64,000 nucleotides of DNA. Source: Microbacterium marinum (GTDB lineage Bacteria > Actinomycetota > Actinomycetes > Actinomycetales > Microbacteriaceae). The notes under the pieces are model-generated. The model saw only the letters and a program-made list of their open reading frames with translations. It was not told the origin of the DNA and did no database searches. A program made the position numbers and the translations under genes. Shown one piece after another: positions 1 to 64,000 of this stretch; the first letter of the stretch is position 1, and each line of letters starts with the position of its first letter. The stretch is taken from assembly GCF_014204835.1 (NCBI RefSeq), contig NZ_JACHMD010000001.1:434001-498000 (forward strand), in the 5' to 3' direction.

Positions 1-870
1 AGCGCCGTCGCCAACTGGACGGCCGCGGCTGACGACAGCTCGATGGCCGATCACGCCGGCATGACCGGCGAGGACACCGCCGAGACCGCCACCATCCCCG
101 GCGTCTCCCTCTCCGGTTACGGATACGAACTCAGCCCGATCGCCGCGCCCACCGGAACGGGCGAGTCAGGCGAGTTGAGCTTCCAGATCCTCGACGCTGA
201 CGGGACTGCGCTGACCGCGTACGAGTCCTCGCATGAGAAGGACCTGCACCTGATCGTGGTGCGCACCGATGGAACCCAGTTCCGGCACGTGCACCCCACG
301 CTCGACGAGGCCACCGGCACCTGGACGACCTCCTGGGAGTGGACCGAAGCCGGCAGCTACCGGATCTATGCCGACTTCGTGCCGGACGTCGCCGACGGCC
401 CCGACAAGGTCACCCTGACCCGCACGGTCGACGTCGCGGGCGCGTTCACCCCGAACCCGGCGACCGCCACGTCGACGACAAGCGAGGTCGACGGGTACAC
501 GGTCACCCTCGATGGGGACCTGACCGCGGGGGAGAGCTCCGAGCTAACCTTGTCGGTCACCCGTGACGGGCAGCCAGTCACCACCCTGCAGCCGTACCTT
601 GGGGCCTTCGGGCACCTCGTCGCGCTGCGCGATGGGGACCTGGCCTACCTGCACGTGCACGCCGAAGGCGACGACCCGCAGGACGGCGACACCGCCGGAC
701 CCGACATCCGATTCGCGGCCGAGGCGCCTACCACCGGCCGGTACCTGCTCTACCTCGACTTCCAGGTCGACGGGCAGGTCCACACCGCCGAGTTCGTCGT
801 GGACGCCGGGCACGGCACCGGCGACACGGACACGGACGACACACACAGCGACACGGGCGACGGTCACTGA
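1..870 (+). CDS. Secreted His-rich copper-island protein (5' end missing)
   Basis: The reading frame is open from base 1, so the N-terminus lies outside the window; 289 codons are visible. It appears to hold two beta-sandwich-like repeats of the same design: a histidine-bearing strand (HEKDLHLIVV, then FRHVHP) in the first half, and FGHLVALRDGDLAYLHVH in the second. The C-terminal tail is rich in Asp, Thr, Gly and His and probably disordered. Proteins of this kind often sit beside copper ATPases in actinobacteria, with a likely role in binding metal outside the cell. The copA start follows after 35 bp, so the two are probably co-transcribed. The exact family is not recognised and the metal role is inferred from histidines and context. 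Confidence 0.7.
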   Translation, partial: SAVANWTAAADDSSMADHAGMTGEDTAETATIPGVSLSGYGYELSPIAAPTGTGESGELSFQILDADGTALTAYESSHEKDLHLIVVRTDGTQFRHVHPTLDEATGTWTTSWEWTEAGSYRIYADFVPDVADGPDKVTLTRTVDVAGAFTPNPATATSTTSEVDGYTVTLDGDLTAGESSELTLSVTRDGQPVTTLQPYLGAFGHLVALRDGDLAYLHVHAEGDDPQDGDTAGPDIRFAAEAPTTGRYLLYLDFQVDGQVHTAEFVVDAGHGTGDTDTDDTHSDTGDGH

Positions 871-905
871 CCGCCCCGCGGTGATCTGAGAGAAGAAGGA
901 ACACC

Positions 906-3179
906 ATGAGCACCACAGCCCCCGCAGAACAGACCGCGGACTCCGCCGTCGAACTCCAGATCGGCGGGATGACCTGCGCCTCCTGCGCGATGCGGATCGA
1001 GAAAAAGCTGAACAAGCTCGACGGCGTCGCCGCCACGGTCAACTACGCCACCGAGAAGGCGAAGGTCACCATCCCCGCCGGATACGACCCGGCCCTGCTG
1101 ATCGCCGAGGTCGAGAAGACCGGCTACAGCGCGGCGCTTCCGGCCCCGAAGAAGGCCAAGAACGACACCGCCGAGGGCGGGGACGCGGACGATGCCGACC
1201 CGGAGCTGACCAGCCTCCGCAATCGGCTCATCGTCTCCATCGTCCTGAGCGTCCCGGTCATCGCGATGGCGATGGTCCCCGCCCTGCAGTTCACCTACTG
1301 GCAGTGGGCGTCGTTGGCGCTGGCGGCGCCGGTCATCGTGTGGGCGGCGTTCCCGTTCCACAAGGCGGCGTGGGCGAACCTCAAGCACGGCACCGCGACG
1401 ATGGACACGCTCATCTCGATGGGCACGACCGCCGCGTTCCTGTGGTCGCTGTACGCGCTGTTCTTCGGCACCGCCGGCACCCCCGGGATGACGCACCCGT
1501 TCGAGCTCACCCTCGCCCCCTCGGAAGGAGCCGCGAACATCTACCTCGAAGTCGCCGCCGGGGTGACGATGTTCATCCTCGCCGGCCGCTACTTCGAGAA
1601 GCGGTCCAAGCGTCAGGCCGGCGCCGCGCTGCGCGCGCTGCTCGAGCTCGGCGCGAAGGAAGTATCCGTGCTGCGCGACGGGGTGGAGACGAAGATCCCG
1701 GTCGAGGACCTGCAGGCGGGGGACGAGTTCATCGTCCGCCCGGGCGAGAAGATCGCCACCGACGGTGTCGTGGTTTCCGGCACGTCCGCCGTGGACGCCT
1801 CCATGCTCACCGGCGAATCCGTCCCGGTCGAGGTCGCCGAAGGCGACCCCGTCACCGGAGCCACGGTGAACGCCGGCGGACGCTTGGTAGTTCGCGCCAC
1901 TCGGGTCGGCTCGGACACGCAGCTGGCGCAGATGGCCAAGCTCGTCGAGGACGCCCAGACCGGAAAGGCTGAGGTGCAGCGCCTGGCCGACAAGATCTCC
2001 GGCGTGTTCGTCCCGATTGCGATCCTCATCGCCGTCGTCGCGATGGGGGCATGGTTGGGTGCCGGGTTCCCTGTCGCTGCCGCGTTCACCGCCGCCGTCG
2101 CCGTGCTGGTCATCGCGTGCCCGTGCGCCCTGGGTCTTGCCACGCCGACCGCGCTGCTGGTCGGCACCGGCCGCGGCGCGCAGATGGGCATCCTGATCAA
2201 GGGCCCGGAAGTGCTGGAATCCACCCGCAAGGTCGACACCGTCGTGCTCGATAAGACCGGCACCGTCACCACCGGCAAGATGACCCTGGTCAACGTCGTC
2301 ACCGAGCCGGGCACCGATGCGGACGAGCTACTCCGCCTCGCCGGTGCACTCGAAGACGCCTCCGAGCACCCCATCGCGCAGGCGATCGCGAAGGGCGCCA
2401 CCCAGCAGACCGGCACCCTCCCCACCGTGGAAGGGTTCACGAACCTGGAAGGCAAGGGCGTGCAGGGTGTCGTCGACGGACACGCACTCATCGTCGGCCG
2501 GGAATCGCTGCTGGCCGAGTGGTCGCTGCGCCTGAGCGCCGAGGTTGCCGCCGCGAAGGCGCAGGCCGAAAGCGAAGGCAAGACCGTCGTCGCCGTCGGA
2601 TGGGATGGTGCCGCTCGCGGCATCCTCATCGTCGCCGACACCGTCAAGCCGACCAGCAAGGAGGCCATCGCCCAGCTCAAGGCACTCGGCCTGACTCCGG
2701 TGCTGCTCACCGGCGACAACGAGGCGGTCGCCCGCCAGATCGCCGCCGAGGTCGGTATCGACCAGGTCATCGCCGAAGTCCTCCCGAAGGACAAGGTCGA
2801 TGTCGTCACCCGCCTCCAAGGCGAGGGAAAGGTCGTCGCGATGGTCGGAGACGGTGTCAACGACGCCCCCGCGCTCGCGCAGGCCGACCTCGGCTTGGCG
2901 ATGGGAACCGGCACCGACGTCGCGATCGAGGCCTCGGACATCACCCTGGTCCGCGGCGACCTGCGCAGCGCCGCTGACGCGATCCGGCTGTCCCGCAAGA
3001 CCCTCGGCACTATCAAGACCAACCTGTTCTGGGCCTTCGCCTACAACACGGCCGCGATCCCGGTCGCAGCCCTCGGTCTCCTCAACCCGATGCTCGCCGG
3101 TGCCGCCATGGCACTGTCCAGCGTGTTCGTCGTGGGCAACAGCCTGCGTCTGCGCGGATTCAAGAGCATCGCCCGCTGA
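906..3179 (+). CDS. copA: Copper-exporting P1B-type ATPase, CopA type
   Basis: Membrane ATPase of 757 aa that exports Cu(I) from the cytoplasm. One heavy-metal-associated domain is at the N-terminus with GMTCASC at residues 21-27. The transmembrane metal site CPC is at about 405-407 and is followed by ALGL. The phosphorylated aspartate is in DKTGT (D449), and the hinge GDGVND begins near residue 648. Length and order match P1B-1 ATPases. AGAAGGAA lies 8 bp before the ATG and fixes the start. It follows a His-rich secreted protein and precedes a YHS mini-protein and a CsoR-type regulator, the usual company of copper exporters. Substrate Cu(I) rather than Zn is inferred from CPC and context. 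Confidence 0.95.
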
Positions 3180-3228
3180 CCGGGCAACCCGGCAGCACCT
3201 ACCACCCACATCGGAAGGAACACCACCC

Positions 3229-3471
3229 ATGTCCAGCTGTTGCAGCACCAGCGCCCCCGCCCCCGGCGGCCGTGAGAACCTCCTCGACGCCGCCGGTGGC
3301 GCCGACATGACCACCTGCCCCGTGATGGAGGGCACCCCGGTCAACAAGGCCACCGCCGTGGCGGCCGGCCTGTTCCGCGACTACGAGGGCGAGCGGTACT
3401 ACTTCTGCTGCGCCGGCTGCGGTCCCGCGTTCGACGCGGACCCGGCCCGCTACGCCGCCGCCATGGCCTGA
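3229..3471 (+). CDS. YHS-domain mini-protein (first copy)
   Basis: An 80-aa cytoplasmic protein. The N-terminus carries SSCCSTS, and the rest is a YHS-type motif: TCPVMEG, then FRDYEGERYYFCCAGC, ending FDADPARY. YHS domains occur in metal P-type ATPases and small metal-handling proteins, where the cysteines can bind Cu or Zn. The start was chosen because GGAAGGAA precedes this ATG; longer in-frame extensions would run back into copA. A paralogue with the same CPVM...YRDYDG...FCCSAC...FDADPAKY core lies at 7935-8147, so the island has two copies, each just ahead of an FAD oxidoreductase. A copper-chaperone role is inference. Confidence 0.85.
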   Translation: MSSCCSTSAPAPGGRENLLDAAGGADMTTCPVMEGTPVNKATAVAAGLFRDYEGERYYFCCAGCGPAFDADPARYAAAMA

Positions 3472-3526
3472 GCCTCACTCCCGGTGCCCACACACCCCGT
3501 GCGGGCACCGGGAGACCGGACCCTTC

Positions 3527-3823
3527 ATGACCTCCACCATCGCGGCCGCCCGCGAACCGGGCTACATCACCGACCCCCGCACCTACCGGAACCGGCTGCG
3601 CCGTCTGGAAGGGCAGATTCGCGGGCTCACCGGGATGATCGAGCAGGAACGCCCCTGCATCGATACCCTCACCCAGATCTCCGCCACCCAACGCGCGCTC
3701 CAGGGTGTCGGTCTCGCCCTGCTGACGGACTACCTGCGCCACGCGCACGCCACCGGCACCCTCACCGACGACACCGTCCTTGATGCCGCCTCGACCGCGA
3801 TCACCCAGCTGATCCGGTCCTGA
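3527..3823 (+). CDS. CsoR/RcnR (DUF156) family regulator, atypical ligands
   Basis: An all-helical repressor of 98 aa. The family core is clear (NRLRRLEGQIRGLTGMIE, then DTLTQISATQRALQ). Canonical CsoR uses Cys-His-Cys to sense Cu(I). Here Cys44 is kept, but the His of the H-x-L-x-x-C motif is Tyr and the second Cys is Ala (DYLRHAHA). The paralogue at 11627 keeps all three. This protein may therefore sense another signal, or use the nearby His residues, or act constitutively. It sits between a YHS protein and an FAD oxidoreductase. Family assignment is secure; effector is unknown. Confidence 0.9.
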   Translation: MTSTIAAAREPGYITDPRTYRNRLRRLEGQIRGLTGMIEQERPCIDTLTQISATQRALQGVGLALLTDYLRHAHATGTLTDDTVLDAASTAITQLIRS

Positions 3824-3878
3824 CCCTGCCCTCCTCGCAGCGCCGCGACCCCCGTACCCCGGAAGCGAACTGCACCTC

Positions 3879-5030
3879 ATGCCCACCCACCATGTCCTCA
3901 TCCTCGGGGCAGGAGCAGCCGGCGTCGCCGCCGCAACAGCCCTCGCCCGCCACGAGGACATCCACGTCACCCTGGTCGGCAGAACCCACGAGACCCCGTA
4001 CATCCGGATGCACATCACCGGCGTCGCGTTCGGTCCCACCTTGCCCGAGACCATCCACGCGCCGCTCCCGCCCGTCACCGTGCTGGCAGACACCGCCACC
4101 CACCTCGACCCGATCAGCCGCATCGTGCACCTCGCCTCCGGCGCACAGTTGCGCTACGACGCGGTCATCATCGCCACCGGCAGCCGCCCGGACACCCTCA
4201 CCCCGGGCCTGCCCGGGCGGCACACTCCCGCTGCACGGCACCAGGTCGTCACCCTGCACAGCATCCAGGACGCCCAACAGATCCGAGAACACCTCACCCG
4301 CACCGCCGGGCCGTCCCGGGTCGCGATCTACGGCGGCGGATTCACCGGCGCGGAGACCGCGTCCGCACTCCACGCCGCCGGACATCACGTCGCCCTCATC
4401 AGCCGCTCCCGCATCCCCGGGCGGGCCTCCTTCGGCGCGCAGATCGCCGCCCACATCACCGGCATCCATCGCGGCAAAATCACCACATTCCTGGGCCGCA
4501 CGATCACCGCCGTCCGTGACAGGAGCCCGCTGCTGGGGATCACCCTGGATGACACCACCACGCTCTCCGCCGACCTGCTCATCACCGCCCTCGGCAACGC
4601 CCCCACCGCACCGGGACCGTTCTCTTCCGGGGTGCCTGTCGATGACCGGCTGCGGAGCACTGCCCCGCACGTGTACGCGGCCGGCAGCACCGCCATACAC
4701 CGCGACGACCACCTCGGGATCTGGCGCCTGGATCACTGGGCCGACGCGGCCGCGCAAGGACAGCACGCCGCCGCCGCGGTGCTCCACGACCGCACCGGCG
4801 CCGCCGACCCGGGACCCTACCGTCCTCGTAGCTCCTACACGTCACTGATCCACGGCACCGCCATCACCGGCATCGGGTACACCATGACGCCCGCCACCGA
4901 AGGACAGGGCCCAGGACCCGGCACCCTCGTCACGCACACGCTCAACGGTGCTCTGGTGGGGGTGAGCGGTGTCGACGCGGTCGCCACCGTCCACGAAACC
5001 GCCCAGCACCTGCACGAGAGCGCCGCATGA
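3879..5030 (+). CDS. FAD-dependent pyridine-nucleotide oxidoreductase (first copy)
   Basis: A 383-aa flavoprotein with the FAD-binding Rossmann motif LGAGAAGVAAA at the N-terminus, a second nucleotide-binding motif YGGGFTGAETAS near residue 150, and the ATG/VYAAGS signature of class II pyridine-nucleotide oxidoreductases. No CxxxxC redox pair is visible, so it resembles type 2 NADH dehydrogenase-like or nitrite reductase-like flavoproteins rather than mercuric reductase. A paralogue at 8210-9415 shares the same layout including the DHWADAAAQG/DHWSDAAAQG segment. Its stop overlaps the MFS start (ATGA). The substrate is unknown; a role in copper redox or detoxification is inferred only from position. 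Confidence 0.85.
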   Translation: MPTHHVLILGAGAAGVAAATALARHEDIHVTLVGRTHETPYIRMHITGVAFGPTLPETIHAPLPPVTVLADTATHLDPISRIVHLASGAQLRYDAVIIATGSRPDTLTPGLPGRHTPAARHQVVTLHSIQDAQQIREHLTRTAGPSRVAIYGGGFTGAETASALHAAGHHVALISRSRIPGRASFGAQIAAHITGIHRGKITTFLGRTITAVRDRSPLLGITLDDTTTLSADLLITALGNAPTAPGPFSSGVPVDDRLRSTAPHVYAAGSTAIHRDDHLGIWRLDHWADAAAQGQHAAAAVLHDRTGAADPGPYRPRSSYTSLIHGTAITGIGYTMTPATEGQGPGPGTLVTHTLNGALVGVSGVDAVATVHETAQHLHESAA

Positions 5031-6274
5031 CCGCCGCCACCCCTGTGACCCCGGCCACTCGTGCCCGCGGCGGGTTCTGTCTCGCCGTGACCGGCACCGT
5101 CGTGCTAATGGCGGCCGCGTCGGCGCCTTCCCCGTTCTACCCGCAACTCACCGAGCAGCTCCAGCTGCCCCCGGTGGCCACCACTCTTATCTTCGCGATC
5201 TACGCCATCCCGCTGCTGCTCGCACTGCTGACGCTCGGGTCGCTTTCTGACCGGGTCGGGCGTCGCGGCATCCTCACCGTCGGATCGGTGGCCCTGTCGG
5301 TGAGCCTGCTGATGTTCTGGGCCGCCGATTCCTTCCTGCTGCTGCTCGCCGCCCGCGCCCTGCAAGGCCTGGCGGCGGGACTGCTGGTCCCGGTTCTGAA
5401 CGCCATGATGGTCGACCACGAACCCTCCCGCTGGCTGGGGGCGGCCGCGCTGGCCAACACCGTGGCCCCCATGGCCGGTCTCGGGCTCGGGGCGCTCACC
5501 GCCGCTGGACTGCTGGACCTACCCGGCATCGACGCGGGCACCATCTTTCTGCTCCTCGCCGCGGTGTTCCCTCTCCTCGCCGCCACCGCCTGGACCATTC
5601 CCACCCCACCCGTCCTTCCCGGGGACGCGGGACCGGACCCACGGGCCCGGCGGGTCTCGGCGGCGACGCGGCGGCGGATCATCGTCTCGGTCGCCCCCGC
5701 CATCATCGCCGGGTGGGTCACCAACGGTCTGTTCCTCGCCCTGGGACCGGGGATCATCGCCACCCGGTTCCACGCCGACACCTACCTGCACCAGGCCGGG
5801 TCCATCATCATCCTCGCCGCGGCCGGGGTGGTCGCCGCCACCGCACTGCAGGGGGCCACCGCCCGGCGGATCAGCGTGTTCGGGGCCGTGTCTCTCGGCG
5901 CAGGCACCGTGCTCAGCCTCGCCGCGCTGGCCGTGCCAACTCTGCCCGGGTACCTCGCCAGTGTCGCGGTCGTGGGTGCCGGGTTCGGGACTGCCTTCAT
6001 GGGCGCGATGCGCACCCTGCTGCCGCACGTCGACCCCGGGCAGCGCGCCACCGTTATGGCCGTGATCTACACGATCTCCTACCTCGCGATGTCCGTCCCC
6101 GTCGTGCTGGCCGGCTTCCTCGTCCCCGCTCTCACCCTCCCTGGAGCCGCGGCCGTGTTGGGGGGAGTGGTGGTGCTGCTCAGCATCACCGCCACCCTCA
6201 CCCACCTGCGCACCCCCACGGAGCTCACACCGCCCGCCACGCAACATCGACCGAAAGGGACCCGCCGACCATGA
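5027..6274 (+). CDS. MFS transporter
   Basis: A 415-aa integral membrane protein with about 12 hydrophobic segments. The loop after the second or third segment carries LSDRVGRRGI, the major facilitator signature for proton-coupled transport. The start overlaps the stop of the upstream flavoprotein by four bases (ATGA), and the stop overlaps the start of the multicopper oxidase in the same way, so all three are translated from one message. The most likely role is efflux of a metal complex or toxic compound in the copper island. The substrate cannot be read from sequence. Confidence 0.85.
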   Translation: MTAATPVTPATRARGGFCLAVTGTVVLMAAASAPSPFYPQLTEQLQLPPVATTLIFAIYAIPLLLALLTLGSLSDRVGRRGILTVGSVALSVSLLMFWAADSFLLLLAARALQGLAAGLLVPVLNAMMVDHEPSRWLGAAALANTVAPMAGLGLGALTAAGLLDLPGIDAGTIFLLLAAVFPLLAATAWTIPTPPVLPGDAGPDPRARRVSAATRRRIIVSVAPAIIAGWVTNGLFLALGPGIIATRFHADTYLHQAGSIIILAAAGVVAATALQGATARRISVFGAVSLGAGTVLSLAALAVPTLPGYLASVAVVGAGFGTAFMGAMRTLLPHVDPGQRATVMAVIYTISYLAMSVPVVLAGFLVPALTLPGAAAVLGGVVVLLSITATLTHLRTPTELTPPATQHRPKGTRRP

Positions 6275-7791
6275 CCGCCCCCGCGCCCCGCCGTTCCCCC
6301 CACCTCACCCGGCGACGCTTCCTCGCCCTCGGCGCCACCGCCGCCGCGGTTGGAGCTCTGGCCGCCTGCACCCCCACCCCCGCCTGGGTCAGCCCGACGG
6401 GAGCGGCCGTCGACCGCACCGAACGGGGCCGTGGCGGCACCGGCCGCGTGGTCACCGCGACGCTGACGGCGGCGGCGGCGACCCTCGATCTGGCAGGAAC
6501 ACCCGCGTCCACGTTCTCCTACGGCAGCATCCCCGGGCCTGTCCTGCGCGTCCAGGCAGGAGACACCCTGCAGGCCACCCTGCGCAACACCCTCCCCGTC
6601 GACACGTCCGTGCACTGGCACGGCCTGGCACTCCGCAACGACATGGACGGCGTCCCCCCACTCACCCAGACCGCGACCCGCCCCGGCGAGTCGTTCCAAT
6701 ACGAGTTCATCGCCCCCGACCCCGGTACGCACTGGTTCCACCCGCACGTCGGCGCCCAGCTGGACACCGGCCTATACGGGGTGCTCATCGTCGAAGACCC
6801 GAATGAGCCGCTGCGCTACGACGACGAATGGGTCATCGTCCTCGACGACTGGCTGGACGGGGTCACCGCCACCCCCGACGCGGTGCTCGAGCAGCTGCGA
6901 GAAGGAATGGGCGACATGGGCGGGCACGGCGACATGTTCATGCGGATGGGGAACATGCTGATGGGCGCCGACTCCGACCTACTCGGCGGCGACGCCGGCG
7001 ACGTGTACTACCCGCACTACCTGATCAACGGCAAACCCGCCGCCGACCCCGCCCAATTCACCGGCACGCCCGGCACGCGGGTACGGATCCGGCTGATCAA
7101 CGCCGGCGGCGACACCGCGTTCCGCGTCGCCATCGGCGGGCACCGGCTGACCGTCACCCACACCGACGGGTTCCCCGTCGACCCGGTCGCTGCCGATAGC
7201 GTCCTGGTGGGAATGGGGGAACGCTACGACGTGATCGTCACCCTGGGCGACGGTGCGTTCCCCCTGGTGGCGGAGGCCGAAGGCAAGCGGGAACGCGGCT
7301 TCGCCATCATCCGCACCGGCAGCGGACAGGCGCCCACCCCGGACGCGGACATCGCCGAACTGGGCGAAGGCCGCGTCGTCGCGGTGGCGAGCATGCTCTT
7401 CGCCGCACCCGAGGTCACCCTCGACCGTCGTGACGTGGACCGCACCCTCGACCTCACCCTCACCGGCAGCATGGCCAATTACGACTGGGGGTTCAACGGC
7501 ACCCAGTTCGACATGCACAACCCGTTGCGCGGCGCGCACGCACTGGTCGCGGGGGAACGGGTGCGGCTGCGGGTGACGAACGACACCGACATGTGGCACC
7601 CCTTCCACCTGCACGGCCACACCTATCAGCACGCCGGTGGCGGCCCCCGCAAAGACACCTCCATCGTGCTGCCGAACCAAACCCTCGACCTCGAGTTCGA
7701 CGCCGACAACCCCGGCCAATGGATGACCCACTGCCACAACATCTACCACGGCGAAGCCGGGATGATGACCGTGCTCGCCTACCGCCCCTGA
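6271..7791 (+). CDS. Tat-exported multicopper oxidase lipoprotein
   Basis: A 506-aa oxidase that probably converts Cu(I) to the less toxic Cu(II) outside the membrane. The N-terminus has a twin-arginine signal (LTRRRFLALG, residues 12-21) leading to the lipobox LAAC (Cys33), so it is predicted to be exported folded and lipid-anchored. All copper ligands are visible: HWHG and WFHPHV in the first cupredoxin domain, and WHPFHLHGH and HCHNIYHGEAGM in the last. A Met-rich stretch (GMGDMGGHGDMFMRMGNML) near residue 220 is typical of cuprous oxidases such as CueO. The chosen ATG overlaps the MFS stop (ATGA); the open frame extends further upstream but lacks a signal peptide there. Confidence 0.93.
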   Translation: MTAPAPRRSPHLTRRRFLALGATAAAVGALAACTPTPAWVSPTGAAVDRTERGRGGTGRVVTATLTAAAATLDLAGTPASTFSYGSIPGPVLRVQAGDTLQATLRNTLPVDTSVHWHGLALRNDMDGVPPLTQTATRPGESFQYEFIAPDPGTHWFHPHVGAQLDTGLYGVLIVEDPNEPLRYDDEWVIVLDDWLDGVTATPDAVLEQLREGMGDMGGHGDMFMRMGNMLMGADSDLLGGDAGDVYYPHYLINGKPAADPAQFTGTPGTRVRIRLINAGGDTAFRVAIGGHRLTVTHTDGFPVDPVAADSVLVGMGERYDVIVTLGDGAFPLVAEAEGKRERGFAIIRTGSGQAPTPDADIAELGEGRVVAVASMLFAAPEVTLDRRDVDRTLDLTLTGSMANYDWGFNGTQFDMHNPLRGAHALVAGERVRLRVTNDTDMWHPFHLHGHTYQHAGGGPRKDTSIVLPNQTLDLEFDADNPGQWMTHCHNIYHGEAGMMTVLAYRP

Positions 7792-7835
7792 GCACCAGCA
7801 GTCCAGGGAATACACGCCACACCCCACCTGTTGTC

Positions 7836-7852
7836 ATACCCGTACAGGGTAT
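7836..7852. promoter_or_regulatory. CsoR-type operator candidate
   Basis: ATACCC-GTACA-GGGTAT is a perfect inverted repeat. It lies 83 bp before the second YHS gene in the only sizeable gap (143 bp) of the plus-strand copper run. CsoR-family regulators bind similar TACCC/GGGTA dyads. A TTGTCA (7831-7836) and a TAGCCT (7852-7857) flank it, so a bound repressor would cover a promoter. The likely regulator is the intact CsoR at 11627. This suggests that 7935-11941 forms a separate, copper-induced operon. Confidence 0.65.
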
Positions 7853-7934
7853 AGCCTGGAGGGGTTCGGACGCAGACAAACGAGGCAGCGACGACGGCTG
7901 CCGCCCCGGACCCACATCACGGAGAGCAACGGAT

Positions 7935-8147
7935 ATGAGCCACGACCATCACCACGAAGCACCCGCCGGCACCCCCGCCGATGACATCGTCACCTGCCCG
8001 GTGATGCCCGGCAGCACCGTCAGCAAGAGCACCGCGGAAGCCCAAGGCCTCTACCGGGACTACGACGGGCAGCGGTACTGGTTCTGCTGCTCCGCCTGCG
8101 GCCCCCTCTTCGACGCCGACCCCGCCAAGTACGCCACGGCCGCCTAA
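7935..8147 (+). CDS. YHS-domain mini-protein (second copy)
   Basis: A 70-aa paralogue of the protein at 3229-3471. It begins MSHDHHHE, a likely metal-binding His cluster, followed by TCPVMPG, LYRDYDGQRYWFCCSAC and LFDADPAKY. It is the first gene after the ATACCC/GGGTAT operator, with GGAGAGCAAC before the ATG. The longer open frame upstream would cross the operator and the end of the oxidase gene, so this ATG is preferred. It pairs with the following flavoprotein as the first YHS copy does. Probable copper-binding protein; the exact role is not established. Confidence 0.85.
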   Translation: MSHDHHHEAPAGTPADDIVTCPVMPGSTVSKSTAEAQGLYRDYDGQRYWFCCSACGPLFDADPAKYATAA

Positions 8148-8209
8148 CCGACCACAGGCCGGGGATACCGGTCACCAGCCCCCACATTCGCGAGACGCAA
8201 GGAGCAACA

Positions 8210-9415
8210 TTGTCACCCCAGAAGGTCCTCATCCTGGGAGCCGGCGCCGCCGGCGCGGCCGCGGCGCGCGTTCTTCACGGTTCCGGCACGGTGAGCGTCA
8301 CCCTCGTCGACCGCACCGGACAGGCCCCGTACAACCGCACCCTGGTCAACAAGGGGGTCGCGATCGGGCTGCTCACCCCGGAACAGGTCGTCACCCCCGG
8401 GGTGGAGGTCATAAGTGACACCGCGGTCGAGGTCGACCCACAGGGAAAGACCGTGCGGCTCGCATCCGGCCGGATCGAACCGTACGACGCGCTCCTCCTC
8501 GCCACCGGCAGCACCCCCCGCTTGCTGCCGGACACGCTGCCCGGCCTGACCGCCGCCACGGAGGCAGGACGGGTCACCACCCTGCACTCCCTGGAAGACG
8601 CGGTCGCCGTCCGCGACCTCCTGGGCACGCTTGGCCGCCCCGCGCAGATCGTCATCTCCGGTGCCGGTCTGGTCGCGGCCGAGACCGCCACGCTGCTCCG
8701 CGACCGTGGACATCAGGTCACCCTCCTCGCCCGCGCGACCACCCCCGGGGTCAGCGTGTTCGGCGCCGGCGCCGCGGAGCGCCTCGCCGCCGCGCACCGG
8801 GAGCACGTGGACGTCGCGTTCGGCCGCACCCTCACCGCCGTCACTGACACCGGCACACAGCTCGAGCTCGCCTTGGACGACACCACACAGCTGACGGCGG
8901 ATCTGCTGATCATCGCCCACGGAACCACCCCGACCGGCCCCGCCCCTTGGGAAGACGGGGTCATCGTGGACGGGAAGCTGCGCACCGCCACCCCCGGCGT
9001 CTACAGCGCCGGCGGGGTCGCCGCACACTATGACACCACCCTGGGCGCCTGGCGCATCGATCACTGGTCGGACGCGGCCGCGCAGGGTGAACATGCCGCA
9101 CGCACCATGCTCGCCGACCTCGGCGCCGGCACCCACCCGGGCGACTACCAGCCCCGCGCCCCCTTCACGGCAACCGTGCACGGCATGATGGTCGCCGGTG
9201 CCGGGATCACCGGGGGTCACACCTCCGCACGCATCGACACTACCGACCCGCTCCTGGTCGTCCACGAGCATGACGGTGTCCCCGTCGGGGTGCTCGGGCT
9301 GGACGCCGTGCCCGCGGTGTTCGGGTGGATGCCGAACCTTCATACTCCTGCCGCGACCGATCCGCAGGACCTCGCCTCCGCGGGAACCGCGACGGCAGAC
9401 TCACACCAACGCTAG
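8210..9415 (+). CDS. FAD-dependent pyridine-nucleotide oxidoreductase (second copy)
   Basis: A 401-aa paralogue of 3879-5030. It has the N-terminal FAD motif LGAGAAGAAAARVL, the central ISGAGLVAAETATLL nucleotide site and the VYSAGGVAAH C-terminal FAD signature. The start is TTG, with AAGGAGCAACA directly before it, which is a strong ribosome site and leaves no better ATG. The N-terminal PYNRTLVNKG differs from the first copy (PYIRMHITG) at the place where related enzymes contact substrate or flavin, so the two may have diverged in function. It lies between a YHS protein and a CopB-type ATPase. Substrate unknown. Confidence 0.85.
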   Translation: MSPQKVLILGAGAAGAAAARVLHGSGTVSVTLVDRTGQAPYNRTLVNKGVAIGLLTPEQVVTPGVEVISDTAVEVDPQGKTVRLASGRIEPYDALLLATGSTPRLLPDTLPGLTAATEAGRVTTLHSLEDAVAVRDLLGTLGRPAQIVISGAGLVAAETATLLRDRGHQVTLLARATTPGVSVFGAGAAERLAAAHREHVDVAFGRTLTAVTDTGTQLELALDDTTQLTADLLIIAHGTTPTGPAPWEDGVIVDGKLRTATPGVYSAGGVAAHYDTTLGAWRIDHWSDAAAQGEHAARTMLADLGAGTHPGDYQPRAPFTATVHGMMVAGAGITGGHTSARIDTTDPLLVVHEHDGVPVGVLGLDAVPAVFGWMPNLHTPAATDPQDLASAGTATADSHQR

Positions 9416-9433
9416 GCACAGGGAAGTGAACCG

Positions 9434-11608
9434 ATGACTGACCCGCACGCACACCACACCGACCACCCCACCGGCAAGGCCGCCACCGCCACCGGGGGAG
9501 ACACCCGCCACGGCGACCACACCCCCGAGCCGCCCACCCAGCACGACACCCACACCGGCCACGGCACGCAGGCCAGCCACGGGGACCACGCAGGTCACGA
9601 TGGTGGTGGCCACGGCGGCGGGCACGGTGGGCACGGGGATCACGTCGGCCAGTTCCGGCGACTGTTCTGGATCAACCTGATCATCGCCGTCCCGGTCGTG
9701 GCGTTCTCCCCGATGTTCGCGATGATCCTCGGCTACACCGTCCCCGACTGGGCACTGTTCATCGCCCCCGTCCTCGGCACCGTCATGTACGCGTGGGGCG
9801 GGTGGCCGTTCCTGACCGGTGCGGTCAGCGAACTCCGCTCCCGCAAACCCGGCATGATGCTGCTGATCGGTCTGGCCATCACGGTCGCGTTCTTCGCGTC
9901 CTGGGGCGCCACCCTGGGCCTGCTGCACCACGAGCTGGAGTTCTGGTGGGAGCTGGCGCTGCTGATCGTGATCATGCTGCTCGGTCACTGGATCGAGATG
10001 CGCTCCCTCGCCCAGACCAGCTCCGCGCTGGACACCCTCGCGGCGCTGCTCCCGGATGAGGCAGAGCGCGTCGAAGGGGACCAGATCGTCAAGGTCTCAC
10101 CCGCCGACCTGCAGGTCGGGGACGTGGTGGTGGTCCGCCCCGGCGGCAGCGTCCCCGCCGACGGGAAGATCGTCGACGGCCGCGCCGACATGGACGAGTC
10201 CATGGTCACCGGTGAATCCCGCCCCGTCGCCCGCGGCACTGGCGACCCCGTTACCGCGGGCACCGTCGCCACAGACTCCGGCCTTCGCGTGGAGGTCACC
10301 GCCACGGGGGATGAGACCACCCTCGCGGGTATTCAGCGGCTGGTCACGGAGGCACAGAACTCGTCCTCTCGGGCGCAGCGGATCGCCGACAAGGCGGCGG
10401 CGCTGCTGTTCTGGTTCGCGCTGGGCGCCGCCGCGATCACCGCGGTGGTGTGGACTGTCGTCGGCAATCCCGATGCGGCGGTCGTGCGCACCATCACCGT
10501 GCTGGTCATCGCCTGCCCGCACGCGCTGGGCCTGGCGATCCCGCTGGTGGTGTCCATCGCCACTGAGCGCGCCGCCCGTGGCGGGGTGTTGGTGAAGGAC
10601 CGGCTCGCGCTCGAGAGCATGCGCACCGTCGACACCGTGCTGTTCGACAAGACCGGCACCCTCACCAAGGGCGAGCCCACCGTCTCCGCCGTGGAACCGG
10701 TCGGTGACCTGGACGCTGACCAGGTGCTCGCGATCGCCGCGGCGGCCGAGGCCGACAGTGAGCACCCGCTCGCTAGGGCCATCGTTCGCGCCGCGAAGGA
10801 CAAGAACCTGACCCTGCCGAAGGCGACCGGGTTTTCCTCTTCCCCGGCGGTCGGTGTCACCGCGACCGTCGACGGTGCGGAGATCCGTGTCGGCGGTCCC
10901 CGTCTGCTCGAGGACGTCGGTGCCAGCGAGGTCGACATGGCGGACGCGTGGCGTAGCGAGGGCGCGATCATCCTGCACGTGACCCGGGACGGAAAAGTCA
11001 TCGGCGGGCTCAAGCTCGCCGACGAGATCCGCCCCGAGTCCCGTGAAGCCGTCGATGCCCTGCACAAGCTGGGTGTCCAGGTGGTCATGATCACCGGCGA
11101 CGCCGAAGCCGTCGCGAACGCCGTCGGCGCCGAGCTGGGCATCGACCGGGTCTTCGCGCACGTGCGCCCGGAGGACAAGTCCAGCAAGGTCGCCGAGCTG
11201 CAGAAGGAGGGCCGCAAGGTCGCGATGGTGGGCGACGGCGTCAACGACGCCCCCGCCCTCGCGCAGGCCGACGTCGGCATCGCGATCGGCGCCGGCACCG
11301 ACGTCGCGATCGCGTCCGCCGGGGTCATCCTCGCGAGCTCCGACCCGCGCAGTGTGCTGTCGGTGATCCAGCTGTCGCGTGCGGCGTACCGGAAGATGAA
11401 GCAGAATCTGTGGTGGGCTGCCGGGTACAACCTGATCTCCGTGCCGCTCGCCGCCGGCGTGCTCGCCCCCATCGGGTTCGTCCTGCCGATGTCGATCGGT
11501 GCGATCCTGATGTCCCTGTCCACCGTCGTGGTCGCCCTGAACGCGCAGCTGCTGCGCCGCATCGACCTCAGCCCCGAAGCCAGCACCCGCGCAGCGCTGG
11601 ACAGCTAA
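9434..11608 (+). CDS. copB: Copper P1B-type ATPase, CopB type (CPH)
   Basis: A 724-aa membrane ATPase. The first ~70 residues are extremely His- and Gly-rich (HGGGHGGHGDH), replacing the CxxC metal domain of CopA. The transmembrane site is CPH (residues 361-363), the mark of CopB/P1B-3 pumps, which move copper with a less certain redox preference. The phosphorylation site is DKTGT (D405), and TGES and GDGVND are present. The ATG follows the flavoprotein by 18 bp. Having both CPC and CPH pumps in one island gives two export routes. The metal is inferred from motif and context; silver is a possible second substrate. Confidence 0.93.
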   Translation: MTDPHAHHTDHPTGKAATATGGDTRHGDHTPEPPTQHDTHTGHGTQASHGDHAGHDGGGHGGGHGGHGDHVGQFRRLFWINLIIAVPVVAFSPMFAMILGYTVPDWALFIAPVLGTVMYAWGGWPFLTGAVSELRSRKPGMMLLIGLAITVAFFASWGATLGLLHHELEFWWELALLIVIMLLGHWIEMRSLAQTSSALDTLAALLPDEAERVEGDQIVKVSPADLQVGDVVVVRPGGSVPADGKIVDGRADMDESMVTGESRPVARGTGDPVTAGTVATDSGLRVEVTATGDETTLAGIQRLVTEAQNSSSRAQRIADKAAALLFWFALGAAAITAVVWTVVGNPDAAVVRTITVLVIACPHALGLAIPLVVSIATERAARGGVLVKDRLALESMRTVDTVLFDKTGTLTKGEPTVSAVEPVGDLDADQVLAIAAAAEADSEHPLARAIVRAAKDKNLTLPKATGFSSSPAVGVTATVDGAEIRVGGPRLLEDVGASEVDMADAWRSEGAIILHVTRDGKVIGGLKLADEIRPESREAVDALHKLGVQVVMITGDAEAVANAVGAELGIDRVFAHVRPEDKSSKVAELQKEGRKVAMVGDGVNDAPALAQADVGIAIGAGTDVAIASAGVILASSDPRSVLSVIQLSRAAYRKMKQNLWWAAGYNLISVPLAAGVLAPIGFVLPMSIGAILMSLSTVVVALNAQLLRRIDLSPEASTRAALDS

Positions 11609-11626
11609 ACCCGAAGGAACCCGGCC

Positions 11627-11941
11627 ATGACCACACCCGCACCCGACACCGCTCACGCCCCCCACGGGTACATCACCGACAAAGACCGATACCTGAACCG
11701 GCTCAAGCGGATCGAAGGTCAAGCGCGGGGCATCTCGAAGATGGTCGATGAAGAGAAGTACTGCATCGACATCCTCACCCAGATCAGCGCTCTGACCAGC
11801 GCCCTGCAGGCCGTGGCCGTCGGGCTGCTTGACGACCACCTGAAACACTGCGTGCTCGACGCGGCGCGCATGGAGGGTGACCAGGCGGAGCAGAAGATCA
11901 AGGAAGCCAGCGACGCGATCGCCCGTCTGGTCCGGTCCTAA
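11627..11941 (+). CDS. csoR: CsoR copper-sensing repressor
   Basis: A 104-aa DUF156 regulator with the complete Cu(I) ligand set: Cys in EKYCID, and His and Cys in DDHLKHC. The core NRLKRIEGQARGISKMV matches the family. Binding of Cu(I) releases CsoR from DNA and turns on export genes. It ends the plus-strand run, and the stop codon lies in the loop of a 20-bp hairpin. The likely target is the ATACCC/GGGTAT dyad at 7836. It differs from the earlier regulator at 3527, which has lost two of the three ligands, so this one is the more credible copper sensor. Confidence 0.93.
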   Translation: MTTPAPDTAHAPHGYITDKDRYLNRLKRIEGQARGISKMVDEEKYCIDILTQISALTSALQAVAVGLLDDHLKHCVLDAARMEGDQAEQKIKEASDAIARLVRS

Positions 11942-11960
11942 CCGGACCAGACGGGCGATC
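11917..11960 (+). terminator. Perfect 20-bp stem hairpin across csoR stop
   Basis: Bases 11917-11936 and 11941-11960 are exact reverse complements with a 4-base loop (CCTA). The left arm encodes the last residues of CsoR and the stop codon begins in the loop. The structure is far stronger than a normal terminator stem, but no T-tract follows. It most likely ends or stabilises the copper transcript. Confidence 0.7.
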
Positions 11961-11978
11961 CCACGCTGCTGCGTCCAC

Positions 11979-11995
11979 GTCCCCGGTAAGGGGAC
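11979..11995 (+). terminator. Small hairpin before tRNA-Cys
   Basis: GTCCCC-GGTAA-GGGGAC is a 6-bp stem with a 5-base loop ending five bases before the tRNA. It may back up the larger hairpin or belong to the tRNA leader. No T-run follows. Confidence 0.35.
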
Positions 11996-11999
11996 ACTC

Positions 12000-12070
12000 G
12001 GTGCCTTGGCCGAGCGGTCAGGCAACGGCCTGCAAAGCCGTCTAGACGGGTTCGACTCCCGTAGGCACCT
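12000..12070 (+). tRNA. tRNA-Cys (GCA)
   Basis: A 71-base cloverleaf. The acceptor stem is GGTGCCT paired with AGGCACC (12063-12069), with discriminator T. The anticodon loop CTGCAAA gives anticodon GCA, reading Cys codons. The T-arm is GACGGG-TTCGACT-CCCGTA. CCA is not encoded. It stands alone inside the metal island, surrounded by genes for Cys-rich proteins. It may be an accessory copy carried by the island, or a chromosomal tRNA if the island boundary is elsewhere. Confidence 0.93.
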
Positions 12071-12099
12071 CGCATACGGCCCGTCGCGTGCCCGGCGGG

Positions 12100-12939
12100 C
12101 TATCCGGGCAGAATCGTGATGCCGCTGGTCTCGTCGACGATCACGATGCGGCCCGCGGCGTCCATACCGACCGCCTGCACCCGGCCGTCCACGCGACCTG
12201 CCGGCTCCCAGCTCGCGGCACCGGCTCCGGTCACCCAAATCTGCCCATCGGTGCCGACACCGACCACCTGAGTCCGGTCGGCCGCAGCCCCCAACGTGTA
12301 CAGCAGCGGCGCTTCGGGCCACGCCGCGAAGGACGCACCGCCGTCCGTGCTGATCTGCACACCCTCTTCGGTGGCCGCGATCACCCGTCCGCGACCGTCG
12401 ACGGCGAGACTGGCCGCTACCAGATCCGCACCGGTAGGTTCCCAGGTCAGCCCGGCGTCGTCGCTGCGGATCACGTCGCTGACGTCCGTGGCGATGGCGT
12501 ACACCGTGTCATCGGCGCCGGCGGCGAGGGCGTGGAAGTCTTTCTCCCCACCGAACACCACCGACTCCCAACTCACCCCTGCGTCGGTGCTGCGCATCAC
12601 GCCCAGGTTCGGTGCCCCCCACTCGGCGGGGCTTCCGGGGCCGGGGTGACCGGACGCGATCAGTGTCTGCGAAGTGGCGGTGAGTCCCATCGCGTCGAAG
12701 CTGTCCGTGCTGACCCGGCCACCCCACTCCCCGGTGTCGGTGACCTCGTAGATGCCTTCATGCGTTCCCAGGAGAAGCTGGTCAGTGTCCGGGGCGACGA
12801 CCACCGCGTGGACATGGCTCGGTACCCCGGTGCGCCCGTCCCCAGCCGGCGGCGACGTCGGAGTGTCCGCGCACCCCGCCAGCATCAGGAGGGCGGAAGC
12901 AGCGGCGCCCGCCGCCAGTGTCTTCGTATGGACGTGCAT
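12100..12939 (-). CDS. Asp-box (sialidase-like) repeat lipoprotein
   Basis: A 279-aa exported protein. The N-terminus is a signal peptide ending in the lipobox LMLAGC. The body holds Asp-box repeats (RSTDAGVSWE, RSDDAGLTWE, STDGGASF), the hallmark of beta-propeller BNR proteins. Related actinobacterial proteins are annotated as F510_1955-family glycosylhydrolases and recur beside DUF305 proteins in copper clusters, although glycosidase activity is not evident. The start was placed at the ATG preceded by GGAGGT six bases away; the open frame runs 19 codons further upstream without a signal. The role is probably extracellular and metal-stress related by association only. Confidence 0.8.
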   Translation of the reverse strand: MHVHTKTLAAGAAASALLMLAGCADTPTSPPAGDGRTGVPSHVHAVVVAPDTDQLLLGTHEGIYEVTDTGEWGGRVSTDSFDAMGLTATSQTLIASGHPGPGSPAEWGAPNLGVMRSTDAGVSWESVVFGGEKDFHALAAGADDTVYAIATDVSDVIRSDDAGLTWEPTGADLVAASLAVDGRGRVIAATEEGVQISTDGGASFAAWPEAPLLYTLGAAADRTQVVGVGTDGQIWVTGAGAASWEPAGRVDGRVQAVGMDAAGRIVIVDETSGITILPG

Positions 12940-13010
12940 ACGCGTACCTCCGCGTTCGAAGAGTGGGGGCACCGCGCATGGCAGCGGCGCCCCCACTCGA
13001 CGGATCGGGC

Positions 13011-13619
13011 TCAGAGCTGGCCGAGCAGATCCTGCATGGTCTCGATCTCCGCGGACTGTGTATCGACCACGGCTTGCGCGAGCGCCAACGCGTCCGCGTT
13101 CTTCCCGTTGGCGAGTTCGGTCTCGGCCATCTCGATCGCCCCCTGGTGGTGGGCGATCATCTGCTCCAGGAACAGGGGTGCCGCCTCGGCCCCGGACGCC
13201 GACTCCAGCGCCGCCATGTCCTCGTCAGACATCATCCCGCCGCCGTGCTCCATCTCACCCATGTCCATGTCGTCACTGGACACGCCCCACTCGGCGAGCC
13301 ATCCCTGCATCGTCTCGATCTCCGGCTGCTGGGCGTCCTTGATCTGCTGAGCCAGATCCAGCACCCGCTGATCAACGTCGCTCTTGGCGAGGATCATGTC
13401 GCTCATCTCGACGGCCTGCTCGTGATGCGGGATCATCATCATCGCGAACATCGAATCCGCCATGTTGAAGTCCGCCTCCGCCGATTCCGACGGGGCCGAC
13501 GACGACCCACCATGATCCATTCCAGGCATGCTGCCTCCGTTGTCCGCGCAGCCGGCCAGGAACAGCACCGCTGCCAGCGGTACGGCCGCGACCGCTGCCA
13601 AACGCATCTTCTTGTTCAT
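13011..13619 (-). CDS. DUF305 copper-associated lipoprotein
   Basis: A 202-aa lipoprotein. The signal peptide ends with FLAGC, followed by a Gly/Ser/Met/His linker (GSMPGMDHGGSS). The rest contains two DUF305 units, each with M-x-x-HHEQAVEM or IAHHQGAIEM, a ferritin-like His/Met pattern. DUF305 proteins accompany copper resistance genes widely and probably bind metal at the cell surface. GAGAGGA sits six bases before this ATG; an ATG one codon earlier is possible. It is 71 bp upstream of, and in the same direction as, the Asp-box protein, so both likely form one operon. Confidence 0.88.
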   Translation of the reverse strand: MNKKMRLAAVAAVPLAAVLFLAGCADNGGSMPGMDHGGSSSAPSESAEADFNMADSMFAMMMIPHHEQAVEMSDMILAKSDVDQRVLDLAQQIKDAQQPEIETMQGWLAEWGVSSDDMDMGEMEHGGGMMSDEDMAALESASGAEAAPLFLEQMIAHHQGAIEMAETELANGKNADALALAQAVVDTQSAEIETMQDLLGQL

Positions 13620-13701
13620 CATCAGTCCTCTCAAACACTCGTGAAACCCGCGTACGGGCAATGAACCTCACCCCCGCCCCAGAGGGCAGGGACAGTGCGT
13701 G

Positions 13702-14127
13702 TCACGTTCGGCTGATCGACAGCTCCAGGAGTGAGGGAGGCCGGTCCGGGGCCGGCCGGCACCGCGTCACCGGCGGACGCAATGCATGCCGCTCCCACAC
13801 AGACGACCATGCGGCGCGGGGGACCAGCAGCACGAGGGCGGCTGCCAGCAACGCCAGCACGCACATCATCATCAGAACGTCATGGCCCCCGCTCGGGCTG
13901 CACGACGCGCACGCCTCCGCATCCTCATCGCCGGTCGCGGGCGCCGACGAGTGGTGAGGTGCCCCGCCCGGCATCTCGACATTCTCCGAGGTCGTAGGGG
14001 CGGTGTGTCCCGAGGAGATCGTGTGCATCCCCATCAACCCGACGATGACCGCTGCAGCGAAGCACACGGCAACCAGCCACCGCACCGGGTGCGGCAGCCG
14101 CAGGCGCAACGCGGACAGGCCGATCAT
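13702..14127 (-). CDS. DUF6153-like small membrane protein
   Basis: A 141-aa protein with two hydrophobic segments: one near the N-terminus (WLVAVCFAAAVIVGLMGMHT) and one near residue 90 (VLMMMCVLALLAAALVLLV). They are separated by a polar loop with His, Met, and the pair CASC. This layout fits DUF6153 proteins found beside DUF305 genes in actinobacterial copper clusters. Two starts are possible: this ATG or a GTG 36 bases upstream; the ATG keeps the protein beginning close to the first membrane segment. Function unknown; the Cys/His/Met loop suggests metal binding outside the membrane. Confidence 0.7.
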   Translation of the reverse strand: MIGLSALRLRLPHPVRWLVAVCFAAAVIVGLMGMHTISSGHTAPTTSENVEMPGGAPHHSSAPATGDEDAEACASCSPSGGHDVLMMMCVLALLAAALVLLVPRAAWSSVWERHALRPPVTRCRPAPDRPPSLLELSISRT

Positions 14128-14153
14128 CCCGTCCAGCCTACCGTCCGTACCAT

Positions 14154-14216
14154 ACCCCCGCACCGTAACCCAAGGGGGTCGCCGGCATCCGGAACAGCGA
14201 CGTAACGTAACCCCCT
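14154..14216. promoter_or_regulatory. Divergent control region with ACCCCC/GGGGGT motifs
   Basis: The gap between the DUF6153-like gene and the Csp gene carries ACCCCC (14154-14159), AGGGGGT (14173-14179) and ACCCCCT (14210-14216). The first two form an inverted pair, as do the last two. CsoR-type sites are built from such G/C tracts. The arrangement suggests shared copper control of both directions, but no single clean dyad is present. Confidence 0.35.
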
Positions 14217-14238
14217 CACCGATTCAAAGGAGAAGGCC

Positions 14239-14643
14239 GTGACCGTCACCGCCCAAATGTTCGACACCCACCCCCGAGCCAACGACATCGCCAACCGAGA
14301 CGCGCTCCTGGCCTGTATCGACGCGTGCCTCGAGTGCGGCCAGGCTTGTACGACCTGCGCCGACGCCTGTCTCAGCGAGGAGATGGTCGCCGATCTGACC
14401 ACCTGCATCCGTCTGAACCAGGATTGCGCCGACCTCTGCGACACCACCGCGCGCCTGCTCTCTCGCCACACCGGCACGGACACCACCGTGCTTCGTGCCG
14501 CGCTGGAGGCGTTGCGCGCAGCGTGCGCCGCATGCGCCGCCGAGTGCGACACCCACGCGGACATGCACGAGCACTGCCGGGTCTGCGCCGACGCCTGCCG
14601 CCGCTGTGAACAGGCCTGCACTAACCTGCTCGCGACGCTCTGA
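14239..14643 (+). CDS. Csp-type four-helix copper storage protein
   Basis: A 134-aa protein with 17 cysteines, arranged as CxxxCxxC, CxxC and CxxxC repeats along predicted helices (for example LLACIDACLECGQACTTC). This is the pattern of copper storage proteins (Csp/DUF326), in which Cys residues line the core of a four-helix bundle and hold many Cu(I) ions. No signal peptide is visible, so it resembles the cytosolic Csp3 type. The start is GTG with AAGGAGAAGG just before it. Its promoter region is shared with the divergent DUF6153-like gene. Confidence 0.9.
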   Translation: MTVTAQMFDTHPRANDIANRDALLACIDACLECGQACTTCADACLSEEMVADLTTCIRLNQDCADLCDTTARLLSRHTGTDTTVLRAALEALRAACAACAAECDTHADMHEHCRVCADACRRCEQACTNLLATL

Positions 14644-14688
14644 CACCCTTCCTCCGCCGACCGCTACCGCGGCGCTGGGGGGCCCGGC

Positions 14689-15630
14689 TCAGCGGTGGCG
14701 GACAAGGGCTGGCTCGTCCTCGGTGAGGTGCGCGGTCTCGATCTGGAAGGTCGAGTGCTGAATCGACACCGGGAAGTGACCGGCCACGCATTCGCGTACC
14801 TCGTGCAACACCTCCGCGGCATGCCCGTCGGTGAAGCACTCATCCTCGACCACCACATGCGCGGTCAGGGTGGGCAGGCCAGTGGCGACCGTCGATGCGT
14901 GCAGGTCGTGCACGTCGGTGACGTGTTCGAGCTCAAGGATGTGCCGGCGTACCTCGTCCAAGTCGAGCCCGGCAGGGGTGAACTCCATGAGCACCCGGGT
15001 GGTGTCGCGCATCAAAATGATCGCGCGCGGCACGATCAGTCCCGCGATCAGGAGCCCTGCAATCGCGTCGGCCTGCTGGAACCCGGTCGTGGCGATCACA
15101 ATCGCGGCCACGATCACCCCGAGCGAGCCGAGTGCATCGTTGATCACCTCCAGGAACGCTGCCCGCATATTGAAGTTCGCGCCGCGGCTCGAGGAGAGGA
15201 TCACGATCGCGATCACATTCGCCGCGAGGCCGACGATGCCGAACACGAGCATCTCTCCCGCGGCGACCTCCGGCGGCTCGAACAGGCGTCGGATACCTTC
15301 GACGGCGGCGTAAGTGCCCACCACCAGCAGCAGTGCGGCCTGCCCGAGTGCGGCGATCACCTCGATGCGTCGGAATCCCCAGGTCCGCTTCGGATTAGCC
15401 GGCCGCAGCATCAGCGTCGCCGCGATCAGCGCGACCAGCAGACCGGACGCGTCGGTGATCGCGTGTGCGGTGTCCGTCAGCAGCGCCAGGCTGCCGGTGA
15501 CGATGGAACCGATCGCCTGCGCGATCACGATCGTCGCCGTCAGGCCGAACGCGATCCACAGTCGTGCTCGGTGATCCCCGGGCGCTCCTGCCTCGGTAGT
15601 CGGTGCACCGTGGTTGTGACCCGCACCCAT
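14689..15630 (-). CDS. Cation diffusion facilitator (CzcD-like) exporter
   Basis: A 313-aa membrane protein with six predicted helices and a cytoplasmic C-terminal domain of about 90 residues. The metal site motif is DTAHAITDASG in helix II and EVINDALGS in helix V, giving the His/Asp set of Zn/Co/Cd exporters. The N-terminus has a short His motif (GHNHG). AAGGAG lies six bases before the ATG. A divergent TetR gene shares a 93-bp control region holding three copies of a TTGGTCAN-type operator, one of them just upstream of this gene's ribosome site. Substrate among Zn, Co, Cd is not decided by sequence. Confidence 0.92.
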   Translation of the reverse strand: MGAGHNHGAPTTEAGAPGDHRARLWIAFGLTATIVIAQAIGSIVTGSLALLTDTAHAITDASGLLVALIAATLMLRPANPKRTWGFRRIEVIAALGQAALLLVVGTYAAVEGIRRLFEPPEVAAGEMLVFGIVGLAANVIAIVILSSSRGANFNMRAAFLEVINDALGSLGVIVAAIVIATTGFQQADAIAGLLIAGLIVPRAIILMRDTTRVLMEFTPAGLDLDEVRRHILELEHVTDVHDLHASTVATGLPTLTAHVVVEDECFTDGHAAEVLHEVRECVAGHFPVSIQHSTFQIETAHLTEDEPALVRHR

Positions 15631-15644
15631 GTCCCACTCCTTAC

Positions 15645-15706
15645 TTGGTCAGTGACCAATTTCCTTGATCGGTGACCAAGATACTACAGTGTTGGTCACT
15701 GACCAA
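15645..15706. promoter_or_regulatory. Triple TetR operator between CDF and tetR
   Basis: Three 15-bp palindromes: TTGGTCAGTGACCAA (15645-15659), TTGATCGGTGACCAA (15665-15679) and TTGGTCACTGACCAA (15692-15706). Starts are spaced 20 and 27 bp apart, so the first two lie on the same DNA face. They fill the divergent region and are very likely bound by the TetR protein encoded next door, repressing both genes. Confidence 0.85.
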
Positions 15707-15723
15707 GCTCGGAGGAGAGACCT

Positions 15724-16329
15724 GTGGCCGACCGACTATCCCGCCGCGACGTCATCCACGCCGCCTTGGCCCTGCTCGATCGCGGCGGGGCGGACGCCAT
15801 CACCCTCCGTGGGATCGCCCGACATCTCGACGTTCACCTCAACTCGGTGTCGCTGCAGGTGGGGAGCAAAGCGCGCCTCTTCGACCTGATGGCAGACGCC
15901 ATTCTCGGCGAGCTCTCCTTCGACGACCTCCCACACCCGCCGATCGACCGGGTCAAAGAGATCTTCCGCCGCTACCGCCAGGTCCTTCTGAACCACCGCG
16001 ACGGCGCACATCTCGTCTCGGGTACGAGGGTCTCCGAAACCAACACCCTGCGGCTAGGGGAGGCGGTGATTGCCGCGCTGCTCGATGCCGGCGTCGACCC
16101 CGACCTCGCCGTCACCACCTTCTGGAGCCTCAACTACCTCGTGGTCGGACTCGTCCACGAAGAACAGACCACCCCCGAGGACGGCGCCCACCGCTTCGAG
16201 CAGGAACTCGCCGCACATTCGTTCCCCGCACTCACCAGCGTCCGCGATCTCTTCCTCGACGACAACGCCGCCGCACACCTTGAATTCGGCATGGACGCGC
16301 TCCTGCACCGCGCCCGCCACCTCGACTGA
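15724..16329 (+). CDS. TetR-family repressor
   Basis: A 201-aa regulator. The N-terminal helix-turn-helix is RRDVIHAALALLDRGGADA followed by RGIARHLDVHLNSVSLQV. The C-terminal domain resembles that of tetracycline repressors (long helices, LNYLVVGLVHEEQ). The start is GTG with GGAGGAGAGA upstream. It is divergent from a CDF metal exporter and the three operators between them are perfect or near-perfect palindromes, so it very probably controls the exporter and itself. TetR control of a CDF pump is less common than ArsR or CzrA control; the inducer is unknown and could be a metal or an organic ligand. Confidence 0.9.
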   Translation: MADRLSRRDVIHAALALLDRGGADAITLRGIARHLDVHLNSVSLQVGSKARLFDLMADAILGELSFDDLPHPPIDRVKEIFRRYRQVLLNHRDGAHLVSGTRVSETNTLRLGEAVIAALLDAGVDPDLAVTTFWSLNYLVVGLVHEEQTTPEDGAHRFEQELAAHSFPALTSVRDLFLDDNAAAHLEFGMDALLHRARHLD

Positions 16330-16369
16330 GCATCATCGTCAGCGGCGAGCCATCCCTCCATATGGAAGA

Positions 16370-16389
16370 ATCTGCGTATGAATGCAGAT
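16370..16389. promoter_or_regulatory. Inverted repeat over the arsR start
   Basis: ATCTGC-GTATGAAT-GCAGAT spans the start codon of the ArsR-family gene (16378). Autoregulation by a dimeric ArsR protein is the simple reading. A weak GGAAG at 16364-16368 could serve as ribosome site. Confidence 0.5.
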
Positions 16390-16758
16390 AACGTGACATG
16401 CGGCCGCGACCCCGACAGCCTCTACGTAGAGCTCGCCGTCGAGGTCTTCGCGATGCTCGCTGACGCCACCCGCGTGCGGATCATCCTCGCGCTCGAGGGA
16501 GCCGGGGAGTTGTCCGTGAACCACATCGCCGACATCGTCGACAAGTCACCCGCCGCCGTCTCCCAGCATCTCGCCAAGCTGCGCCTGGCCCGTATGGTCA
16601 CCACCCGACAAGACGGCACCCGCGTGTTCTACGCCCTCGCCGACGAACACGCGCGCCAGCTGGTCACGGACGCGATCTTCCAAGCCGAGCACTCCCTCGG
16701 TGGCGCCGCCCCGCACCACCACGCCGGAGCCGACGCCAGCCGCCCTGTGGCGCCATGA
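16378..16758 (+). CDS. ArsR/SmtB-family metal-responsive repressor
   Basis: A 126-aa winged-helix repressor (LADATRVRIILALEGAGELSV; recognition helix KSPAAVSQHLAKLR). Near the C-terminus DEHARQLVTDAIFQAEH resembles the alpha-5 metal site of SmtB/CzrA proteins, with D, H, Q and H in the ligand places, followed by a HHH-containing tail. An N-terminal Cys (NVTCGRD) could add a ligand. The stop overlaps the MFS start (ATGA), so it controls a co-transcribed pump. Zn, Co or Ni are the plausible effectors; the sequence does not separate them. Confidence 0.88.
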   Translation: MNADNVTCGRDPDSLYVELAVEVFAMLADATRVRIILALEGAGELSVNHIADIVDKSPAAVSQHLAKLRLARMVTTRQDGTRVFYALADEHARQLVTDAIFQAEHSLGGAAPHHHAGADASRPVAP

Positions 16759-17978
16759 TCACCGTCTTACGCAACGGCACCTACCGGGCGCTGTTCTTCG
16801 CCCAGGTCATCGCCCTTGTCGGCACCGGCCTGCTCACCGTTGCCCTCGGACTGCTCGCGTTCGAGATCGCCGGAGATGCCGCCGGATCGGTGCTCGGCAC
16901 CGCGTTGACGATCAAGATGGTCGCCTACGTCGGCGTCGCACCCCTGGTTGCAGCGCTCGTGGACAGGCTCCCCAAGAAGGCCGTTCTGGTCGGCGCCGAC
17001 GCCGTTCGACTCGCGATCGCGTTCACCCTGCCCTTCGTCCAGGACACCTGGCAGATCTACGTGCTCGTGTTCGTGCTGCAGTCCGCGTCCGCGACCTTCA
17101 CCCCCGCCTTCCAATCACTCATCCCGAGCGTGCTGCCCGACCCCCAGCAGTACACTCGTGCCCTCGCGCTGTCACGCCTCGCCTACGATCTCGACTCGAT
17201 CCTCAGCCCCGTCATCGCCGCAGCCCTACTTGCCGTGATCAGCTACAACAACCTGTTCGTGGGCACCGCCGTCGGCTTCGCCGCCTCCGCCACCCTCGTC
17301 CTCATCGCCCGCCTTCCCGCACACGTACCCGATGCGTCCACCGGCACGTTCTGGGAGCGGCTGCCAACCGGGCTGCGCGTGTTCGCCCGCACGCCCAGCC
17401 TCCGCTTCCTGATGGCCGCCAACGTGGTCGTCGCGGCCGGCACCGCTATCGTCCTGGTCAACTCCGTCGTCTACACCAAAGGCGTGTTCGACCTGGATGA
17501 CACCGCCCTCGCCCTCGCCCTCGGCGCGTATGGGGTCGGTTCCCTGATCATTGCCCTCAACGTCCCGTGGATCGTCGACCGCATCGGTGTCTTGTGCGCC
17601 ATGAGCATCGGTGCCTGGACGCTTGTTTCGGGTCTGATCGCGGCCATCGCGATGACGATTATCGCCACGACCACGGGAGAGGGCTGGTGGATGCTGCTTG
17701 CCACCTGGGCGTTGCTCGGTGCCAGTACCTCGCTGATTAACACCCCTTCGTCACGGCTTCTAGCCGACGCGTCCACCCCCGCTAACCGCAACCTGGTATA
17801 CACCGCACAATTCGCACTTTCGCACGGCTGCTTTCTGGTTAGCTACCCGATCGCGGGCTGGCTCGGTGTCATTGGACTGCCCATCGCGGCTAGCGCGCTG
17901 CTCGGATTCGCCATCGTCGGCGTTACCGCCTTGGCTGTGCTGTACAAACCAGCAGGTACCGTCGTCACCACTCTGTAA
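16755..17978 (+). CDS. MFS transporter paired with ArsR
   Basis: A 407-aa membrane protein with about 12 hydrophobic segments; the usual MFS loop appears as ALVDRLPKKAVL. Its start overlaps the ArsR stop by four bases, so expression follows metal-controlled repression. Homologues in such pairs usually export Ni, Co or other divalent metals or small drugs. It is the last gene before the transposon ends: the first transposase-type site of the left neighbouring element lies only 53 bp past its stop. Substrate is inferred from the regulator only. Confidence 0.85.
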   Translation: MITVLRNGTYRALFFAQVIALVGTGLLTVALGLLAFEIAGDAAGSVLGTALTIKMVAYVGVAPLVAALVDRLPKKAVLVGADAVRLAIAFTLPFVQDTWQIYVLVFVLQSASATFTPAFQSLIPSVLPDPQQYTRALALSRLAYDLDSILSPVIAAALLAVISYNNLFVGTAVGFAASATLVLIARLPAHVPDASTGTFWERLPTGLRVFARTPSLRFLMAANVVVAAGTAIVLVNSVVYTKGVFDLDDTALALALGAYGVGSLIIALNVPWIVDRIGVLCAMSIGAWTLVSGLIAAIAMTIIATTTGEGWWMLLATWALLGASTSLINTPSSRLLADASTPANRNLVYTAQFALSHGCFLVSYPIAGWLGVIGLPIAASALLGFAIVGVTALAVLYKPAGTVVTTL

Positions 17979-18031
17979 ACGATGAGCTGCGAGCACATGT
18001 TTCTGGCGGGTGTCGTCAGCTCGAACCGCGA

Positions 18032-18133
18032 TGGACAACTCGAGGAGTAGACACACGCGTTGGACGCGGACACTTTAGCCGCGATTCCTCGGTCTCGTCG
18101 AGTCGTCGTGGACATCTCTGAGCGGTTCCTACA
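18032..18133. mobile_element. Right end of a second, adjacent Tn7-like element
   Basis: The last 26 bases match the right end of the main transposon at 25 of 26 positions, ending CCTACA at 18133. TGGACA-type sites occur at 18032, 18068 (GGACAC) and 18109. These lie 102, 66 and 25 bases from the end, against 103, 68 and 25 in the main element. The sequence between is clearly diverged, so this is not a recent copy. It points to a related element whose body extends leftwards, perhaps including the metal island. No transposase genes for it are in the window. Confidence 0.8.
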
Positions 18134-18134
18134 G

Positions 18135-18139
18135 CCGAG
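18135..18139. repeat. Target-site duplication, left copy
   Basis: CCGAG directly before the transposon left end TGTAGG. The same five bases follow the right end at 49008-49012. Five-base duplications are the norm for Tn7-family transposition. Confidence 0.9.
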
Positions 18140-18207
18140 TGTAGGTTTTGTTTGAAGTTGTCCATTTCGCAGATGAAATGTCCACCACCTGTCCATCTGG
18201 ACATTTC
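18140..18207. repeat. Transposon left end with transposase sites
   Basis: TGTAGG starts at 18140. TGTCCA-type sites lie at 18159, 18179 and 18190, with one in reverse (TGGACA) at 18198. GAAATGTCCA (18175-18184) and TGGACATTTC (18198-18207) form an inverted pair. These are the expected TnsB-binding sites. Confidence 0.85.
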
Positions 18208-18248
18208 GGCGGCACGGCCGCCGACGAGCGATTACCTCGCAACGAGGT
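18207..18248 (-). terminator. Paired hairpins after drmC
   Basis: CGGCGGC-ACG-GCCGCCG (18207-18223) and ACCTCG-CAA-CGAGGT (18234-18248) are two short stems just past the drmC stop, read on the minus strand. They probably end the DISARM transcript before it reaches the transposon end. No T-tract is present. Confidence 0.45.
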
Positions 18249-18260
18249 GACGGGTGCAGA

Positions 18261-18971
18261 TCAGGCGTTGATGAGCTCGTAGAGCGACCCGTGCTTGCTC
18301 GTCATCATTGCCTCGACGGACGTGGCGAGGGCGCTGTCGCGGACGAGGATGCCGAACTCGACGTTTCGGTTCTCGGCTGAGTAGCTGAAGTTCGCGCTGG
18401 TGATCAGGAGCAGCTCGTGGTCGACCACGATGAACTTCGCGTGGCTCACGACCAGCTTGCCGTTCGGCAGGACCGCTGACCGGTACACCGTGGCTTGTGG
18501 GAGCTGCACCTTGATCGTCGTGGCGTCAGCGACCGCAGCGTCGACGTAGACGGTGACGACGACACCTGGCTGCTCCGATGCCGCCTTCAGTGTCGTCCAC
18601 ATCCGAGACGTGTCCTGGAAGTTGTAAGTCGCGGCCGTGACCGATTGTCGTGCAGAACCGACGATGCGGTGGAACTCGCTGGTCAGACGGCCCGTGTTGG
18701 CTTCGTTGCCAGGCATCGTCCATACCGGAACCAGCTCCCGCAGGACAGTCTTGGCTCCGGCAATGGCTCGCAGCACACTGACGGAACGTTCGCGGGCGCC
18801 AGGCTCAAACCCGCAGGCGGCGAGGAGTTCCTTCGCCTGGTCGCGTCGGCTGATCGCGATCTCGCGCACGGCGACGCTGACGGGCGTACCGAGTTCGAAC
18901 TGCAGCGCGAGCCGTTCCGCTTCGGTGGCGGTCAGGAAGCTGCCGAGTTGGTTGAGCGGGTCAGAGGCCAT
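18261..18971 (-). CDS. drmC: DrmC, phospholipase D-like DISARM protein
   Basis: A 236-aa protein with one PLD-type catalytic motif near the C-terminus: SHAKFIVVD followed by ITSANFSYSAENRN, the H-x-K-x(4)-D plus Asn/Ser arrangement of PLD nucleases. In DISARM, DrmC is the accessory PLD component. The start was placed at ATG 18971 (MASDPLNQ), which overlaps the drmB stop by 11 bp; the open frame extends 45 codons upstream, but that part is a shadow of drmB. Last gene of the operon drmD-drmMI-drmA-drmB-drmC. Confidence 0.9.
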   Translation of the reverse strand: MASDPLNQLGSFLTATEAERLALQFELGTPVSVAVREIAISRRDQAKELLAACGFEPGARERSVSVLRAIAGAKTVLRELVPVWTMPGNEANTGRLTSEFHRIVGSARQSVTAATYNFQDTSRMWTTLKAASEQPGVVVTVYVDAAVADATTIKVQLPQATVYRSAVLPNGKLVVSHAKFIVVDHELLLITSANFSYSAENRNVEFGILVRDSALATSVEAMMTSKHGSLYELINA

Positions 18972-20991
18972 GGGTGCTGCCGAAGAACCCGGGGACGACC
19001 GGGCCTTTCGCGGTGGGGAGGTCGAGGAGGAACCGGCGGTCCAGGAATCGGTTGGCCTTCTCGCAGGAGGTCTCGGAGGCGAAGGCGCAGGTGTGGCAGG
19101 CCGCACCGTGGAGGAAGTCCTCCGGGTCCGATGGGGTGCGTTGGGCGCAGACCGGGTCGGAGGAGCACCGCGCGGCCCGGCGCAGCGCCGCTAGCACGAT
19201 GCTCTGGAGCTTTACCGGTTCCGACAGCGCCACCAGACCGCCGAGCGTTCCGTCGCTGTCGGATGCAGTCGTACAGATGAGCAGCCCCGCGGCCGCCTCA
19301 CGCCCGGGCTCTTCCCGCCAGGCGTATATGCGCTCGGTGAGACTGGCGGCGCCGTAGCCGGAGTACATTGCCATCTCGCGAATGAGGATGTGCGACAGCG
19401 TGTGGACGAGCCAATACCGGGGACCGGGCAGTCGGGTGTCGGGATTTACGGCGGCGGCGGTCTCGGAAAAGCGCCGAGTGAAGTTGCGACGGTGCGCCTC
19501 GACGTGGGAGTTCCACAGCGGGGTGGACTCGATGTGTCGTTCCCACTGCCCGACGGCGTCGAGGTCGAGTTGCAAGAAGATGCCTTCGCCGCGGTCTTCG
19601 GTTGCAGGTACCCAGGAGGGCTTGCCGTTCCGGGTGAGTTCGACCAGGCGTGAGGCGACGTCGTTGACCCGGTCCATCTCATCGAGGCGGGTGAAGCCAA
19701 GCACCGCGTTGACCTTCTTCATCCGGTTGACTCCGACAACGCGGTGAATGCGCGGGTGCAGATCCGGGCCGCGCTGCATCTCGGTGACCATCAGCCCGGT
19801 GTTGTTCTGCTGTTCGGGGAACAGCGTCGGCTTCTGGAGGTAGCGCCACTCGGGGATGAGCAACTCGATCGGGTCCCAGTTGGCGCGGCGCTCCTCTCGG
19901 TCCGCCTCGGACTCCGGCGGTGCGATCACGTCTGCGATGGCAGCAGCGATGTCGGCGTCGGTGAGCCCGGCGACGTCGATGTTGCGCGCCCCAGCCAGGG
20001 CGCGGATCACCGCGATCTGGTCGGCGAACTGCCGGATCTGGTCGATGCCGAGTTCGACGCGGAGATGGTCGGCAAGTGCTTCCTTCTGCTCGGCGTCCGA
20101 GCGCGGCATGACGATGATGCTCTGCGTTGAGGGGAACCACAGGTTCGAGGCGCCCATCATGATGAGCGCGGGCTGCGCCCTGCAGCCGGGAAAGAACGCG
20201 CCGAGGTGGGGATGGCGTCCGCGGCACGTCTGGGGCAGTTTGAGCCGCCCCTTCGCCCCCTGGGCTTCCGCCATGCCGCGTGTGGCGTTGCACGACTGGC
20301 AGATGATCGTCGAGCCGACGCTCTTGCCGACGTTGGCGTCGCGCATCTTGAGGTCGGGGTTCTCAGCGTTCGGGCACTTCTGACCCCGGTGAACCCAGAG
20401 GGTGTAGGGAAACTCGTCGAGGTGTCCGTTGGTACAGGTCAGCAGGTGCTGTGCGGGGACGGCCGGACTGCCCTCGCGGCGCCCCCGTCCGCCGCGGCCA
20501 GGGCAGGGCTTGTGGGTGAACTGGGCGACGTCTGGCCGGAACGGATGCGTGTTCGTGTAGGTGAACCGGGGGAGCGGGCCGAGGTAGTCGCAGCCGGTGC
20601 ATCGGAACCACTGCGGGAACACCCGCGCGGGAAGGCCGAGGTCCGAGCCCTCGGTCGACATCGAGCCCTTCTTGGGCTGCCACGGGAACGGCCGCAGCGC
20701 GTCGACCTGGGGGCCGAGGTGCAGACGGACGACGTTGAGTAAGCGCGGTTCGAGGATCGTCGGGACGACCTCGCGGCGCTTCCAGATCGGCTCCCAGTCG
20801 TCGAGTCCGGCGGGCATGACCGAGAAGTTCGGCAAGTCCATGATCGCGCCAGGACCGTAGGTGTACAGGAGCGAAGAAGGACGCGCGGACCCGACCTTGG
20901 CTCGATTCTTCGCGAGGCCTTCGTCCGCGTCGCCGAGCGGGTCGAGGGCGTCGTTGTTGTCGGCCAGTGGCGTGGTGGTGGTGTCGGTCAT
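18961..20991 (-). CDS. drmB: DrmB, DUF1998-containing DISARM protein
   Basis: A 676-aa protein. Near residue 34 it carries GSARPSSLLYTYGPGAIMDLP, the typical DrmB opening. Cys pairs follow (CTGC, CTNGHLDEF, CQSC), then a C-terminal DUF1998 region with YSGYGAASLTERIYAW and a terminal AACHTCAFASETSCE cluster that likely binds zinc. DrmB works with the helicase DrmA in the core DISARM complex that restricts unmodified phage DNA. The start overlaps the drmA stop (ATGA on the minus strand), which fixes it and implies coupled translation. Confidence 0.92.
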   Translation of the reverse strand: MTDTTTTPLADNNDALDPLGDADEGLAKNRAKVGSARPSSLLYTYGPGAIMDLPNFSVMPAGLDDWEPIWKRREVVPTILEPRLLNVVRLHLGPQVDALRPFPWQPKKGSMSTEGSDLGLPARVFPQWFRCTGCDYLGPLPRFTYTNTHPFRPDVAQFTHKPCPGRGGRGRREGSPAVPAQHLLTCTNGHLDEFPYTLWVHRGQKCPNAENPDLKMRDANVGKSVGSTIICQSCNATRGMAEAQGAKGRLKLPQTCRGRHPHLGAFFPGCRAQPALIMMGASNLWFPSTQSIIVMPRSDAEQKEALADHLRVELGIDQIRQFADQIAVIRALAGARNIDVAGLTDADIAAAIADVIAPPESEADREERRANWDPIELLIPEWRYLQKPTLFPEQQNNTGLMVTEMQRGPDLHPRIHRVVGVNRMKKVNAVLGFTRLDEMDRVNDVASRLVELTRNGKPSWVPATEDRGEGIFLQLDLDAVGQWERHIESTPLWNSHVEAHRRNFTRRFSETAAAVNPDTRLPGPRYWLVHTLSHILIREMAMYSGYGAASLTERIYAWREEPGREAAAGLLICTTASDSDGTLGGLVALSEPVKLQSIVLAALRRAARCSSDPVCAQRTPSDPEDFLHGAACHTCAFASETSCEKANRFLDRRFLLDLPTAKGPVVPGFFGSTHGL

Positions 20992-23900
20992 CAGTCGTCC
21001 TCCCCGGTGGGCAGCGCCCAGTTGTCAACGCCTTCGGGAGTTCTCGCGAAGAGTCGGTCTGGTACGGGCGAGACGAGAATGTTGATCTCCGGCTGCACTT
21101 CGCGCATCGAGTTGGCGATCACGAACGGCGCTTCACTGGAACTGCCAACTTTGGCGCGGTGGTTTTCGGGGCTGATAATGAGCGGCAGGTACTTGTCGCC
21201 CTCGCCAGTGCGCTCGTAGACGAGTGTCTGGTGCCGCTCGCTGGCATACCCGGCGCGGCTTGTCCACCGGTCGACCCGGTTCGTCAGTAGGTCGCTGGCC
21301 TTCTTCGTGAGGTCATCGTCCTGCGACGCGGCGAGAATCCGCGCCTTCAGCCGGTCGATGATCCCGACGACTGCGGGATGCTGTGAGGCGATCTTGCCCG
21401 CCTCACGCTCGGGCGATAGACCGTCGGCGATAGTCGCCTGGGCGACGCGCGCGGCGCTAACCAGTAGCCCGTCGATGCCTCGCTCCAGCGAGGTCGGCGA
21501 GAACGGCGTGACGGAGAGTGCCTCGACCTGCTTGTAGAAGGTGTCGTGGTAGTGCCGGAACTGCTCGAAGTGGGCGAGGTCGCGTGGCCGCGCCCAGTTT
21601 CCCAGCGACACGACCAGGCCCGGGCGTGTCGCGTCGCGGCCCACTCGCGATGACGCCTGGATGTACTCGGCGGTGTTCTTCGGCTGGCCGACCACGAGCA
21701 TGAGCCCGAGGCGCTGCACGTCCACGCCAACCTGGAGCATCGACGTGGCGAGGACGACGTCGAAGGGGGCGTCCCCGTCGCGCTTGGGGGCGACCTTGTC
21801 TTCTCGGCGCAACGCGATTCGTGCCTGGAACGCCGCGGTCGTGTCATAGCCCGGGTCGAACTCGAGCCCGAGCTTGTCGAGGGTCTTGCCGATGTCGGCA
21901 CCTGAGATCCGTGACGTCAGCTCCGCCACGTTGAGGTTTCCGAACGTGGTGCCATACCGCCGCGGGAATCCGGAGTCGCGGCGGGGGTTGCCTACCCGCG
22001 TACTGACGTCGTCATCGACATAGCGGCGCATGCCGGCCAGCTCCCGCGTGGCGTTGAAGTACCCGACGAGAGTCATGTATGGGTCTGCCTCGATCCCAGT
22101 GCGGTCGAGCAGCAACTGGCCTGCAAGTAGCAGCACCTCGGCGAGGCGAATCTCGGCGCTCGACAGGCGCACGCCCGGCGCGCTGACGCCGACGTAGCGT
22201 CGGCCGGGATTCTGCTCGGAGACTTCGACTTCGCGCGAGAAGAAGGTGTCGGCCACGTCGAGCACCTGCGGCGGGAAGATCTCCACCTTGCGGCCGTAGA
22301 GCTGCCGTACCTGCTCGACCGCGTTGCGCACGGTGGCCGTCGAGGCGACGATCAGAGGCTTGACCGGTTTGCCCTCGGGCGTCTCCCACGAGCACAGCGT
22401 CTCGATGGCGACCTCGAACAGACCAACGGCCGTGCCAAGCGCCCCGGTGATGAGGTGCAACTCGTCCTGGATGATCAGGTCCGGCGGGCGCAGGCGCCCG
22501 ACCGACATGACCGTCGCGGCGGGGTGACCGTTGTTCGCCGGGTGCGACTGCACGGTGCAGCCTGTGTAGTCGGGGTGGACGTAGCCGTGCCGCCCGCAGC
22601 GCCTGCTCACGAACCCGAACAGCGAGGCGGCCTCGCCCTCGCGCGCGAGCCGTGCGAACTTGTCGACGGTCGCGATGACGAATGCCGGTGTGAGTCGGTA
22701 GATCTCCTCGTCCACGGTGAGCACCGGGAGTCCCTCGGGAACGCCGCCTCCCTTGGAGAACGGGCACCGGCCCAGCTCGTCACCGCAGTGCACGAACACC
22801 CGGCGACTGGTGGCGTCACCCTTCACGTTCGCCGGGGTGATCTCGGTCCCGCACCACGGGCAGCGCTGAATCTGAAGGACCGTCAGGCGGTGCGAAGCAC
22901 CATCGTTGACCTTCTTGAGCTGCTCGTCAGCTTCCTCGAACCGCTTCGGACTGACGTCGGTGCCGACCCAGAGGCCGATGCGGAACGGTTCGGTTCCCCA
23001 GGTCTCTTCGTCCTCGCGGCGAGCGAGTTCGGCGGCGCAGACGAGTGCGGTCGCACGCTGGAACTGCTGCGCCGTCAGCAGGCGCAGCGTGTATCGCATC
23101 AGCACCGATACGCCATCGCTGCCGTTCAGAGCACCGTCGATCGACTGCACGACCGCCTGCCGACGGCGGATTGCGAACGTGTAGGCGGCCAGGCCCAGGT
23201 ACGCCTCAGTCTTGCCACCACCTGTCGGGAAGAAGAGCAGCTCCACGCGGGCCTGATGCTCCGCGCTGCGCAACGCGGTCGTCGGGTCGGTCAGCGACCC
23301 GAGCTGCATGAGAATGAACGCGAGCTGGAACGGACGCCACGACGCGACGGGCTTTCCGTCAGCCTCGGCCGATTCAAGGTCCTGCCGCGCCTGCGCGATC
23401 GGCAGTGCCGAGTCGGACTTTCGCGCTTCGGCGACCTGGGAAGCGAGGCGCTGATCGCGCATGACCCTGTTCATGAACTGGAAGCACTGAAGCCCAGTGG
23501 CGTCGGAGGCGACGAACTCCAGCCCGTCGACAAGGCGTTGGTGCGCCTGCCGCGCCTCCCACAGCACCACATCGGCGATCTCTTGCAGGTGCTCGGGAAG
23601 CTGTGCCGCCACCCCTTCCTGCCGGTCGAGCCACGCCCCATAGCCGGAGACCAAGGGAGCAAGCCCGGCGCGCAACTCGTCAGAACCGACGGAGGCCAGC
23701 GTCTTCATCGACAGCGTCGCACCCTCAACCTCGCCGGCCCTAGTCTGCGGAGTCTCGGCCTTCGGCAACCACGTCGTCGACACCGACGTCGCGCGCCGCG
23801 AACCCTTGCGCACAACCCAGTCGGCCGAGCAGGTGCGGCCGATCGCGAACTCGAGCCGGTCCTTGTACTGGAGGTCGAGCCGCCGCACCTCGTCGTCGTG

Positions 23901-24704
23901 CTCGGGCCAGTCCTGTTCCAGCACGTCTCGCACCGGCAAGAATGCCTCAGCGCCACCGGCGTCGATGAGAAGCTTCGTCTGGAACATCCACATGTTCGAC
24001 GGGATAGGAAGTGGCGTCTCGCGGTCGTTGCACAGCGCGATCTCCACGAGCACCCGACCAAACTCGGCGTCGTCGTAGCGATCGATCCGCAGGCAGATCG
24101 CATCGCGCAACACAACCGTCTCGGTGCGACCGGGAGTCAGCGCAGCGAGAGTGATGGTCCGGGTTTCCTCGATCGGCGAGCGCTGGTACTTCCGAATGGG
24201 TCGCCCGGCCTTCGACACGTCGTCGGTCTCGACCGTCTCGTAGGTGCCCCACGACGCCGTGACGTGGAACGACTCGAGATCGCTGGGCACCTGGAATCGC
24301 AGCCCCATCGACGCCGGGATCATCAACCCTTGCTTGGGTGCGCGGTCCTCGACGTCGTCCTCTTCGGCATCCGCCTCGCTCTCGTCGGCCGCAACCGTCG
24401 GGACTCCGCGCCCTTCGGTCACACCGTCCTCGTCGAGACGCACCTCGGCCAGGTCGTCGGCGTCGTCCTGGTCGAGTCCCGAGCCATCGGTGGTCGTGAG
24501 TTTGACCGGCGCGATCAGCCCGACGAGGTACATCTGCTTCGGGCTGAACGGGAGCAGTTCTTCGTCTCCGTGGATCGGCCCCAGCAGCTCGCGTTCCAAG
24601 ATGTCCACAAGGTTCTCGCGCACGCCGAACGACGTGCCGTCGGTCGGGAAGTTGAGCACGTAGCCCGAGTCCGCTGGGGTGGGCGCGTCCGTGCTCTCTG
24701 CCAT
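20991..24704 (-). CDS. drmA: DrmA, DISARM helicase
   Basis: A 1237-aa SF2-type helicase. Walker A is FFPTGGGKTEAYLG (Lys near 498) and Walker B is QDELHLI (DELH near 747-750). A helicase C-terminal domain follows with VGVDVQRLGLML and QASSRVGRD. Four-Cys zinc motifs (CPWCG) lie between. Size and motif order match DrmA, which with DrmB forms the DISARM core. Two ATG codons are possible; 24704 (MAESTDAP) is chosen because residues before it look unlike the conserved start, but 24728 cannot be excluded. The recombinase gene lies upstream, separated by a 60-bp gap, so transcription may read through it or begin there. Confidence 0.92.
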   Translation of the reverse strand: MAESTDAPTPADSGYVLNFPTDGTSFGVRENLVDILERELLGPIHGDEELLPFSPKQMYLVGLIAPVKLTTTDGSGLDQDDADDLAEVRLDEDGVTEGRGVPTVAADESEADAEEDDVEDRAPKQGLMIPASMGLRFQVPSDLESFHVTASWGTYETVETDDVSKAGRPIRKYQRSPIEETRTITLAALTPGRTETVVLRDAICLRIDRYDDAEFGRVLVEIALCNDRETPLPIPSNMWMFQTKLLIDAGGAEAFLPVRDVLEQDWPEHDDEVRRLDLQYKDRLEFAIGRTCSADWVVRKGSRRATSVSTTWLPKAETPQTRAGEVEGATLSMKTLASVGSDELRAGLAPLVSGYGAWLDRQEGVAAQLPEHLQEIADVVLWEARQAHQRLVDGLEFVASDATGLQCFQFMNRVMRDQRLASQVAEARKSDSALPIAQARQDLESAEADGKPVASWRPFQLAFILMQLGSLTDPTTALRSAEHQARVELLFFPTGGGKTEAYLGLAAYTFAIRRRQAVVQSIDGALNGSDGVSVLMRYTLRLLTAQQFQRATALVCAAELARREDEETWGTEPFRIGLWVGTDVSPKRFEEADEQLKKVNDGASHRLTVLQIQRCPWCGTEITPANVKGDATSRRVFVHCGDELGRCPFSKGGGVPEGLPVLTVDEEIYRLTPAFVIATVDKFARLAREGEAASLFGFVSRRCGRHGYVHPDYTGCTVQSHPANNGHPAATVMSVGRLRPPDLIIQDELHLITGALGTAVGLFEVAIETLCSWETPEGKPVKPLIVASTATVRNAVEQVRQLYGRKVEIFPPQVLDVADTFFSREVEVSEQNPGRRYVGVSAPGVRLSSAEIRLAEVLLLAGQLLLDRTGIEADPYMTLVGYFNATRELAGMRRYVDDDVSTRVGNPRRDSGFPRRYGTTFGNLNVAELTSRISGADIGKTLDKLGLEFDPGYDTTAAFQARIALRREDKVAPKRDGDAPFDVVLATSMLQVGVDVQRLGLMLVVGQPKNTAEYIQASSRVGRDATRPGLVVSLGNWARPRDLAHFEQFRHYHDTFYKQVEALSVTPFSPTSLERGIDGLLVSAARVAQATIADGLSPEREAGKIASQHPAVVGIIDRLKARILAASQDDDLTKKASDLLTNRVDRWTSRAGYASERHQTLVYERTGEGDKYLPLIISPENHRAKVGSSSEAPFVIANSMREVQPEINILVSPVPDRLFARTPEGVDNWALPTGEDD

Positions 24705-24764
24705 GGGCACCAGTCTGCCGCAGACCACTGACGTTGATCGGTGTCGGCCACGCGGATGTGGCTG

Positions 24765-26030
24765 TTACGACGACCACGTCAACAACACTCGCTCCTCGTC
24801 GAAGTAGCGACCGACGACGCCGCGTCGGATCACGAGCGTGTCCAACTGAGACACGAGCACCGCGCGCCGTGCCATGTCGTCATGGCCGGCGCGTGCCCAT
24901 GCGTCGTCGACTGTGAGGTCGCCGATGAGTTCGTTGGCGCGCTCGATGAGGAGCCGGTCGATCAGGTAGTCGTCGAGCGCGGTGCGTCCGATCGTCTGGC
25001 GGCACTTCGGGCAGTAGAGCACGGGTCGCTTCTGGTTCGTGCCGCGGCAGAGGTGCACCGCGCACTCAGCGCACCGGGCCACGCGCGACAGGAACGCGCT
25101 CGTGGACTGGCGCTCGGCCTTCTTCCGGGCCTGAGGCACGGTCCGGGCGTCAAGCAACCGCTGCAAGGTCGCAAACTCCTCGGTCGTGATGATGGCGAGC
25201 GCCCGGCTGACGACCGGCCGTCCTCGTTCGTCTCGAAGCACGGCGAACGGGTCGACCCGCTTGGCGCTCTTGGCGCGGCCCGGGTTGTGCGGGGTCATCC
25301 CGGCCAGCACGGGGTTTCTCAGGAGGCCATCGACGGTCTGCCTGTTCCACGACGTGCTGCCCGATGTCCGCTCGGTGCGTCGCGCGGGAAGCGGGGCTCC
25401 GCTGTCAGTGAGCCAGGTAGCGATCGCGTTCACTGTGTCGCCGCTCAGTGCCTTGGCAACCGCGTCGGAGAGCCACCCGATTCGCTCGTCGTCCTTCACC
25501 AGCACACGGCCGGGACCGTCGGGGTTCGACACGGACTGATATCCATACGGGATGCCACCGCCGGGCCATCGGCCATCCTTGAGGATCTGTGCGCGGGCCG
25601 CTCGCACCCTGGCACGGATGGCTTCGGCTTCCATCTCGCCGAAGACCGCGAGCATGACCGCGAAGGCGCGGCCCTGGGGACTTGTCATGTCGATCGGGTC
25701 CTCTACGGCGACCAAACCAGCGCCGCGCTTCTGGAGGGTCTCGTCGGCGTGGAGGAAGTCGAGCACCCGACGGGCGAGCCGGTCGACCTTCCAGATGATG
25801 ACGGCATCGAAGTCACGAGCAGCGAGCAGCGACTTCCACCCGTGACGCTCCTCGGGCCGGTTGGACGTGGCAGAGACACCGTCATCGACGAACTCGCCGA
25901 CGATCTCCCACCCGCGGGCTTCGGCGTAGCGGCGGCAAGACTGGAGCTGACGAGCGATAGAGACGGACTCCTCCTTGGTGACACTGAGGCGGGCATACAG
26001 GACGCAGCGGCGTGCTTTGCTAAGGTTCAT
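24765..26030 (-). CDS. Serine site-specific recombinase inside the DISARM operon
   Basis: A 421-aa large serine recombinase. The catalytic domain opens YARLSVTKEES (Ser16) and contains IIWKVDRLARRVLDF. A recombinase domain (GGIPYGY) follows, then a zinc ribbon with CAECAVHLC and CPKC. The start MNLSKARR at 26030 is chosen; the open frame continues 119 codons further, but that segment overlaps the methyltransferase cassette on the other strand. It lies only about 30 bp from the cassette edge. Position next to inverted methyltransferase copies suggests it drives an inversion that swaps the C-terminus of DrmMI. It could instead be the remnant of a separate insertion. Catalytic residues appear intact. 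Confidence 0.88.
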   Translation of the reverse strand: MNLSKARRCVLYARLSVTKEESVSIARQLQSCRRYAEARGWEIVGEFVDDGVSATSNRPEERHGWKSLLAARDFDAVIIWKVDRLARRVLDFLHADETLQKRGAGLVAVEDPIDMTSPQGRAFAVMLAVFGEMEAEAIRARVRAARAQILKDGRWPGGGIPYGYQSVSNPDGPGRVLVKDDERIGWLSDAVAKALSGDTVNAIATWLTDSGAPLPARRTERTSGSTSWNRQTVDGLLRNPVLAGMTPHNPGRAKSAKRVDPFAVLRDERGRPVVSRALAIITTEEFATLQRLLDARTVPQARKKAERQSTSAFLSRVARCAECAVHLCRGTNQKRPVLYCPKCRQTIGRTALDDYLIDRLLIERANELIGDLTVDDAWARAGHDDMARRAVLVSQLDTLVIRRGVVGRYFDEERVLLTWSS

Positions 26031-26059
26031 CGGGCCAGCGCATCGGCCTTGCCGTCGCA

Positions 26060-27367
26060 GTGCCACCTCGCTCTTGCAGGCAAACGGCACACTCGGCCTC
26101 ATCGCGACGAACACAGTCGCCCAGGGCGACTCTCGCGAGGTCGGACTCGACGCGATGGTCGCTGCCGGGTTCACGATCACACGCGCAATCCAGAGTCGCT
26201 CGTGGCCCGCAGCGAGCGCCAACCTCGAGTACGCGGCAGTGTGGGGCACCCGCGGCTCTGTGAACGACGAACTGCCTCGCGTAGCCGATGACGTCAGCGT
26301 TCGACGGATCAGTACCCTCCTAGAGGCCTCTGGTCGCGTGGACGGGATGCCAGAGCGTCTTGCCGAGAACTCTGGACTGGCCTTCATCGGCTGCTACGTC
26401 TTGGGCATGGGTTTCGTCTTGGAGCCTGAAGAGGCGCAAGAGTGGATTGCCGCCGATGCTCGCAACGCTGAGGTGCTGTTCCCGTATCTCAACGGCGAGG
26501 ACCTAAACCAGCGACCCGATGCATCTGCCTCGCGCTGGGTGATCGACTTCAATGACTGGTCCGAGGAGCGAGCACGCGCGTACTCGCTCCCGTACTATCG
26601 GCTCGTCGAACGCGTGAAGCCGGAGCGACAGCGCCTCAAGCCCGACGGTGAGTACGCGCTTCGTAGACCTTTGCCCGAGCGGTGGTGGCAGTACGGAGAG
26701 AAGCGGCCGGCCCTCCGCAAGGCGATCGCGGACTTGTCTGAGGTGTTGGTCATCGCGCTTGTGAGCAAGACCGTGATGCCTATGCGCGTGGCGTCTGGGC
26801 AAGTTTTCAGTCATGCACTTGGAGTCTTCGCGTCCGATGACTACGGCGTGCAGGCAGTCTTGTCATCGAGCCTGCACCAGCTCTGGGCAATCACCTACGG
26901 ATCCGGCATGAGGGAACGATCCCAGGTACACGCCTTCCGACGTCTTCGAGACATTCCCGCGTCCCGACACCACGACCGACATCGCGGAACTCGGGCTGGT
27001 GCTTGACGGTGAGCGTCGGGCAATCATGATGCGCAGGGACTTTGGTCTCACGAAGCTCTACAACCTAGTCAATGATCAGGCGGTGGGCGCGGGCGCGGAC
27101 AGTGATGTTGATCGTATCCGTGAGCTGCACGTCGAGCTCGACCGCGCAGTGCTCGACGCCTACGGCTGGTCTGACATCAGCGCCGATCACGGCTTCTACA
27201 CCTTCAGAAACATGCAGCGCTGGACAGTCAGTATGACCGCGCGCGTCGAGCTGTTGGATCGCCTGCTTGAAGAGAATCATCGACGAGCGCTCACCGAGCA
27301 ATCAGCCGCGTCGAGCAAAGGCGGAGCCGCCACTGTCGTTGACGAGGACGGCCTCCTATTCAGATGA
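26060..27367 (+). pseudogene. Silent inverted drmMI C-terminal cassette
   Basis: The plus strand encodes a diverged copy of the last ~400 residues of the DrmMI methyltransferase. Near-identical blocks include LLQANGTLGLIATNTVAQGD, NAEVLFPYLNGEDLN and LSEVLVIA, mixed with variable stretches such as the region after SRWVIDF. There is no start codon or N-terminal part, so it cannot act alone. One extra base near 26920-26926 shifts the frame: the first part stops at 27006, and the remaining homology (RRAIMMRRDFGLTKLYNLV) continues in another frame to 27367. It is tail-to-tail with the intact gene, 17 bp apart. Likely an alternative target-recognition cassette, now frameshifted. Confidence 0.88.
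26122..26159 (+). repeat. 38-bp inverted repeat, cassette copy
   Basis: These 38 bases are the exact reverse complement of 28562-28599. They code for QGDSREVGLDAM in both copies and fall in the same codon phase, so a crossover here would join the DrmMI N-terminus to the cassette in frame. Confidence 0.9.
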
Positions 27368-27384
27368 CCCCGCTCCGAGGGTCG

Positions 27385-30300
27385 TCAGTCGAACAGGGTT
27401 TCCGCTCGCGGGCCGATGCCGCTCGCCGTCTTGTTCTCCGAATCCGGTTCACTGGCCGTTGCGCGCCGCTGATTCTCAAGCAGCAAACGGTCAAGGGTCT
27501 CGACACGGTCCGCCGCCCCCAAAGACCACCTTTCGACCTGACGATAGGAGTGAAAGCCGTGACTCAACCGAAGGTCCGCCCACCCGTAGGCTTCTACAGT
27601 GGCCTCGTCGATCTCGACGTGAATGTCCCTGAGATGTGAAACGTCGGGGTCAGCGTCGACTGCGGGGTTATCAACGAGGTTGTAGAGCTTCGTGAGACCA
27701 AGGTCACGACGCTGCATGATTTCCCGTCGATCCTGCTCCAAAACTCTGCCCGCCGAAGTGAGGCGCGTAGTGCTCGTGGGCATTGGGAAAGTTTCGAAGA
27801 CGTCTGACGGCGTGTATCGAACTCGCGTCTCCAACGTGGATCCAAAGGTGATCGCCCAGGTTCGGTGCAGGCTCGATGACAAGACTGCCTGGGCTCCGTA
27901 GCTATCGGACGCGAAGACAACACATGCCTCACTTGGCACCGAGCCTGTCGGAATCCGCATCGGCATGACGGTCTTGCTGACACGCGCGATGACCAACACC
28001 TCAGACAAGTCCGTGATCGCCTTTCGCATCGACGGAGCCCATGCGGCGAACCGCCACCAATTGTCCCGGCGGTACGCGATCTTGACCTTCGCTCGCTCAG
28101 GCCTGACAAGCTCGCGGACACGCTGAAACGGAAGCTCGTATGTGGCCGCTTCAACTTCTTCGCGTGTGCCGAAGTCGATCACCCAACGGGACGGCGAGCT
28201 ATCGGAGCGTGAGTTCAGGTCCTCGCCGTTGAGATACGGGAACAGCACCTCAGCGTTGCGAGCATCGACGGCAATCCACTCTTGCGCCTCCTCAGGCTCC
28301 AAGACGAAACCCATACCCAGGACAATGCAACCCTGGAACGCGACGCCCGAGTTCTCGGCGAGGCGAACGGGGTTGCCCTCAGCTCGTCCTTGCGCTTCCA
28401 GCAGCGTGCTGACGCGCCGAACAGCGACTTCGTCGGCGAACCGTGGGGCGTTCTCGGCGATATCGGCGCGGGTGCCCCATACGGCTGCGTACTCCAGATT
28501 GGCGCTGCTCGCTGGCCACGACCGGCTCTGGATTGCGCGCGTGATCGTGAAACCGCCCGAAACCATCGCGTCGAGTCCGACCTCGCGAGAGTCGCCCTGC
28601 GCGACCGTGTTCGTTGCGATGAGTCCGAGCGTGCCGTTCGCCTGCAACAGCGAGGTCGCACGTAGGAAGAAGTAGGCGACGAGGTCGGCACTGCCGCGGC
28701 GGCCTTCTGCCAGCACGTTGACGAACCAGTCGCGAATGTTCGTTCCCATAGCGCCGGTGAGCTTCTGGCCGCCGAGAAACGGCGGGTTGCCGATGATGGC
28801 GTCGAAGCCTCCGTGATCGACCATGACATCGGCGGCCTCGATGATCCAGTGGAGCGGCTGCCAACGGATGTAGTCGGTCTCGACGGTTGGCGTGAGTCCA
28901 TGGTCGATCTTGGAGTCGAGCCAGGTGGAGTCGGCTTCGCCGCGAGCGCCGGGGTACGCCTTGCGTGCCGCTTCACGCAGGTCTTCATAGGCGGTGTCGA
29001 GCGCCCGTCCCGGCTTGCCACCAAGGGCGAGTCCGGTGGCGACGACGCCGTCGGCGAGCCTGCGGAGATCGGCCGTGACCGCCTGGAGTTGCACGAGCTG
29101 CCGCCTCTTGGCGGCCGCGGATCGGGCCGGGCTATCGTCCGATTCAACCGGAGACGCCAGGCTTTCCCGCAGTTCGATCGCGCGCTTGATGATCGAGTCT
29201 GAGTCGACCTCGAAGATGTCGAGCATTCCCTGCTGGCGATTAGCCTTGGCTGGGTCGATGTGCATGGCGCGAAGCTGACGGATGTCGGTGAGCCCGAGGA
29301 GCGAGTTGCCGACGAACACCTTGTCGTCAACGAAGGAGAACGGCAGGTCGCGATCGAGGGAGACGAGCCAAAGGGAGAGCTTGCACATCTCGATGGCCAT
29401 GTCGTTGATGTCAGCCCCGTAGAGGGACTTGGCGACGACCTCGCGAACGGCGAGGTTTCGCAGGTCTTTGCGTCCCGCCCAGGCAGGGTTCTCGGCGACC
29501 CATGCCTCGACGAGCCGGTCGGCGAGAAAGCGTGCGGCTGCCACGAGGAACGCACCCGAACCGCATGCGATATCCGCAACCTTGAGCGTGAGGATGTCCG
29601 AAGGCGCCTTCAGCATCCACTCGTCCCGATTCGCAGTCTGATGCGGACCGGGGTTGTAGACGAGCGGCTCGAGTGCGTATTTGACCACGTCCTCGGCGAG
29701 CGACTTGGGCGTGTAATGCGCTCCGGCATTCTTCCGGGATGGCGTCTCCTTGACCAGGAGCGCGCCCTTGAGGACGACGAACGGTCGATTACGGAGGTCG
29801 AGCCGCATGAGCCCCAGCCAGGGCTTGACGCGTTCGCGCAGGTCGAGGTCGTCGCCGACGGCTTGGGTGAGCGCGCTCACAATGCCAGGGTCGACCGTAG
29901 CGTCGATGGCCCTGACGATGGCGGCCTCGGAGGAGGGCTTGGCAGAGGGCTGGTCGGTCTCGATCCAGGCGCGGATGGCTTTAGCGAGTTTCTTGCGGTC
30001 GCTGTGGGCGTTGGCGAGTTCCTCCAGCTTCGCCAGCGGGACTTCGGGCTCCTCCCCGCGGGTGCCGAGAATGCCAAGCACGACCTCGGGGGCGACTGTC
30101 GCGGTGTAGCCGAGCAGGCCCTCGTACATGTAGCCGATCTGCTCGACGTCGATGTCGCGGAACGAAATGCGTCGCGCGTCGCCCTTGATCTCGGCGATCT
30201 GCACGGCGCGCAGAACGTGCAGCATGACACGGTCAGATACGGTGACGCCGAGGGTCCCGACGTCGCTCGTGGCGGTCAGGAATGGGAATCGAGTCGGGTC

Positions 30301-31440
30301 GAACAGCGAGCCGCCGTAGGCGGGCATGCGCAGGCTCTCGAAGGTCGCGCCGCGGTAGAGGGCGTTGCTGGTGGCCAGCAGCCGGTGCCATGTGAGGGAG
30401 GTGGCGTCGAGGGCTTCCTCGCTCTCGGCCGAATCGCGGGCGACGAGCTGGTCGAGTTCGCCGGCGATGCCGTAGCCCTGATCGAACAGTTTGCCTTGTG
30501 GCAGAAGCCCGCGCTCCTCGGCGAACAGCAGGAAGACCACGCGCATCATCACCGTCACGGCAGCCTCATAGCTGTCGTGCGGGCGGTCCGGGAGTGGGTC
30601 TGGCAGACTGCGTCGCTTCGCCTCGGCCGCGGATTCGGAGAATGACTGGATGAGCAGCTCGACCGCGCGGCGCACCTGGGCACCCAGCGCCTCGGTGATC
30701 TCCTCGGCCGCAGCGACGGACTCCTCGAAGAGCACCGGGAGCCGTTCGGCCGGGTCACCGCCGATGAGGTGCTGGCGCCCCATTAAGGCCATGAATGCGT
30801 CGCGGGTACGGGGTTCCTCGGTCCAGGTGAGTGCGTCGACAACGCCTGAGGCTGCCATCGCGTTCTCGCGTGCGCACACGAGTCCCCACCAGCGGCCGTC
30901 GGTGACGATGCCGATGGGCACGCGACTCTCGCGCAGGAGCGCCTCGACGCGGTCGACTGGGTTGGCCGCCCACAGGTCTCCCGGCACTTCGCGCAGGGAG
31001 TCGACCGGGTCGATGACGTGCACGATCGCGCCGATCCCGTCGTCTCCGGCGAGGGAAGCTTGCGCGCGGACCGTTACAGCACGGTTTGGAGACTGCGCGG
31101 CGACACCCGCGAGCTCACCCCACGTGAGCGACTCGGCCCAGCCCGCGACGTCGCGCAGCACGGTCTCGATCCACTTGTCGCGGGCCGAGCGGTAGGCGTC
31201 CAGCGCGGTGTCCTGCCCGGGTCTACGGTCGTAACGCTCCCAGGCGGACTCGAAGTCTTTGCGTGCGTCGGAAAGGGTGGCCTTGCGAGGCTCGGCGAGC
31301 TGCGGCATCCCTTCTGGCCAGACGCGCTTGAGCGGTGGAATGGCGAGGAACGGGCCGTCGGTGTCGACCAGTTCGAGCCAGGCGCGGTGCAGGTCTGCCG
31401 CACTCTTGGCGGGGCGGTTGCGTACGGGTCGGCGTGCCAT
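27385..31440 (-). CDS. drmMI: DrmMI, DISARM N6-adenine DNA methyltransferase
   Basis: A 1351-aa methyltransferase of the large Eco57I/PglX-like kind. SAM motif I is DIACGSGAF (residues 623-631) and the catalytic motif is NPPF (885-888), marking adenine-N6 methylation. The C-terminal ~400 residues carry the target-recognition region and vary between this gene and the cassette at 26060-27367. In DISARM the enzyme marks host DNA so that DrmA/B spare it. The start at 31440 overlaps the drmD stop (ATGA); an ATG four codons earlier is possible. The stop lies 17 bp from the end of the inverted cassette. The 38-bp shared block falls at residue 948, the expected switch point. Confidence 0.92.
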   Translation of the reverse strand: MARRPVRNRPAKSAADLHRAWLELVDTDGPFLAIPPLKRVWPEGMPQLAEPRKATLSDARKDFESAWERYDRRPGQDTALDAYRSARDKWIETVLRDVAGWAESLTWGELAGVAAQSPNRAVTVRAQASLAGDDGIGAIVHVIDPVDSLREVPGDLWAANPVDRVEALLRESRVPIGIVTDGRWWGLVCARENAMAASGVVDALTWTEEPRTRDAFMALMGRQHLIGGDPAERLPVLFEESVAAAEEITEALGAQVRRAVELLIQSFSESAAEAKRRSLPDPLPDRPHDSYEAAVTVMMRVVFLLFAEERGLLPQGKLFDQGYGIAGELDQLVARDSAESEEALDATSLTWHRLLATSNALYRGATFESLRMPAYGGSLFDPTRFPFLTATSDVGTLGVTVSDRVMLHVLRAVQIAEIKGDARRISFRDIDVEQIGYMYEGLLGYTATVAPEVVLGILGTRGEEPEVPLAKLEELANAHSDRKKLAKAIRAWIETDQPSAKPSSEAAIVRAIDATVDPGIVSALTQAVGDDLDLRERVKPWLGLMRLDLRNRPFVVLKGALLVKETPSRKNAGAHYTPKSLAEDVVKYALEPLVYNPGPHQTANRDEWMLKAPSDILTLKVADIACGSGAFLVAAARFLADRLVEAWVAENPAWAGRKDLRNLAVREVVAKSLYGADINDMAIEMCKLSLWLVSLDRDLPFSFVDDKVFVGNSLLGLTDIRQLRAMHIDPAKANRQQGMLDIFEVDSDSIIKRAIELRESLASPVESDDSPARSAAAKRRQLVQLQAVTADLRRLADGVVATGLALGGKPGRALDTAYEDLREAARKAYPGARGEADSTWLDSKIDHGLTPTVETDYIRWQPLHWIIEAADVMVDHGGFDAIIGNPPFLGGQKLTGAMGTNIRDWFVNVLAEGRRGSADLVAYFFLRATSLLQANGTLGLIATNTVAQGDSREVGLDAMVSGGFTITRAIQSRSWPASSANLEYAAVWGTRADIAENAPRFADEVAVRRVSTLLEAQGRAEGNPVRLAENSGVAFQGCIVLGMGFVLEPEEAQEWIAVDARNAEVLFPYLNGEDLNSRSDSSPSRWVIDFGTREEVEAATYELPFQRVRELVRPERAKVKIAYRRDNWWRFAAWAPSMRKAITDLSEVLVIARVSKTVMPMRIPTGSVPSEACVVFASDSYGAQAVLSSSLHRTWAITFGSTLETRVRYTPSDVFETFPMPTSTTRLTSAGRVLEQDRREIMQRRDLGLTKLYNLVDNPAVDADPDVSHLRDIHVEIDEATVEAYGWADLRLSHGFHSYRQVERWSLGAADRVETLDRLLLENQRRATASEPDSENKTASGIGPRAETLFD
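28562..28599 (-). repeat. 38-bp inverted repeat, drmMI copy
   Basis: Exact reverse complement of 26122-26159. Recombination between the two would invert about 2.4 kb containing both C-terminal coding ends. On the drmMI 5' side similarity continues for about 62 bp with eight differences, then stops near 28661. Confidence 0.9.
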
Positions 31441-34400
31441 CAGTCGCGCCACCCGTCAGCGTCGTTGCGGGTGAGCGCGAAGACCACGGCGGCGGCGGTC
31501 GTGTGGGGTTTCACGTCGGCGTACCTGTCCTTGATCGCGGTGATCTCGCGCTCTTCTTCGTCATCGAGCTCGTCGAGGCGGCGTTGCATCGCCTCACGGT
31601 CGCGTCGCCACTGGCGCTCCTGATCGGCGTCAGTGAACAGCTGCCCGTGCGCTTCTGCCTCCTCAACGCGCAGCCGCGCCAAGGAGTCGCGGAGGTTCGC
31701 ACGGAACGCGGCGAAGATGTCCTGTGCGCGTTGCACGTCCGTGGCCTCGCGGCGCTGCAGTTGCTCGGTCACCTGGGCCTGCTTGCGTTCCGCACGCGTC
31801 CGCATGGACTCCTCCAGGCGGAGGCGGAGCGGCGCGTCGGGCACATTCCACAGGTCGCAGAGCTGGTCGCGCACGCGATCGTCGGCGAGAACGAGGTATT
31901 CCTGGTCGAGCGCGGTATCAAGTGCGGCCTCCGCTCGTTCCTCGGCCATCGCGCGCCGACCGTGAAGGCGGACACCCGCGAGGAACACCTCTTCGTGGAG
32001 CCGGACGCCCCCACGGCCGACGAGCACCATCCGAGTGACTGCCGCGACGAAGGACTCGTCAAGGTCATCGACGACGACCGCCGTGACACGGCGCAGCGTG
32101 GAGTCGATGCTCCACAGCGAGCGGCGCAACAGGCGCTGCGCCTTCTGCACGATCGGGTGCCCGAGGTGCACGAACACCAGGTCCGTTCGGCCGTTGGCGG
32201 CGTCCGGGTCGAAGGTGATCGGTCGCAGCACACCCGGGTCGAGCCGAGTGTCGAGGCCGCGCAGCGTGTCACGCCATCCGGCAGTGAGGCTCGGGACGGT
32301 GAAGACCTCGGCGTCAGTGTCCTGCGCGAAGTCGTAGTTCGGGACGAGCGGCGACTGGTGGTTGATCCGCAGCGCGGTATCGACGACGCGGCGCAGGTTC
32401 GCCGGGTCGAGGTGCATCTCCGTCCGGGACGCGTCGTAGCCCTGCTCGAGCTGCGTCAGGCGGGCGTTGAGTTCCATTCCGCCGGCCAGCGCCTGGTTGA
32501 TCACCTCGTTGGTGTCCACGCCCTTCGACTTCGCCTTCGTCGCGGCGCGTTCGCCGAAGTGACCTTGGATCTCTGCGCCGACGACCTGGTTGGCGGAGCC
32601 GAGGTCGTACTCCACCTGGGCAATCTTGCGGGCGATGATCTCCATGAACCGCAGGTCTGAGCCGTAGGTTGAGGACTCCCGCTCGGGGGCGAAGTGGTAG
32701 ACCTCGGGCTGCTGGGTCTGGCCGTAGCGGTCGATGCGACCGATGCGCTGCTCGAGGCGCGAGGGGTTGAAGGGGATGTCGAAGTTCACCAGCCGATGGC
32801 AGTAGGTCTGGAGGTCGATGCCCTCTCCCGCGGCGTCCGTGGCGAGCAGCACCCGCACCGGCTCCCTGGACGGGTCGGCGGTGAACTGGGAGCGGATGTA
32901 CTCCCGCTCCTCGGGCGGGGTCGAGCCCTGGATGACTGCTAGGCGGTCGTCGTCGTACCCCTTCTGTCGCAGCACCCGGGTCAGCCACTCCACAGTGTGG
33001 GCGTACTCGGTGAACACCACGACGCGCTCGTTCGACCAAAGCCTGCCGTCGGGGCGGCAGACGGCATCAAGGAACCGGATCAACTGGTCAAGACGGGCGT
33101 CGGCGCGACTCTCATAGCCCAGCCCCCAGTTCGCCAGGGTCTCAAGCTGGCCCGGCTCGGCGGCACTGAGCGGATCAGACGCCTTCGACTCGCGGAGCTT
33201 CTCCGACTCATCCTGCTCCCACAGGCCCTCCTCCTCGTCAGCCTGCCCCTCGCCGAAGATGTCGTCGTACTCATCCTCGGACAGCCCGCGACCCGCCTTC
33301 GAGGCGAGGTAGTTGCTCAGCGTCATCCCGAACGCGAACGGGCTGGACAGGAAGCGCTTCTTCAGCAGCATCGTCACGATGTCGCCGGTTGGCCTCGTAC
33401 CGTTGAGCTTTGCGCTCTTCGTCACGATCTCATCGAGCAGGGCGAACATCCTCTGCTCGTCGTCAGCCGGATCGAACGGGATCATGCTGACCTTGCGCTT
33501 CCTAAAGCCCTTGCCAGGCAGGTCGGTCTTCAGGCGGCGGACCGTCACGTCCTTGAGCGCAGTCGAGTCGAGGTTCGCGCCACGGGCGAAGCGGCGGGGG
33601 TCGATCATCTCCATCAGTGCGGTGAATGACTCCGGGTGGCCGTTATGGGGAGTCGCGCTCAGGAACAGCCGGTGCTCGCACTTCTCGGCGAGCTGGCGCA
33701 CAGCGACCGTGCGCTGGGTGTCGACGGCATACCCTCGCCCACCGGCGATTGCCGACGGGCTCGACGGCGCGACATGGTGTGCCTCGTCGACCACCAGGAC
33801 GTCAAACGCGTACCGACTGCCTGTCTTCGGATTGCTCGCCTGCGCGTACACATCGCGCAACAGTCGCTGCGCCCGCACTTGCGGCAGCCACGCCATGCTC
33901 ACGATCACCCGCGGGAAGATCTGGAACGGGTTGGCCTGAAGCCCGTGCGTGCGGCGCACCTCAGCCATGAGCTCTGAGTTCACGATCGTGAACTCCAGAC
34001 CGAACTTCTCCCGCATTTCGTCCTGCCACTTCAGCGCCAGGCTGGGCGGGCACACGATCACCGCCGTGCGGGCGCGGTGCCGCAGGAACAGCTCCTGGAC
34101 GACAAGGCCCGCCTCGATCGTCTTTCCTAGGCCCACGTCGTCGGCGAGCAGTAGGTTTGCGCGCGGTGCTCCGAGCGCGCGACGAAGCGGTTCGAGTTGG
34201 TACGCCTCGACATTCACGCCGGACCAGAACGGAGCCTGGTAGCGGTTCGGATCGGCGCTTGTCACGGCTCCCCACCGCATCGCATCGATGAAGCCCGCAA
34301 GAGTCTCCGGTTGGTCGAAGCCGTCCGCATGGATCACGTCGGGGAGCCCTTGAGCGGGCGTCACTGTGTGGCCGACTTCGAGTTCCCACACAACGCTGAG

Positions 34401-34589
34401 CTGCGCGCCGAGACTGCCCTCGTCAAGCGACTGCAAGTCGACGACATGGCTGAGCTGCGCGACCGCCTCGTCAGCGGGGCTTCGCGGGAGCCCCTGAGCT
34501 TGCACGTTGGAAACCGCCCACGTCGAACCTCGCACCTCGACGACCTGACCTGCCTCGGGAAGCGGTGGGGCTGTGGTGGTGCTTGACAC
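31440..34589 (-). CDS. drmD: DrmD, SNF2-like DISARM helicase
   Basis: A 1049-aa SNF2-family ATPase. Walker A is LADDVGLGKTIEAG (Lys156) and Walker B is DEAH (268-271). The helicase C-terminal half includes VLLATDAAGEGIDLQ and LEQRIGRIDRYGQ. This protein together with an adenine methyltransferase defines class 1 DISARM. A GTG at 34589, preceded by AGAGGT, is taken as start; the frame stays open to an ATG at 34679, so a longer form is possible. It is the first gene of the drmD-drmMI-drmA-drmB-drmC run, divergent from the GmrSD-like gene with a shared 174-bp control region in which no clear promoter stands out. Confidence 0.9.
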   Translation of the reverse strand: MSSTTTAPPLPEAGQVVEVRGSTWAVSNVQAQGLPRSPADEAVAQLSHVVDLQSLDEGSLGAQLSVVWELEVGHTVTPAQGLPDVIHADGFDQPETLAGFIDAMRWGAVTSADPNRYQAPFWSGVNVEAYQLEPLRRALGAPRANLLLADDVGLGKTIEAGLVVQELFLRHRARTAVIVCPPSLALKWQDEMREKFGLEFTIVNSELMAEVRRTHGLQANPFQIFPRVIVSMAWLPQVRAQRLLRDVYAQASNPKTGSRYAFDVLVVDEAHHVAPSSPSAIAGGRGYAVDTQRTVAVRQLAEKCEHRLFLSATPHNGHPESFTALMEMIDPRRFARGANLDSTALKDVTVRRLKTDLPGKGFRKRKVSMIPFDPADDEQRMFALLDEIVTKSAKLNGTRPTGDIVTMLLKKRFLSSPFAFGMTLSNYLASKAGRGLSEDEYDDIFGEGQADEEEGLWEQDESEKLRESKASDPLSAAEPGQLETLANWGLGYESRADARLDQLIRFLDAVCRPDGRLWSNERVVVFTEYAHTVEWLTRVLRQKGYDDDRLAVIQGSTPPEEREYIRSQFTADPSREPVRVLLATDAAGEGIDLQTYCHRLVNFDIPFNPSRLEQRIGRIDRYGQTQQPEVYHFAPERESSTYGSDLRFMEIIARKIAQVEYDLGSANQVVGAEIQGHFGERAATKAKSKGVDTNEVINQALAGGMELNARLTQLEQGYDASRTEMHLDPANLRRVVDTALRINHQSPLVPNYDFAQDTDAEVFTVPSLTAGWRDTLRGLDTRLDPGVLRPITFDPDAANGRTDLVFVHLGHPIVQKAQRLLRRSLWSIDSTLRRVTAVVVDDLDESFVAAVTRMVLVGRGGVRLHEEVFLAGVRLHGRRAMAEERAEAALDTALDQEYLVLADDRVRDQLCDLWNVPDAPLRLRLEESMRTRAERKQAQVTEQLQRREATDVQRAQDIFAAFRANLRDSLARLRVEEAEAHGQLFTDADQERQWRRDREAMQRRLDELDDEEEREITAIKDRYADVKPHTTAAAVVFALTRNDADGWRD

Positions 34590-34763
34590 GTGGACTACCT
34601 CTTCAACGACAGTGCGGGCTTCAGTTGACTTTCTCACATTGCCGGCGCGTGACCGCATTGGTTGGACGGTTCCGCGCACGATTCAGAGGCGGGGACGTCA
34701 CCACGTCAGCTGTCCTAGTCTCGACATACATCGACGTTGTAAGGCAGCGAGGAGCGCACCGAC

Positions 34764-36638
34764 TTGGACGCCAAGACCTACCCACTGCAGGAGATCCTCA
34801 AGCCCGAGCGCCGCTACGTGATCCCTACTTTCCAGAGGGACTACGAGTGGACACGGAAGGGTCAGTGGGAGTTGCTCTTTGATGACCTTGCCACCACGGC
34901 CGACCGGCTCATCGATGTCCGGACGAGTGGAGAGGAAGGCTCGAAGCTCAAGTCGAAAGAGCAGTCGATTTCTCCACACTTCCTGGGCGCGATCGTGTGC
35001 GCGAGCCTTCCTTTCGCGACGGGGGGCGTTGCGCTGCGATCAGTCATTGACGGCCAGCAGCGGCTCACGACCATACAGCTGCTCGTCCGCGGCCTCCTCG
35101 ATGTGCTGAACGAGACTGGCAGCGAGCGTGCGAAGTCCGTCAGGCGGATGCTCTTCAACCCTGACGATGTCGTCGAGGCGCCCGACGAGATCTACAAGCT
35201 GTGGCCACGGCGCAAGGATCGAGAGGTCTGGCCTTCCGCAATGGGGGATCTCGAAACCGACGCTAAAACGGACCACCTCTATCTGGAGGCGAGGCGGTAT
35301 TTCGCCGAGGCGTCGAGAGAGTACGCCCTCGTCGAGGATGAGGTGGACCCGACTCGGTTGGCCGCTTTGGCAGACGCAGTGTCGAGCCTGTTCAAACTGG
35401 TTGTCATTGATCTCGACGAGAACGACGATGCCCAGGTGATCTTCGAGGTCCTCAACGGCAGGCAGACTCCGTTGTCTGCGATCGACCTGGTCAAGAACCT
35501 TCTCTTCCTACGCGCTGAACTCGATGAAGAGGACGTCGAGTCGCTATACAACGCGTACTGGGCACAGTTTGACGACAAGTGGTGGAAGGAGAATGTGGGG
35601 CGAGGCCACGCTGCGCGGGGACGTCGCGATGTACTGCTCTCCGTTTGGCTTACGGCCGCGCTCGGCGAGGAGGCCAACGTCGGGCACCTCTACCGAGAGG
35701 CAAGGACGTATCTCAACGACGGCCCGTCGACAGAGCAGGCTCTCGAGGAGTTGAACGCCTTCGCGGAGGCGTACCAAACCATCTACGAGAGGCTGCCGGC
35801 GCCCTCTCGGCGCCTCACCGTGGCATATCGAAGGCTCCGCGCGCTCGACATCACCACTGCGGTTCCGCTCCTGACGTGGCTCGCGACATTGGACGACTCA
35901 CAGCTGAGTCTGGACGACCATGTGCGGACCGTTCTGGCCATCGAGTCGTGGGCGCTTCGTCGCGCCTTCGTCGGCTGGCAGACCCGCGGCTACGGCTCAC
36001 TGCTGGCCAAGGTGCTGAAGGAGGCGAAGACTGCGCTGAGCGAGGGCCGCCCGATCGCAGACGAAGTTGAAGGAGCGCTCCAAGTAGGCGCGCTCGCCTG
36101 GCCGACCGACGACGACGTGCGCCGCGCGTTCGGGGGTCGACAGTTCTACAACGGGATGTCGCAGGCTCGCATCCGCCTGCTCCTCGGGTCGATCGACCAG
36201 CATCTTCGGGACGAGGACCCCCACGAGCCCGACGCAATCGTTGAGTACGACAACCTCCAGATCGAACACGTCATGCCTCGCTCGTGGGCAGCGCACTGGC
36301 CACTGCTAGCCGAGGACGCCACGCCCATCGTGGCGGATGAGTCCGATCCAGATTGGGTGGTCAGGAGCCGTGAGCGAAGTTCGGCGGTCGACCGCATCGG
36401 CAATCTCACCCTGGTCACAGGGACCTTCAATAACGAGGTGTCGAATCTGTCTTGGGACATCAAGCGCCCAGAGTTCCAGAAGCAGCGAAGCCTTGTGATC
36501 AACTACGCGATCGCCGCGTCAGACGCCTGGACTGAGAGCGAGATCGCGTCCAGATCGACGGACCTGGCTGAGGTTGCGATCCGCATTTGGGGACCACCAC
36601 CAGCAGCAGTGCCCGAGCCAGCGTCGCCGTTAGCTTGA
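34764..36638 (+). CDS. GmrSD-like type IV restriction enzyme (DUF262/DUF1524)
   Basis: A 624-aa fusion. The N-terminal DUF262 half has IPTFQRDYEW (20-29) and DGQQRLTT (96-103), the NTPase/ParB-like motif of GmrS. The C-terminal DUF1524 half has an HNH-type nuclease site, IEHVMPRSW (His502) with DRIGNLTLV following. GmrSD enzymes cut DNA carrying modified, often glucosylated, cytosines, so it would attack phages that evade DISARM by modification. The start is TTG with GAGGAG upstream. It is divergent from drmD inside the transposon. Its 3' end overlaps the convergent metallophosphoesterase by nine bases. Confidence 0.85.
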   Translation: MDAKTYPLQEILKPERRYVIPTFQRDYEWTRKGQWELLFDDLATTADRLIDVRTSGEEGSKLKSKEQSISPHFLGAIVCASLPFATGGVALRSVIDGQQRLTTIQLLVRGLLDVLNETGSERAKSVRRMLFNPDDVVEAPDEIYKLWPRRKDREVWPSAMGDLETDAKTDHLYLEARRYFAEASREYALVEDEVDPTRLAALADAVSSLFKLVVIDLDENDDAQVIFEVLNGRQTPLSAIDLVKNLLFLRAELDEEDVESLYNAYWAQFDDKWWKENVGRGHAARGRRDVLLSVWLTAALGEEANVGHLYREARTYLNDGPSTEQALEELNAFAEAYQTIYERLPAPSRRLTVAYRRLRALDITTAVPLLTWLATLDDSQLSLDDHVRTVLAIESWALRRAFVGWQTRGYGSLLAKVLKEAKTALSEGRPIADEVEGALQVGALAWPTDDDVRRAFGGRQFYNGMSQARIRLLLGSIDQHLRDEDPHEPDAIVEYDNLQIEHVMPRSWAAHWPLLAEDATPIVADESDPDWVVRSRERSSAVDRIGNLTLVTGTFNNEVSNLSWDIKRPEFQKQRSLVINYAIAASDAWTESEIASRSTDLAEVAIRIWGPPPAAVPEPASPLA

Positions 36639-37427
36639 GCGCCGTTCTGGCGAGGTCTGCGATTTGAGCGCCTCGAGCAGCTCTTCGAGGTGCATGTGGA
36701 GCACGTCGTAGGCCTGCATGTAGAACATGTGGTCCATGGCAGGCCACGGTGTGTCGTCGAGGTCGGCGAGGACCCCTCGAGCCTCGCGGATCGCTGTCTG
36801 CAGCCGAGTCTCGATTCCGGGCAGGCTCTGGATCCAGGCGTCGATGACGCTGAACGGGATCGGGGCGAAGTCGTGCGCGTCGACGCCCACGTGGAACTGA
36901 TGCCCGTTCGGGCCATAGTCCCGCGCGTGGGTGTGCCCGTGGATGAGCGGGATGCCGTCGTCCCAGCGTGGGCGATGCGACGTGTGTCGATCCTGTTCCT
37001 GGCTGTCGCCGGCGTAGGGGTAGTGCGAGGCGATGATCCGGTACCCGCGGCGGGTGCCCTCGATGACCTCCGGAAGGATCTCCCAGCCCGCCGCTTCGTA
37101 CTTGGGCAGGAATCGCTCGATCGCCCGTTTCGACTGTGTCGCGGGCGAGACACGATCGTGGTTCCCGGGCACGAGCAGCCTGCGCCCGTTGAGCCGAGCG
37201 GTGAGCCCGATCGATTCCTCGATCGGGCCGAGCGCCACATCGCCCAGATGAAGCACCACGCTGCCGGGCGGAACCTCGTCGTTCCATCGGCGGATGAGAT
37301 CCTCATCCATCTCCTCGACCGTGGCGAACGGTCGACCGGCGAGTTCGCTGATGCGGGCGTGGCTGAAGTGCGTGTCGGAGGTGACGAAGTCGACTTGATC
37401 GAAGTCGAAAGTCGGATAGTCAAGCAC
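36630..37427 (-). CDS. Metallophosphoesterase
   Basis: A 265-aa protein with all calcineurin-like phosphoesterase motifs in order: SDTHFSH, LHLGDVA, PGNHD, ASHYPY and HGHTH. These bind two metal ions and hydrolyse phosphodiesters or monoesters. The target is unknown; nuclease, cyclic-nucleotide or RNA-end activities are all known in the family. It shares an operon with two small unknown proteins upstream (37420-38248), overlapping the nearest by eight bases. Placement inside a defence-loaded transposon makes a defence role possible but unproved. Confidence 0.88.
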   Translation of the reverse strand: MLDYPTFDFDQVDFVTSDTHFSHARISELAGRPFATVEEMDEDLIRRWNDEVPPGSVVLHLGDVALGPIEESIGLTARLNGRRLLVPGNHDRVSPATQSKRAIERFLPKYEAAGWEILPEVIEGTRRGYRIIASHYPYAGDSQEQDRHTSHRPRWDDGIPLIHGHTHARDYGPNGHQFHVGVDAHDFAPIPFSVIDAWIQSLPGIETRLQTAIREARGVLADLDDTPWPAMDHMFYMQAYDVLHMHLEELLEALKSQTSPERRSS

Positions 37428-37824
37428 CGCGAACCTCGTCGTCGCCGTTCATGTCGAAGGCGCGCAGCAGGAGCCGTTCCACGTCGCTCACCGGCTCAGG
37501 AGGAAGATCCTTCATCTCGTCGCGGAGCCGATCCAGCGCCTGTTCGAGGAGCGGGCGGTTTTGGTCGCGCCATGCGCGGATCCCAGAATCGCGCAGGAGG
37601 CCGGACTCTGCGCTCCCCTCGTAGCCGAGCAGCAGCTCGGTGTCGATAACCGACGCCATGACACGGGCATCGACGTTGGGCGACGAGCGCAGGCTCGACA
37701 GGTGGGTGACGGCATCCGAGCCAGTCACGTCGATGCGGTAGCGCTGGATGTCGCCGAACTCGGTCGCCTCGGTCTCGATATGGGAGACCGTGATGGTGCG
37801 ACCGCCAATGATGAGCTCTCGCAC
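37420..37824 (-). CDS. Unknown protein in metallophosphoesterase cluster
   Basis: A 134-aa soluble protein of no recognised family. It opens with beta-strand-like residues (RELIIGGRTITVSHIETEA) and ends in a charged helical stretch (LLEQALDRLRDEMKDL). The start is GTG, with GAGGAGGAC just upstream; the open frame runs 21 codons further without a better ribosome site. It overlaps the metallophosphoesterase start by eight bases, so the two are translationally coupled and may act together. Confidence 0.7.
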   Translation of the reverse strand: MRELIIGGRTITVSHIETEATEFGDIQRYRIDVTGSDAVTHLSSLRSSPNVDARVMASVIDTELLLGYEGSAESGLLRDSGIRAWRDQNRPLLEQALDRLRDEMKDLPPEPVSDVERLLLRAFDMNGDDEVRGA

Positions 37825-37852
37825 GTGTCCTCCTCGATCCGAACTGGCCAAT

Positions 37853-38248
37853 CTACTCGGACTCGGTTCGGTTCGCCTCGGCCACAACGTCGACGCGTCC
37901 TGGCCGGACGATGTCGTCGTATCCGGGGACGAACGCTATCGTTCCGAGCCGGGTCCAGTAGCTGATGAGCCATCGCTGGAGCAGGTCGCGTTGTTCGTGG
38001 CGTTCGAAGAGTGTCCGTCCGGGATCCTCGATCGCGGCATCCCAATCGTCGATCTCGAAGACCGCCTCGATGAGTTCGGCGCACGTGGGTCCGTTGCCAC
38101 GTTCGTCCCACCAGGCCACCGTGAGCATGCCGGCGCGATTGGCAGTCGAGGTTCCGCCGGGCTCATCGATCGTCCCAAGGAGGGCGCCGAGGTACGGGTC
38201 CTCAGCCGCAGTCGCGAATGCCTCGTAGCGGTCCTCGGCAACGCTCAT
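37853..38248 (-). CDS. Unknown acidic protein, first gene of metallophosphoesterase cluster
   Basis: A 131-aa acidic protein with no signal peptide or membrane segment. It has several Trp residues (VAWWDERG, DDWDAAIEDPG, RWLISYW) and no recognised motif. It lies 28 bp upstream of the 134-aa gene on the same strand, so the three genes probably form one operon. AGGAAGGATG precedes or overlaps the start region, supporting this ATG. Function unknown. Confidence 0.65.
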   Translation of the reverse strand: MSVAEDRYEAFATAAEDPYLGALLGTIDEPGGTSTANRAGMLTVAWWDERGNGPTCAELIEAVFEIDDWDAAIEDPGRTLFERHEQRDLLQRWLISYWTRLGTIAFVPGYDDIVRPGRVDVVAEANRTESE

Positions 38249-38300
38249 AGAGGAAGGATGCCATACCGATTAGGCATTCGAGGGCCTTCGTGAGTGTCTA

Positions 38301-38708
38301 CTAGCGATGCGCCGTGGTTGCTTCCCACTGGATGGTGAAAGTTCCGGCTGCGCGTGCGTCTGCCTCTGCTTCAAGCCGTAGTGCGTAGTCCCATGTCGGG
38401 TGCACTGCGCGCTGATAGATCCTGATCCGCTCGGGGGTGACCTCATCCGTTCGCCGGACAAGCCCCAACTGCTTTAGGCGCTTCAGCAGGGCGTGGATCG
38501 TGCTGGTCGACAGTCCAGTGGCATTCGCCACGGACGGAGTAGAGAACTTCCCGTCGGAGGAACGCGCGATCTCAGCCATGAGCGCGAGCATGTGGTTGCT
38601 GCCAAAGGCAAGCTTCGAGAGCTCCTCGCTCTGTTCGCTCGGCACGGTCTCCACCGCCTCATTTTCGCATGAGGCGCTCAACGCAGCAGGAGCATCGCAG
38701 GACGGCAT
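38301..38708 (-). CDS. Winged helix-turn-helix regulator
   Basis: A protein of about 135 aa. The middle part has a MarR/IclR-like winged helix: LALMAEIARSSDGKFSTPSVANATGLSTSTIHALLKRLKQLGLVRR. Two starts are possible: the ATG taken here or one 13 codons earlier (38747). It is divergent from the tns operon and upstream of the metallophosphoesterase cluster, so it could control transposition, the cluster, or itself. The gap to tnsA contains GACTC repeats around a TTAACGACTCAAGAGTTAG segment (about 38857-38875) that might be its operator. Confidence 0.7.
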   Translation of the reverse strand: MPSCDAPAALSASCENEAVETVPSEQSEELSKLAFGSNHMLALMAEIARSSDGKFSTPSVANATGLSTSTIHALLKRLKQLGLVRRTDEVTPERIRIYQRAVHPTWDYALRLEAEADARAAGTFTIQWEATTAHR

Positions 38709-38906
38709 CCAACGGCGTGGCGCATGTTGTGTATCTGACGCCCCCAAGCGTAAATGTCACATTCACTACTCGCCTCCTCCGCCGTGCGAGAAGCCTCGAA
38801 CACGAGTACCTCGGCACGCGTGTCGAAGCTGCGGATCGTCGGTGATGTCCGTACGTTAACGACTCAAGAGTTAGGACTCTATGTTCGTGATTTTTGGGAG
38901 ATGGAC

Positions 38907-39629
38907 ATGTCAGCGTCCTCGTCGCGTTACACGCTGAGATTTGATCGGGATGACCTCGAACGGGGCGAGCTCTCGGACCTGGACGCCCCCCATGTCTTCG
39001 AGGCCGAGCCTCGGCGGACGTTCCGCTGGCATCGGGGACAGCGCCACTACCCAGGGCGCTACTGGTCCGCAACGACGGAGGGCTTCGTCGGATACGAAAG
39101 CCGCCTCGAACTCGCGGCGCTGCTCCTCGAGGACTTCGACCACCGAGCCGTTCGGATCGCCTCGCAGCCGTTCGAGCTGATCGCTGACCGCGACGGCGTC
39201 GAGCGAAGCTACGTGCCCGACTACATGATCGAGCACAACGACCACCGATTCACGGTGATCGAGGTCAAGCCCAACCGCCGGCTGGAGGACCCGGAGATCG
39301 AGGGCGCTCTCAGGTGGGCAGGCGACATCATCCAGTCGCGTGGCTGGGCATATCGAATCGTCACCGAACCCGACCCGGCACTCCTTTCCAACATTCGGTT
39401 CCTGGCGGGCTACAGGCGTCTCTGGCAGTTCCCTCAGCGAGACGTCGACCTGGTCGAGGCGGCCACTCGCGAAGCACCCACACTCGGCGCGGCTCTGCGG
39501 AATGCGGGCGCAGCCTTGGGCGACATTCCCTATGCGCGAGCGGTCGTGCTCCACCTGCTCTGGCGCCACTCGATTCTCTGCGACCTCACATCCGTCCTTG
39601 CCAACCACACCCAATTGGAGATGCCATGA
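38907..39629 (+). CDS. tnsA: TnsA-like transposon endonuclease
   Basis: A 240-aa nuclease that cuts the 5' strands at transposon ends, allowing cut-and-paste movement. The restriction-enzyme-like site is complete: Glu64 (GYESRLE), Asp105 (VPDYMI), and Glu119/Lys121 (IEVKP). The spacing resembles that of Tn7 TnsA. The ATG at 38907 has GGGAG seven bases upstream; the open frame extends back to 38754, but that part is unlike TnsA. The stop overlaps the tnsB start (ATGA). Its presence implies the element moves without replication. Confidence 0.9.
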   Translation: MSASSSRYTLRFDRDDLERGELSDLDAPHVFEAEPRRTFRWHRGQRHYPGRYWSATTEGFVGYESRLELAALLLEDFDHRAVRIASQPFELIADRDGVERSYVPDYMIEHNDHRFTVIEVKPNRRLEDPEIEGALRWAGDIIQSRGWAYRIVTEPDPALLSNIRFLAGYRRLWQFPQRDVDLVEAATREAPTLGAALRNAGAALGDIPYARAVVLHLLWRHSILCDLTSVLANHTQLEMP

Positions 39630-41743
39630 GCCATAGCTTCGACATTCGAGTCGGCAGCACCGTCTCGTATGACGGCTGCCTCTGCACCGTCATCGAGATC
39701 GCCGGCGACGCCGTCGTGCTCGTCGACGGCGCCAAGAGAACCCGACGGGTTCGACTCGTCGAACTCCTTCGCGACGCGACCGACGCATTCGGACTGCCGT
39801 CGGAGGAGGCCGCACTCACACCGCTCGCGCTGATCTGGGCGGACGCGACGGAGGCGCAACGCGATGAGGCGCGAAGGAAGGCGGCGCATATTCGCGAGAT
39901 GCGCACCGGCTTCGCGTCGGGGCTGCCGACACTCGCTCAGCCGAACGAGCCTCGACCGGAGTACAACCCGAAGCTCACAACCATCCACGAGCGTCGCCGC
40001 ACCAAGGCTGCAGAGCTCGGAGTCAGTCCGAAGACGTTGAAGCGCTGGGACGATCGATTCGACGAAGGCGAAGATCTCGCGCTGCTCGACTTCCGGAAGA
40101 CGTCCTGGACGCCGGCCCTCTCCGGCCTAGATCCGCGCTGGGTCGACATGTGCCGCCGTGTCGTTGAGGAGAACGTGCGCGGCGCCAAGCGCAGTGTTAC
40201 GACCACGCTTGCGATCGTGCTGGCAAGAGTCAACCGGGAGTACCCGGATGCCGACGTGCGGATCCCATCCGAGTCCACCGCTCGCGATGCGGTCGCCGAG
40301 CTCACCCGGGGCAAGGGGACGTTCGGCGCGAGCATGCGCGCGCAGCGGTCCATCGACACGCGGCCGCCAGTGCCATACGGGCGGTTGGTCGCGACAAGAC
40401 CCGGTGAGTACGTCGTCCTCGACACCACACCCCTCAACGTCTTCGGCGTCGCGCCGGTCACCGGCAAGTGGATGCGCGCCGAGTTGACCGTCGCCCTCGA
40501 CCTCTACGACCGGTCGATCCTCGGGCTTCGCCTTGCACCTGTCTCGACCAAGGCGGTGGATGTCGCGGGAGTGCTGATGGAGGCGCTCATGCCCCGCGAG
40601 ATGCCGGCGGAGTGGGGCGACCGAGCGACCTGGCCGTTCCACGGCGTACCCGAGAACATCGTCATCGATGTCGAGAACCTCAAGGCGCTGCGGTTCCGGC
40701 GTCCCGGCATCCTTCCCGACACGATCATCATCGATCACGGTAAGCCGTTCATGTCGATCCACGTGGCGAGCGTGTGCCAGCGACTCGGGATCTCCATCCA
40801 GCCCGCGCACGTCTATACCGGCACCGACAAGGCGTGGGTGGAACGGTGGTTCCGCACCATCAACGAGGTGCTGCAAGAGCTACCCGGCTACAAGGGCTCA
40901 GACATCGCCTCGAGGGGTGAGGCGCCCGAGGTGGAAGCCGTCTACACGATCCCGCAACTGGAGCAGATCCTCCGAGAGTGGATCGCGACGATCTACCACG
41001 TGCGCCCACACGACGGACTTGTCGACTCGCAGCTGCCAGCGGCCAAGATGAGCCCCGCTCAGAAGTTCGAGCAGGGGATCGCGGTGGCCGGCCGCATCCG
41101 TGTGCCGTCAAACCCGAACCTGCTCCTCGAGATGCTCCCCGTCGTGAAGCGCAAGTTCAACCACTATGGCGTCGAGGTCGGCACCCTCCGATACAACGGT
41201 GACATCGTCGGGAAGTACTACGACCGATCGCGGGCGATGGCGAAGAGCAAGCGGAAGTGGCAGTTCTCGGTGAACCCCGACGACTTCTCGCAGATCTACT
41301 TCAACGACCCGGACGACAACTCCTGGCACGTGCTGCGCTGGGAGCACGCGCCGAAGGTCCCGGTGCCGTTCAGCTTTGACGCCCTCGAGTACGCCAAGGG
41401 CATAGCTCTCGACCGTCGCAACGGTGTGAATGTGTCCGAAGTGCTCGGTGAACTCCTCGAACGGTGGGGTGCAGGCCGTGCGAGCACGCCCGCCGAGAAG
41501 CGCATCAGCGCGCGACTTGCCGCCCAGCTCGCTGAGACCGCGGACGGCCCGGACAGCCCGTTCTTCCCGCACATCGCCAAGCAGATCGCGCAGCAGATGG
41601 CTGGACCGGATCTGAGCGAGGAGCTGGGCATGGTCTCGCTCTCACCACCACCGGCGAGCGAAAACGACGATCCTCTCGCCCTCACCGCTGACGAGCTCAT
41701 CGAAGAGGACCTCGATGACATCGACCTTCTGGAGGACCTGTGA
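39626..41743 (+). CDS. tnsB: TnsB-like DDE transposase
   Basis: A 705-aa transposase of the Mu/Tn7 integrase type. The DDE triad is visible: Asp266 (VVLDTTP), Asp370 (IIIDHGKPF) and Glu406 (KAWVERWF), with 35 residues between the last two. A helix-turn-helix region (LGVSPKTLKRWDDRF, around residue 133) precedes the catalytic core and likely binds the TGTCCA sites at the transposon ends. An acidic tail (EEDLDDIDLLEDL) may contact TnsC. The start overlaps the tnsA stop. The frame extends upstream to 39314, but that is tnsA in another frame. Confidence 0.95.
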   Translation: MSHSFDIRVGSTVSYDGCLCTVIEIAGDAVVLVDGAKRTRRVRLVELLRDATDAFGLPSEEAALTPLALIWADATEAQRDEARRKAAHIREMRTGFASGLPTLAQPNEPRPEYNPKLTTIHERRRTKAAELGVSPKTLKRWDDRFDEGEDLALLDFRKTSWTPALSGLDPRWVDMCRRVVEENVRGAKRSVTTTLAIVLARVNREYPDADVRIPSESTARDAVAELTRGKGTFGASMRAQRSIDTRPPVPYGRLVATRPGEYVVLDTTPLNVFGVAPVTGKWMRAELTVALDLYDRSILGLRLAPVSTKAVDVAGVLMEALMPREMPAEWGDRATWPFHGVPENIVIDVENLKALRFRRPGILPDTIIIDHGKPFMSIHVASVCQRLGISIQPAHVYTGTDKAWVERWFRTINEVLQELPGYKGSDIASRGEAPEVEAVYTIPQLEQILREWIATIYHVRPHDGLVDSQLPAAKMSPAQKFEQGIAVAGRIRVPSNPNLLLEMLPVVKRKFNHYGVEVGTLRYNGDIVGKYYDRSRAMAKSKRKWQFSVNPDDFSQIYFNDPDDNSWHVLRWEHAPKVPVPFSFDALEYAKGIALDRRNGVNVSEVLGELLERWGAGRASTPAEKRISARLAAQLAETADGPDSPFFPHIAKQIAQQMAGPDLSEELGMVSLSPPPASENDDPLALTADELIEEDLDDIDLLEDL

Positions 41744-42861
41744 TCCTTCCGCTTGAGCGCGACGAACTTCTCTCTCGCTGGGAGGGGTGGCGGGACTTCG
41801 CCGAAGCGCCAGCCCTTGAGCAGCCCGAGCGGCTGTCGGTGAAGCAGATCGAGGAGCTCAGCGAGGACGCGCGTGTCGTCTACGACTACCACCGCGAGCG
41901 ATACCACGCGAACTTCCTGGTGAAGACTCCGCAGGTCGTGAGGTTGAACGGACGCCTCTGGGACCTGCTCGATGCGAACCAACAGGGCCCGTCACGGGTG
42001 AAGGGCGCCGCCGTCATCGACTCGCCACCCGGACTGGGCAAGACCACCGCAGTCGACGCGTTCGGGCGGGCGTTTCACCAACGGCAGATCCTGCGGCACG
42101 GGCGTGACTTCGACGACGGGCAGACGCTCCACATCCCCGTCTGCAGGGTCGCGTTTTCCGGGAACACGACGACGCGTGCGTTGAACGAGTCCATCCTGAA
42201 CTTCTACAACCATCCTTCCGCCGACGCCTCGAGGAGCCGATACCTGCGCAACCGAAACCTGGCTGCGCTGGCAGCCGAGTCGGTCCGCCGTCACGGCACA
42301 CGGTTGATCATCGTCGATGACGTGCACTTCCTGAAGATCCACACCGACGAGGGAGTCGCGCTGGCCAACGAGCTGAAGTGGCTCGCCAACGAGTACCCGG
42401 CGACCTTCCTATTCACGGGCGTCAACATGAGCAGCACAGGGCTGCTCAGCGAAAGCAAGACCGACAAGAAACTCGCGATGTCGCAGATCGCGAGACGTTG
42501 GACACGCCTGACTCTCCCGCCATTCGCGCACCCAGTCGGTGAGCACCGAAAGACCTGGATGACCTTGCTGGGCGCGATCGACTCGCGCCTCGTTCTCGCC
42601 AACGCGCGACCGCACATGCTCCGCGAGCAAGCGGACTACCTCTACGAACGCTCAACCGGAATGATCGGCTCGCTCTTCAAACTGATCACCCTCGGCGCCG
42701 TGCACGCCATGCGTGACGGCACTGAGGAACTGACCCGTGCGGTGCTGGACGAGATCGACATCGACGTGGCGGCCGAGGATGCGCGCGAGGCCGTTGCAAT
42801 GGAGCTCGAGGAGAAGAAGCTCGCGGCCGCCAAACGGAGCAAGCCTCGGTCCGTCGCATGA
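41740..42861 (+). CDS. tnsC: TnsC-like AAA+ transposition regulator
   Basis: A 373-aa AAA+ ATPase that links target choice to the transposase. Walker A is DSPPGLGKTT (Lys101) and Walker B is LIIVDDVHF (Asp193). The start is GTG overlapping the tnsB stop, and the stop overlaps the tniQ start (ATGA), so all four genes are translationally coupled. In Tn7 the equivalent forms filaments on DNA, recruited by the targeting protein, and also provides target immunity. Length and neighbours leave little doubt. Confidence 0.93.
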   Translation: MILPLERDELLSRWEGWRDFAEAPALEQPERLSVKQIEELSEDARVVYDYHRERYHANFLVKTPQVVRLNGRLWDLLDANQQGPSRVKGAAVIDSPPGLGKTTAVDAFGRAFHQRQILRHGRDFDDGQTLHIPVCRVAFSGNTTTRALNESILNFYNHPSADASRSRYLRNRNLAALAAESVRRHGTRLIIVDDVHFLKIHTDEGVALANELKWLANEYPATFLFTGVNMSSTGLLSESKTDKKLAMSQIARRWTRLTLPPFAHPVGEHRKTWMTLLGAIDSRLVLANARPHMLREQADYLYERSTGMIGSLFKLITLGAVHAMRDGTEELTRAVLDEIDIDVAAEDAREAVAMELEEKKLAAAKRSKPRSVA

Positions 42862-45251
42862 GCCTCCGACGCCTGCTCCACGTCACGATGCCGCTCCCAG
42901 ACGAACCCTTCGATTCCTGGGTCGAGTTCATGGCCCACAGCTACGGGGCTACTGTCGGCGAGATGGCTCGAGCGCTGGGGCTCAGCGACAGCGAGGGGGT
43001 GCCCGCCGCGGCATCTCAATCTTCACGGGCCTGGTCCACCGCGCTGGAGCCCCAGCACCTCCGCAATCTCGAGCTGACGACCGGCCGGTCGGGCGACGAG
43101 TTCCGTGCGATGACCCGCACCACATTCGCCGCGAACGCCATCCGCCTCACACCTCAGGGACGCATCAGCGCGTCCTGCCCCGCCACGGGAGTTGCCGCCC
43201 GCTACTGCCCCGAGTGCCTCGCCGACTCGGGAGGCCGCTGGCGCCTTTCCTGGCAGTTCCCGTTCGGGTTCGCCTGCCCACGCCACAAGCGACTCCTCGT
43301 CGACAGGTGCCCGGGATGCGGCCAGCCGCCGCGGCTCCTGGCGCATCCCCTCACGCTCGTTCCGGAACCCGGGCACTGCCACAACAGGCCGCCGACCGAA
43401 TCGCCAGCGTTCGGCGCGCGCTGCGGCGCCGACCTCACCTCGAGCGAGGAGTTCGTGGCGGCAGAACCCGAGACTCGCGAAGCGCAACGTGCGATCTTGA
43501 GGGTCATCGCCACCGGCGTCGGCGAGTTCGGCATCTACGCCGGCGGTCCCCCGAGCACCGTCCAGGTGCTGTCCGACATGCTGCTGCTGTCGCGCGCGGG
43601 GCGACAGGCGCTCGTCGACGGAGAGCACTTCGAGTGGATGCCTGCGGGTCAGGCTGACGTGAGCCCGATCGCGTCTCACAAGCGCACCGGCAAGATAGAT
43701 CTGCGGCCCAGCGCTGCCCGAGAAGTCGCTCTCGGCAACACTCTCGCCTTCGTGGCGTTGCAGTCAGGTGACCGGATCACTGACCTGCTGCGCGGACGCG
43801 TCAGCGTCCACACCGCGCTCGACCACTACTCCCCGCCACTACGCGATCACGTGAGCCGTGCGCTCGGTCGCGCGAGGCGCCCCACTGCGACCCTTCAGGC
43901 GGTGACGACGTCGGTGGTGGATCCGGCCGCGCGAGCCGCAAAGCTCCCCGCCGTCCTGTGGTCCGAATGGACCTCACGCCTCGCACCGCGGCGTCTGGAT
44001 GCCGAGATCGCCGGCGGTGCGCTGGCGGCAGCCGTGGTCTTCGTTGGCACCCGCCTCACTCACGGCTCGGCCATCAAGCTACTCGATTCCGCAGCTCAGG
44101 GACGCCAGGTCAGCCACGTCATGCGATCGCTCGGACGCAACGCACCGGAGGCCGACACCATCCGCGCGATCGCTCGCCTGGCTGCGCTCCTCGATGAGAC
44201 CTCGACCCCGATCGACTTCGCCCGCCGGCGGGTCATCGACTACTCCGGCATCCTGCCCCGCGACGAGTGGCACGAGATCTGCCGGACGGCGAACGTCCTG
44301 GCCGGCGGGGATCGGCGCTGGCAGACCGCCCGTGCGCATCTCTACGCCCTGCTCAGCGGCAATCGCGTGGCGCGGGCGCCCTTCGCTCAAGAGGCGAGCT
44401 TTCCCGCATTCACCGAAGTTCGCTCGTTCCGCGACGGATTGCCGGAGGTCGTGTCCCGTGCGCTCAACGACTCGGCGACCGCGTTCCTTAAGGCACGGCA
44501 CATCGATGAGCCCGTGGAATGGATGCCGCACCTCAATCTCGCCGGTTTCGTCGCTGATGTCCCCGCGTCGGGTGGAAGCGAGTGGCCGCAAGCTCGCCCC
44601 GCCCGGGCCGTGGTGAAGCCGACCCGCGCAGTCGCGGCGTACTCCGCGGGACGGTCGGTGCGAGAGATCGCCTTCGAACACGGAGTCGCTCGTCAGACCG
44701 TCAGCCGCGTGCTCGAGGACGCCGGCGTCGAGACTCGCATCGGTCGGCGGAGAGTTGCCATCGATGTGGATTGGTTGCGGCGGCGGTACGTCGACGAGCG
44801 CCACACCATCCCCGAGATCGCCGCCGAAGTCGGCGTGACGATGACCACGATCAACCGCCATCTCGAGGCCGCTGGGATCCCGCGCCGAGCCCGCGGCAGC
44901 GCGAGCCGAGCGACCGCGATACGGGTTGACCCACGCGCCGGGGACTCGCCGCTACTGCGCCGAATCCTCGTGGGACAGGACGCCACACAGCGCGCCGAAC
45001 GATTCCTCATCGTCGCCCGCCACGCCACCATGACAGCTGCTGCGACCGAGCTCGGAGTGACACTCAGCATCCTCGCGAACCAGATGAGGCGCATCGGGGT
45101 GGATGCTGGTGGCCCGCTGATCCAGCGCGCGTTCCGAGGTCAGCCGCTCGCCCTCACCGAGCTCGGCTTGGAAGTACGCCACGCGTTGTCGCGTGCCTTC
45201 GAGATCAGCGAAGGCGAAGATCCGGCGCCTCCGGCGGGAGGATCTCAGTGA
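42858..45251 (+). CDS. tniQ: TniQ/TnsD-like target-site protein with C-terminal HTH array
   Basis: A 797-aa targeting protein. The N-terminal TniQ region carries a zinc finger: YCPECLAD (Cys117, Cys120) and ACPRH (Cys140, His143), then RCPGCG. The C-terminal third has repeated helix-turn-helix segments (YSAGRSVREIAFEHGVARQT; HTIPEIAAEVGVTMTTINRH) and ends with a LysR-like winged helix (ATMTAAATELGVTLSILANQ). Long TniQ proteins of the TnsD type recognise a fixed DNA site, here probably the 3' end of the barstar gene. The 3' end overlaps a convergent small regulator by 47 bases. Confidence 0.9.
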   Translation: MSLRRLLHVTMPLPDEPFDSWVEFMAHSYGATVGEMARALGLSDSEGVPAAASQSSRAWSTALEPQHLRNLELTTGRSGDEFRAMTRTTFAANAIRLTPQGRISASCPATGVAARYCPECLADSGGRWRLSWQFPFGFACPRHKRLLVDRCPGCGQPPRLLAHPLTLVPEPGHCHNRPPTESPAFGARCGADLTSSEEFVAAEPETREAQRAILRVIATGVGEFGIYAGGPPSTVQVLSDMLLLSRAGRQALVDGEHFEWMPAGQADVSPIASHKRTGKIDLRPSAAREVALGNTLAFVALQSGDRITDLLRGRVSVHTALDHYSPPLRDHVSRALGRARRPTATLQAVTTSVVDPAARAAKLPAVLWSEWTSRLAPRRLDAEIAGGALAAAVVFVGTRLTHGSAIKLLDSAAQGRQVSHVMRSLGRNAPEADTIRAIARLAALLDETSTPIDFARRRVIDYSGILPRDEWHEICRTANVLAGGDRRWQTARAHLYALLSGNRVARAPFAQEASFPAFTEVRSFRDGLPEVVSRALNDSATAFLKARHIDEPVEWMPHLNLAGFVADVPASGGSEWPQARPARAVVKPTRAVAAYSAGRSVREIAFEHGVARQTVSRVLEDAGVETRIGRRRVAIDVDWLRRRYVDERHTIPEIAAEVGVTMTTINRHLEAAGIPRRARGSASRATAIRVDPRAGDSPLLRRILVGQDATQRAERFLIVARHATMTAAATELGVTLSILANQMRRIGVDAGGPLIQRAFRGQPLALTELGLEVRHALSRAFEISEGEDPAPPAGGSQ

Positions 45252-45489
45252 GCTCGACGCCCAGCGCCTGCGACATCGCGAGGAGAGTGCGGATCGTCGG
45301 GTTTGCCGGCGTGCCCGGCTTCGACTCGCCCTTCTCGTACTTCTGGTACGTGTAGCGGGTCAGACCGGACCGGTAAGCGACGTCTTCCTGGCTGAGACCG
45401 CGCTCGTGGCGGAGCCGTTGAAGGTTCGTGGCGAGCTGGCCGGCGTAGGCGCTCCAGGCCGCATCCTCGGGTCTGGTCCGCTTCGCCAC
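45205..45489 (-). CDS. XRE-family helix-turn-helix regulator
   Basis: A 94-aa DNA-binding protein: LRHERGLSQEDVAYRSGLTRYTYQKYEKGES is a standard XRE helix-turn-helix. It is convergent with tniQ and overlaps its end, and divergent from the TPR gene. The intergenic space holds two direct GTATGGC repeats (45519 and 45533, 14 bp apart) that could be its binding sites. It may control itself and the TPR gene, or the transposon operon. Start by ATG; no other candidate near. Confidence 0.85.
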   Translation of the reverse strand: MAKRTRPEDAAWSAYAGQLATNLQRLRHERGLSQEDVAYRSGLTRYTYQKYEKGESKPGTPANPTIRTLLAMSQALGVELTEILPPEAPDLRLR

Positions 45490-45645
45490 CGATCTAGCGT
45501 TCCCGCGAACCGGCGTCGGTATGGCCTAATTTGTATGGCATTCGAGTGGGCGGAATCTCGTTGTCGGCGCGGTCGTGCCCCACGCTACGATCGGGTAGCC
45601 GATGTCGCGCTGGGGCGACAACGCTCTATGGGGATGGAGACGCCG

Positions 45646-46671
45646 ATGGCGGGGTGGGGATTCGGGCGCGAACGCGCGCTTCAGCGGAGCTTCGAGCAAG
45701 CGCACCGGGCGGGTGGCCAGGCATTGCAAGAAGGACGGCTTCCGCAGGCGGAGTCCTACTTTGACGAAGCCGTGCTGGCCACGCAGGAGCTCGTGGGACT
45801 TCGGATGAACGATCTTGAAGTGCGCCGGTGGGTCGCCACGAGCCTCGCGAATCAGGCGGAGGTCCTTCGGCGGATGGGCGCGAATCCTGAGACGGAAGAA
45901 CCTCTGATTCAGGCGTCGACGTGGTTCCGATCCATCGCTGAGGCCACGCCGGATAGTGCGGAGGCGAAGATACCGTTGGCGATGACGCTACTTCAGCTCG
46001 CGAAGACCTACCGCGGGCAGGAGCATTACATCGACTTCACCCGTAGTCCGATGCTGACGGTGGACGCCATGCGCGCATACCGGCTCGAGAAGCTACAAGC
46101 TGGCACCTGGGGTGGGTCCATGGCGGGTTCGTACTCACCAGAGTGGCGGGAACGTGGCGAGGATCCACTGCTGGAAGCGATCCCGCTATTCGGCGAACTC
46201 TCAATGCTCGATGCGGGTCAGTTCGCGCCTCTCTATGCCCTCGCGTTGAACCTTCTTGGTGACTTGTATGTCAACTCGGAGCGAGCGCGCGAAGCTGTCG
46301 CGCCACTCCAAGAGGCAGAGTCGGTATACCAGCAGCTCGTCGCCAGAGGCGACTCGCGCCATCTCGAACTTCTCGCAGATACCCGATCGCTGCTCAGCCA
46401 GGCGCAGGCAGGGGCCGGGATGCCCGCTGATCGCGTGGGTGCGCTCGAGGAGCTCATCCCTCACTTGAGGGCGCAGGCCCATGTCAGCGCTGAGGAGTGG
46501 CGCACGGGAGTGACGATGTCGAAGGCCAACGCCCGAGATGCGCACCGTCAGGCGCTCGAGGAGCTCGCCGACTTGTACAAGGCTCAGGGACGGGAGGCGG
46601 AGAGCCGAGCCATTTGGGACGGTGACCTCGGAGTGATGATGGTCGAGTCCCTGCCCATCCGGAGAGGATAA
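45646..46671 (+). CDS. TPR-like helical repeat protein
   Basis: A 341-aa soluble protein made of helical hairpins typical of tetratricopeptide repeats: QEGRLPQAESYFDEAVLAT, then NQAEVLRRMGANPETEEPLI and LYVNSERAREAVAPLQEAESVY. TPR proteins bind other proteins or peptides. The ATG at 45646 has GGAG six bases upstream; in-frame ATGs at 45628 and 45634 are alternatives. It lies between an XRE regulator and the TIGR04255 module inside the transposon cargo. No enzymatic motif is seen. Function unknown. Confidence 0.7.
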   Translation: MAGWGFGRERALQRSFEQAHRAGGQALQEGRLPQAESYFDEAVLATQELVGLRMNDLEVRRWVATSLANQAEVLRRMGANPETEEPLIQASTWFRSIAEATPDSAEAKIPLAMTLLQLAKTYRGQEHYIDFTRSPMLTVDAMRAYRLEKLQAGTWGGSMAGSYSPEWRERGEDPLLEAIPLFGELSMLDAGQFAPLYALALNLLGDLYVNSERAREAVAPLQEAESVYQQLVARGDSRHLELLADTRSLLSQAQAGAGMPADRVGALEELIPHLRAQAHVSAEEWRTGVTMSKANARDAHRQALEELADLYKAQGREAESRAIWDGDLGVMMVESLPIRRG

Positions 46672-46734
46672 TCGAGCTCACGGGGGTGCGTTTTTTGGTG
46701 CGTGAATCGGTATCATTTTCGGTGTGCACGTCCT

Positions 46735-46750
46735 ATAGTTGACTAACTAT
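46735..46750. promoter_or_regulatory. Palindrome over the start of the TIGR04255 gene
   Basis: ATAGTT-GACT-AACTAT is a perfect inverted repeat whose right arm overlaps the start codon (46749). No ribosome site precedes the ATG, so the mRNA may be leaderless, and a bound regulator, perhaps the HTH protein encoded next, would block it. Confidence 0.6.
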
Positions 46751-47555
46751 GGACTACCCGCGCAGGGAAGTTTTCCCCTCCTCTCCGCTGGCGCTAGTGG
46801 CCGCTGAGGTGCGTTTCAACGACTCCGCTCGGCTACGTCAGCAAACGACCGTTGACGCGATCGCGATCGCGCTTGAACACGCCTTCCCGGTTCAAGATCA
46901 GTTCCACCAGGCAGAGGTACAGGTTCACCTGGGTGCTGGCCCGAAGGTCTCGCAGACTTCGGGTCGAACATTCAAGAACTCTTCGAGCACCGCGATCGTG
47001 ACCCTCTCGGCCGGACGACTCAGTCTTGAGACCACCGCCTACTCACACTTTGCCGAGTTCCGTGAGCTGATGCTGCTGTGTTGTCGTGCGGTGGTGGGGG
47101 CCGGTGTGACGCCAGCGCTACAGAGGGTTGGCCTCCGCTATATTGACGAGATCCGAGTCCCTGATGACGCGGTTCGTGACGCTCGACGATGGGATCGATG
47201 GATCGATCCGCGCCTTGTCGGCCACTTGACCATTGGCCCTCAGACGGCCCAGGTCCAGCAAGCCGAAGGGGTCGTGACGTACAGGCTCGCTGAAGGAAGC
47301 GGGCTCAACGTTCGCTTCGCTTCGTTGCCGCGCGGCGCAGTAGTCTCGCCGGCCGCATTGGTGCGGCACGCGTTCGATGCCAATCAGCCCCTGTTCGTCC
47401 TTGACTTCGACGGATACCGAGAATTTGTGGGCCCAGATGCCACACTCATGTCAGAGGAAGTCATCGCGAGAACCCTCGATGCGGTCCACGCGCCCACCGG
47501 GGAAGCCTTTCAGGCATCGATTACCGAAGAAGCCCGTCAGCTATTCAGAAAGTAG
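46749..47555 (+). CDS. TIGR04255-family protein
   Basis: A 268-aa soluble protein. The opening FPSSPLALVAAEVRFND and the later GLRYIDEIRVP, with the C-terminal APTGEAFQASITEEAR, match the TIGR04255 family, a sporadically distributed group of unknown biochemical role that is common in mobile and defence regions. It has no catalytic motif that I recognise. Its stop overlaps or abuts the start of an HTH gene, and a third gene follows, so the three form a module. A possible defence or toxin-antitoxin role is inference. Confidence 0.75.
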   Translation: MDYPRREVFPSSPLALVAAEVRFNDSARLRQQTTVDAIAIALEHAFPVQDQFHQAEVQVHLGAGPKVSQTSGRTFKNSSSTAIVTLSAGRLSLETTAYSHFAEFRELMLLCCRAVVGAGVTPALQRVGLRYIDEIRVPDDAVRDARRWDRWIDPRLVGHLTIGPQTAQVQQAEGVVTYRLAEGSGLNVRFASLPRGAVVSPAALVRHAFDANQPLFVLDFDGYREFVGPDATLMSEEVIARTLDAVHAPTGEAFQASITEEARQLFRK

Positions 47556-47560
47556 TGGTC

Positions 47561-48196
47561 ATGACTCCGACACTCGAACTGACCACCGCGACCGCCGTTG
47601 AGAACCCTGGCGAAAGCCCGCTGACCGTCTCGGGCACTCGCGCTCTCTCCATCGATGCGTCGTGGCTTCGAACGCGAACAGAGCTCTTGAGCGACGACGT
47701 GCGAGGTCTGCACGAGCGTACTCGTGCCATCGACCTGGATGACCGTGCCTACGCCAAAGCAACCAACGCCAGCGTTGGTGATCTCTTGGATGAACTCACT
47801 TCATCGCGGGGGATGTCGTGGTCGGATGTGGCCGCTGCAGCGGGGGTCAGCGTCTCCGCAGTGCGGAAGTGGCGCAAGGGAGGAACCGCGACGGCTGAGA
47901 ATCGCAACAGCCTGGGGAGGATCGCAGCTCTGCTGGATCTGTTGGACGATTGCGCGGTGGCCGATCCCGCGCAATGGATGGAGATTCGGCTTCCCCTTCC
48001 CGTGGGCTACGCAGTCCGCCCGCTCGACCTGTATGCGGCGGGCCATCCAGCGGCCGTCATCGAGCTTGCGGAGCATCGTCACGATGCCGACAAAGTTCTG
48101 GATCACTATGTGCCGGGGTGGCGTGACGAGCGAAGCGACTACGAAGTCGTTGTTGGCGCTGACGGCGAGCGGATGATTCGTCAGCGGAGTTTGTGA
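47561..48196 (+). CDS. HTH protein paired with TIGR04255 protein
   Basis: A 211-aa protein with a helix-turn-helix, GMSWSDVAAAAGVSVSAVRKWR, near residue 85. A C-terminal part follows that contains LPLPVGYAVRPLDLYAAGHP, loosely like the Xre/MbcA/ParS antitoxin C-terminus. The ATG at 47561 is used; a GTG two codons earlier overlaps the stop of the preceding gene. It likely binds the palindrome ahead of the TIGR04255 gene. Whether it is an antitoxin or a simple regulator is not clear. Confidence 0.7.
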   Translation: MTPTLELTTATAVENPGESPLTVSGTRALSIDASWLRTRTELLSDDVRGLHERTRAIDLDDRAYAKATNASVGDLLDELTSSRGMSWSDVAAAAGVSVSAVRKWRKGGTATAENRNSLGRIAALLDLLDDCAVADPAQWMEIRLPLPVGYAVRPLDLYAAGHPAAVIELAEHRHDADKVLDHYVPGWRDERSDYEVVVGADGERMIRQRSL

Positions 48197-48205
48197 CGCG
48201 CCTGA

Positions 48206-48883
48206 ATGGACTCGATCGACGCGGACGACCTCTACGAGGAGAGAGGTGCCGTCAGCTATGCCCGGCCTCTGCTTCAAGGCGACGTCTTCGCAGATGTGCA
48301 GGTTCCCGGGTTGTCGGAGGCGCCGCTCACCGTGCAGATCGTTACGCACCCCTGCAGCATGCGTCGCGGCACGGACCTGAATGACCGAATCCAGGTCGTT
48401 CCTGTCGAGGCGTACCAGCGTGTCAACGACTGGGCTGGGCACGTGAGAGTGATGCCACTACCGGATCTGCACGAAGACGGTTGCCATCACGCAGCCAAGT
48501 TCGTGGATCTTTCGGCCGCTGCTGCCGGAGAGTTGAGTGTCGACAAGCGCATAGCCTCGCTCTCCCAGCGGGGCATCCTCGTGTTGCAGCAGCGCCTCGT
48601 CATGCACAGCACACGTGTCGAAATGCCCGTGGCAGTATTCCGGGAGCAGTCGGCTCCGGTGCTGGCGGAGGCCGAGATGCAGGAGATCTGGACCGAGATT
48701 GTGCTCGGCGATGGTGTTGACGACCTCGCCGAGGTCGTTGTAGCCGGTCAGCAGTTCCAGGATTGGTTGGACGAGTCGGGCCGGCGTCGGCGAAACGACT
48801 TGAAGTCGGAAGCGAACCACGCGAGCCTGCGTCGCGCAGTGCGCGAGGAGGCGACGCGGCGTAGGTCGGCCCGCGACGCGTAG
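48206..48883 (+). CDS. Unknown protein, third gene of the TIGR04255 module
   Basis: A 225-aa soluble protein of no recognised family. It contains VQIVTHPCSMRRGTDLNDRI early and ends in a long charged helix (RRRRNDLKSEANHASLRRAVREEATRRRSARDA), typical of nucleic-acid or protein contacts. It begins ten bases after the HTH gene and is the last gene before the transposon right end, whose outermost transposase site starts 21 bp past the stop. Function unknown; tight spacing suggests it acts with its two neighbours. Confidence 0.65.
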   Translation: MDSIDADDLYEERGAVSYARPLLQGDVFADVQVPGLSEAPLTVQIVTHPCSMRRGTDLNDRIQVVPVEAYQRVNDWAGHVRVMPLPDLHEDGCHHAAKFVDLSAAAAGELSVDKRIASLSQRGILVLQQRLVMHSTRVEMPVAVFREQSAPVLAEAEMQEIWTEIVLGDGVDDLAEVVVAGQQFQDWLDESGRRRRNDLKSEANHASLRRAVREEATRRRSARDA

Positions 48884-48904
48884 CCAATGATTGGGTGCGC
48901 TCGA

Positions 48905-49007
48905 TGGACACTTCGGATAACCGACTAGTCCTCAAGACGTGGACATTTCGATGCGCGGAGCCGCTGGACTGCGGCCACTCCGTGGACATCTCTGAGCGAT
49001 TCCTACA
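48905..49007. repeat. Transposon right end with transposase sites
   Basis: TGGACA-type sites start at 48905 (TGGACACTTCG), 48940 (TGGACATTTCG), 48965 (TGGACT) and 48983 (TGGACATCTC). The end CCTACA is at 49002-49007. The last site lies at the same distance from the tip as the first site of the left end. Confidence 0.88.
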
Positions 49008-49012
49008 CCGAG
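49008..49012. repeat. Target-site duplication, right copy
   Basis: CCGAG directly after the right end, matching 18135-18139. The barstar gene stop codon begins three bases further on. Confidence 0.9.
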
Positions 49013-49014
49013 CG

Positions 49015-49404
49015 TCACCTCAGCACCAACGTCACCTCCGGGTGGTCGGCGAAGACATCGAGGATCAGCTCGAAGTAGGTGCGGCCGGTGCCGTTCTCGA
49101 GGGCGGCGAGCTGCTCCCGGAGCGGATCGGCCGCGAACACGTCCGGCCGATCCAGCTTCGCGCGGAGCCAGTCCGCCGTCGTCTCGACCCCGAGAGCCGC
49201 ACGGCTGTGCTCGGAGTCGACCCATTCGAAGACGACCGCGTCGTCTCCGACGAGCGCACCGATGCCGCCGTAGAGCAGGTCGTCGAGCGCATCGAGGCTC
49301 CCCCCGAGCGTCCAGTCCTCCTCCGACATGACGAGCCGGTTCAGCTCCGCGTAGAACGACGGGATGTCGGTGACCCGCGAGCCCTCGATGACGTAGGTGG
49401 CCAT
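49015..49404 (-). CDS. Barstar-family protein (transposon attachment gene)
   Basis: A 129-aa protein with the barstar pattern: SRVTDIPSFYAELNRLV, then WTLGGSLDALDDLLYGG, and acidic residues along the binding face. Barstar inhibits the ribonuclease barnase; no barnase gene is visible nearby, and many chromosomal barstar-like proteins have unknown partners. Its stop codon lies three bases from the target duplication of the Tn7-like element, on the right-end side. A TnsD-type protein would recognise the 3' end of this gene, as Tn7 TnsD does with glmS. The gene itself is intact. Confidence 0.82.
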   Translation of the reverse strand: MATYVIEGSRVTDIPSFYAELNRLVMSEEDWTLGGSLDALDDLLYGGIGALVGDDAVVFEWVDSEHSRAALGVETTADWLRAKLDRPDVFAADPLREQLAALENGTGRTYFELILDVFADHPEVTLVLR

Positions 49405-49429
49405 GTCGCGATGATGTCATGATCGACCC

Positions 49430-50095
49430 ATGACGACGGTCGAGGGGGACGCGCCGAAGGATGGGCCTACGGGGCAGCGCATTCGCCGCGTGCGAATCGT
49501 GGTGATCGCGTTGCTTACGCTCGCGGTGCTGACCGTCGCCGTGTGGCAGACCGTTGCGCATCTCACGCTCGGGTCGGTGCGCATCGCCGTCGACTCGGCG
49601 CCGGTGCGGTGTGAAGGGACGGAAGTGGACCTCTATCCAGGGTTCACGGACGACCCTCTCCAGGAGGATGTGCAGCGTCCCCTCGTCGTACTCGAAGACG
49701 GTATGCGTTGCAGCATCCGCTTCTTCGTCGTCAACGACGGGTGGACGGATGCCGAGACGGTCGCGGCCGGCCTGCCGATGCTCGCGGAGGACATGGCATG
49801 GCCGCTCAGCGCTGTGATGGTGAACCCGAACGGGCAGACGCGGCTTCCGGACAACGAGTCCGCTGCCGAGTTCTTGGTGGAGGGACTCTCGGTCCCTCCG
49901 GGCGAGAGACTCGAACTCACCGCGATCGTCGACTACGACCCGAGCAGGGCCCAGAACGTGTCGCGGTGTTCGCGGTTCAGCGGCGCGCCGATCTACGTGC
50001 GCGTCACGGTGTTCGGCGTCACCCGCGACGTCCAGGCAGCACCCGAAACGCCCGTCTGGTACGGCCCCGGCGACGCCGCGGAGTGCGACGGATGA
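49430..50095 (+). CDS. Unknown protein with one N-terminal membrane anchor
   Basis: A 221-aa protein. After a short cytoplasmic part (RIRRVR), a single hydrophobic helix ([17 protein letters not shown]) precedes an extracellular domain with three cysteines (VRCEGTE, MRCSIRF, VSRCSRF) that could form a disulfide. It appears rich in beta strands. No family recognised. It is divergent from the barstar gene with 25 bp between, and its stop overlaps the next start (ATGA). Confidence 0.7.
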
Positions 50096-50466
50096 CGCGC
50101 GAACGTCCGTCGAAGGTCTGCGCCTCGTGCGGCCGCCGTTTCGAATGGCGCGCGAAGTGGCAGCGGAACTGGGACGACGTCCGATACTGCTCCGACGGAT
50201 GCCGCCGGCGCGGCATCCGCCCCGTCGATGAGCAGCTAACGCGCAGCATCCTCGACCTGCTCGCCGACCGCGCGGCCGGTGCGACGATCTGCCCGTCGGA
50301 GGCGGCACGAGCCGTCGGCGGCGAGAACTGGCGCGACCTCATGGAACCCGCGCGCCGCGCAGCGCGTCGACTCGTCGACGCCGGTGAGGTCGAGATCACT
50401 CAGCGCGGCACCGTCGTCGACCCGTCGACCGCGAAGGGGCCGATCCGCATCCGTCGCGCACGCTGA
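50092..50466 (+). CDS. DUF2256/DUF3253 protein
   Basis: A 124-aa protein. The N-terminal ~45 residues have a zinc-finger-like [14 protein letters not shown]...YCSDGC (DUF2256). The C-terminal part, [32 protein letters not shown], matches DUF3253, a winged-helix-like domain. The fusion is common in actinobacteria; function is unknown. The start overlaps the preceding stop (ATGA); the longer frame upstream is a shadow of the membrane-anchored gene. Confidence 0.8.
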
Positions 50467-50615
50467 CGTAGCCCGGATCGACGGCCGCCCCGCGCTCGCG
50501 TTACGCGCGTCGGGCGGCTGGCGCAACCCCCGCGCGGTGCGAGGCCGACCTCCGGAGACTGGGCCGCAGTGCGGCGGCGTTCCGCCGCGCGGCATCCTGA
50601 GAGAAAGGACGACCC

Positions 50616-51458
50616 ATGGCACATCCCCCGGCACAGCAGCAGGACGTTCCCGGCACCGATCGGATCATGGAGCCGCGGCCCGACTACGGCGAGGACACAT
50701 ACCGCGGCCACGGCAGGCTCGAGGGGAAGGTCGCGCTCATCACCGGCGGCGACAGTGGCATCGGCAAGGCGGTCGCCCTCGCGTACGCACGCGAAGGCGC
50801 TGACATCGCGATCAGTTATCTCGATGAGCATGAGGATGCCGCGGACGCGAAGCGGCTCGTCGAGAGTGCGGGGCGACGGGCGATCCTCCTGCCAGGAGAT
50901 CTCTCCGATCCCCAGCGATGCCGTGACGTGGTCGCGCAGACGGTGTCCGAGCTCGGCCGCCTCGACGTCCTGATCAGCAACGCGGCCTATCAGATGACCC
51001 GCGACTCGCTCGAGGAGATCTCGGACGACGAGTGGGACTTCACGTGGGCGACGAACGTCGACGCGTACTTCCACCTCGTGAAGGCGGCCGTGCCCCACCT
51101 CCAGCCCGGCGCCTCGATCATCGCGACGTCGTCGATCCAGGCCGACCAGCCCTCGCCCGCACTCATGCCCTACGCGGCCACCAAGGCGGCGATGGCGAGC
51201 ATGACCGCGTCGCTCGCGCAGATGCTCGGCGAACGCGGCATCCGTGTGAATGCCGTTGCACCGGGCCCGATCTGGACGCCGCTCATCCCGTCCACGATGC
51301 CGCCCGAGAAGGTCGACGGATTCGGTTCCGACGTTCCCCTCGGTCGCGTCGGCCAGCCGGCGGAACTCGCGCCGACATACGTCCTGCTCGCCTCGGAGGA
51401 CTCCAGTTACATCACGGGCGCCGTCATTCCCGTCACGGGAGGGAAGCCGCTGCTGTGA
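50616..51458 (+). CDS. Short-chain dehydrogenase/reductase
   Basis: A 280-aa NAD(P)-dependent oxidoreductase. The cofactor motif is TGGDSGIGKA (43-52), followed by NAA, and the catalytic Ser with YAATK. The N-terminal extension (QDVPGTDRIMEPRPDYG) is that of the general-stress SDR group (YdaD/YhdF, Gsp39-like). Substrate unknown. GAGAAAGGA precedes the ATG. The stop overlaps the GTG start of the histidine phosphatase. Confidence 0.92.
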   Translation: MAHPPAQQQDVPGTDRIMEPRPDYGEDTYRGHGRLEGKVALITGGDSGIGKAVALAYAREGADIAISYLDEHEDAADAKRLVESAGRRAILLPGDLSDPQRCRDVVAQTVSELGRLDVLISNAAYQMTRDSLEEISDDEWDFTWATNVDAYFHLVKAAVPHLQPGASIIATSSIQADQPSPALMPYAATKAAMASMTASLAQMLGERGIRVNAVAPGPIWTPLIPSTMPPEKVDGFGSDVPLGRVGQPAELAPTYVLLASEDSSYITGAVIPVTGGKPLL

Positions 51459-52168
51459 CCGGCGATCTCTGGCTCGTCCGCCACGGCGAGAGTGCGGCGA
51501 ACATCCTCGCGACGCGCGCCGAACGGGAAGGGCTCGAGTCGATCGCGGTCGACGAGCGCGACGCCGACGTGACGCTCTCGGATGACGGGCGCGCGCAGGC
51601 GCACGCGCTCGGCGCCTGGCTGGCGGACACCGAGCTCGGTGCGATCTGGACCTCTCCCTACGAGCGCGCGCGGCAGACATTCGCGCTCGCGGCCGAGGCC
51701 GCCGGGGAAGATCGTCCGGCGCGCGCCGATGAGCGACTGCGCGATCGCGAGCTCGGCATCCTCGATGGCCTCACTCGCCACGGTGTCGCGGCGCGGCATC
51801 CCGAAGAGGCGGAAAGACGGCAGCGCCTGGGGAAGTACTACCACCGGCCTCCCGGCGGGGAGTCGTGGGCGGACGTTTCACTCCGGCTTCGGTCGTTCCT
51901 CCACGACCTTCCGGAGTCGGATGCCGCGACGCTGATCGTCGCTCACGACGCGGTCATCATGCTGCTGACGGCGATCCTCCTCGACTGGGACGAGGCGACG
52001 CTGCTCGACTTCGCCGCCGACCACACGGTGCTCAACTGCTCGGTGACCCACCTGCGTCGCGGGGAGAACGGCTGGTCGGTGGTCGTCTTCTCGGATGTCG
52101 CGCACCTGGAGCGCGCCGGAGCCCCCATCACCGTTCACCCGGGGAATCCCGATGTCGAACCGGAGTGA
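51455..52168 (+). CDS. Histidine phosphatase-family protein
   Basis: A 237-aa phosphoglycerate-mutase-like phosphatase. The phosphohistidine motif is LVRHGESAAN near the N-terminus, with the second Arg and Glu in SPYERARQT and ERLRDRELG, and the second His in VAHDAVI. The GTG start overlaps the SDR stop by four bases, and the motif so close to the start supports it. The frame extends back through the SDR gene as a shadow. Substrate unknown. Confidence 0.9.
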   Translation: MTGDLWLVRHGESAANILATRAEREGLESIAVDERDADVTLSDDGRAQAHALGAWLADTELGAIWTSPYERARQTFALAAEAAGEDRPARADERLRDRELGILDGLTRHGVAARHPEEAERRQRLGKYYHRPPGGESWADVSLRLRSFLHDLPESDAATLIVAHDAVIMLLTAILLDWDEATLLDFAADHTVLNCSVTHLRRGENGWSVVVFSDVAHLERAGAPITVHPGNPDVEPE

Positions 52169-53009
52169 GAAAGTCGGTCCCCGCCGGCTGCGCCGCTGGG
52201 GTATCCCCGATCCAGGCGACTCGAAGAAGAGCCGGGGCCGCGTGATCGTGGTGGGAGGTTCTCGGCGCTCGCCGGGTGCCGTCCTGCTTGCGGGCGAGGC
52301 CGCGCTTCGCGTCGGCGCGGGACGACTCGGGGTGGTGGTGCCGCAGTCGATCGATGCGCAGGTGGGGATCGCACTTCCGGAGGCGGCTGTGTTCGCTCTG
52401 CCGGACCGCGCCGACGACCCGCTCGCCGAGGCCGTCGCGGACGAAGTGGCGGGGGCAGACGCGGTCCTCGTCGGACCGGGCTTCGACGACCCGGACCAGA
52501 CCCGCGCGACGCTTCTCGCCGTCGCTCCACACGTCAGCGGATGCCTCGTCCTCGACGCGTTCGCGCTCGGAGTTCTCGGAGACATCGCCCGCGATGAGCT
52601 GCCGGAGCGTCTCGTGCTCACGCCGAATCGCGAGGAGGCATCGCTGCTGCTCGGACGTGATCTGCGCACGGATCGAGCCCGTCGCACGCGCGACGATCTC
52701 GCGGAGGTCGCGCGGGAGTACCGTGCCGTCGTCTCCTGCTATGGCGACGTGGTCGCGCCGGACGGGCGACGCTGGCACGTCGATGCGGGTGGACCGGGAC
52801 TCGGCACCGCCGGGTCGGGGGATGTGCTCGCCGGTGCGGTGACGGGCTTCGCGGCCCGCGAGCACGACTCCGGCCGCGCGACGGTCTGGGCGACCTGGGC
52901 GCACGCCACGACCGGCGACCGGCTGACTGACCGCCACGGGCTCGGGTTCCTCGCCCGCGACCTCGCGTCGGAGCTCGCCTTGACGTTGGCGCCGCTGCAC
53001 GCGCACTGA
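52152..53009 (+). CDS. nnrD: ADP-dependent NAD(P)H-hydrate dehydratase
   Basis: A 285-aa enzyme of the ribokinase fold that repairs damaged (hydrated) NADH and NADPH. The glycine-rich VIVVGGSRRSPGAVLLAGEAALR opens the fold, NREEA and the AGSGDVLAG signature lie in the nucleotide site. The epimerase domain often fused in other bacteria is absent. The ATG used lies inside the end of the phosphatase gene (17-bp overlap); an ATG 19 codons earlier belongs to the shadow frame. Confidence 0.88.
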   Translation: MSNRSEKVGPRRLRRWGIPDPGDSKKSRGRVIVVGGSRRSPGAVLLAGEAALRVGAGRLGVVVPQSIDAQVGIALPEAAVFALPDRADDPLAEAVADEVAGADAVLVGPGFDDPDQTRATLLAVAPHVSGCLVLDAFALGVLGDIARDELPERLVLTPNREEASLLLGRDLRTDRARRTRDDLAEVAREYRAVVSCYGDVVAPDGRRWHVDAGGPGLGTAGSGDVLAGAVTGFAAREHDSGRATVWATWAHATTGDRLTDRHGLGFLARDLASELALTLAPLHAH

Positions 53010-53073
53010 CTCGGCAGGCGAGGGGCCCGTCAAGGGGATGCCGCGGGTGCCGACGATCGTGTGGACTCGGGGC

Positions 53074-53520
53074 ATGCAGACGTTCGTGCCCTACGCCGAC
53101 TTCGCCCGGAGCGCCGCCGTGCTCGACGACAAGCGGCTCGGCAAGCAACGGGTCGAGACGCTGCAGGTGATGCGGGCGCTGACGATCCCCGACTACGGCT
53201 GGCGGCACCATCCGGCGGTGGCGATGTGGCGCGGCTACCGACCGGCGTTGATGGTCTACCAGGACGCGTTCGTCGACGAGTGGGTGCGCCGCGGCTTCGC
53301 CGACACGACCCGGGCCTCCACGCTCGCGACGCTCGACGAGGTGGCATCCGATGGCGCGGCGTACCGGTCGGGCACCGTCGACCTCCCGCCGTGGTTCGGA
53401 CGCGAGGACGTCCACCGGTCCCACCGCTCGAACCTCCTCCGCAAGGACGCCGACCACTATCGTGCCCAGGGCTTCACGGAGCCGGACGACCTGCCGTACG
53501 TCTGGCCGGGTGCCGCATGA
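53074..53520 (+). CDS. MSMEG_6728-like pyrimidine-dimer glycosylase family protein
   Basis: A 148-aa protein. MQTFVPYADFARSAAVLDDKRLGKQRVET, then MVYQDAFVDEW and REDVHRSHRSNLLRK, match small proteins annotated as pyrimidine-dimer DNA glycosylase/endonuclease V-like (MSMEG_6728 family). Such enzymes excise UV photoproducts or are uncharacterised relatives. The family typically starts at MQTF, so ATG 53074 is preferred over 53038, though neither has a strong ribosome site. Confidence 0.8.
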   Translation: MQTFVPYADFARSAAVLDDKRLGKQRVETLQVMRALTIPDYGWRHHPAVAMWRGYRPALMVYQDAFVDEWVRRGFADTTRASTLATLDEVASDGAAYRSGTVDLPPWFGREDVHRSHRSNLLRKDADHYRAQGFTEPDDLPYVWPGAA

Positions 53521-53572
53521 CCGACGCCGAGGTGCGCGGACCCGTGCTCGCCCGCCGTTAGGCCCGGCCACC

Positions 53573-53659
53573 GTGCACAACGGCGGAGACGCGGGACCTC
53601 GGACGGCGTGTCGATGCCGGACCGCGGCGTGTCGCACGAAGGGCTCCGACGTTGTGCAC
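53573..53659. repeat. Inverted GTGCACAACG repeats
   Basis: GTGCACAACG (53573-53582) and CGTTGTGCAC (53650-53659) are exact reverse complements 67 bases apart in the 237-bp gap between the glycosylase-like gene and the broken hydrolase. No gene is seen in the gap. It may be a REP-like chromosomal repeat or a pair of regulator sites. Confidence 0.45.
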
Positions 53660-53757
53660 GCGGGATGCCGCGGGGCGGACGCTGCGCGGCTGCGGCGGGG
53701 CGTTCCGGGCGGGGGTGTCCGTCCTCGCGGCGCGACACGACCTGGCATCCTGGAGCC

Positions 53758-54753
53758 GTGCCCGCCTCCGCCGATGCCCCCGATGTCGATGTCGAGCACG
53801 TCGGCAGCGGCAACCGCCGCACGCGGGTGACGCGGGTCGAGACGTCGGCGGGCGACGGCGGGCGCCCCTTCGTGCTCGTGGCGGGCGTCGGCGTCGCCGC
53901 GACCTATTTCGAATTCCTCGCGCCTTCGCTGGCCGAGCGAGGCGCCGTGTATGCGCTCGACCTTCCCGGGTTCGCCGGGATGCCGCGCCCCGGCGACCAG
54001 CCCACGGCGCAGTTCTTCGCCGATCGGGTCGAGGAGGTGCTCAACCACTACGGCCTCGACGACCCCGTCATCATCGGTCACTCCATGGGCACCCAGGTCG
54101 TCACCGAAGTGCTGGTTCGGCGGCCGCAGCTGCGTCACGCCGTGCTCGTGAGCCCCGTCGTGAACGACCCGTAGTCCACGCTGCCGATCGTCGCGGTCCG
54201 GTTCGCGCAGTCGGCCATGCGCGAGACGCTCCACCTCGCGATGACGGCCCTCTCGGCGTATGTCCTCTGCGGAGTCGTCTATTTCGTGCAGGTGCTGCCC
54301 CGCATGCTGCGCTACCGCCTCGTCGAGCGGATGCCGCACGTCGACGCGTCGCTCCTCCTCATCCGGGGGGAGTTCGACGCGACGTCGCCGCGCCGGTTCC
54401 ATTCGCGCCTCGTCGCGGTGGCACGGCACGCCCGCCGGTGGGAGATCCGGGGCGCGTCGCACTCGATCATCAACGCGCACGCCGTGGGAGCGGCCGACCT
54501 CATCGTCCGGCACGCGGACGACGCGCTCGGTCAGCGGGGTCGAGTCCCGGCCGAGCAGGCCGCCGTGCCGCCCCCGCCGCATGCCGGCATCGGCGTCGTC
54601 GTGAGCGCCCTCCGCGAGCGGTTCAGCGAATGGTTCAGCGCTCTGCGCGGCGACGAGGCGGGCGTCGAACGGGCCAAAGAACGTCACGCCCGCATCCTGT
54701 GGCGCGCCTACAGTCGATCGGGGAGCGACCCGCGCCGGGGTCAGAAGCCCTGA
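53758..54753 (+). pseudogene. Alpha/beta hydrolase split by an in-frame stop
   Basis: One frame runs from a GTG at 53758 to 54753 with a single TAG at 54172-54174. The first part has the hydrolase oxyanion strand (FVLVAGVGVAATYF) and the nucleophile elbow IGHSMGTQ. The second part continues with LLIRGEFDATSPRR and GASHSIINAH, which carry the catalytic Asp and His. Both halves are needed for activity, so the gene is inactive unless the stop is read through or is a sequencing error. No frame change is present and the codon pattern is unchanged, so the loss looks recent. Confidence 0.85.
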
Positions 54754-54837
54754 ATCCGAGGGAGGCGGGCTCTTTTCGGGGATGGGGCGCGGATGCGCGA
54801 GAGTGGACTGCGTGGGGTCGTCGATCGGAGTGATGTC

Positions 54838-55167
54838 GTGAGTCGTGAACAGCCGGTGCTCTATCAGCGCAACGCGCTGGCCCCCAGTCTGCTCGCCGCG
54901 GCGGTGCTGTTCGTGGCGCCGGCATTGCTGGAGAGCGACTGGTTCCTGACGGTGCGGTTCGTCACGGCCATCTTCGCCCTGATCGTCGGCTGGTTCGCGG
55001 TGCAGGCGCGCCATTGGTGGTGGGTGCCCGTCTTCGCGGCCATCGCGGTGCTCTGGAACCCGGTCTTCCCGTTCGCGTTCGAAGGAGGCATCTGGCTCGG
55101 CGCTCAGTTCGCCGCCGCCGTGGCCTTCCTCGCCGCCGGCGCGACGATCAAGGTTCGCCGGGACTGA
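54838..55167 (+). CDS. Small membrane protein (DUF6804-like)
   Basis: A 109-aa protein with three to four membrane helices (LLAAAVLFVAPALL; FVTAIFALIVGWFAV; WVPVFAAIAVLWNPVF; AAAVAFLAAGATI). The pattern WNPVFPF is typical of DUF6804 proteins. GTG 54838 is taken as start because the ORF beginning at 54793 adds only a polar stretch; both are possible. It is convergent with, and overlaps by 20 bases, the EI24 gene. Function unknown. Confidence 0.65.
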   Translation: MSREQPVLYQRNALAPSLLAAAVLFVAPALLESDWFLTVRFVTAIFALIVGWFAVQARHWWWVPVFAAIAVLWNPVFPFAFEGGIWLGAQFAAAVAFLAAGATIKVRRD

Positions 55168-55939
55168 CGGCCCTCCCCCGCGCCGGTGTGTCGAGCAGGG
55201 TTCGCGCGAGCCGCGTCGAACCCGCCACCGCGGCCGGCATCGCGAAGACCGCGCCCAGCGGCACCAGGAAGCAGAGCTGCGTCGCCACCCCGAATCCGAG
55301 GAACCGCGCGCGGTGCGCCCTGCGCAGCCGACGCCGCGCCGCGGCATCCCACCCGCGTGCCGTCAACGACCGCGACGTCAGCTCGTCGGCGAGGAGCCAA
55401 CCCGTCAGGAACGCGGCGGTGACGGCGCCGAGCAGTCCCCCCACAACCGGGATCAGTCCGATCACCGCGGCGGTCAGCGCAGCGAGCAGGCCACGCAGCA
55501 CGAGGCCCAGCGCGTCGCCCACCGACCGCCAGAAGCCGTACTCCGACTCGGGCGCCGGGTCGCCGAGGTCGCGCTCGACTGCCCGCCAGATCTTCTCGTA
55601 GAACGGGTCGCCGACGAGAAGGGTGAGCGCGGTGAACGAGACGACCGCCAGGACGACCGCGCCGCCGAGGAGAGCGACGCCGATGGCGATGCGGACGACG
55701 GATGCCGCGAACTCGCTCCACCCTGCGGCGAACGGCGTGAGCGCGTCGACGATGTCGGTCAGGCACACCGCGAGCGTGACGATCCCCGCGAGGAGGACGA
55801 GGCCGACAATCCCCGCCGGGATCAGCCCGAGCGCCATCGCGCGGGGAAGGGTCCGCCAGTAGCCAAACCCCCGGGCGAGGTCCCCGACCCCGCGGAAGAA
55901 CGACCCGACGGGTCCGGAGGGAGGGGCGCTGCCGGTCAT
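55148..55939 (-). CDS. EI24/CysZ-like membrane protein
   Basis: A 263-aa membrane protein with four to five hydrophobic segments. GVGDLARGFGYWRTLPRAMALGLIP at the start and DPFYEKIWRAVERDLG in the middle match the EI24 (PF07264) family, which includes the sulfate permease CysZ. Transport of sulfate is possible but unproved here. ATG 55939 is chosen because the frame continues another 75 codons without membrane or EI24 similarity and overlaps the divergent permease region. Confidence 0.85.
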   Translation of the reverse strand: MTGSAPPSGPVGSFFRGVGDLARGFGYWRTLPRAMALGLIPAGIVGLVLLAGIVTLAVCLTDIVDALTPFAAGWSEFAASVVRIAIGVALLGGAVVLAVVSFTALTLLVGDPFYEKIWRAVERDLGDPAPESEYGFWRSVGDALGLVLRGLLAALTAAVIGLIPVVGGLLGAVTAAFLTGWLLADELTSRSLTARGWDAAARRRLRRAHRARFLGFGVATQLCFLVPLGAVFAMPAAVAGSTRLARTLLDTPARGRAVSPGEP

Positions 55940-56051
55940 GCAGCCATCCTGCCGCGTTCCGCCGGAGGACGCGCATACACAGGATGAATCAGAAGGGCAG
56001 GCGAAACGCCAGGGGTTTGCACGATCCACCGCGTCACTGTTCCCTGGTCCG

Positions 56052-57416
56052 ATGACGAATGACACCACCGCGCGGTCGGTCGAGGCCCAGCCCGGGCTGA
56101 AGCGCGCCATCGGCACGCCCCTGCTCTTCGCCTTCATCGTCGGCGACACCCTGGGCGCCGGCATCTACACCCTCGTCGGCACGATGGCGACCGATGTGGG
56201 CGGCGTGATCTGGCTTCCCCTCCTCATCGCGCTCGTCGTGGCTCTGCTCACCGCGGGAACGTACGCGGAGCTGATCACCAAATACCCCCATGCGGGCGGA
56301 GCCGCTCGCTACGTCGACAAGGCGTTCGGCATCCCGTTCCTGTCGTTCCTCGTCGGATTCCTGATGATGGCGTCGGGGATCACGACCGCGGCCGCGCTGG
56401 CGAACGCCTTCGCCGGTGACTACTTCTCGGCCCTCTTCGACATCCCGGCCATCCCCGTCGCGATCGGATTCATCGCGGTCCTCACCCTCATCAACCTTCG
56501 CGGAGTGCGCGAGTCGCTCGCGACGAACCTCGTCGCATCGATGATCGAAGTGACCGGCCTCATCATCGTCATCGTCATCGCCGCCATGGTCTTCGGTAGC
56601 GGCGGCGGCGAGCCGGCGCGGATCTTCGAGTTCGCGCCCGACGTCTCGCCGCTGGGCGGCGCGTTCGCGGCATCCATCGTCGCCTTCTTCTCGTTCCTCG
56701 GGTTCGAGGCGGCGGCGAACATGGCCGAAGAGGTCAAGAATCCGACGAAGGCCTATCCGCGAGCCCTGTTCGGCGCGATCTGCACGGCCGCCGTCGTGTA
56801 CCTGCTCATCGCCATCGGAGCGGTCATCGTCGTCGAGCCCGCGAAGCTCGCCACCTCGACGGGTCCGCTCCTCGAAGTCGTGACCGCCAGCGGATTCGCG
56901 CTGCCGCCGTGGCTGTTCAGCGTGATCGCGCTGATCGCGATCGCGAACGGCGCGCTGCTGTTCATGGTGATGGCCAGCCGCGTCGGCTACGGATTGTCGG
57001 AGTCAGGACTGCTCCCGCACGCGTTCGGACGCGTGCTGCCGAGGCGACGCACGCCGTGGGTCTCAATCCTCGTCGTCGCCGGCGCCACCATGCTCCTCAC
57101 CGTGATCGGCGACATCGGCACGCTCGCCGAGACGACCGTGCTTCTGCTCCTGCTCGTGTTCCTCTCGGCCAACGTGAGCGTGCTCGTACTGAAGAAGGAC
57201 AAGGTCGAGCACAAACACTTCTCGGTGCCGCGCGTGGTCCCTGTGCTCGCGATCATCGCCTCGATCGTGCTGCTCACGCAGCAGACCGGCTGGGTGTGGC
57301 TGGGTACTGCCGGGTATGTGGTCGTCGGATCGGTGCTGTTCTTGGCCGCCTGGTTCACGCGCAAGCGCGGCGACGAGAAGCGCGCGCGCACCGGAGCGAT
57401 CGACACCGTCGGCTGA
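56052..57416 (+). CDS. APC-family amino acid permease
   Basis: A 454-aa transporter with about 12 membrane helices. The first helix holds FIVGDTLGAGIYTLVG, the glycine-rich substrate loop of amino acid/polyamine/organocation permeases, and EVKNPTKAYPRA is the conserved cytoplasmic loop. It is probably a proton-coupled amino acid importer; specificity unknown. The ATG at 56052 precedes a short hydrophilic N-terminus; the open frame goes back to 55938 but that part is not permease-like. Confidence 0.9.
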   Translation: MTNDTTARSVEAQPGLKRAIGTPLLFAFIVGDTLGAGIYTLVGTMATDVGGVIWLPLLIALVVALLTAGTYAELITKYPHAGGAARYVDKAFGIPFLSFLVGFLMMASGITTAAALANAFAGDYFSALFDIPAIPVAIGFIAVLTLINLRGVRESLATNLVASMIEVTGLIIVIVIAAMVFGSGGGEPARIFEFAPDVSPLGGAFAASIVAFFSFLGFEAAANMAEEVKNPTKAYPRALFGAICTAAVVYLLIAIGAVIVVEPAKLATSTGPLLEVVTASGFALPPWLFSVIALIAIANGALLFMVMASRVGYGLSESGLLPHAFGRVLPRRRTPWVSILVVAGATMLLTVIGDIGTLAETTVLLLLLVFLSANVSVLVLKKDKVEHKHFSVPRVVPVLAIIASIVLLTQQTGWVWLGTAGYVVVGSVLFLAAWFTRKRGDEKRARTGAIDTVG

Positions 57417-57445
57417 CGCGTGCCGCGCGTCCGTAGGGTGGAGGC

Positions 57446-58369
57446 GTGAGCGAAGCAGCTGCCCGGTACGCGTTGGCCGTCGACATCGGCGGGACCAAGG
57501 TCGAGGCGGCGCTGGTCTCCGGGTCGGGCGAGGTCGTCCAGGCTTCTCGCTCCCGCGTCCCTACCGGACGAGCGATCACGCGCGGCGGTCTCGAGCAGGC
57601 GGCAGCGGATGCCGCGTCGCAGGCGCTCGCGCACCTCGCGCCGGGCGACAGCGTCGTCGGTGTCGGTGTGGGCAGCGCCGGCCCCGTCGACCTGCCGTCG
57701 AGCACCGTCGCTCCCCTCAACATGCCGGATGCCGCCGGTGCCGGCTTCGCGCTCCTCGAACAGGCGGCATCCGCTCCGGTCACCCTGGCGCTGGACGGCA
57801 CCTGCATCGCGCTCGCCGAGCACCGCTTCGGGGCCGCCCGCGGCGCGCGGAACGCCCTCGCGCTCGTGGTGTCGACGGGAGTCGGGGGCGGTCTCATCGT
57901 CGACGGTCGTCCGGCTCGGGGGAAGAGCGGCAACGCCGGCCATGTCGGGCAGTTGCGGATCGAACCGCGCGGCGACGGCGACATCGACGCGGGCACGGTC
58001 GAGCAGATCGCGTCGGGTCCGCACATCGTCCGATGGGCGCAGGCGAAGGGGTGGCGCGGCGAGACGGGCGAGGACCTCGCCCGCGACGCCGCCGCGGGAC
58101 TGCTCCTCGCGGTGGCGGCGGTCGAGCGCTCCGCCTTCGCGGTCGGCACCGCGATCGCCAACGTGTCGACGCTTCTGGACCTCGACGTCGCCGTGATCGC
58201 CGGCGGATTCAGCGGCGTCTCGCCCGACTACATCCCGCTCGTCGCCGCGGCCGTGCGCGAGCAGGCGATGCTGCCGTACGCCCGCACCGTTGAGGTGCGG
58301 GCGTCGGGACTCGACGGCGCGGGCCCGCTCATCGGCGCGGCCGTGCTCGCGTTCGACGCGGCGGGCTGA
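57446..58369 (+). CDS. ROK-family sugar kinase
   Basis: A 307-aa protein with the ROK ATP motif VDIGGTKVEAALV near the start, a second glycine-rich phosphate site STGVGGGLIVDGR, and GNAGHVGQL in the place of the usual zinc motif. No N-terminal HTH is present, so it is a kinase rather than a repressor. The zinc-binding cysteines of the classic ROK signature are absent. It probably phosphorylates glucose or another hexose. Start GTG with GGAGG close upstream. Confidence 0.88.
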   Translation: MSEAAARYALAVDIGGTKVEAALVSGSGEVVQASRSRVPTGRAITRGGLEQAAADAASQALAHLAPGDSVVGVGVGSAGPVDLPSSTVAPLNMPDAAGAGFALLEQAASAPVTLALDGTCIALAEHRFGAARGARNALALVVSTGVGGGLIVDGRPARGKSGNAGHVGQLRIEPRGDGDIDAGTVEQIASGPHIVRWAQAKGWRGETGEDLARDAAAGLLLAVAAVERSAFAVGTAIANVSTLLDLDVAVIAGGFSGVSPDYIPLVAAAVREQAMLPYARTVEVRASGLDGAGPLIGAAVLAFDAAG

Positions 58370-58402
58370 CCGGCAGCGCCTCCGCCTCCCTACGATGAGG
58401 GG

Positions 58403-58486
58403 ATGAGCATCGAGCACACCGTCGTCTTCCGACTCGTCCACGGGCCCGAAGTCGCGGCGTTCCAGGAATACGACTTCGTCGGCTGA
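58403..58486 (+). pseudogene. Dabb-family remnant with internal deletion
   Basis: A 27-codon frame, MSIEHTVVFRLVHGP joined to EVAAFQEYDFVG. The first half matches the start, and the second half matches the end, of stress-responsive A/B-barrel (Dabb) proteins, which are usually about 95-100 residues. The middle of roughly 70 codons is missing without breaking the frame. GAGGGG precedes the ATG. It cannot fold as a Dabb domain, so it is probably a decayed gene rather than a genuine small protein. Confidence 0.6.
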
Positions 58487-58489
58487 CGC

Positions 58490-59740
58490 ATGAACGAGGT
58501 CAACTGGGCCGGCAACGTCCGTTACGGGTCGACGCGCATCGCGCGGCCGACCACGATCGACGAGGCGCGCGCGCTCGTCGCAGGCGCCGATGCCGTGAAG
58601 GCGCTGGGATCCCGCCACTCCTTCACCGGCATCGCCGACACCGGCGGCATCCACATCTCCCTCGCCGGACTCGACGTGCCCATCCGCATCGACGCGGCTC
58701 GGCAGCGGGTTCGGGTGGGCGGCGGTGTGCGTTACGGCGAACTGGCCCAGCACCTCGAGCGCAACGGGTGGGCGCTCGCGACGCTGGCGTCATTGCCCCA
58801 CATCTCGGTCGCAGGGGCGATCAGCACGGGCACGCACGGATCGGGCGTGGGCGTGCCGTCTCTCGCCGCAGCGGTCACGGGCCTCGACCTCCTCACGTCC
58901 ACCGGCGACCTCGTCGCCATCGGCGAGGGCGACGCCGACCTGCGCGGAGCCGTCGTCGGCCTTGGCGCACTCGGACTCGTGACGACGGTCGAGCTGGCGA
59001 TCGAGCCGAGCTACGAGGTCGCGCAGACGGTCTACGAGCAGGTCCCGTTCGACGCGGTCACAACGGGCTTCGACGAGATCATGCGCTCCGCGCACAGCGT
59101 CTCGCTCTTCACGACGCTGCGCGACGACGACCACGTCGACCAGGTGTGGCGGAAGGCGCGGACGGATGCCGCAGTGCGCCCGCTCCCCGCATCGCTCATC
59201 GACCGCGAGGCGACCAGGCCGCGGCATCCGCTGCCCGGCGTCTCCGCCGCATCGTGCACCGTCCAGGGCGGGGAGCCGGGCCGGTGGCTCGACCGGATCC
59301 CCCACTTCCGGTTGGAGTTCACGCCATCGAACGGCGACGAGCTGCAGTCGGAGTACCTCGTGGCGCACGAGCACGGCCCCGACGCGCTCGCCGCCGTCCG
59401 CGACCTCGCCGAGCTGCTGCGTCCGGTGCTGCAGGTCTGTGAGGTGCGCACGATCGCGAGTGATGACCTGTGGCTGTCGCCGGCGTCGGGCCGCGACTCG
59501 GTTGCCCTCCACTTCACCTGGACCGCGGACGGCGAGGGCGTCGCTCGCGTGCTGCCCGACCTCGAGGCGGCGCTCGCCCCGTTCGCACCTCGCCCGCACT
59601 GGGGCAAGGTGTTCGCACCGCGGCCGGTCGAGGCGTGGGCGGAACTCTACCCACAGTGGCAGGGGTTCCGCGAGCTGCGGGACCGTCTCGATGCGCGCGG
59701 CGCGTTCCGCAACGACTTCCTCCGCGGATTGGGGCTGTGA
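58490..59740 (+). CDS. aldO: Alditol (xylitol/sorbitol) oxidase
   Basis: A 416-aa flavoenzyme of the VAO family that oxidises sugar alcohols with O2. NWAGNVRYG, the covalent-flavin motif GSRHSFTGIAD (His43), SLPHISVAGAISTGTHGSG, and ELQSEYLV closely follow Streptomyces AldO throughout its length. The C-terminus PHWGKVF and LRGLGL also match. The ATG lies four bases after the Dabb remnant. Substrate preference (xylitol, sorbitol or another polyol) cannot be fixed from the sequence. Confidence 0.9.
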   Translation: MNEVNWAGNVRYGSTRIARPTTIDEARALVAGADAVKALGSRHSFTGIADTGGIHISLAGLDVPIRIDAARQRVRVGGGVRYGELAQHLERNGWALATLASLPHISVAGAISTGTHGSGVGVPSLAAAVTGLDLLTSTGDLVAIGEGDADLRGAVVGLGALGLVTTVELAIEPSYEVAQTVYEQVPFDAVTTGFDEIMRSAHSVSLFTTLRDDDHVDQVWRKARTDAAVRPLPASLIDREATRPRHPLPGVSAASCTVQGGEPGRWLDRIPHFRLEFTPSNGDELQSEYLVAHEHGPDALAAVRDLAELLRPVLQVCEVRTIASDDLWLSPASGRDSVALHFTWTADGEGVARVLPDLEAALAPFAPRPHWGKVFAPRPVEAWAELYPQWQGFRELRDRLDARGAFRNDFLRGLGL

Positions 59741-59770
59741 CGCGAGCGAGCGGCGGGTGAGGATGGAACG

Positions 59771-60568
59771 ATGACCGATCGCGCGATCCCCACCGCCTAC
59801 TTCGATCGCATCGATGCGACGCGCTTCCGCGCCACGTCGTTGGTCGGCGGCGCCTGGAACATCGCCGAGCAGCACGTCGCCCCGCCGATGGGCCTGCTCG
59901 CCCACGTCATCGAGCAGGGCCACGCGACGCGCAGTCCGCAGCCGATGCAGCTCACCCGGCTGAGCATCGAGATCCTCGGCACCATCCCGATCGACGTCGT
60001 CGAGGTGACCACCTCCGTCGTCCGTCCCGGTCGCAGCATCGAGCTGGCCGAAGGCACCCTCTCGGTTGCGGGGCGCCCCGCGCTCATCGCGCGCGCGTGG
60101 CTGCAGCACACCCGCGACACGTCGGCGCTCGTGGGCTCGTCGCTCCCGGCGATGCCGACCCTCGACGACGTCGAGCGCGTGAACCCCAGCGATCAGTGGC
60201 CCGGCGCGTTCATCGAGACCGTCGGCGAGGTGCGCCGTCGGCAGGAAGAGCCCGGCCGCGCGTGGACCTGGATCCGGCCCGATGTGCCGCTCCTGGTCGG
60301 CGAACCGGTGTCGGCGACCGCGCGCCTGGTGGCGCTCGTCGACATCGCGAACGGCGTCACGCCGCGGGTCGATCCGCGGTCGGTGGCATTCCCCAACCTC
60401 GACCTGACCCTGCATCTGCTGCGCCCGCCCGTCGGTGAGTGGATCGGCTTCGACACGACCGTCAGCTTCGGCGCGACCGGGCTCGGCCTCACCTCGACGG
60501 TGCTGCACGACCTCGACGGCCCGATCGGCACGGTCGCGCAGACCCTCACGGTGCGCCCGCACGCCTGA
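59771..60568 (+). CDS. Thioesterase-family (double hot-dog) protein
   Basis: A 265-aa protein with the pattern of TesB-like acyl-CoA thioesterases: QHVAPPMGLLAHVIEQG in the first hot-dog and WIGFDTTVSFGATGLGLTSTVLHDLDG in the second. It likely hydrolyses an acyl-CoA. It lies in a same-strand row of catabolic-type oxidoreductases, but no operon overlap is seen. Acyl specificity unknown. Confidence 0.82.
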   Translation: MTDRAIPTAYFDRIDATRFRATSLVGGAWNIAEQHVAPPMGLLAHVIEQGHATRSPQPMQLTRLSIEILGTIPIDVVEVTTSVVRPGRSIELAEGTLSVAGRPALIARAWLQHTRDTSALVGSSLPAMPTLDDVERVNPSDQWPGAFIETVGEVRRRQEEPGRAWTWIRPDVPLLVGEPVSATARLVALVDIANGVTPRVDPRSVAFPNLDLTLHLLRPPVGEWIGFDTTVSFGATGLGLTSTVLHDLDGPIGTVAQTLTVRPHA

Positions 60569-60612
60569 CGCGCCCGCTCATACCTACGATGTGAGCGTCG
60601 AAGGAGACGGAT

Positions 60613-62262
60613 ATGACGGATGCCGCGGACGCCATCATCGTGGGCGCGGGCCTAGCCGGAGTCGTCGCCGCGTGCGAGCTGCTCGATGCGGGCAAGCGCG
60701 TGCTGATCGTGGAGCAGGAGCCGGAGGCGAGCTTCGGCGGGCAGGCCTGGTGGTCGTTCGGCGGCATGTTCCTCGTCGACTCCGCCGAGCAGCGCCGCAT
60801 GGGCGTGAAGGACTCGCTCGAGCTCGCCCGGCAGGACTGGTTCGGCTCCGCCGGCTTCGACCGCGACGAGGACCGCTGGCCGCGCGCCTGGGCCGAGGCG
60901 TACCTGCAGTTCGCGGCGGGTGAGAAGCGCGCGTGGCTGCGGGAGCGCGGCATCCGGTTCTTCCCTGTCGTGGGATGGGCCGAGCGCGGCGGCGACCGGG
61001 CGACGAGCCACGGCAACTCCGTGCCGCGGTTCCACATCACGTGGGGGACCGGCCCCGGCGTGCTCGACCCGTTCGTCGCGCAGGTCCGCGAGGCGGTCGC
61101 CACCGGTCGCGCCCGCATCGCCTTCCGCCACCGCGTCGACCGGATCGAGACGCACGACGGCGCGGTGACCGGGGTGTCGGGTGCGGTGCTGGCGCCGGAT
61201 GCCGCCGAGCGCGGCGCTCCGTCGAACCGCGAGGCCGTCGGCGACTTCACGTTCACTGCGGGCGCCGTGCTCGTTTCGAGCGGCGGCATCGGCGGCAACC
61301 ATGACCTCGTGCGCGCGCAGTGGCCGGAGCGGATGGGGCCGCCGCCGACGTCGATGCTGTCGGGCGTGCCAGCGCACGTCGACGGCCGCATGCTGGGCAT
61401 CGCCGGCGACGCCGGGGCGCACCTCATCAACGGCGACCGCATGTGGCATTACGTCGAGGGCATCCAGAACCACAGTCCGGTCTGGCCTCGGCACGGCATC
61501 CGAATCCTGCCCGGTCCGTCATCGCTGTGGCTGGATGCCACCGGGCGACGCCTGCCCACACCGCTGTTCCCCGGCTTCGATACGATCGGCACGCTCGAGC
61601 ACATCCTGAAGACCGGCCACGACCACAGCTGGTTCATCCTCAACCAGGCGATCCTGAAGAAGGAGTTCGCGCTGTCGGGCAGCGAACAGAACCCCGACCT
61701 CACCGGCAAAGACGTGCGGCTGCTCGCGCAGCGGCTGCAGCGGGGCCGCGCGACGGCGCCCGTCGAGGCGTTCAAGGAGCGCGGTGCGGACTTCATCGTC
61801 GCGGAGAGCGTGCGCGAGTTGCTGGAGGGTATGCACGCGGCATCCGGTGTGCTCGACATCGAGCGTGTACGGCTGGAACTCACCGCCCGTGACCGCGAGA
61901 TGGCGAACGACTTCACGAAGGACGCGCAGATCACTGCGATCCGACAGGCGCGGCACTACCGCGGAGACAAGCTGCTGCGGGTTGCGACGCCGGGCCCGAT
62001 CGCCGACCCGAAAGACGGCCCGCTCATCGCGGTGAAGCTCCACATCCTGACGCGGAAGAGCCTCGGCGGCATCGAGACCGACCTGTTGGGCCGCGCGCTC
62101 GGCGCCGACGGGGCGCCCGTAGCAGGGCTGTACGCAGCGGGCGAGGCGAGCGGCTTCGGCGGGGGTGGCGTGCACGGCTACCGCGCCCTCGAGGGGACGT
62201 TCCTCGGCGGCTGCGTCTTCTCGGGCCGCGCGGCCGGTCGCGCGATGGCCGCTGCGGTCTGA
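60613..62262 (+). CDS. FAD-binding dehydrogenase (KstD/fumarate reductase-like)
   Basis: A 549-aa flavoprotein with the N-terminal FAD motif VGAGLAGVVAACEL and the acidic VEQEPEASFGGQAWWSFGG that follows. The C-terminal FAD site is GEASGFGGGGVHGYRALEG. It belongs with the succinate dehydrogenase/fumarate reductase and 3-ketosteroid dehydrogenase superfamily; this subgroup is usually annotated only as FAD-binding dehydrogenase. GAAGGAGACGG precedes the ATG. Substrate unknown. Confidence 0.88.
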   Translation: MTDAADAIIVGAGLAGVVAACELLDAGKRVLIVEQEPEASFGGQAWWSFGGMFLVDSAEQRRMGVKDSLELARQDWFGSAGFDRDEDRWPRAWAEAYLQFAAGEKRAWLRERGIRFFPVVGWAERGGDRATSHGNSVPRFHITWGTGPGVLDPFVAQVREAVATGRARIAFRHRVDRIETHDGAVTGVSGAVLAPDAAERGAPSNREAVGDFTFTAGAVLVSSGGIGGNHDLVRAQWPERMGPPPTSMLSGVPAHVDGRMLGIAGDAGAHLINGDRMWHYVEGIQNHSPVWPRHGIRILPGPSSLWLDATGRRLPTPLFPGFDTIGTLEHILKTGHDHSWFILNQAILKKEFALSGSEQNPDLTGKDVRLLAQRLQRGRATAPVEAFKERGADFIVAESVRELLEGMHAASGVLDIERVRLELTARDREMANDFTKDAQITAIRQARHYRGDKLLRVATPGPIADPKDGPLIAVKLHILTRKSLGGIETDLLGRALGADGAPVAGLYAAGEASGFGGGGVHGYRALEGTFLGGCVFSGRAAGRAMAAAV

Positions 62263-63177
<915 letters not shown>

Positions 63178-63183
63178 CGCACT

Positions 63184-63215
63184 CGAACGGGCTCCGCTGC
63201 CGCGGGGCCCGTTCG
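63184..63215 (+). terminator. Rho-independent-like terminator after aldo/keto reductase
   Basis: CGAACGGGC (63184-63192) pairs with GCCCGTTCG (63207-63215) across a 14-base loop, followed by TCGTTT. It begins seven bases after the reductase stop. Confidence 0.7.
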
Positions 63216-63251
63216 TCGTTTCCGGGCTTTCAGGCGGTGCGGCATCCGCCG

Positions 63252-63277
63252 TACAATGGATCCTCGAATCGATTCGA
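63252..63277 (+). promoter_or_regulatory. Promoter and palindromic operator for MATE gene
   Basis: TACAAT (63252-63257) fits a -10 box. The perfect 14-bp palindrome TCGAATCGATTCGA (63264-63277) follows directly and would lie at the transcription start, a typical place for a MarR- or TetR-type repressor. The MATE start is 37 bp further on. Confidence 0.5.
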
Positions 63278-63313
63278 ACCTGCCCTTGAGGCACTTCCAG
63301 CCTGAAAGACCGA

Positions 63314-64000
63314 ATGGCCACCTCCCTCACGACGGGCCGCCCCTGGCGCGTCATCCTCCTGTTCACCGTGCCGCTGATGATCGGCAACGTGGTGCAGCAG
63401 CTGTACCACTTCGCCGACACCGTCGTCGTGGGCCGGCTGCTCGGCGTCGAGGCGCTCGCCGCCGTCGGCGCGACCGGGAGTCTGCTGTTCCTGCTGCTCG
63501 GGTTCGCGTGGGGCCTCACCTCGGGCTTCGCGATCCCGACGGCCACCGCCTACGGCGCCCGCGACGCCGACGCGGTCCGCCGTTCGGTGGCCACCGGGGC
63601 GATCCTCAGCGGCGTGACGAGCGTGCTGCTCACCATCGGCGCGCCGTTCCTGTCGCGCCCGGCGCTCATCGCGCTGCAGACGCCGCCCGAGCTGCTCGAC
63701 GACGCGACGACGTTCACCGTCATCAGCTTCCTCGGCGCGGGCGCGCTGATGTTCTTCAACTTCCTGTCCGCGGTCATCCGGGCGATCGGCGACTCGCGGA
63801 CCCCGCTGGTGTTCCTCATCATCGCGTGCGTCCTGAACGTCGTCCTCGTGATCGCGGCGATCGCGTGGCTCGGGCTCGGCGTCGGTGGAGCCGCGCTCGC
63901 GACCGTCGTCTCGCAGGCCGTCTCGGTGCTGCTCTGCCTCGCGTACGTGCGCCGCCGCATCCCGGCGCTGCGCTTGCGCCGCGACGACTGGCGCGTCACC
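63314..64000 (+). CDS. MATE-family efflux transporter (3' end missing)
   Basis: 229 codons are visible and the frame runs off the window edge. The start MATSLTTGRPWRVILLFTVPLMIGNVVQQLYHFADTVVVG is the classic MATE/DinF opening. Several membrane helices follow, with LGAGALMFFNFLSAVIRAIGDSRTP as the conserved middle loop. MATE pumps export cationic drugs or metabolites using sodium or proton gradients. The ATG has TGAAAGACC upstream, a weak ribosome site. Confidence 0.9.
   Translation, partial: MATSLTTGRPWRVILLFTVPLMIGNVVQQLYHFADTVVVGRLLGVEALAAVGATGSLLFLLLGFAWGLTSGFAIPTATAYGARDADAVRRSVATGAILSGVTSVLLTIGAPFLSRPALIALQTPPELLDDATTFTVISFLGAGALMFFNFLSAVIRAIGDSRTPLVFLIIACVLNVVLVIAAIAWLGLGVGGAALATVVSQAVSVLLCLAYVRRRIPALRLRRDDWRVT

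Follow-up and report, generated by a model that had tools for sequence, protein, structure and literature searches.

The class 1 DISARM locus of Microbacterium marinum probably has a site-specific inversion switch built into it (probability about 0.78): a phage-integrase-type serine recombinase encoded within the operon would act on two inverted copies of a conserved block, S1, and swap the target recognition domain and C-terminus of the adenine methyltransferase DrmMI. At the level of sequence, this reading is supported by the anatomy of the locus, the conservation of the S1 block, the presence of both orientations in one assembly and alleles swapped between species. In the proposed mechanism, the recombinase would recombine the S1 block at drmMI residues ∼1052–1079 with its counterpart in a silent cassette and invert about 1.84 kb, exchanging the target recognition domain and C-terminus and leaving the catalytic N-terminal ∼1,050 residues unchanged. 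With this N-terminal part fixed, a cell would be expected to switch back and forth between two DNA targets; in loci whose stored half is damaged or truncated, the alternation would instead be between an active enzyme and an altered or inactive one. The swap would be expected to alter the methylated motif, and flipping presumably continues in the M. marinum strain.

A methyltransferase cassette within the DISARM operon

The window, which is the whole stretch of 64,000 nucleotides analysed from the 3.12-Mb M. marinum genome, contains the focal locus, and the coordinates below are window positions. The operon is complete, in the order drmD, drmMI, drmA, drmB, drmC, with an inverted, start-less partial copy of drmMI (the cassette) and the gene for a 421-aa serine recombinase between drmMI and drmA.

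31440..34679, minus strand: drmD, DISARM SNF2-like helicase (NCBIfam NF038317, 1242.7 bits, cut-off 610; PADLOC DrmD)
27385..31452, minus strand: drmMI, class 1 adenine methyltransferase, expressed copy (PADLOC DrmMI, 1624 bits)
26060..27367 (start approximate), plus strand: silent inverted partial drmMI copy, start-less and frameshifted near 26927 (matches drmMI residues ∼931–1341)
24765..26030, minus strand: 421-aa serine recombinase, putative inverter (Pfam PF00239, 5.8e-34; PF07508, 6.5e-11)
20991..24728, minus strand: drmA (NF038325, 1378.2 bits, cut-off 950)
18961..20991, minus strand: drmB (NF038324, 654.1 bits, cut-off 240)
18261..19106, minus strand: drmC, phospholipase D-like (NF038319, 146.4 bits, cut-off 133; PLDc_2)

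An earlier note on this DNA had called the operon class 1 DISARM, and the assignment holds: DrmD, DrmA, DrmB and DrmC pass the curated NCBIfam cut-offs and DrmMI is recognised through PADLOC. Membership of BREX was considered and rejected, the best BREX PglX model reaching only 38.3 bits against a cut-off of 500. As elsewhere in class 1 DISARM, the five genes form one operon; the difference lies in the cassette and recombinase added between drmMI and drmA, neither of which is present at the drmMI loci L025, L044 and L061–L063.

Counted from a GTG, drmMI is 1355 codons long, and its product carries the Pfam domains Eco57I, MmeI_Mtase, N6_Mtase and MmeI_TRD, the last spanning residues 1048–1226; an AlphaFold model of residues 560–1355 was unusable (pLDDT 58, pTM 0.33). 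The cassette is a copy of the last ∼410 drmMI codons, its two pieces matching the gene beyond chance (E = 2.0e-124 and 2.7e-42) and its first part matching MmeI_TRD at 1.9e-4, which is under the curated cut-off. Gene, start-less copy and recombinase all lie where the earlier note had put them, and the tail-to-tail stop codons of drmMI and cassette are indeed 17 bp apart. The locus has the make-up of an invertible methyltransferase locus, an expressed gene and an inverted silent copy that share in-phase inverted repeats. The focal cassette changes frame, the first reading frame being open up to ∼26928 and the second running from ∼26927 to the stop; because of this frameshift the flipped focal product would be truncated, and a flip in M. 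marinum would probably yield a truncated, inactive or altered enzyme and not a clean new specificity. In all 15 other loci that could be followed to the cassette end, the open frame reaches residue ∼1332 or beyond.

The frame of the recombinase is intact and encodes a catalytic Resolvase domain (residues 10–155) followed by a Recombinase domain. Its kin are phage serine integrases: those of actinophages share both domains, and recombinases 65–73% identical to it are found on seven IMG/VR viral contigs, the one checked having phage genes around it. In contrast with these phage enzymes, the DISARM-linked recombinases sit inside a bacterial defence operon, and they form one side of a tree branch (support 87/98; the tree leaves out the recombinases of L021 (cut), L040, L060 (internal deletion) and L076 (cut)). 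A plasmid search returned no recombinase relative at 1e-40. The same arrangement was found at 17 other actinobacterial loci, not all of them covered in full. The cassette accompanies the recombinase in all 18 DISARM loci seen to carry one, and it is missing from the five recombinase-less loci with the 3' side covered. This co-occurrence, together with the site conservation described below, suggests that the recombinase acts on the S1 blocks.

The S1 block and probable traces of inversion

S1 is an inverted repeat missed by the earlier note and longer than the 38-bp one described there, an exact 51-bp arm and an exact 22-bp arm with one mismatch between them.

28217..28290, minus strand: S1 block, gene copy, candidate crossover site at DrmMI residues ∼1055–1079 (core GCGCAAGAGTGGATTGCC at 28270–28287; crossover mapping)
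26431..26504, plus strand: S1 block, cassette copy (core at 26434–26451; repeat comparison)

The block sits at the start of MmeI_TRD, so that the target recognition domain falls in the switched part. Its core has exactly two copies, inverted, in the 3.12-Mb genome (search allowing up to two mismatches). Of 1192 six-codon DNA windows in drmMI, S1 shows the highest conservation across 15 recombinase-bearing loci, a set that leaves out L026, L027, L031, L032, L034, L040 and L053, whose rows are incomplete or joined, and L057, which is a second copy of L056. The exact 18-mer is common to 11 of these 15 genes and missing from four, the next best window reaching 7/15; it is found in none of six comparison genes, which include L028, whose contig ends inside drmMI and which is not surely recombinase-less. 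The gene copy of L055 is without S1. The conservation is of DNA, extending to the minority codons CAA (25%) and ATT (14%). S1 identity is 88–100% in 11 comparable gene/cassette pairs, against 52–73% over the next 67 codons (100% in L054). The focal S1 arms are 98% identical, with a dS of about 0.05 compared with about 1.0–1.6 on both sides, which points to recent exchange. P0023, a protein called partial by its source, stops within the S1 block, which alone does not demonstrate inversion.

In Psychromicrobium lacuslunae (G920), the untrimmed contig ends share an overlap of ∼21.2 kb at 99.5–99.96% identity, and these assembled contigs hold the same locus in opposite orientations. Sites that distinguish gene from cassette are collinear as far as L056:5557, and 379 positions between 5608 and 6524 are swapped, which places the crossover within an exact 50-bp repeat that has S1 at its end. 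In the terminal copy, drmD, drmA and drmB are interrupted by apparent frameshifts. An assembly chimera was rejected as the full account of this case, on the evidence of contigs, because the flanks match at ≥99.8% and the breakpoint falls on S1.

A comparison of the focal locus with that of Microbacterium sp. 5K110 (L020) gives a similar picture: residues 992–1049 are collinear, residues 1079–1153 and 1204–1353 are swapped, and most of both C-termini is exchanged between gene and cassette with the breakpoint in the S1 block. A patch at 1154–1178 is collinear, and six other species pairs have mixed or no clear swap patterns, so a single S1 inversion is insufficient to explain everything. Downstream of S1, the position labels of nearest relatives come close to random (the same in 17/33, 18/37 and 18/37); upstream they are less so (22/31). 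Such between-species mosaics are best read as something other than a direct view of flipping. The earlier note's proposal of an invertible C-terminus is supported, with the target recognition domain in the swapped part; its 2.4-kb extent is not the best-supported one and, given the frameshift, a clean new specificity in the focal genome is improbable. The junctions in L021, L024, L027 and L055 do not fix the exact 2-bp crossover.

It is improbable, but worth weighing, that these exchanges arise when long inverted repeats undergo ordinary homologous recombination or gene conversion, the recombinase being incidental or a decayed mobile-element gene. Long identical arm stretches (270 bp in L056, 467 bp in L029) and the several breakpoints of the mosaic are consistent with this, as is L060, in which the recombinase has lost residues 43–156 and the arms are still alike. 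However, the Psychromicrobium crossover fell in the 50-bp S1 repeat and missed the longer identical arm, of 270 bp, in that locus, S1 is kept as DNA in 11 of 15 recombinase-bearing genes and in none of the six comparison genes, and cassette and recombinase are either together (18 loci) or both missing (five loci), all of which argues against this rival.

The 38-bp repeat and further conserved blocks

The earlier note placed the switch at a perfect 38-bp inverted repeat, at DrmMI residue 948, with 2.4 kb inverted. The repeat is real, exact and in codon phase, and it lies among further blocks shared by gene and cassette.

28562..28599, minus strand: 38-bp perfect inverted repeat, gene arm, judged flanking homology (exact match; crossovers mapped elsewhere)
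26122..26159, plus strand: 38-bp perfect inverted repeat, cassette arm (exact match)
28642..28661, minus strand: S0, gene copy, start of gene/cassette homology, possible outer site (sequence reading; boundary compared across loci)
26060..26079, plus strand: S0, cassette copy (sequence reading; boundary compared across loci)
27969..27996, minus strand: S3, gene copy, second DNA-conserved block, residue ∼1154 (conservation and locus comparison)
26746..26773, plus strand: S3, cassette copy (sequence and motif comparison)
27864..27891, minus strand: S2, gene copy, conserved block near residue 1189 with a shared 9-mer (sequence and motif comparison)
26851..26879, plus strand: S2, cassette copy (sequence and motif comparison)

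As the main switch point, the 38-bp repeat is contradicted by the crossover mapping in both Psychromicrobium and the focal/L020 pair: sequence from the 38-bp region to the S1 block is unswitched, residues ∼992 to 1049 being collinear and those beyond S1 swapped, so that the best-supported block is S1, with its smaller inversion. The 38-bp arm is a single patch in a 491-bp region of 79% similarity, where conservation at the codon level is 0.50–0.59 compared with 0.79 at S1 (37 copies, among them those of L026 and L032, on contigs that stop early). A switch at this repeat is quite unlikely, even though gene/cassette homology starts at S0 (∼932) in 11 loci and the L027 gene joins the left part of S0 to S3 sequence beside a full cassette, as expected of a flip at S0. 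A second, outer recombination site besides S1 is possible. Contigs ending at residues 931–972 (L026, L031, L032) fit repeats, an observation that by itself does not demonstrate inversion.

The 9-mer [AG]CAAGA[CG][CT]G is common to S1, S0, S3 and S2, and 30 of its 32 hits in 15 genes fall at five positions; the motif was picked after viewing the sites, so this test is not independent. Truncated cassettes of some relatives begin at S3. Tentatively, and less likely than not, a captured phage serine integrase may act at S0, S3 and S2 as well as at S1, recombining parts of two recognition domains independently and generating from one locus several DISARM specificities together with OFF states (frameshifted joins, such as L027).

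That the focal cassette is a dead relic, a duplicated drmMI fragment from an old integration with no switching now, would suit its frameshift but is highly improbable given the near-identical S1 arms with their low dS, the intact recombinase frame and the reversal in L020 of both C-termini over most of their length.

Known switches and what a DISARM switch would mean

In BREX, pglX is switched through inverted partial copies and a recombinase. Both there and here, a multi-gene defence system has the gene for its large adenine methyltransferase next to an inverted partial copy and a recombinase; the present case differs in being class 1 DISARM, with an MmeI/Eco57I-like DrmMI, a phage-integrase-type serine recombinase and S1 as the putative site. 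Type I systems shuffle a separate specificity subunit, whereas the proposed switch would swap the C-terminal domain of a fused methyltransferase. Invertible type I restriction specificity (hsdS) loci are mentioned in PMC11892184. In hsdS loci, inversion exchanges target recognition sequences and hence specificity, as is proposed here. A literature search found no published DISARM case of such inversion switching.

If the switch is real, class 1 DISARM would be able to give some cells of a population a different self/non-self mark, and phages that had acquired the earlier methylation could again be attacked. The way in which a cell survives a switch of its protective methylation, when the defence attacks unmarked DNA, would become a testable question, and two-state loci with a mapped site would allow DISARM methylation motifs to be compared within one strain.

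The operon and its silent drmMI half

The focal contig is a single sequence of 3,124,335 bases, and the window carries on its minus strand a class 1 DISARM operon with every gene present. Its drmMI and drmA are separated by a serine recombinase gene and a cassette, which is a silent, start-less, inverted partial copy of drmMI.

DISARM operon and neighbouring genes (window coordinates)
18261-19106, minus: drmC (NCBIfam curated cut-off passed)
18961-20991, minus: drmB (NCBIfam curated cut-off passed)
20991-24728, minus: drmA (NCBIfam curated cut-off passed)
24765-26030, minus: serine recombinase, 421 aa
26060-27367, plus: cassette, inverted drmMI residues ~931-1341
27385-31452, minus: drmMI (PADLOC DrmMI, 1624 bits)
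31440-34679, minus: drmD (NCBIfam curated cut-off passed)
34764-36638, divergent from drmD: GmrSD-type (type IV, modification-dependent) restriction gene
38754-39629: TnsA-like
39314-41743: TnsB-like
41740-42861: TniB/TnsC-like
42858-45251: TniQ

The last four genes form a Tn7-like set near the operon (38754-45251), and the island with DISARM may be Tn7-type cargo.

DrmMI has Eco57I, N6_Mtase, MmeI_Mtase and MmeI_TRD domains, the last at residues 1048-1226. In the proposed mechanism, the recombinase would pair two inverted copies of S1, a block at DrmMI residues ~1052-1079, and flip a segment of ~1.84 kb. The catalytic portion, which we take to include the NPPF motif near residue 889, would stay fixed while the recognition domain is exchanged. 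The focal cassette has a frame change near 26927, where relatives have intact copies; with its stored half frameshifted, the flipped focal enzyme would be truncated, unless the frameshift is a sequencing error.

Location of the crossover

The anatomy in the earlier note is correct: the operon, the inverted partial drmMI copy, the recombinase and a 38-bp repeat (26122-26159 and 28562-28599) whose match is exact. Its core idea, an invertible DrmMI C-terminus, is supported by the Psychromicrobium lacuslunae orientations and the Microbacterium sp. 5K110 alleles described below; its switch point, set at the 38-bp repeat (residue 948, 2.4 kb inverted), is moved to S1. Another inverted repeat, made of 22 and 51 bp separated by one mismatch, exceeds the 38-bp one in length and spans 26431-26504 and 28217-28290.

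Relatives' assemblies were compared for the inverted orientation, and the swapped arrangement is present in assembled contigs of P. lacuslunae (G920), where the locus lies at both ends of a 3,595,718-base contig. The first 6,500 bases match the contig end region at 99.83%, and the match runs for ~21.2 kb, stopping at the contig end. Since this resembles the untrimmed overlap of a circular chromosome, the simplest reading of the pair is a single locus appearing twice. The terminal copy has apparent frameshifts in drmD, drmA and drmB, which mark it as a low-quality part of the assembly. The flanks of the two copies are collinear (99.84% and 99.96%). Positions at which gene and cassette can be told apart stay collinear as far as 5557 of the L056 copy and are swapped at 379 sites from 5608 to 6524, which places the crossover, as read from the assembled contigs, inside the exact repeat at 5558-5607, whose end is GCGCAAGAGTGGATTGCC. 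Past 6524 the tails of the two copies have no clean alignment. A 270-bp identical arm upstream (L056 5211-5480) is ruled out as the crossover by the mapped breakpoint.

The focal locus and that of Microbacterium sp. 5K110 (L020) are mostly swapped. At residues 992-1049 gene matches gene and cassette matches cassette, at 1079-1153 and 1204-1353 gene matches cassette, and at 1154-1178 the two are collinear again; the remaining residues are non-discriminating. Six other species pairs are noisier, with a pattern that is mixed or without clear form. Upstream of S1, the nearest relative elsewhere carries the same position label in 22/31 copies, and in three segments downstream in 17/33, 18/37 and 18/37 (raw labels, uncorrected for relatedness), a pattern as expected if positions are reshuffled downstream of S1.

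Codon identity at conserved residues, scanned in 37 copies from recombinase-bearing loci and from L026 and L032, whose contigs end too early to show one, is highest at residue 1060 (0.79 vs 0.47 in six comparison drmMI genes). A second peak lies at 1155 (0.68 vs 0.48) and a smaller rise at ~930 (0.59 vs 0.33); the small comparison group attains 0.72 elsewhere, at ~1295. Of 1192 six-codon windows scored across 15 full-length genes, the S1 18-mer ranks first in conservation (11/15; next, 7/15). Its codons CAA and ATT account for 25% and 14% of their respective codon sets in these genes. The genes without the exact 18-mer are L033 and L060 (each one base off), L058 and L055; it is present in 10/13 cassettes spanning the site (L057, the other P. 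lacuslunae copy, left out) and in none of the six comparison genes. All 11 comparable gene-cassette pairs share 88-100% identity over S1, and 52-73% over the 67 codons that follow, L054 (100%) excepted. Focal dS is 0.05 at S1, against 1.02 on its upstream side and 1.58 downstream. The 18-mer has exactly two copies in the focal genome, inverted, with up to two mismatches allowed.

Further blocks may also serve. Taking the boundary as the first matching position, cassette homology starts at S0 (~932) in 11 loci; in L019 and L033 it starts near S1, in L058 at 1018, and in L021, L024 and L055 at 1139-1155. In the L024 cassette the left portion of S1 is joined to S3 (~1154). In L027, a Pseudoclavibacter MAG, the expressed drmMI (10701-11419) joins S0 (~938) to ~1155 with the frame changed, and the cassette is full length; judged from this layout, L027 is likely the L021 arrangement in its flipped, OFF form. 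The motif [AG]CAAGA[CG][CT]G has 32 matches in the 62,283 nt of 15 genes, of which 30 fall at five positions that recur (934-, 1056+, 1155-, 1159+, 1189-), and three, none recurring, in 24,690 nt of the six comparison genes; picked after the sites were seen, it is a lead. In L023 (12660-15279), an N assembly gap falls precisely at the cassette start, as expected if repeats or mixed orientations disturb assembly.

The cassette is open from its homology start to at least residue ~1332 in all 15 other loci traceable to the cassette end; stops lie near ~1333 in L033 and upstream of the homology in L020 and L022. Between focal gene and cassette (residues 932-1049), dN is well under dS (0.15 vs 1.02). 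Both features fit occasional expression of the silent halves.

Origin of the recombinase

The recombinase has Resolvase and Recombinase domains, and its closest solved relatives are integrases (9iu2, TP901-1). Seven IMG/VR contigs carry relatives at 65-73% identity; the sequence retrieved around them, in some cases just 4-5 kb, holds no DISARM genes. One of the seven, the viral contig L070, encodes a 71% identical integrase, on this measure a near phage relative of the DISARM recombinase; among eight of its ORFs, PHROGs matched three (the integrase and, nearby, a DNA methyltransferase and a DnaB-like helicase). Named phages reach only 31-36% identity (10 records), and plasmids yielded no relatives at 1e-40. 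In the recombinase tree, a branch separates 15 DISARM-linked proteins from seven others (support 87/98; 86% of bootstraps). Together, the solved kin, the IMG/VR relatives and this branch make a captured phage integrase likely. In L060 the recombinase (8647-9557) is missing residues 43-156, the bulk of its catalytic domain; the locus still has a cassette and an S1 block that differs at one base.

Distribution and consequence

A search for related drmMI loci returned 16: ten with cassette and recombinase (L019-L024, L027, L029, L030 and L033; the L021 recombinase is cut at the contig end), one with neither (L025, Mycobacterium simiae), and five on contigs stopping inside drmMI (L026, L028, L031, L032 and L034). 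Recombinase matches occur in 5/345 genomes of the genus (1e-120) and in 4/394, 5/396 and 1/398 of the class, order and family (1e-100), the draws overlapping and each including the own genome. In 10 of the 11 other matched genomes, the recombinase lies inside a DISARM locus, adjoining a drmMI cassette; G1039 (L059) has a recombinase of ~50% identity without DISARM matches. Of the four genus matches, three fall in loci included above; the remaining one, L040, seen from the recombinase side only, may be the other half of L026. Recombinase and cassette occur together in 18 DISARM loci (own, L019-L024, L027, L029, L030, L033, L040, L053-L056, L058 and L060; only the cassette side is visible in L040 and L053), and both are absent from five drmMI loci whose 3' side is covered (L025, L044 and plasmids L061-L063).

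Switching of pglX occurs in BREX. Among the matches listed in open-licence literature there is no DISARM case of such switching, though an earlier report elsewhere is possible; the available portions of PMC11892184, PMC12926258, PMC12707154, PMC9716671 and PMC11842806 describe none. From the MmeI_TRD domain call and the extent to which the two halves differ, swapping the C-terminus is predicted to alter the methylated motif. The switch element is a recurrent actinobacterial variant of DISARM, not a one-off.
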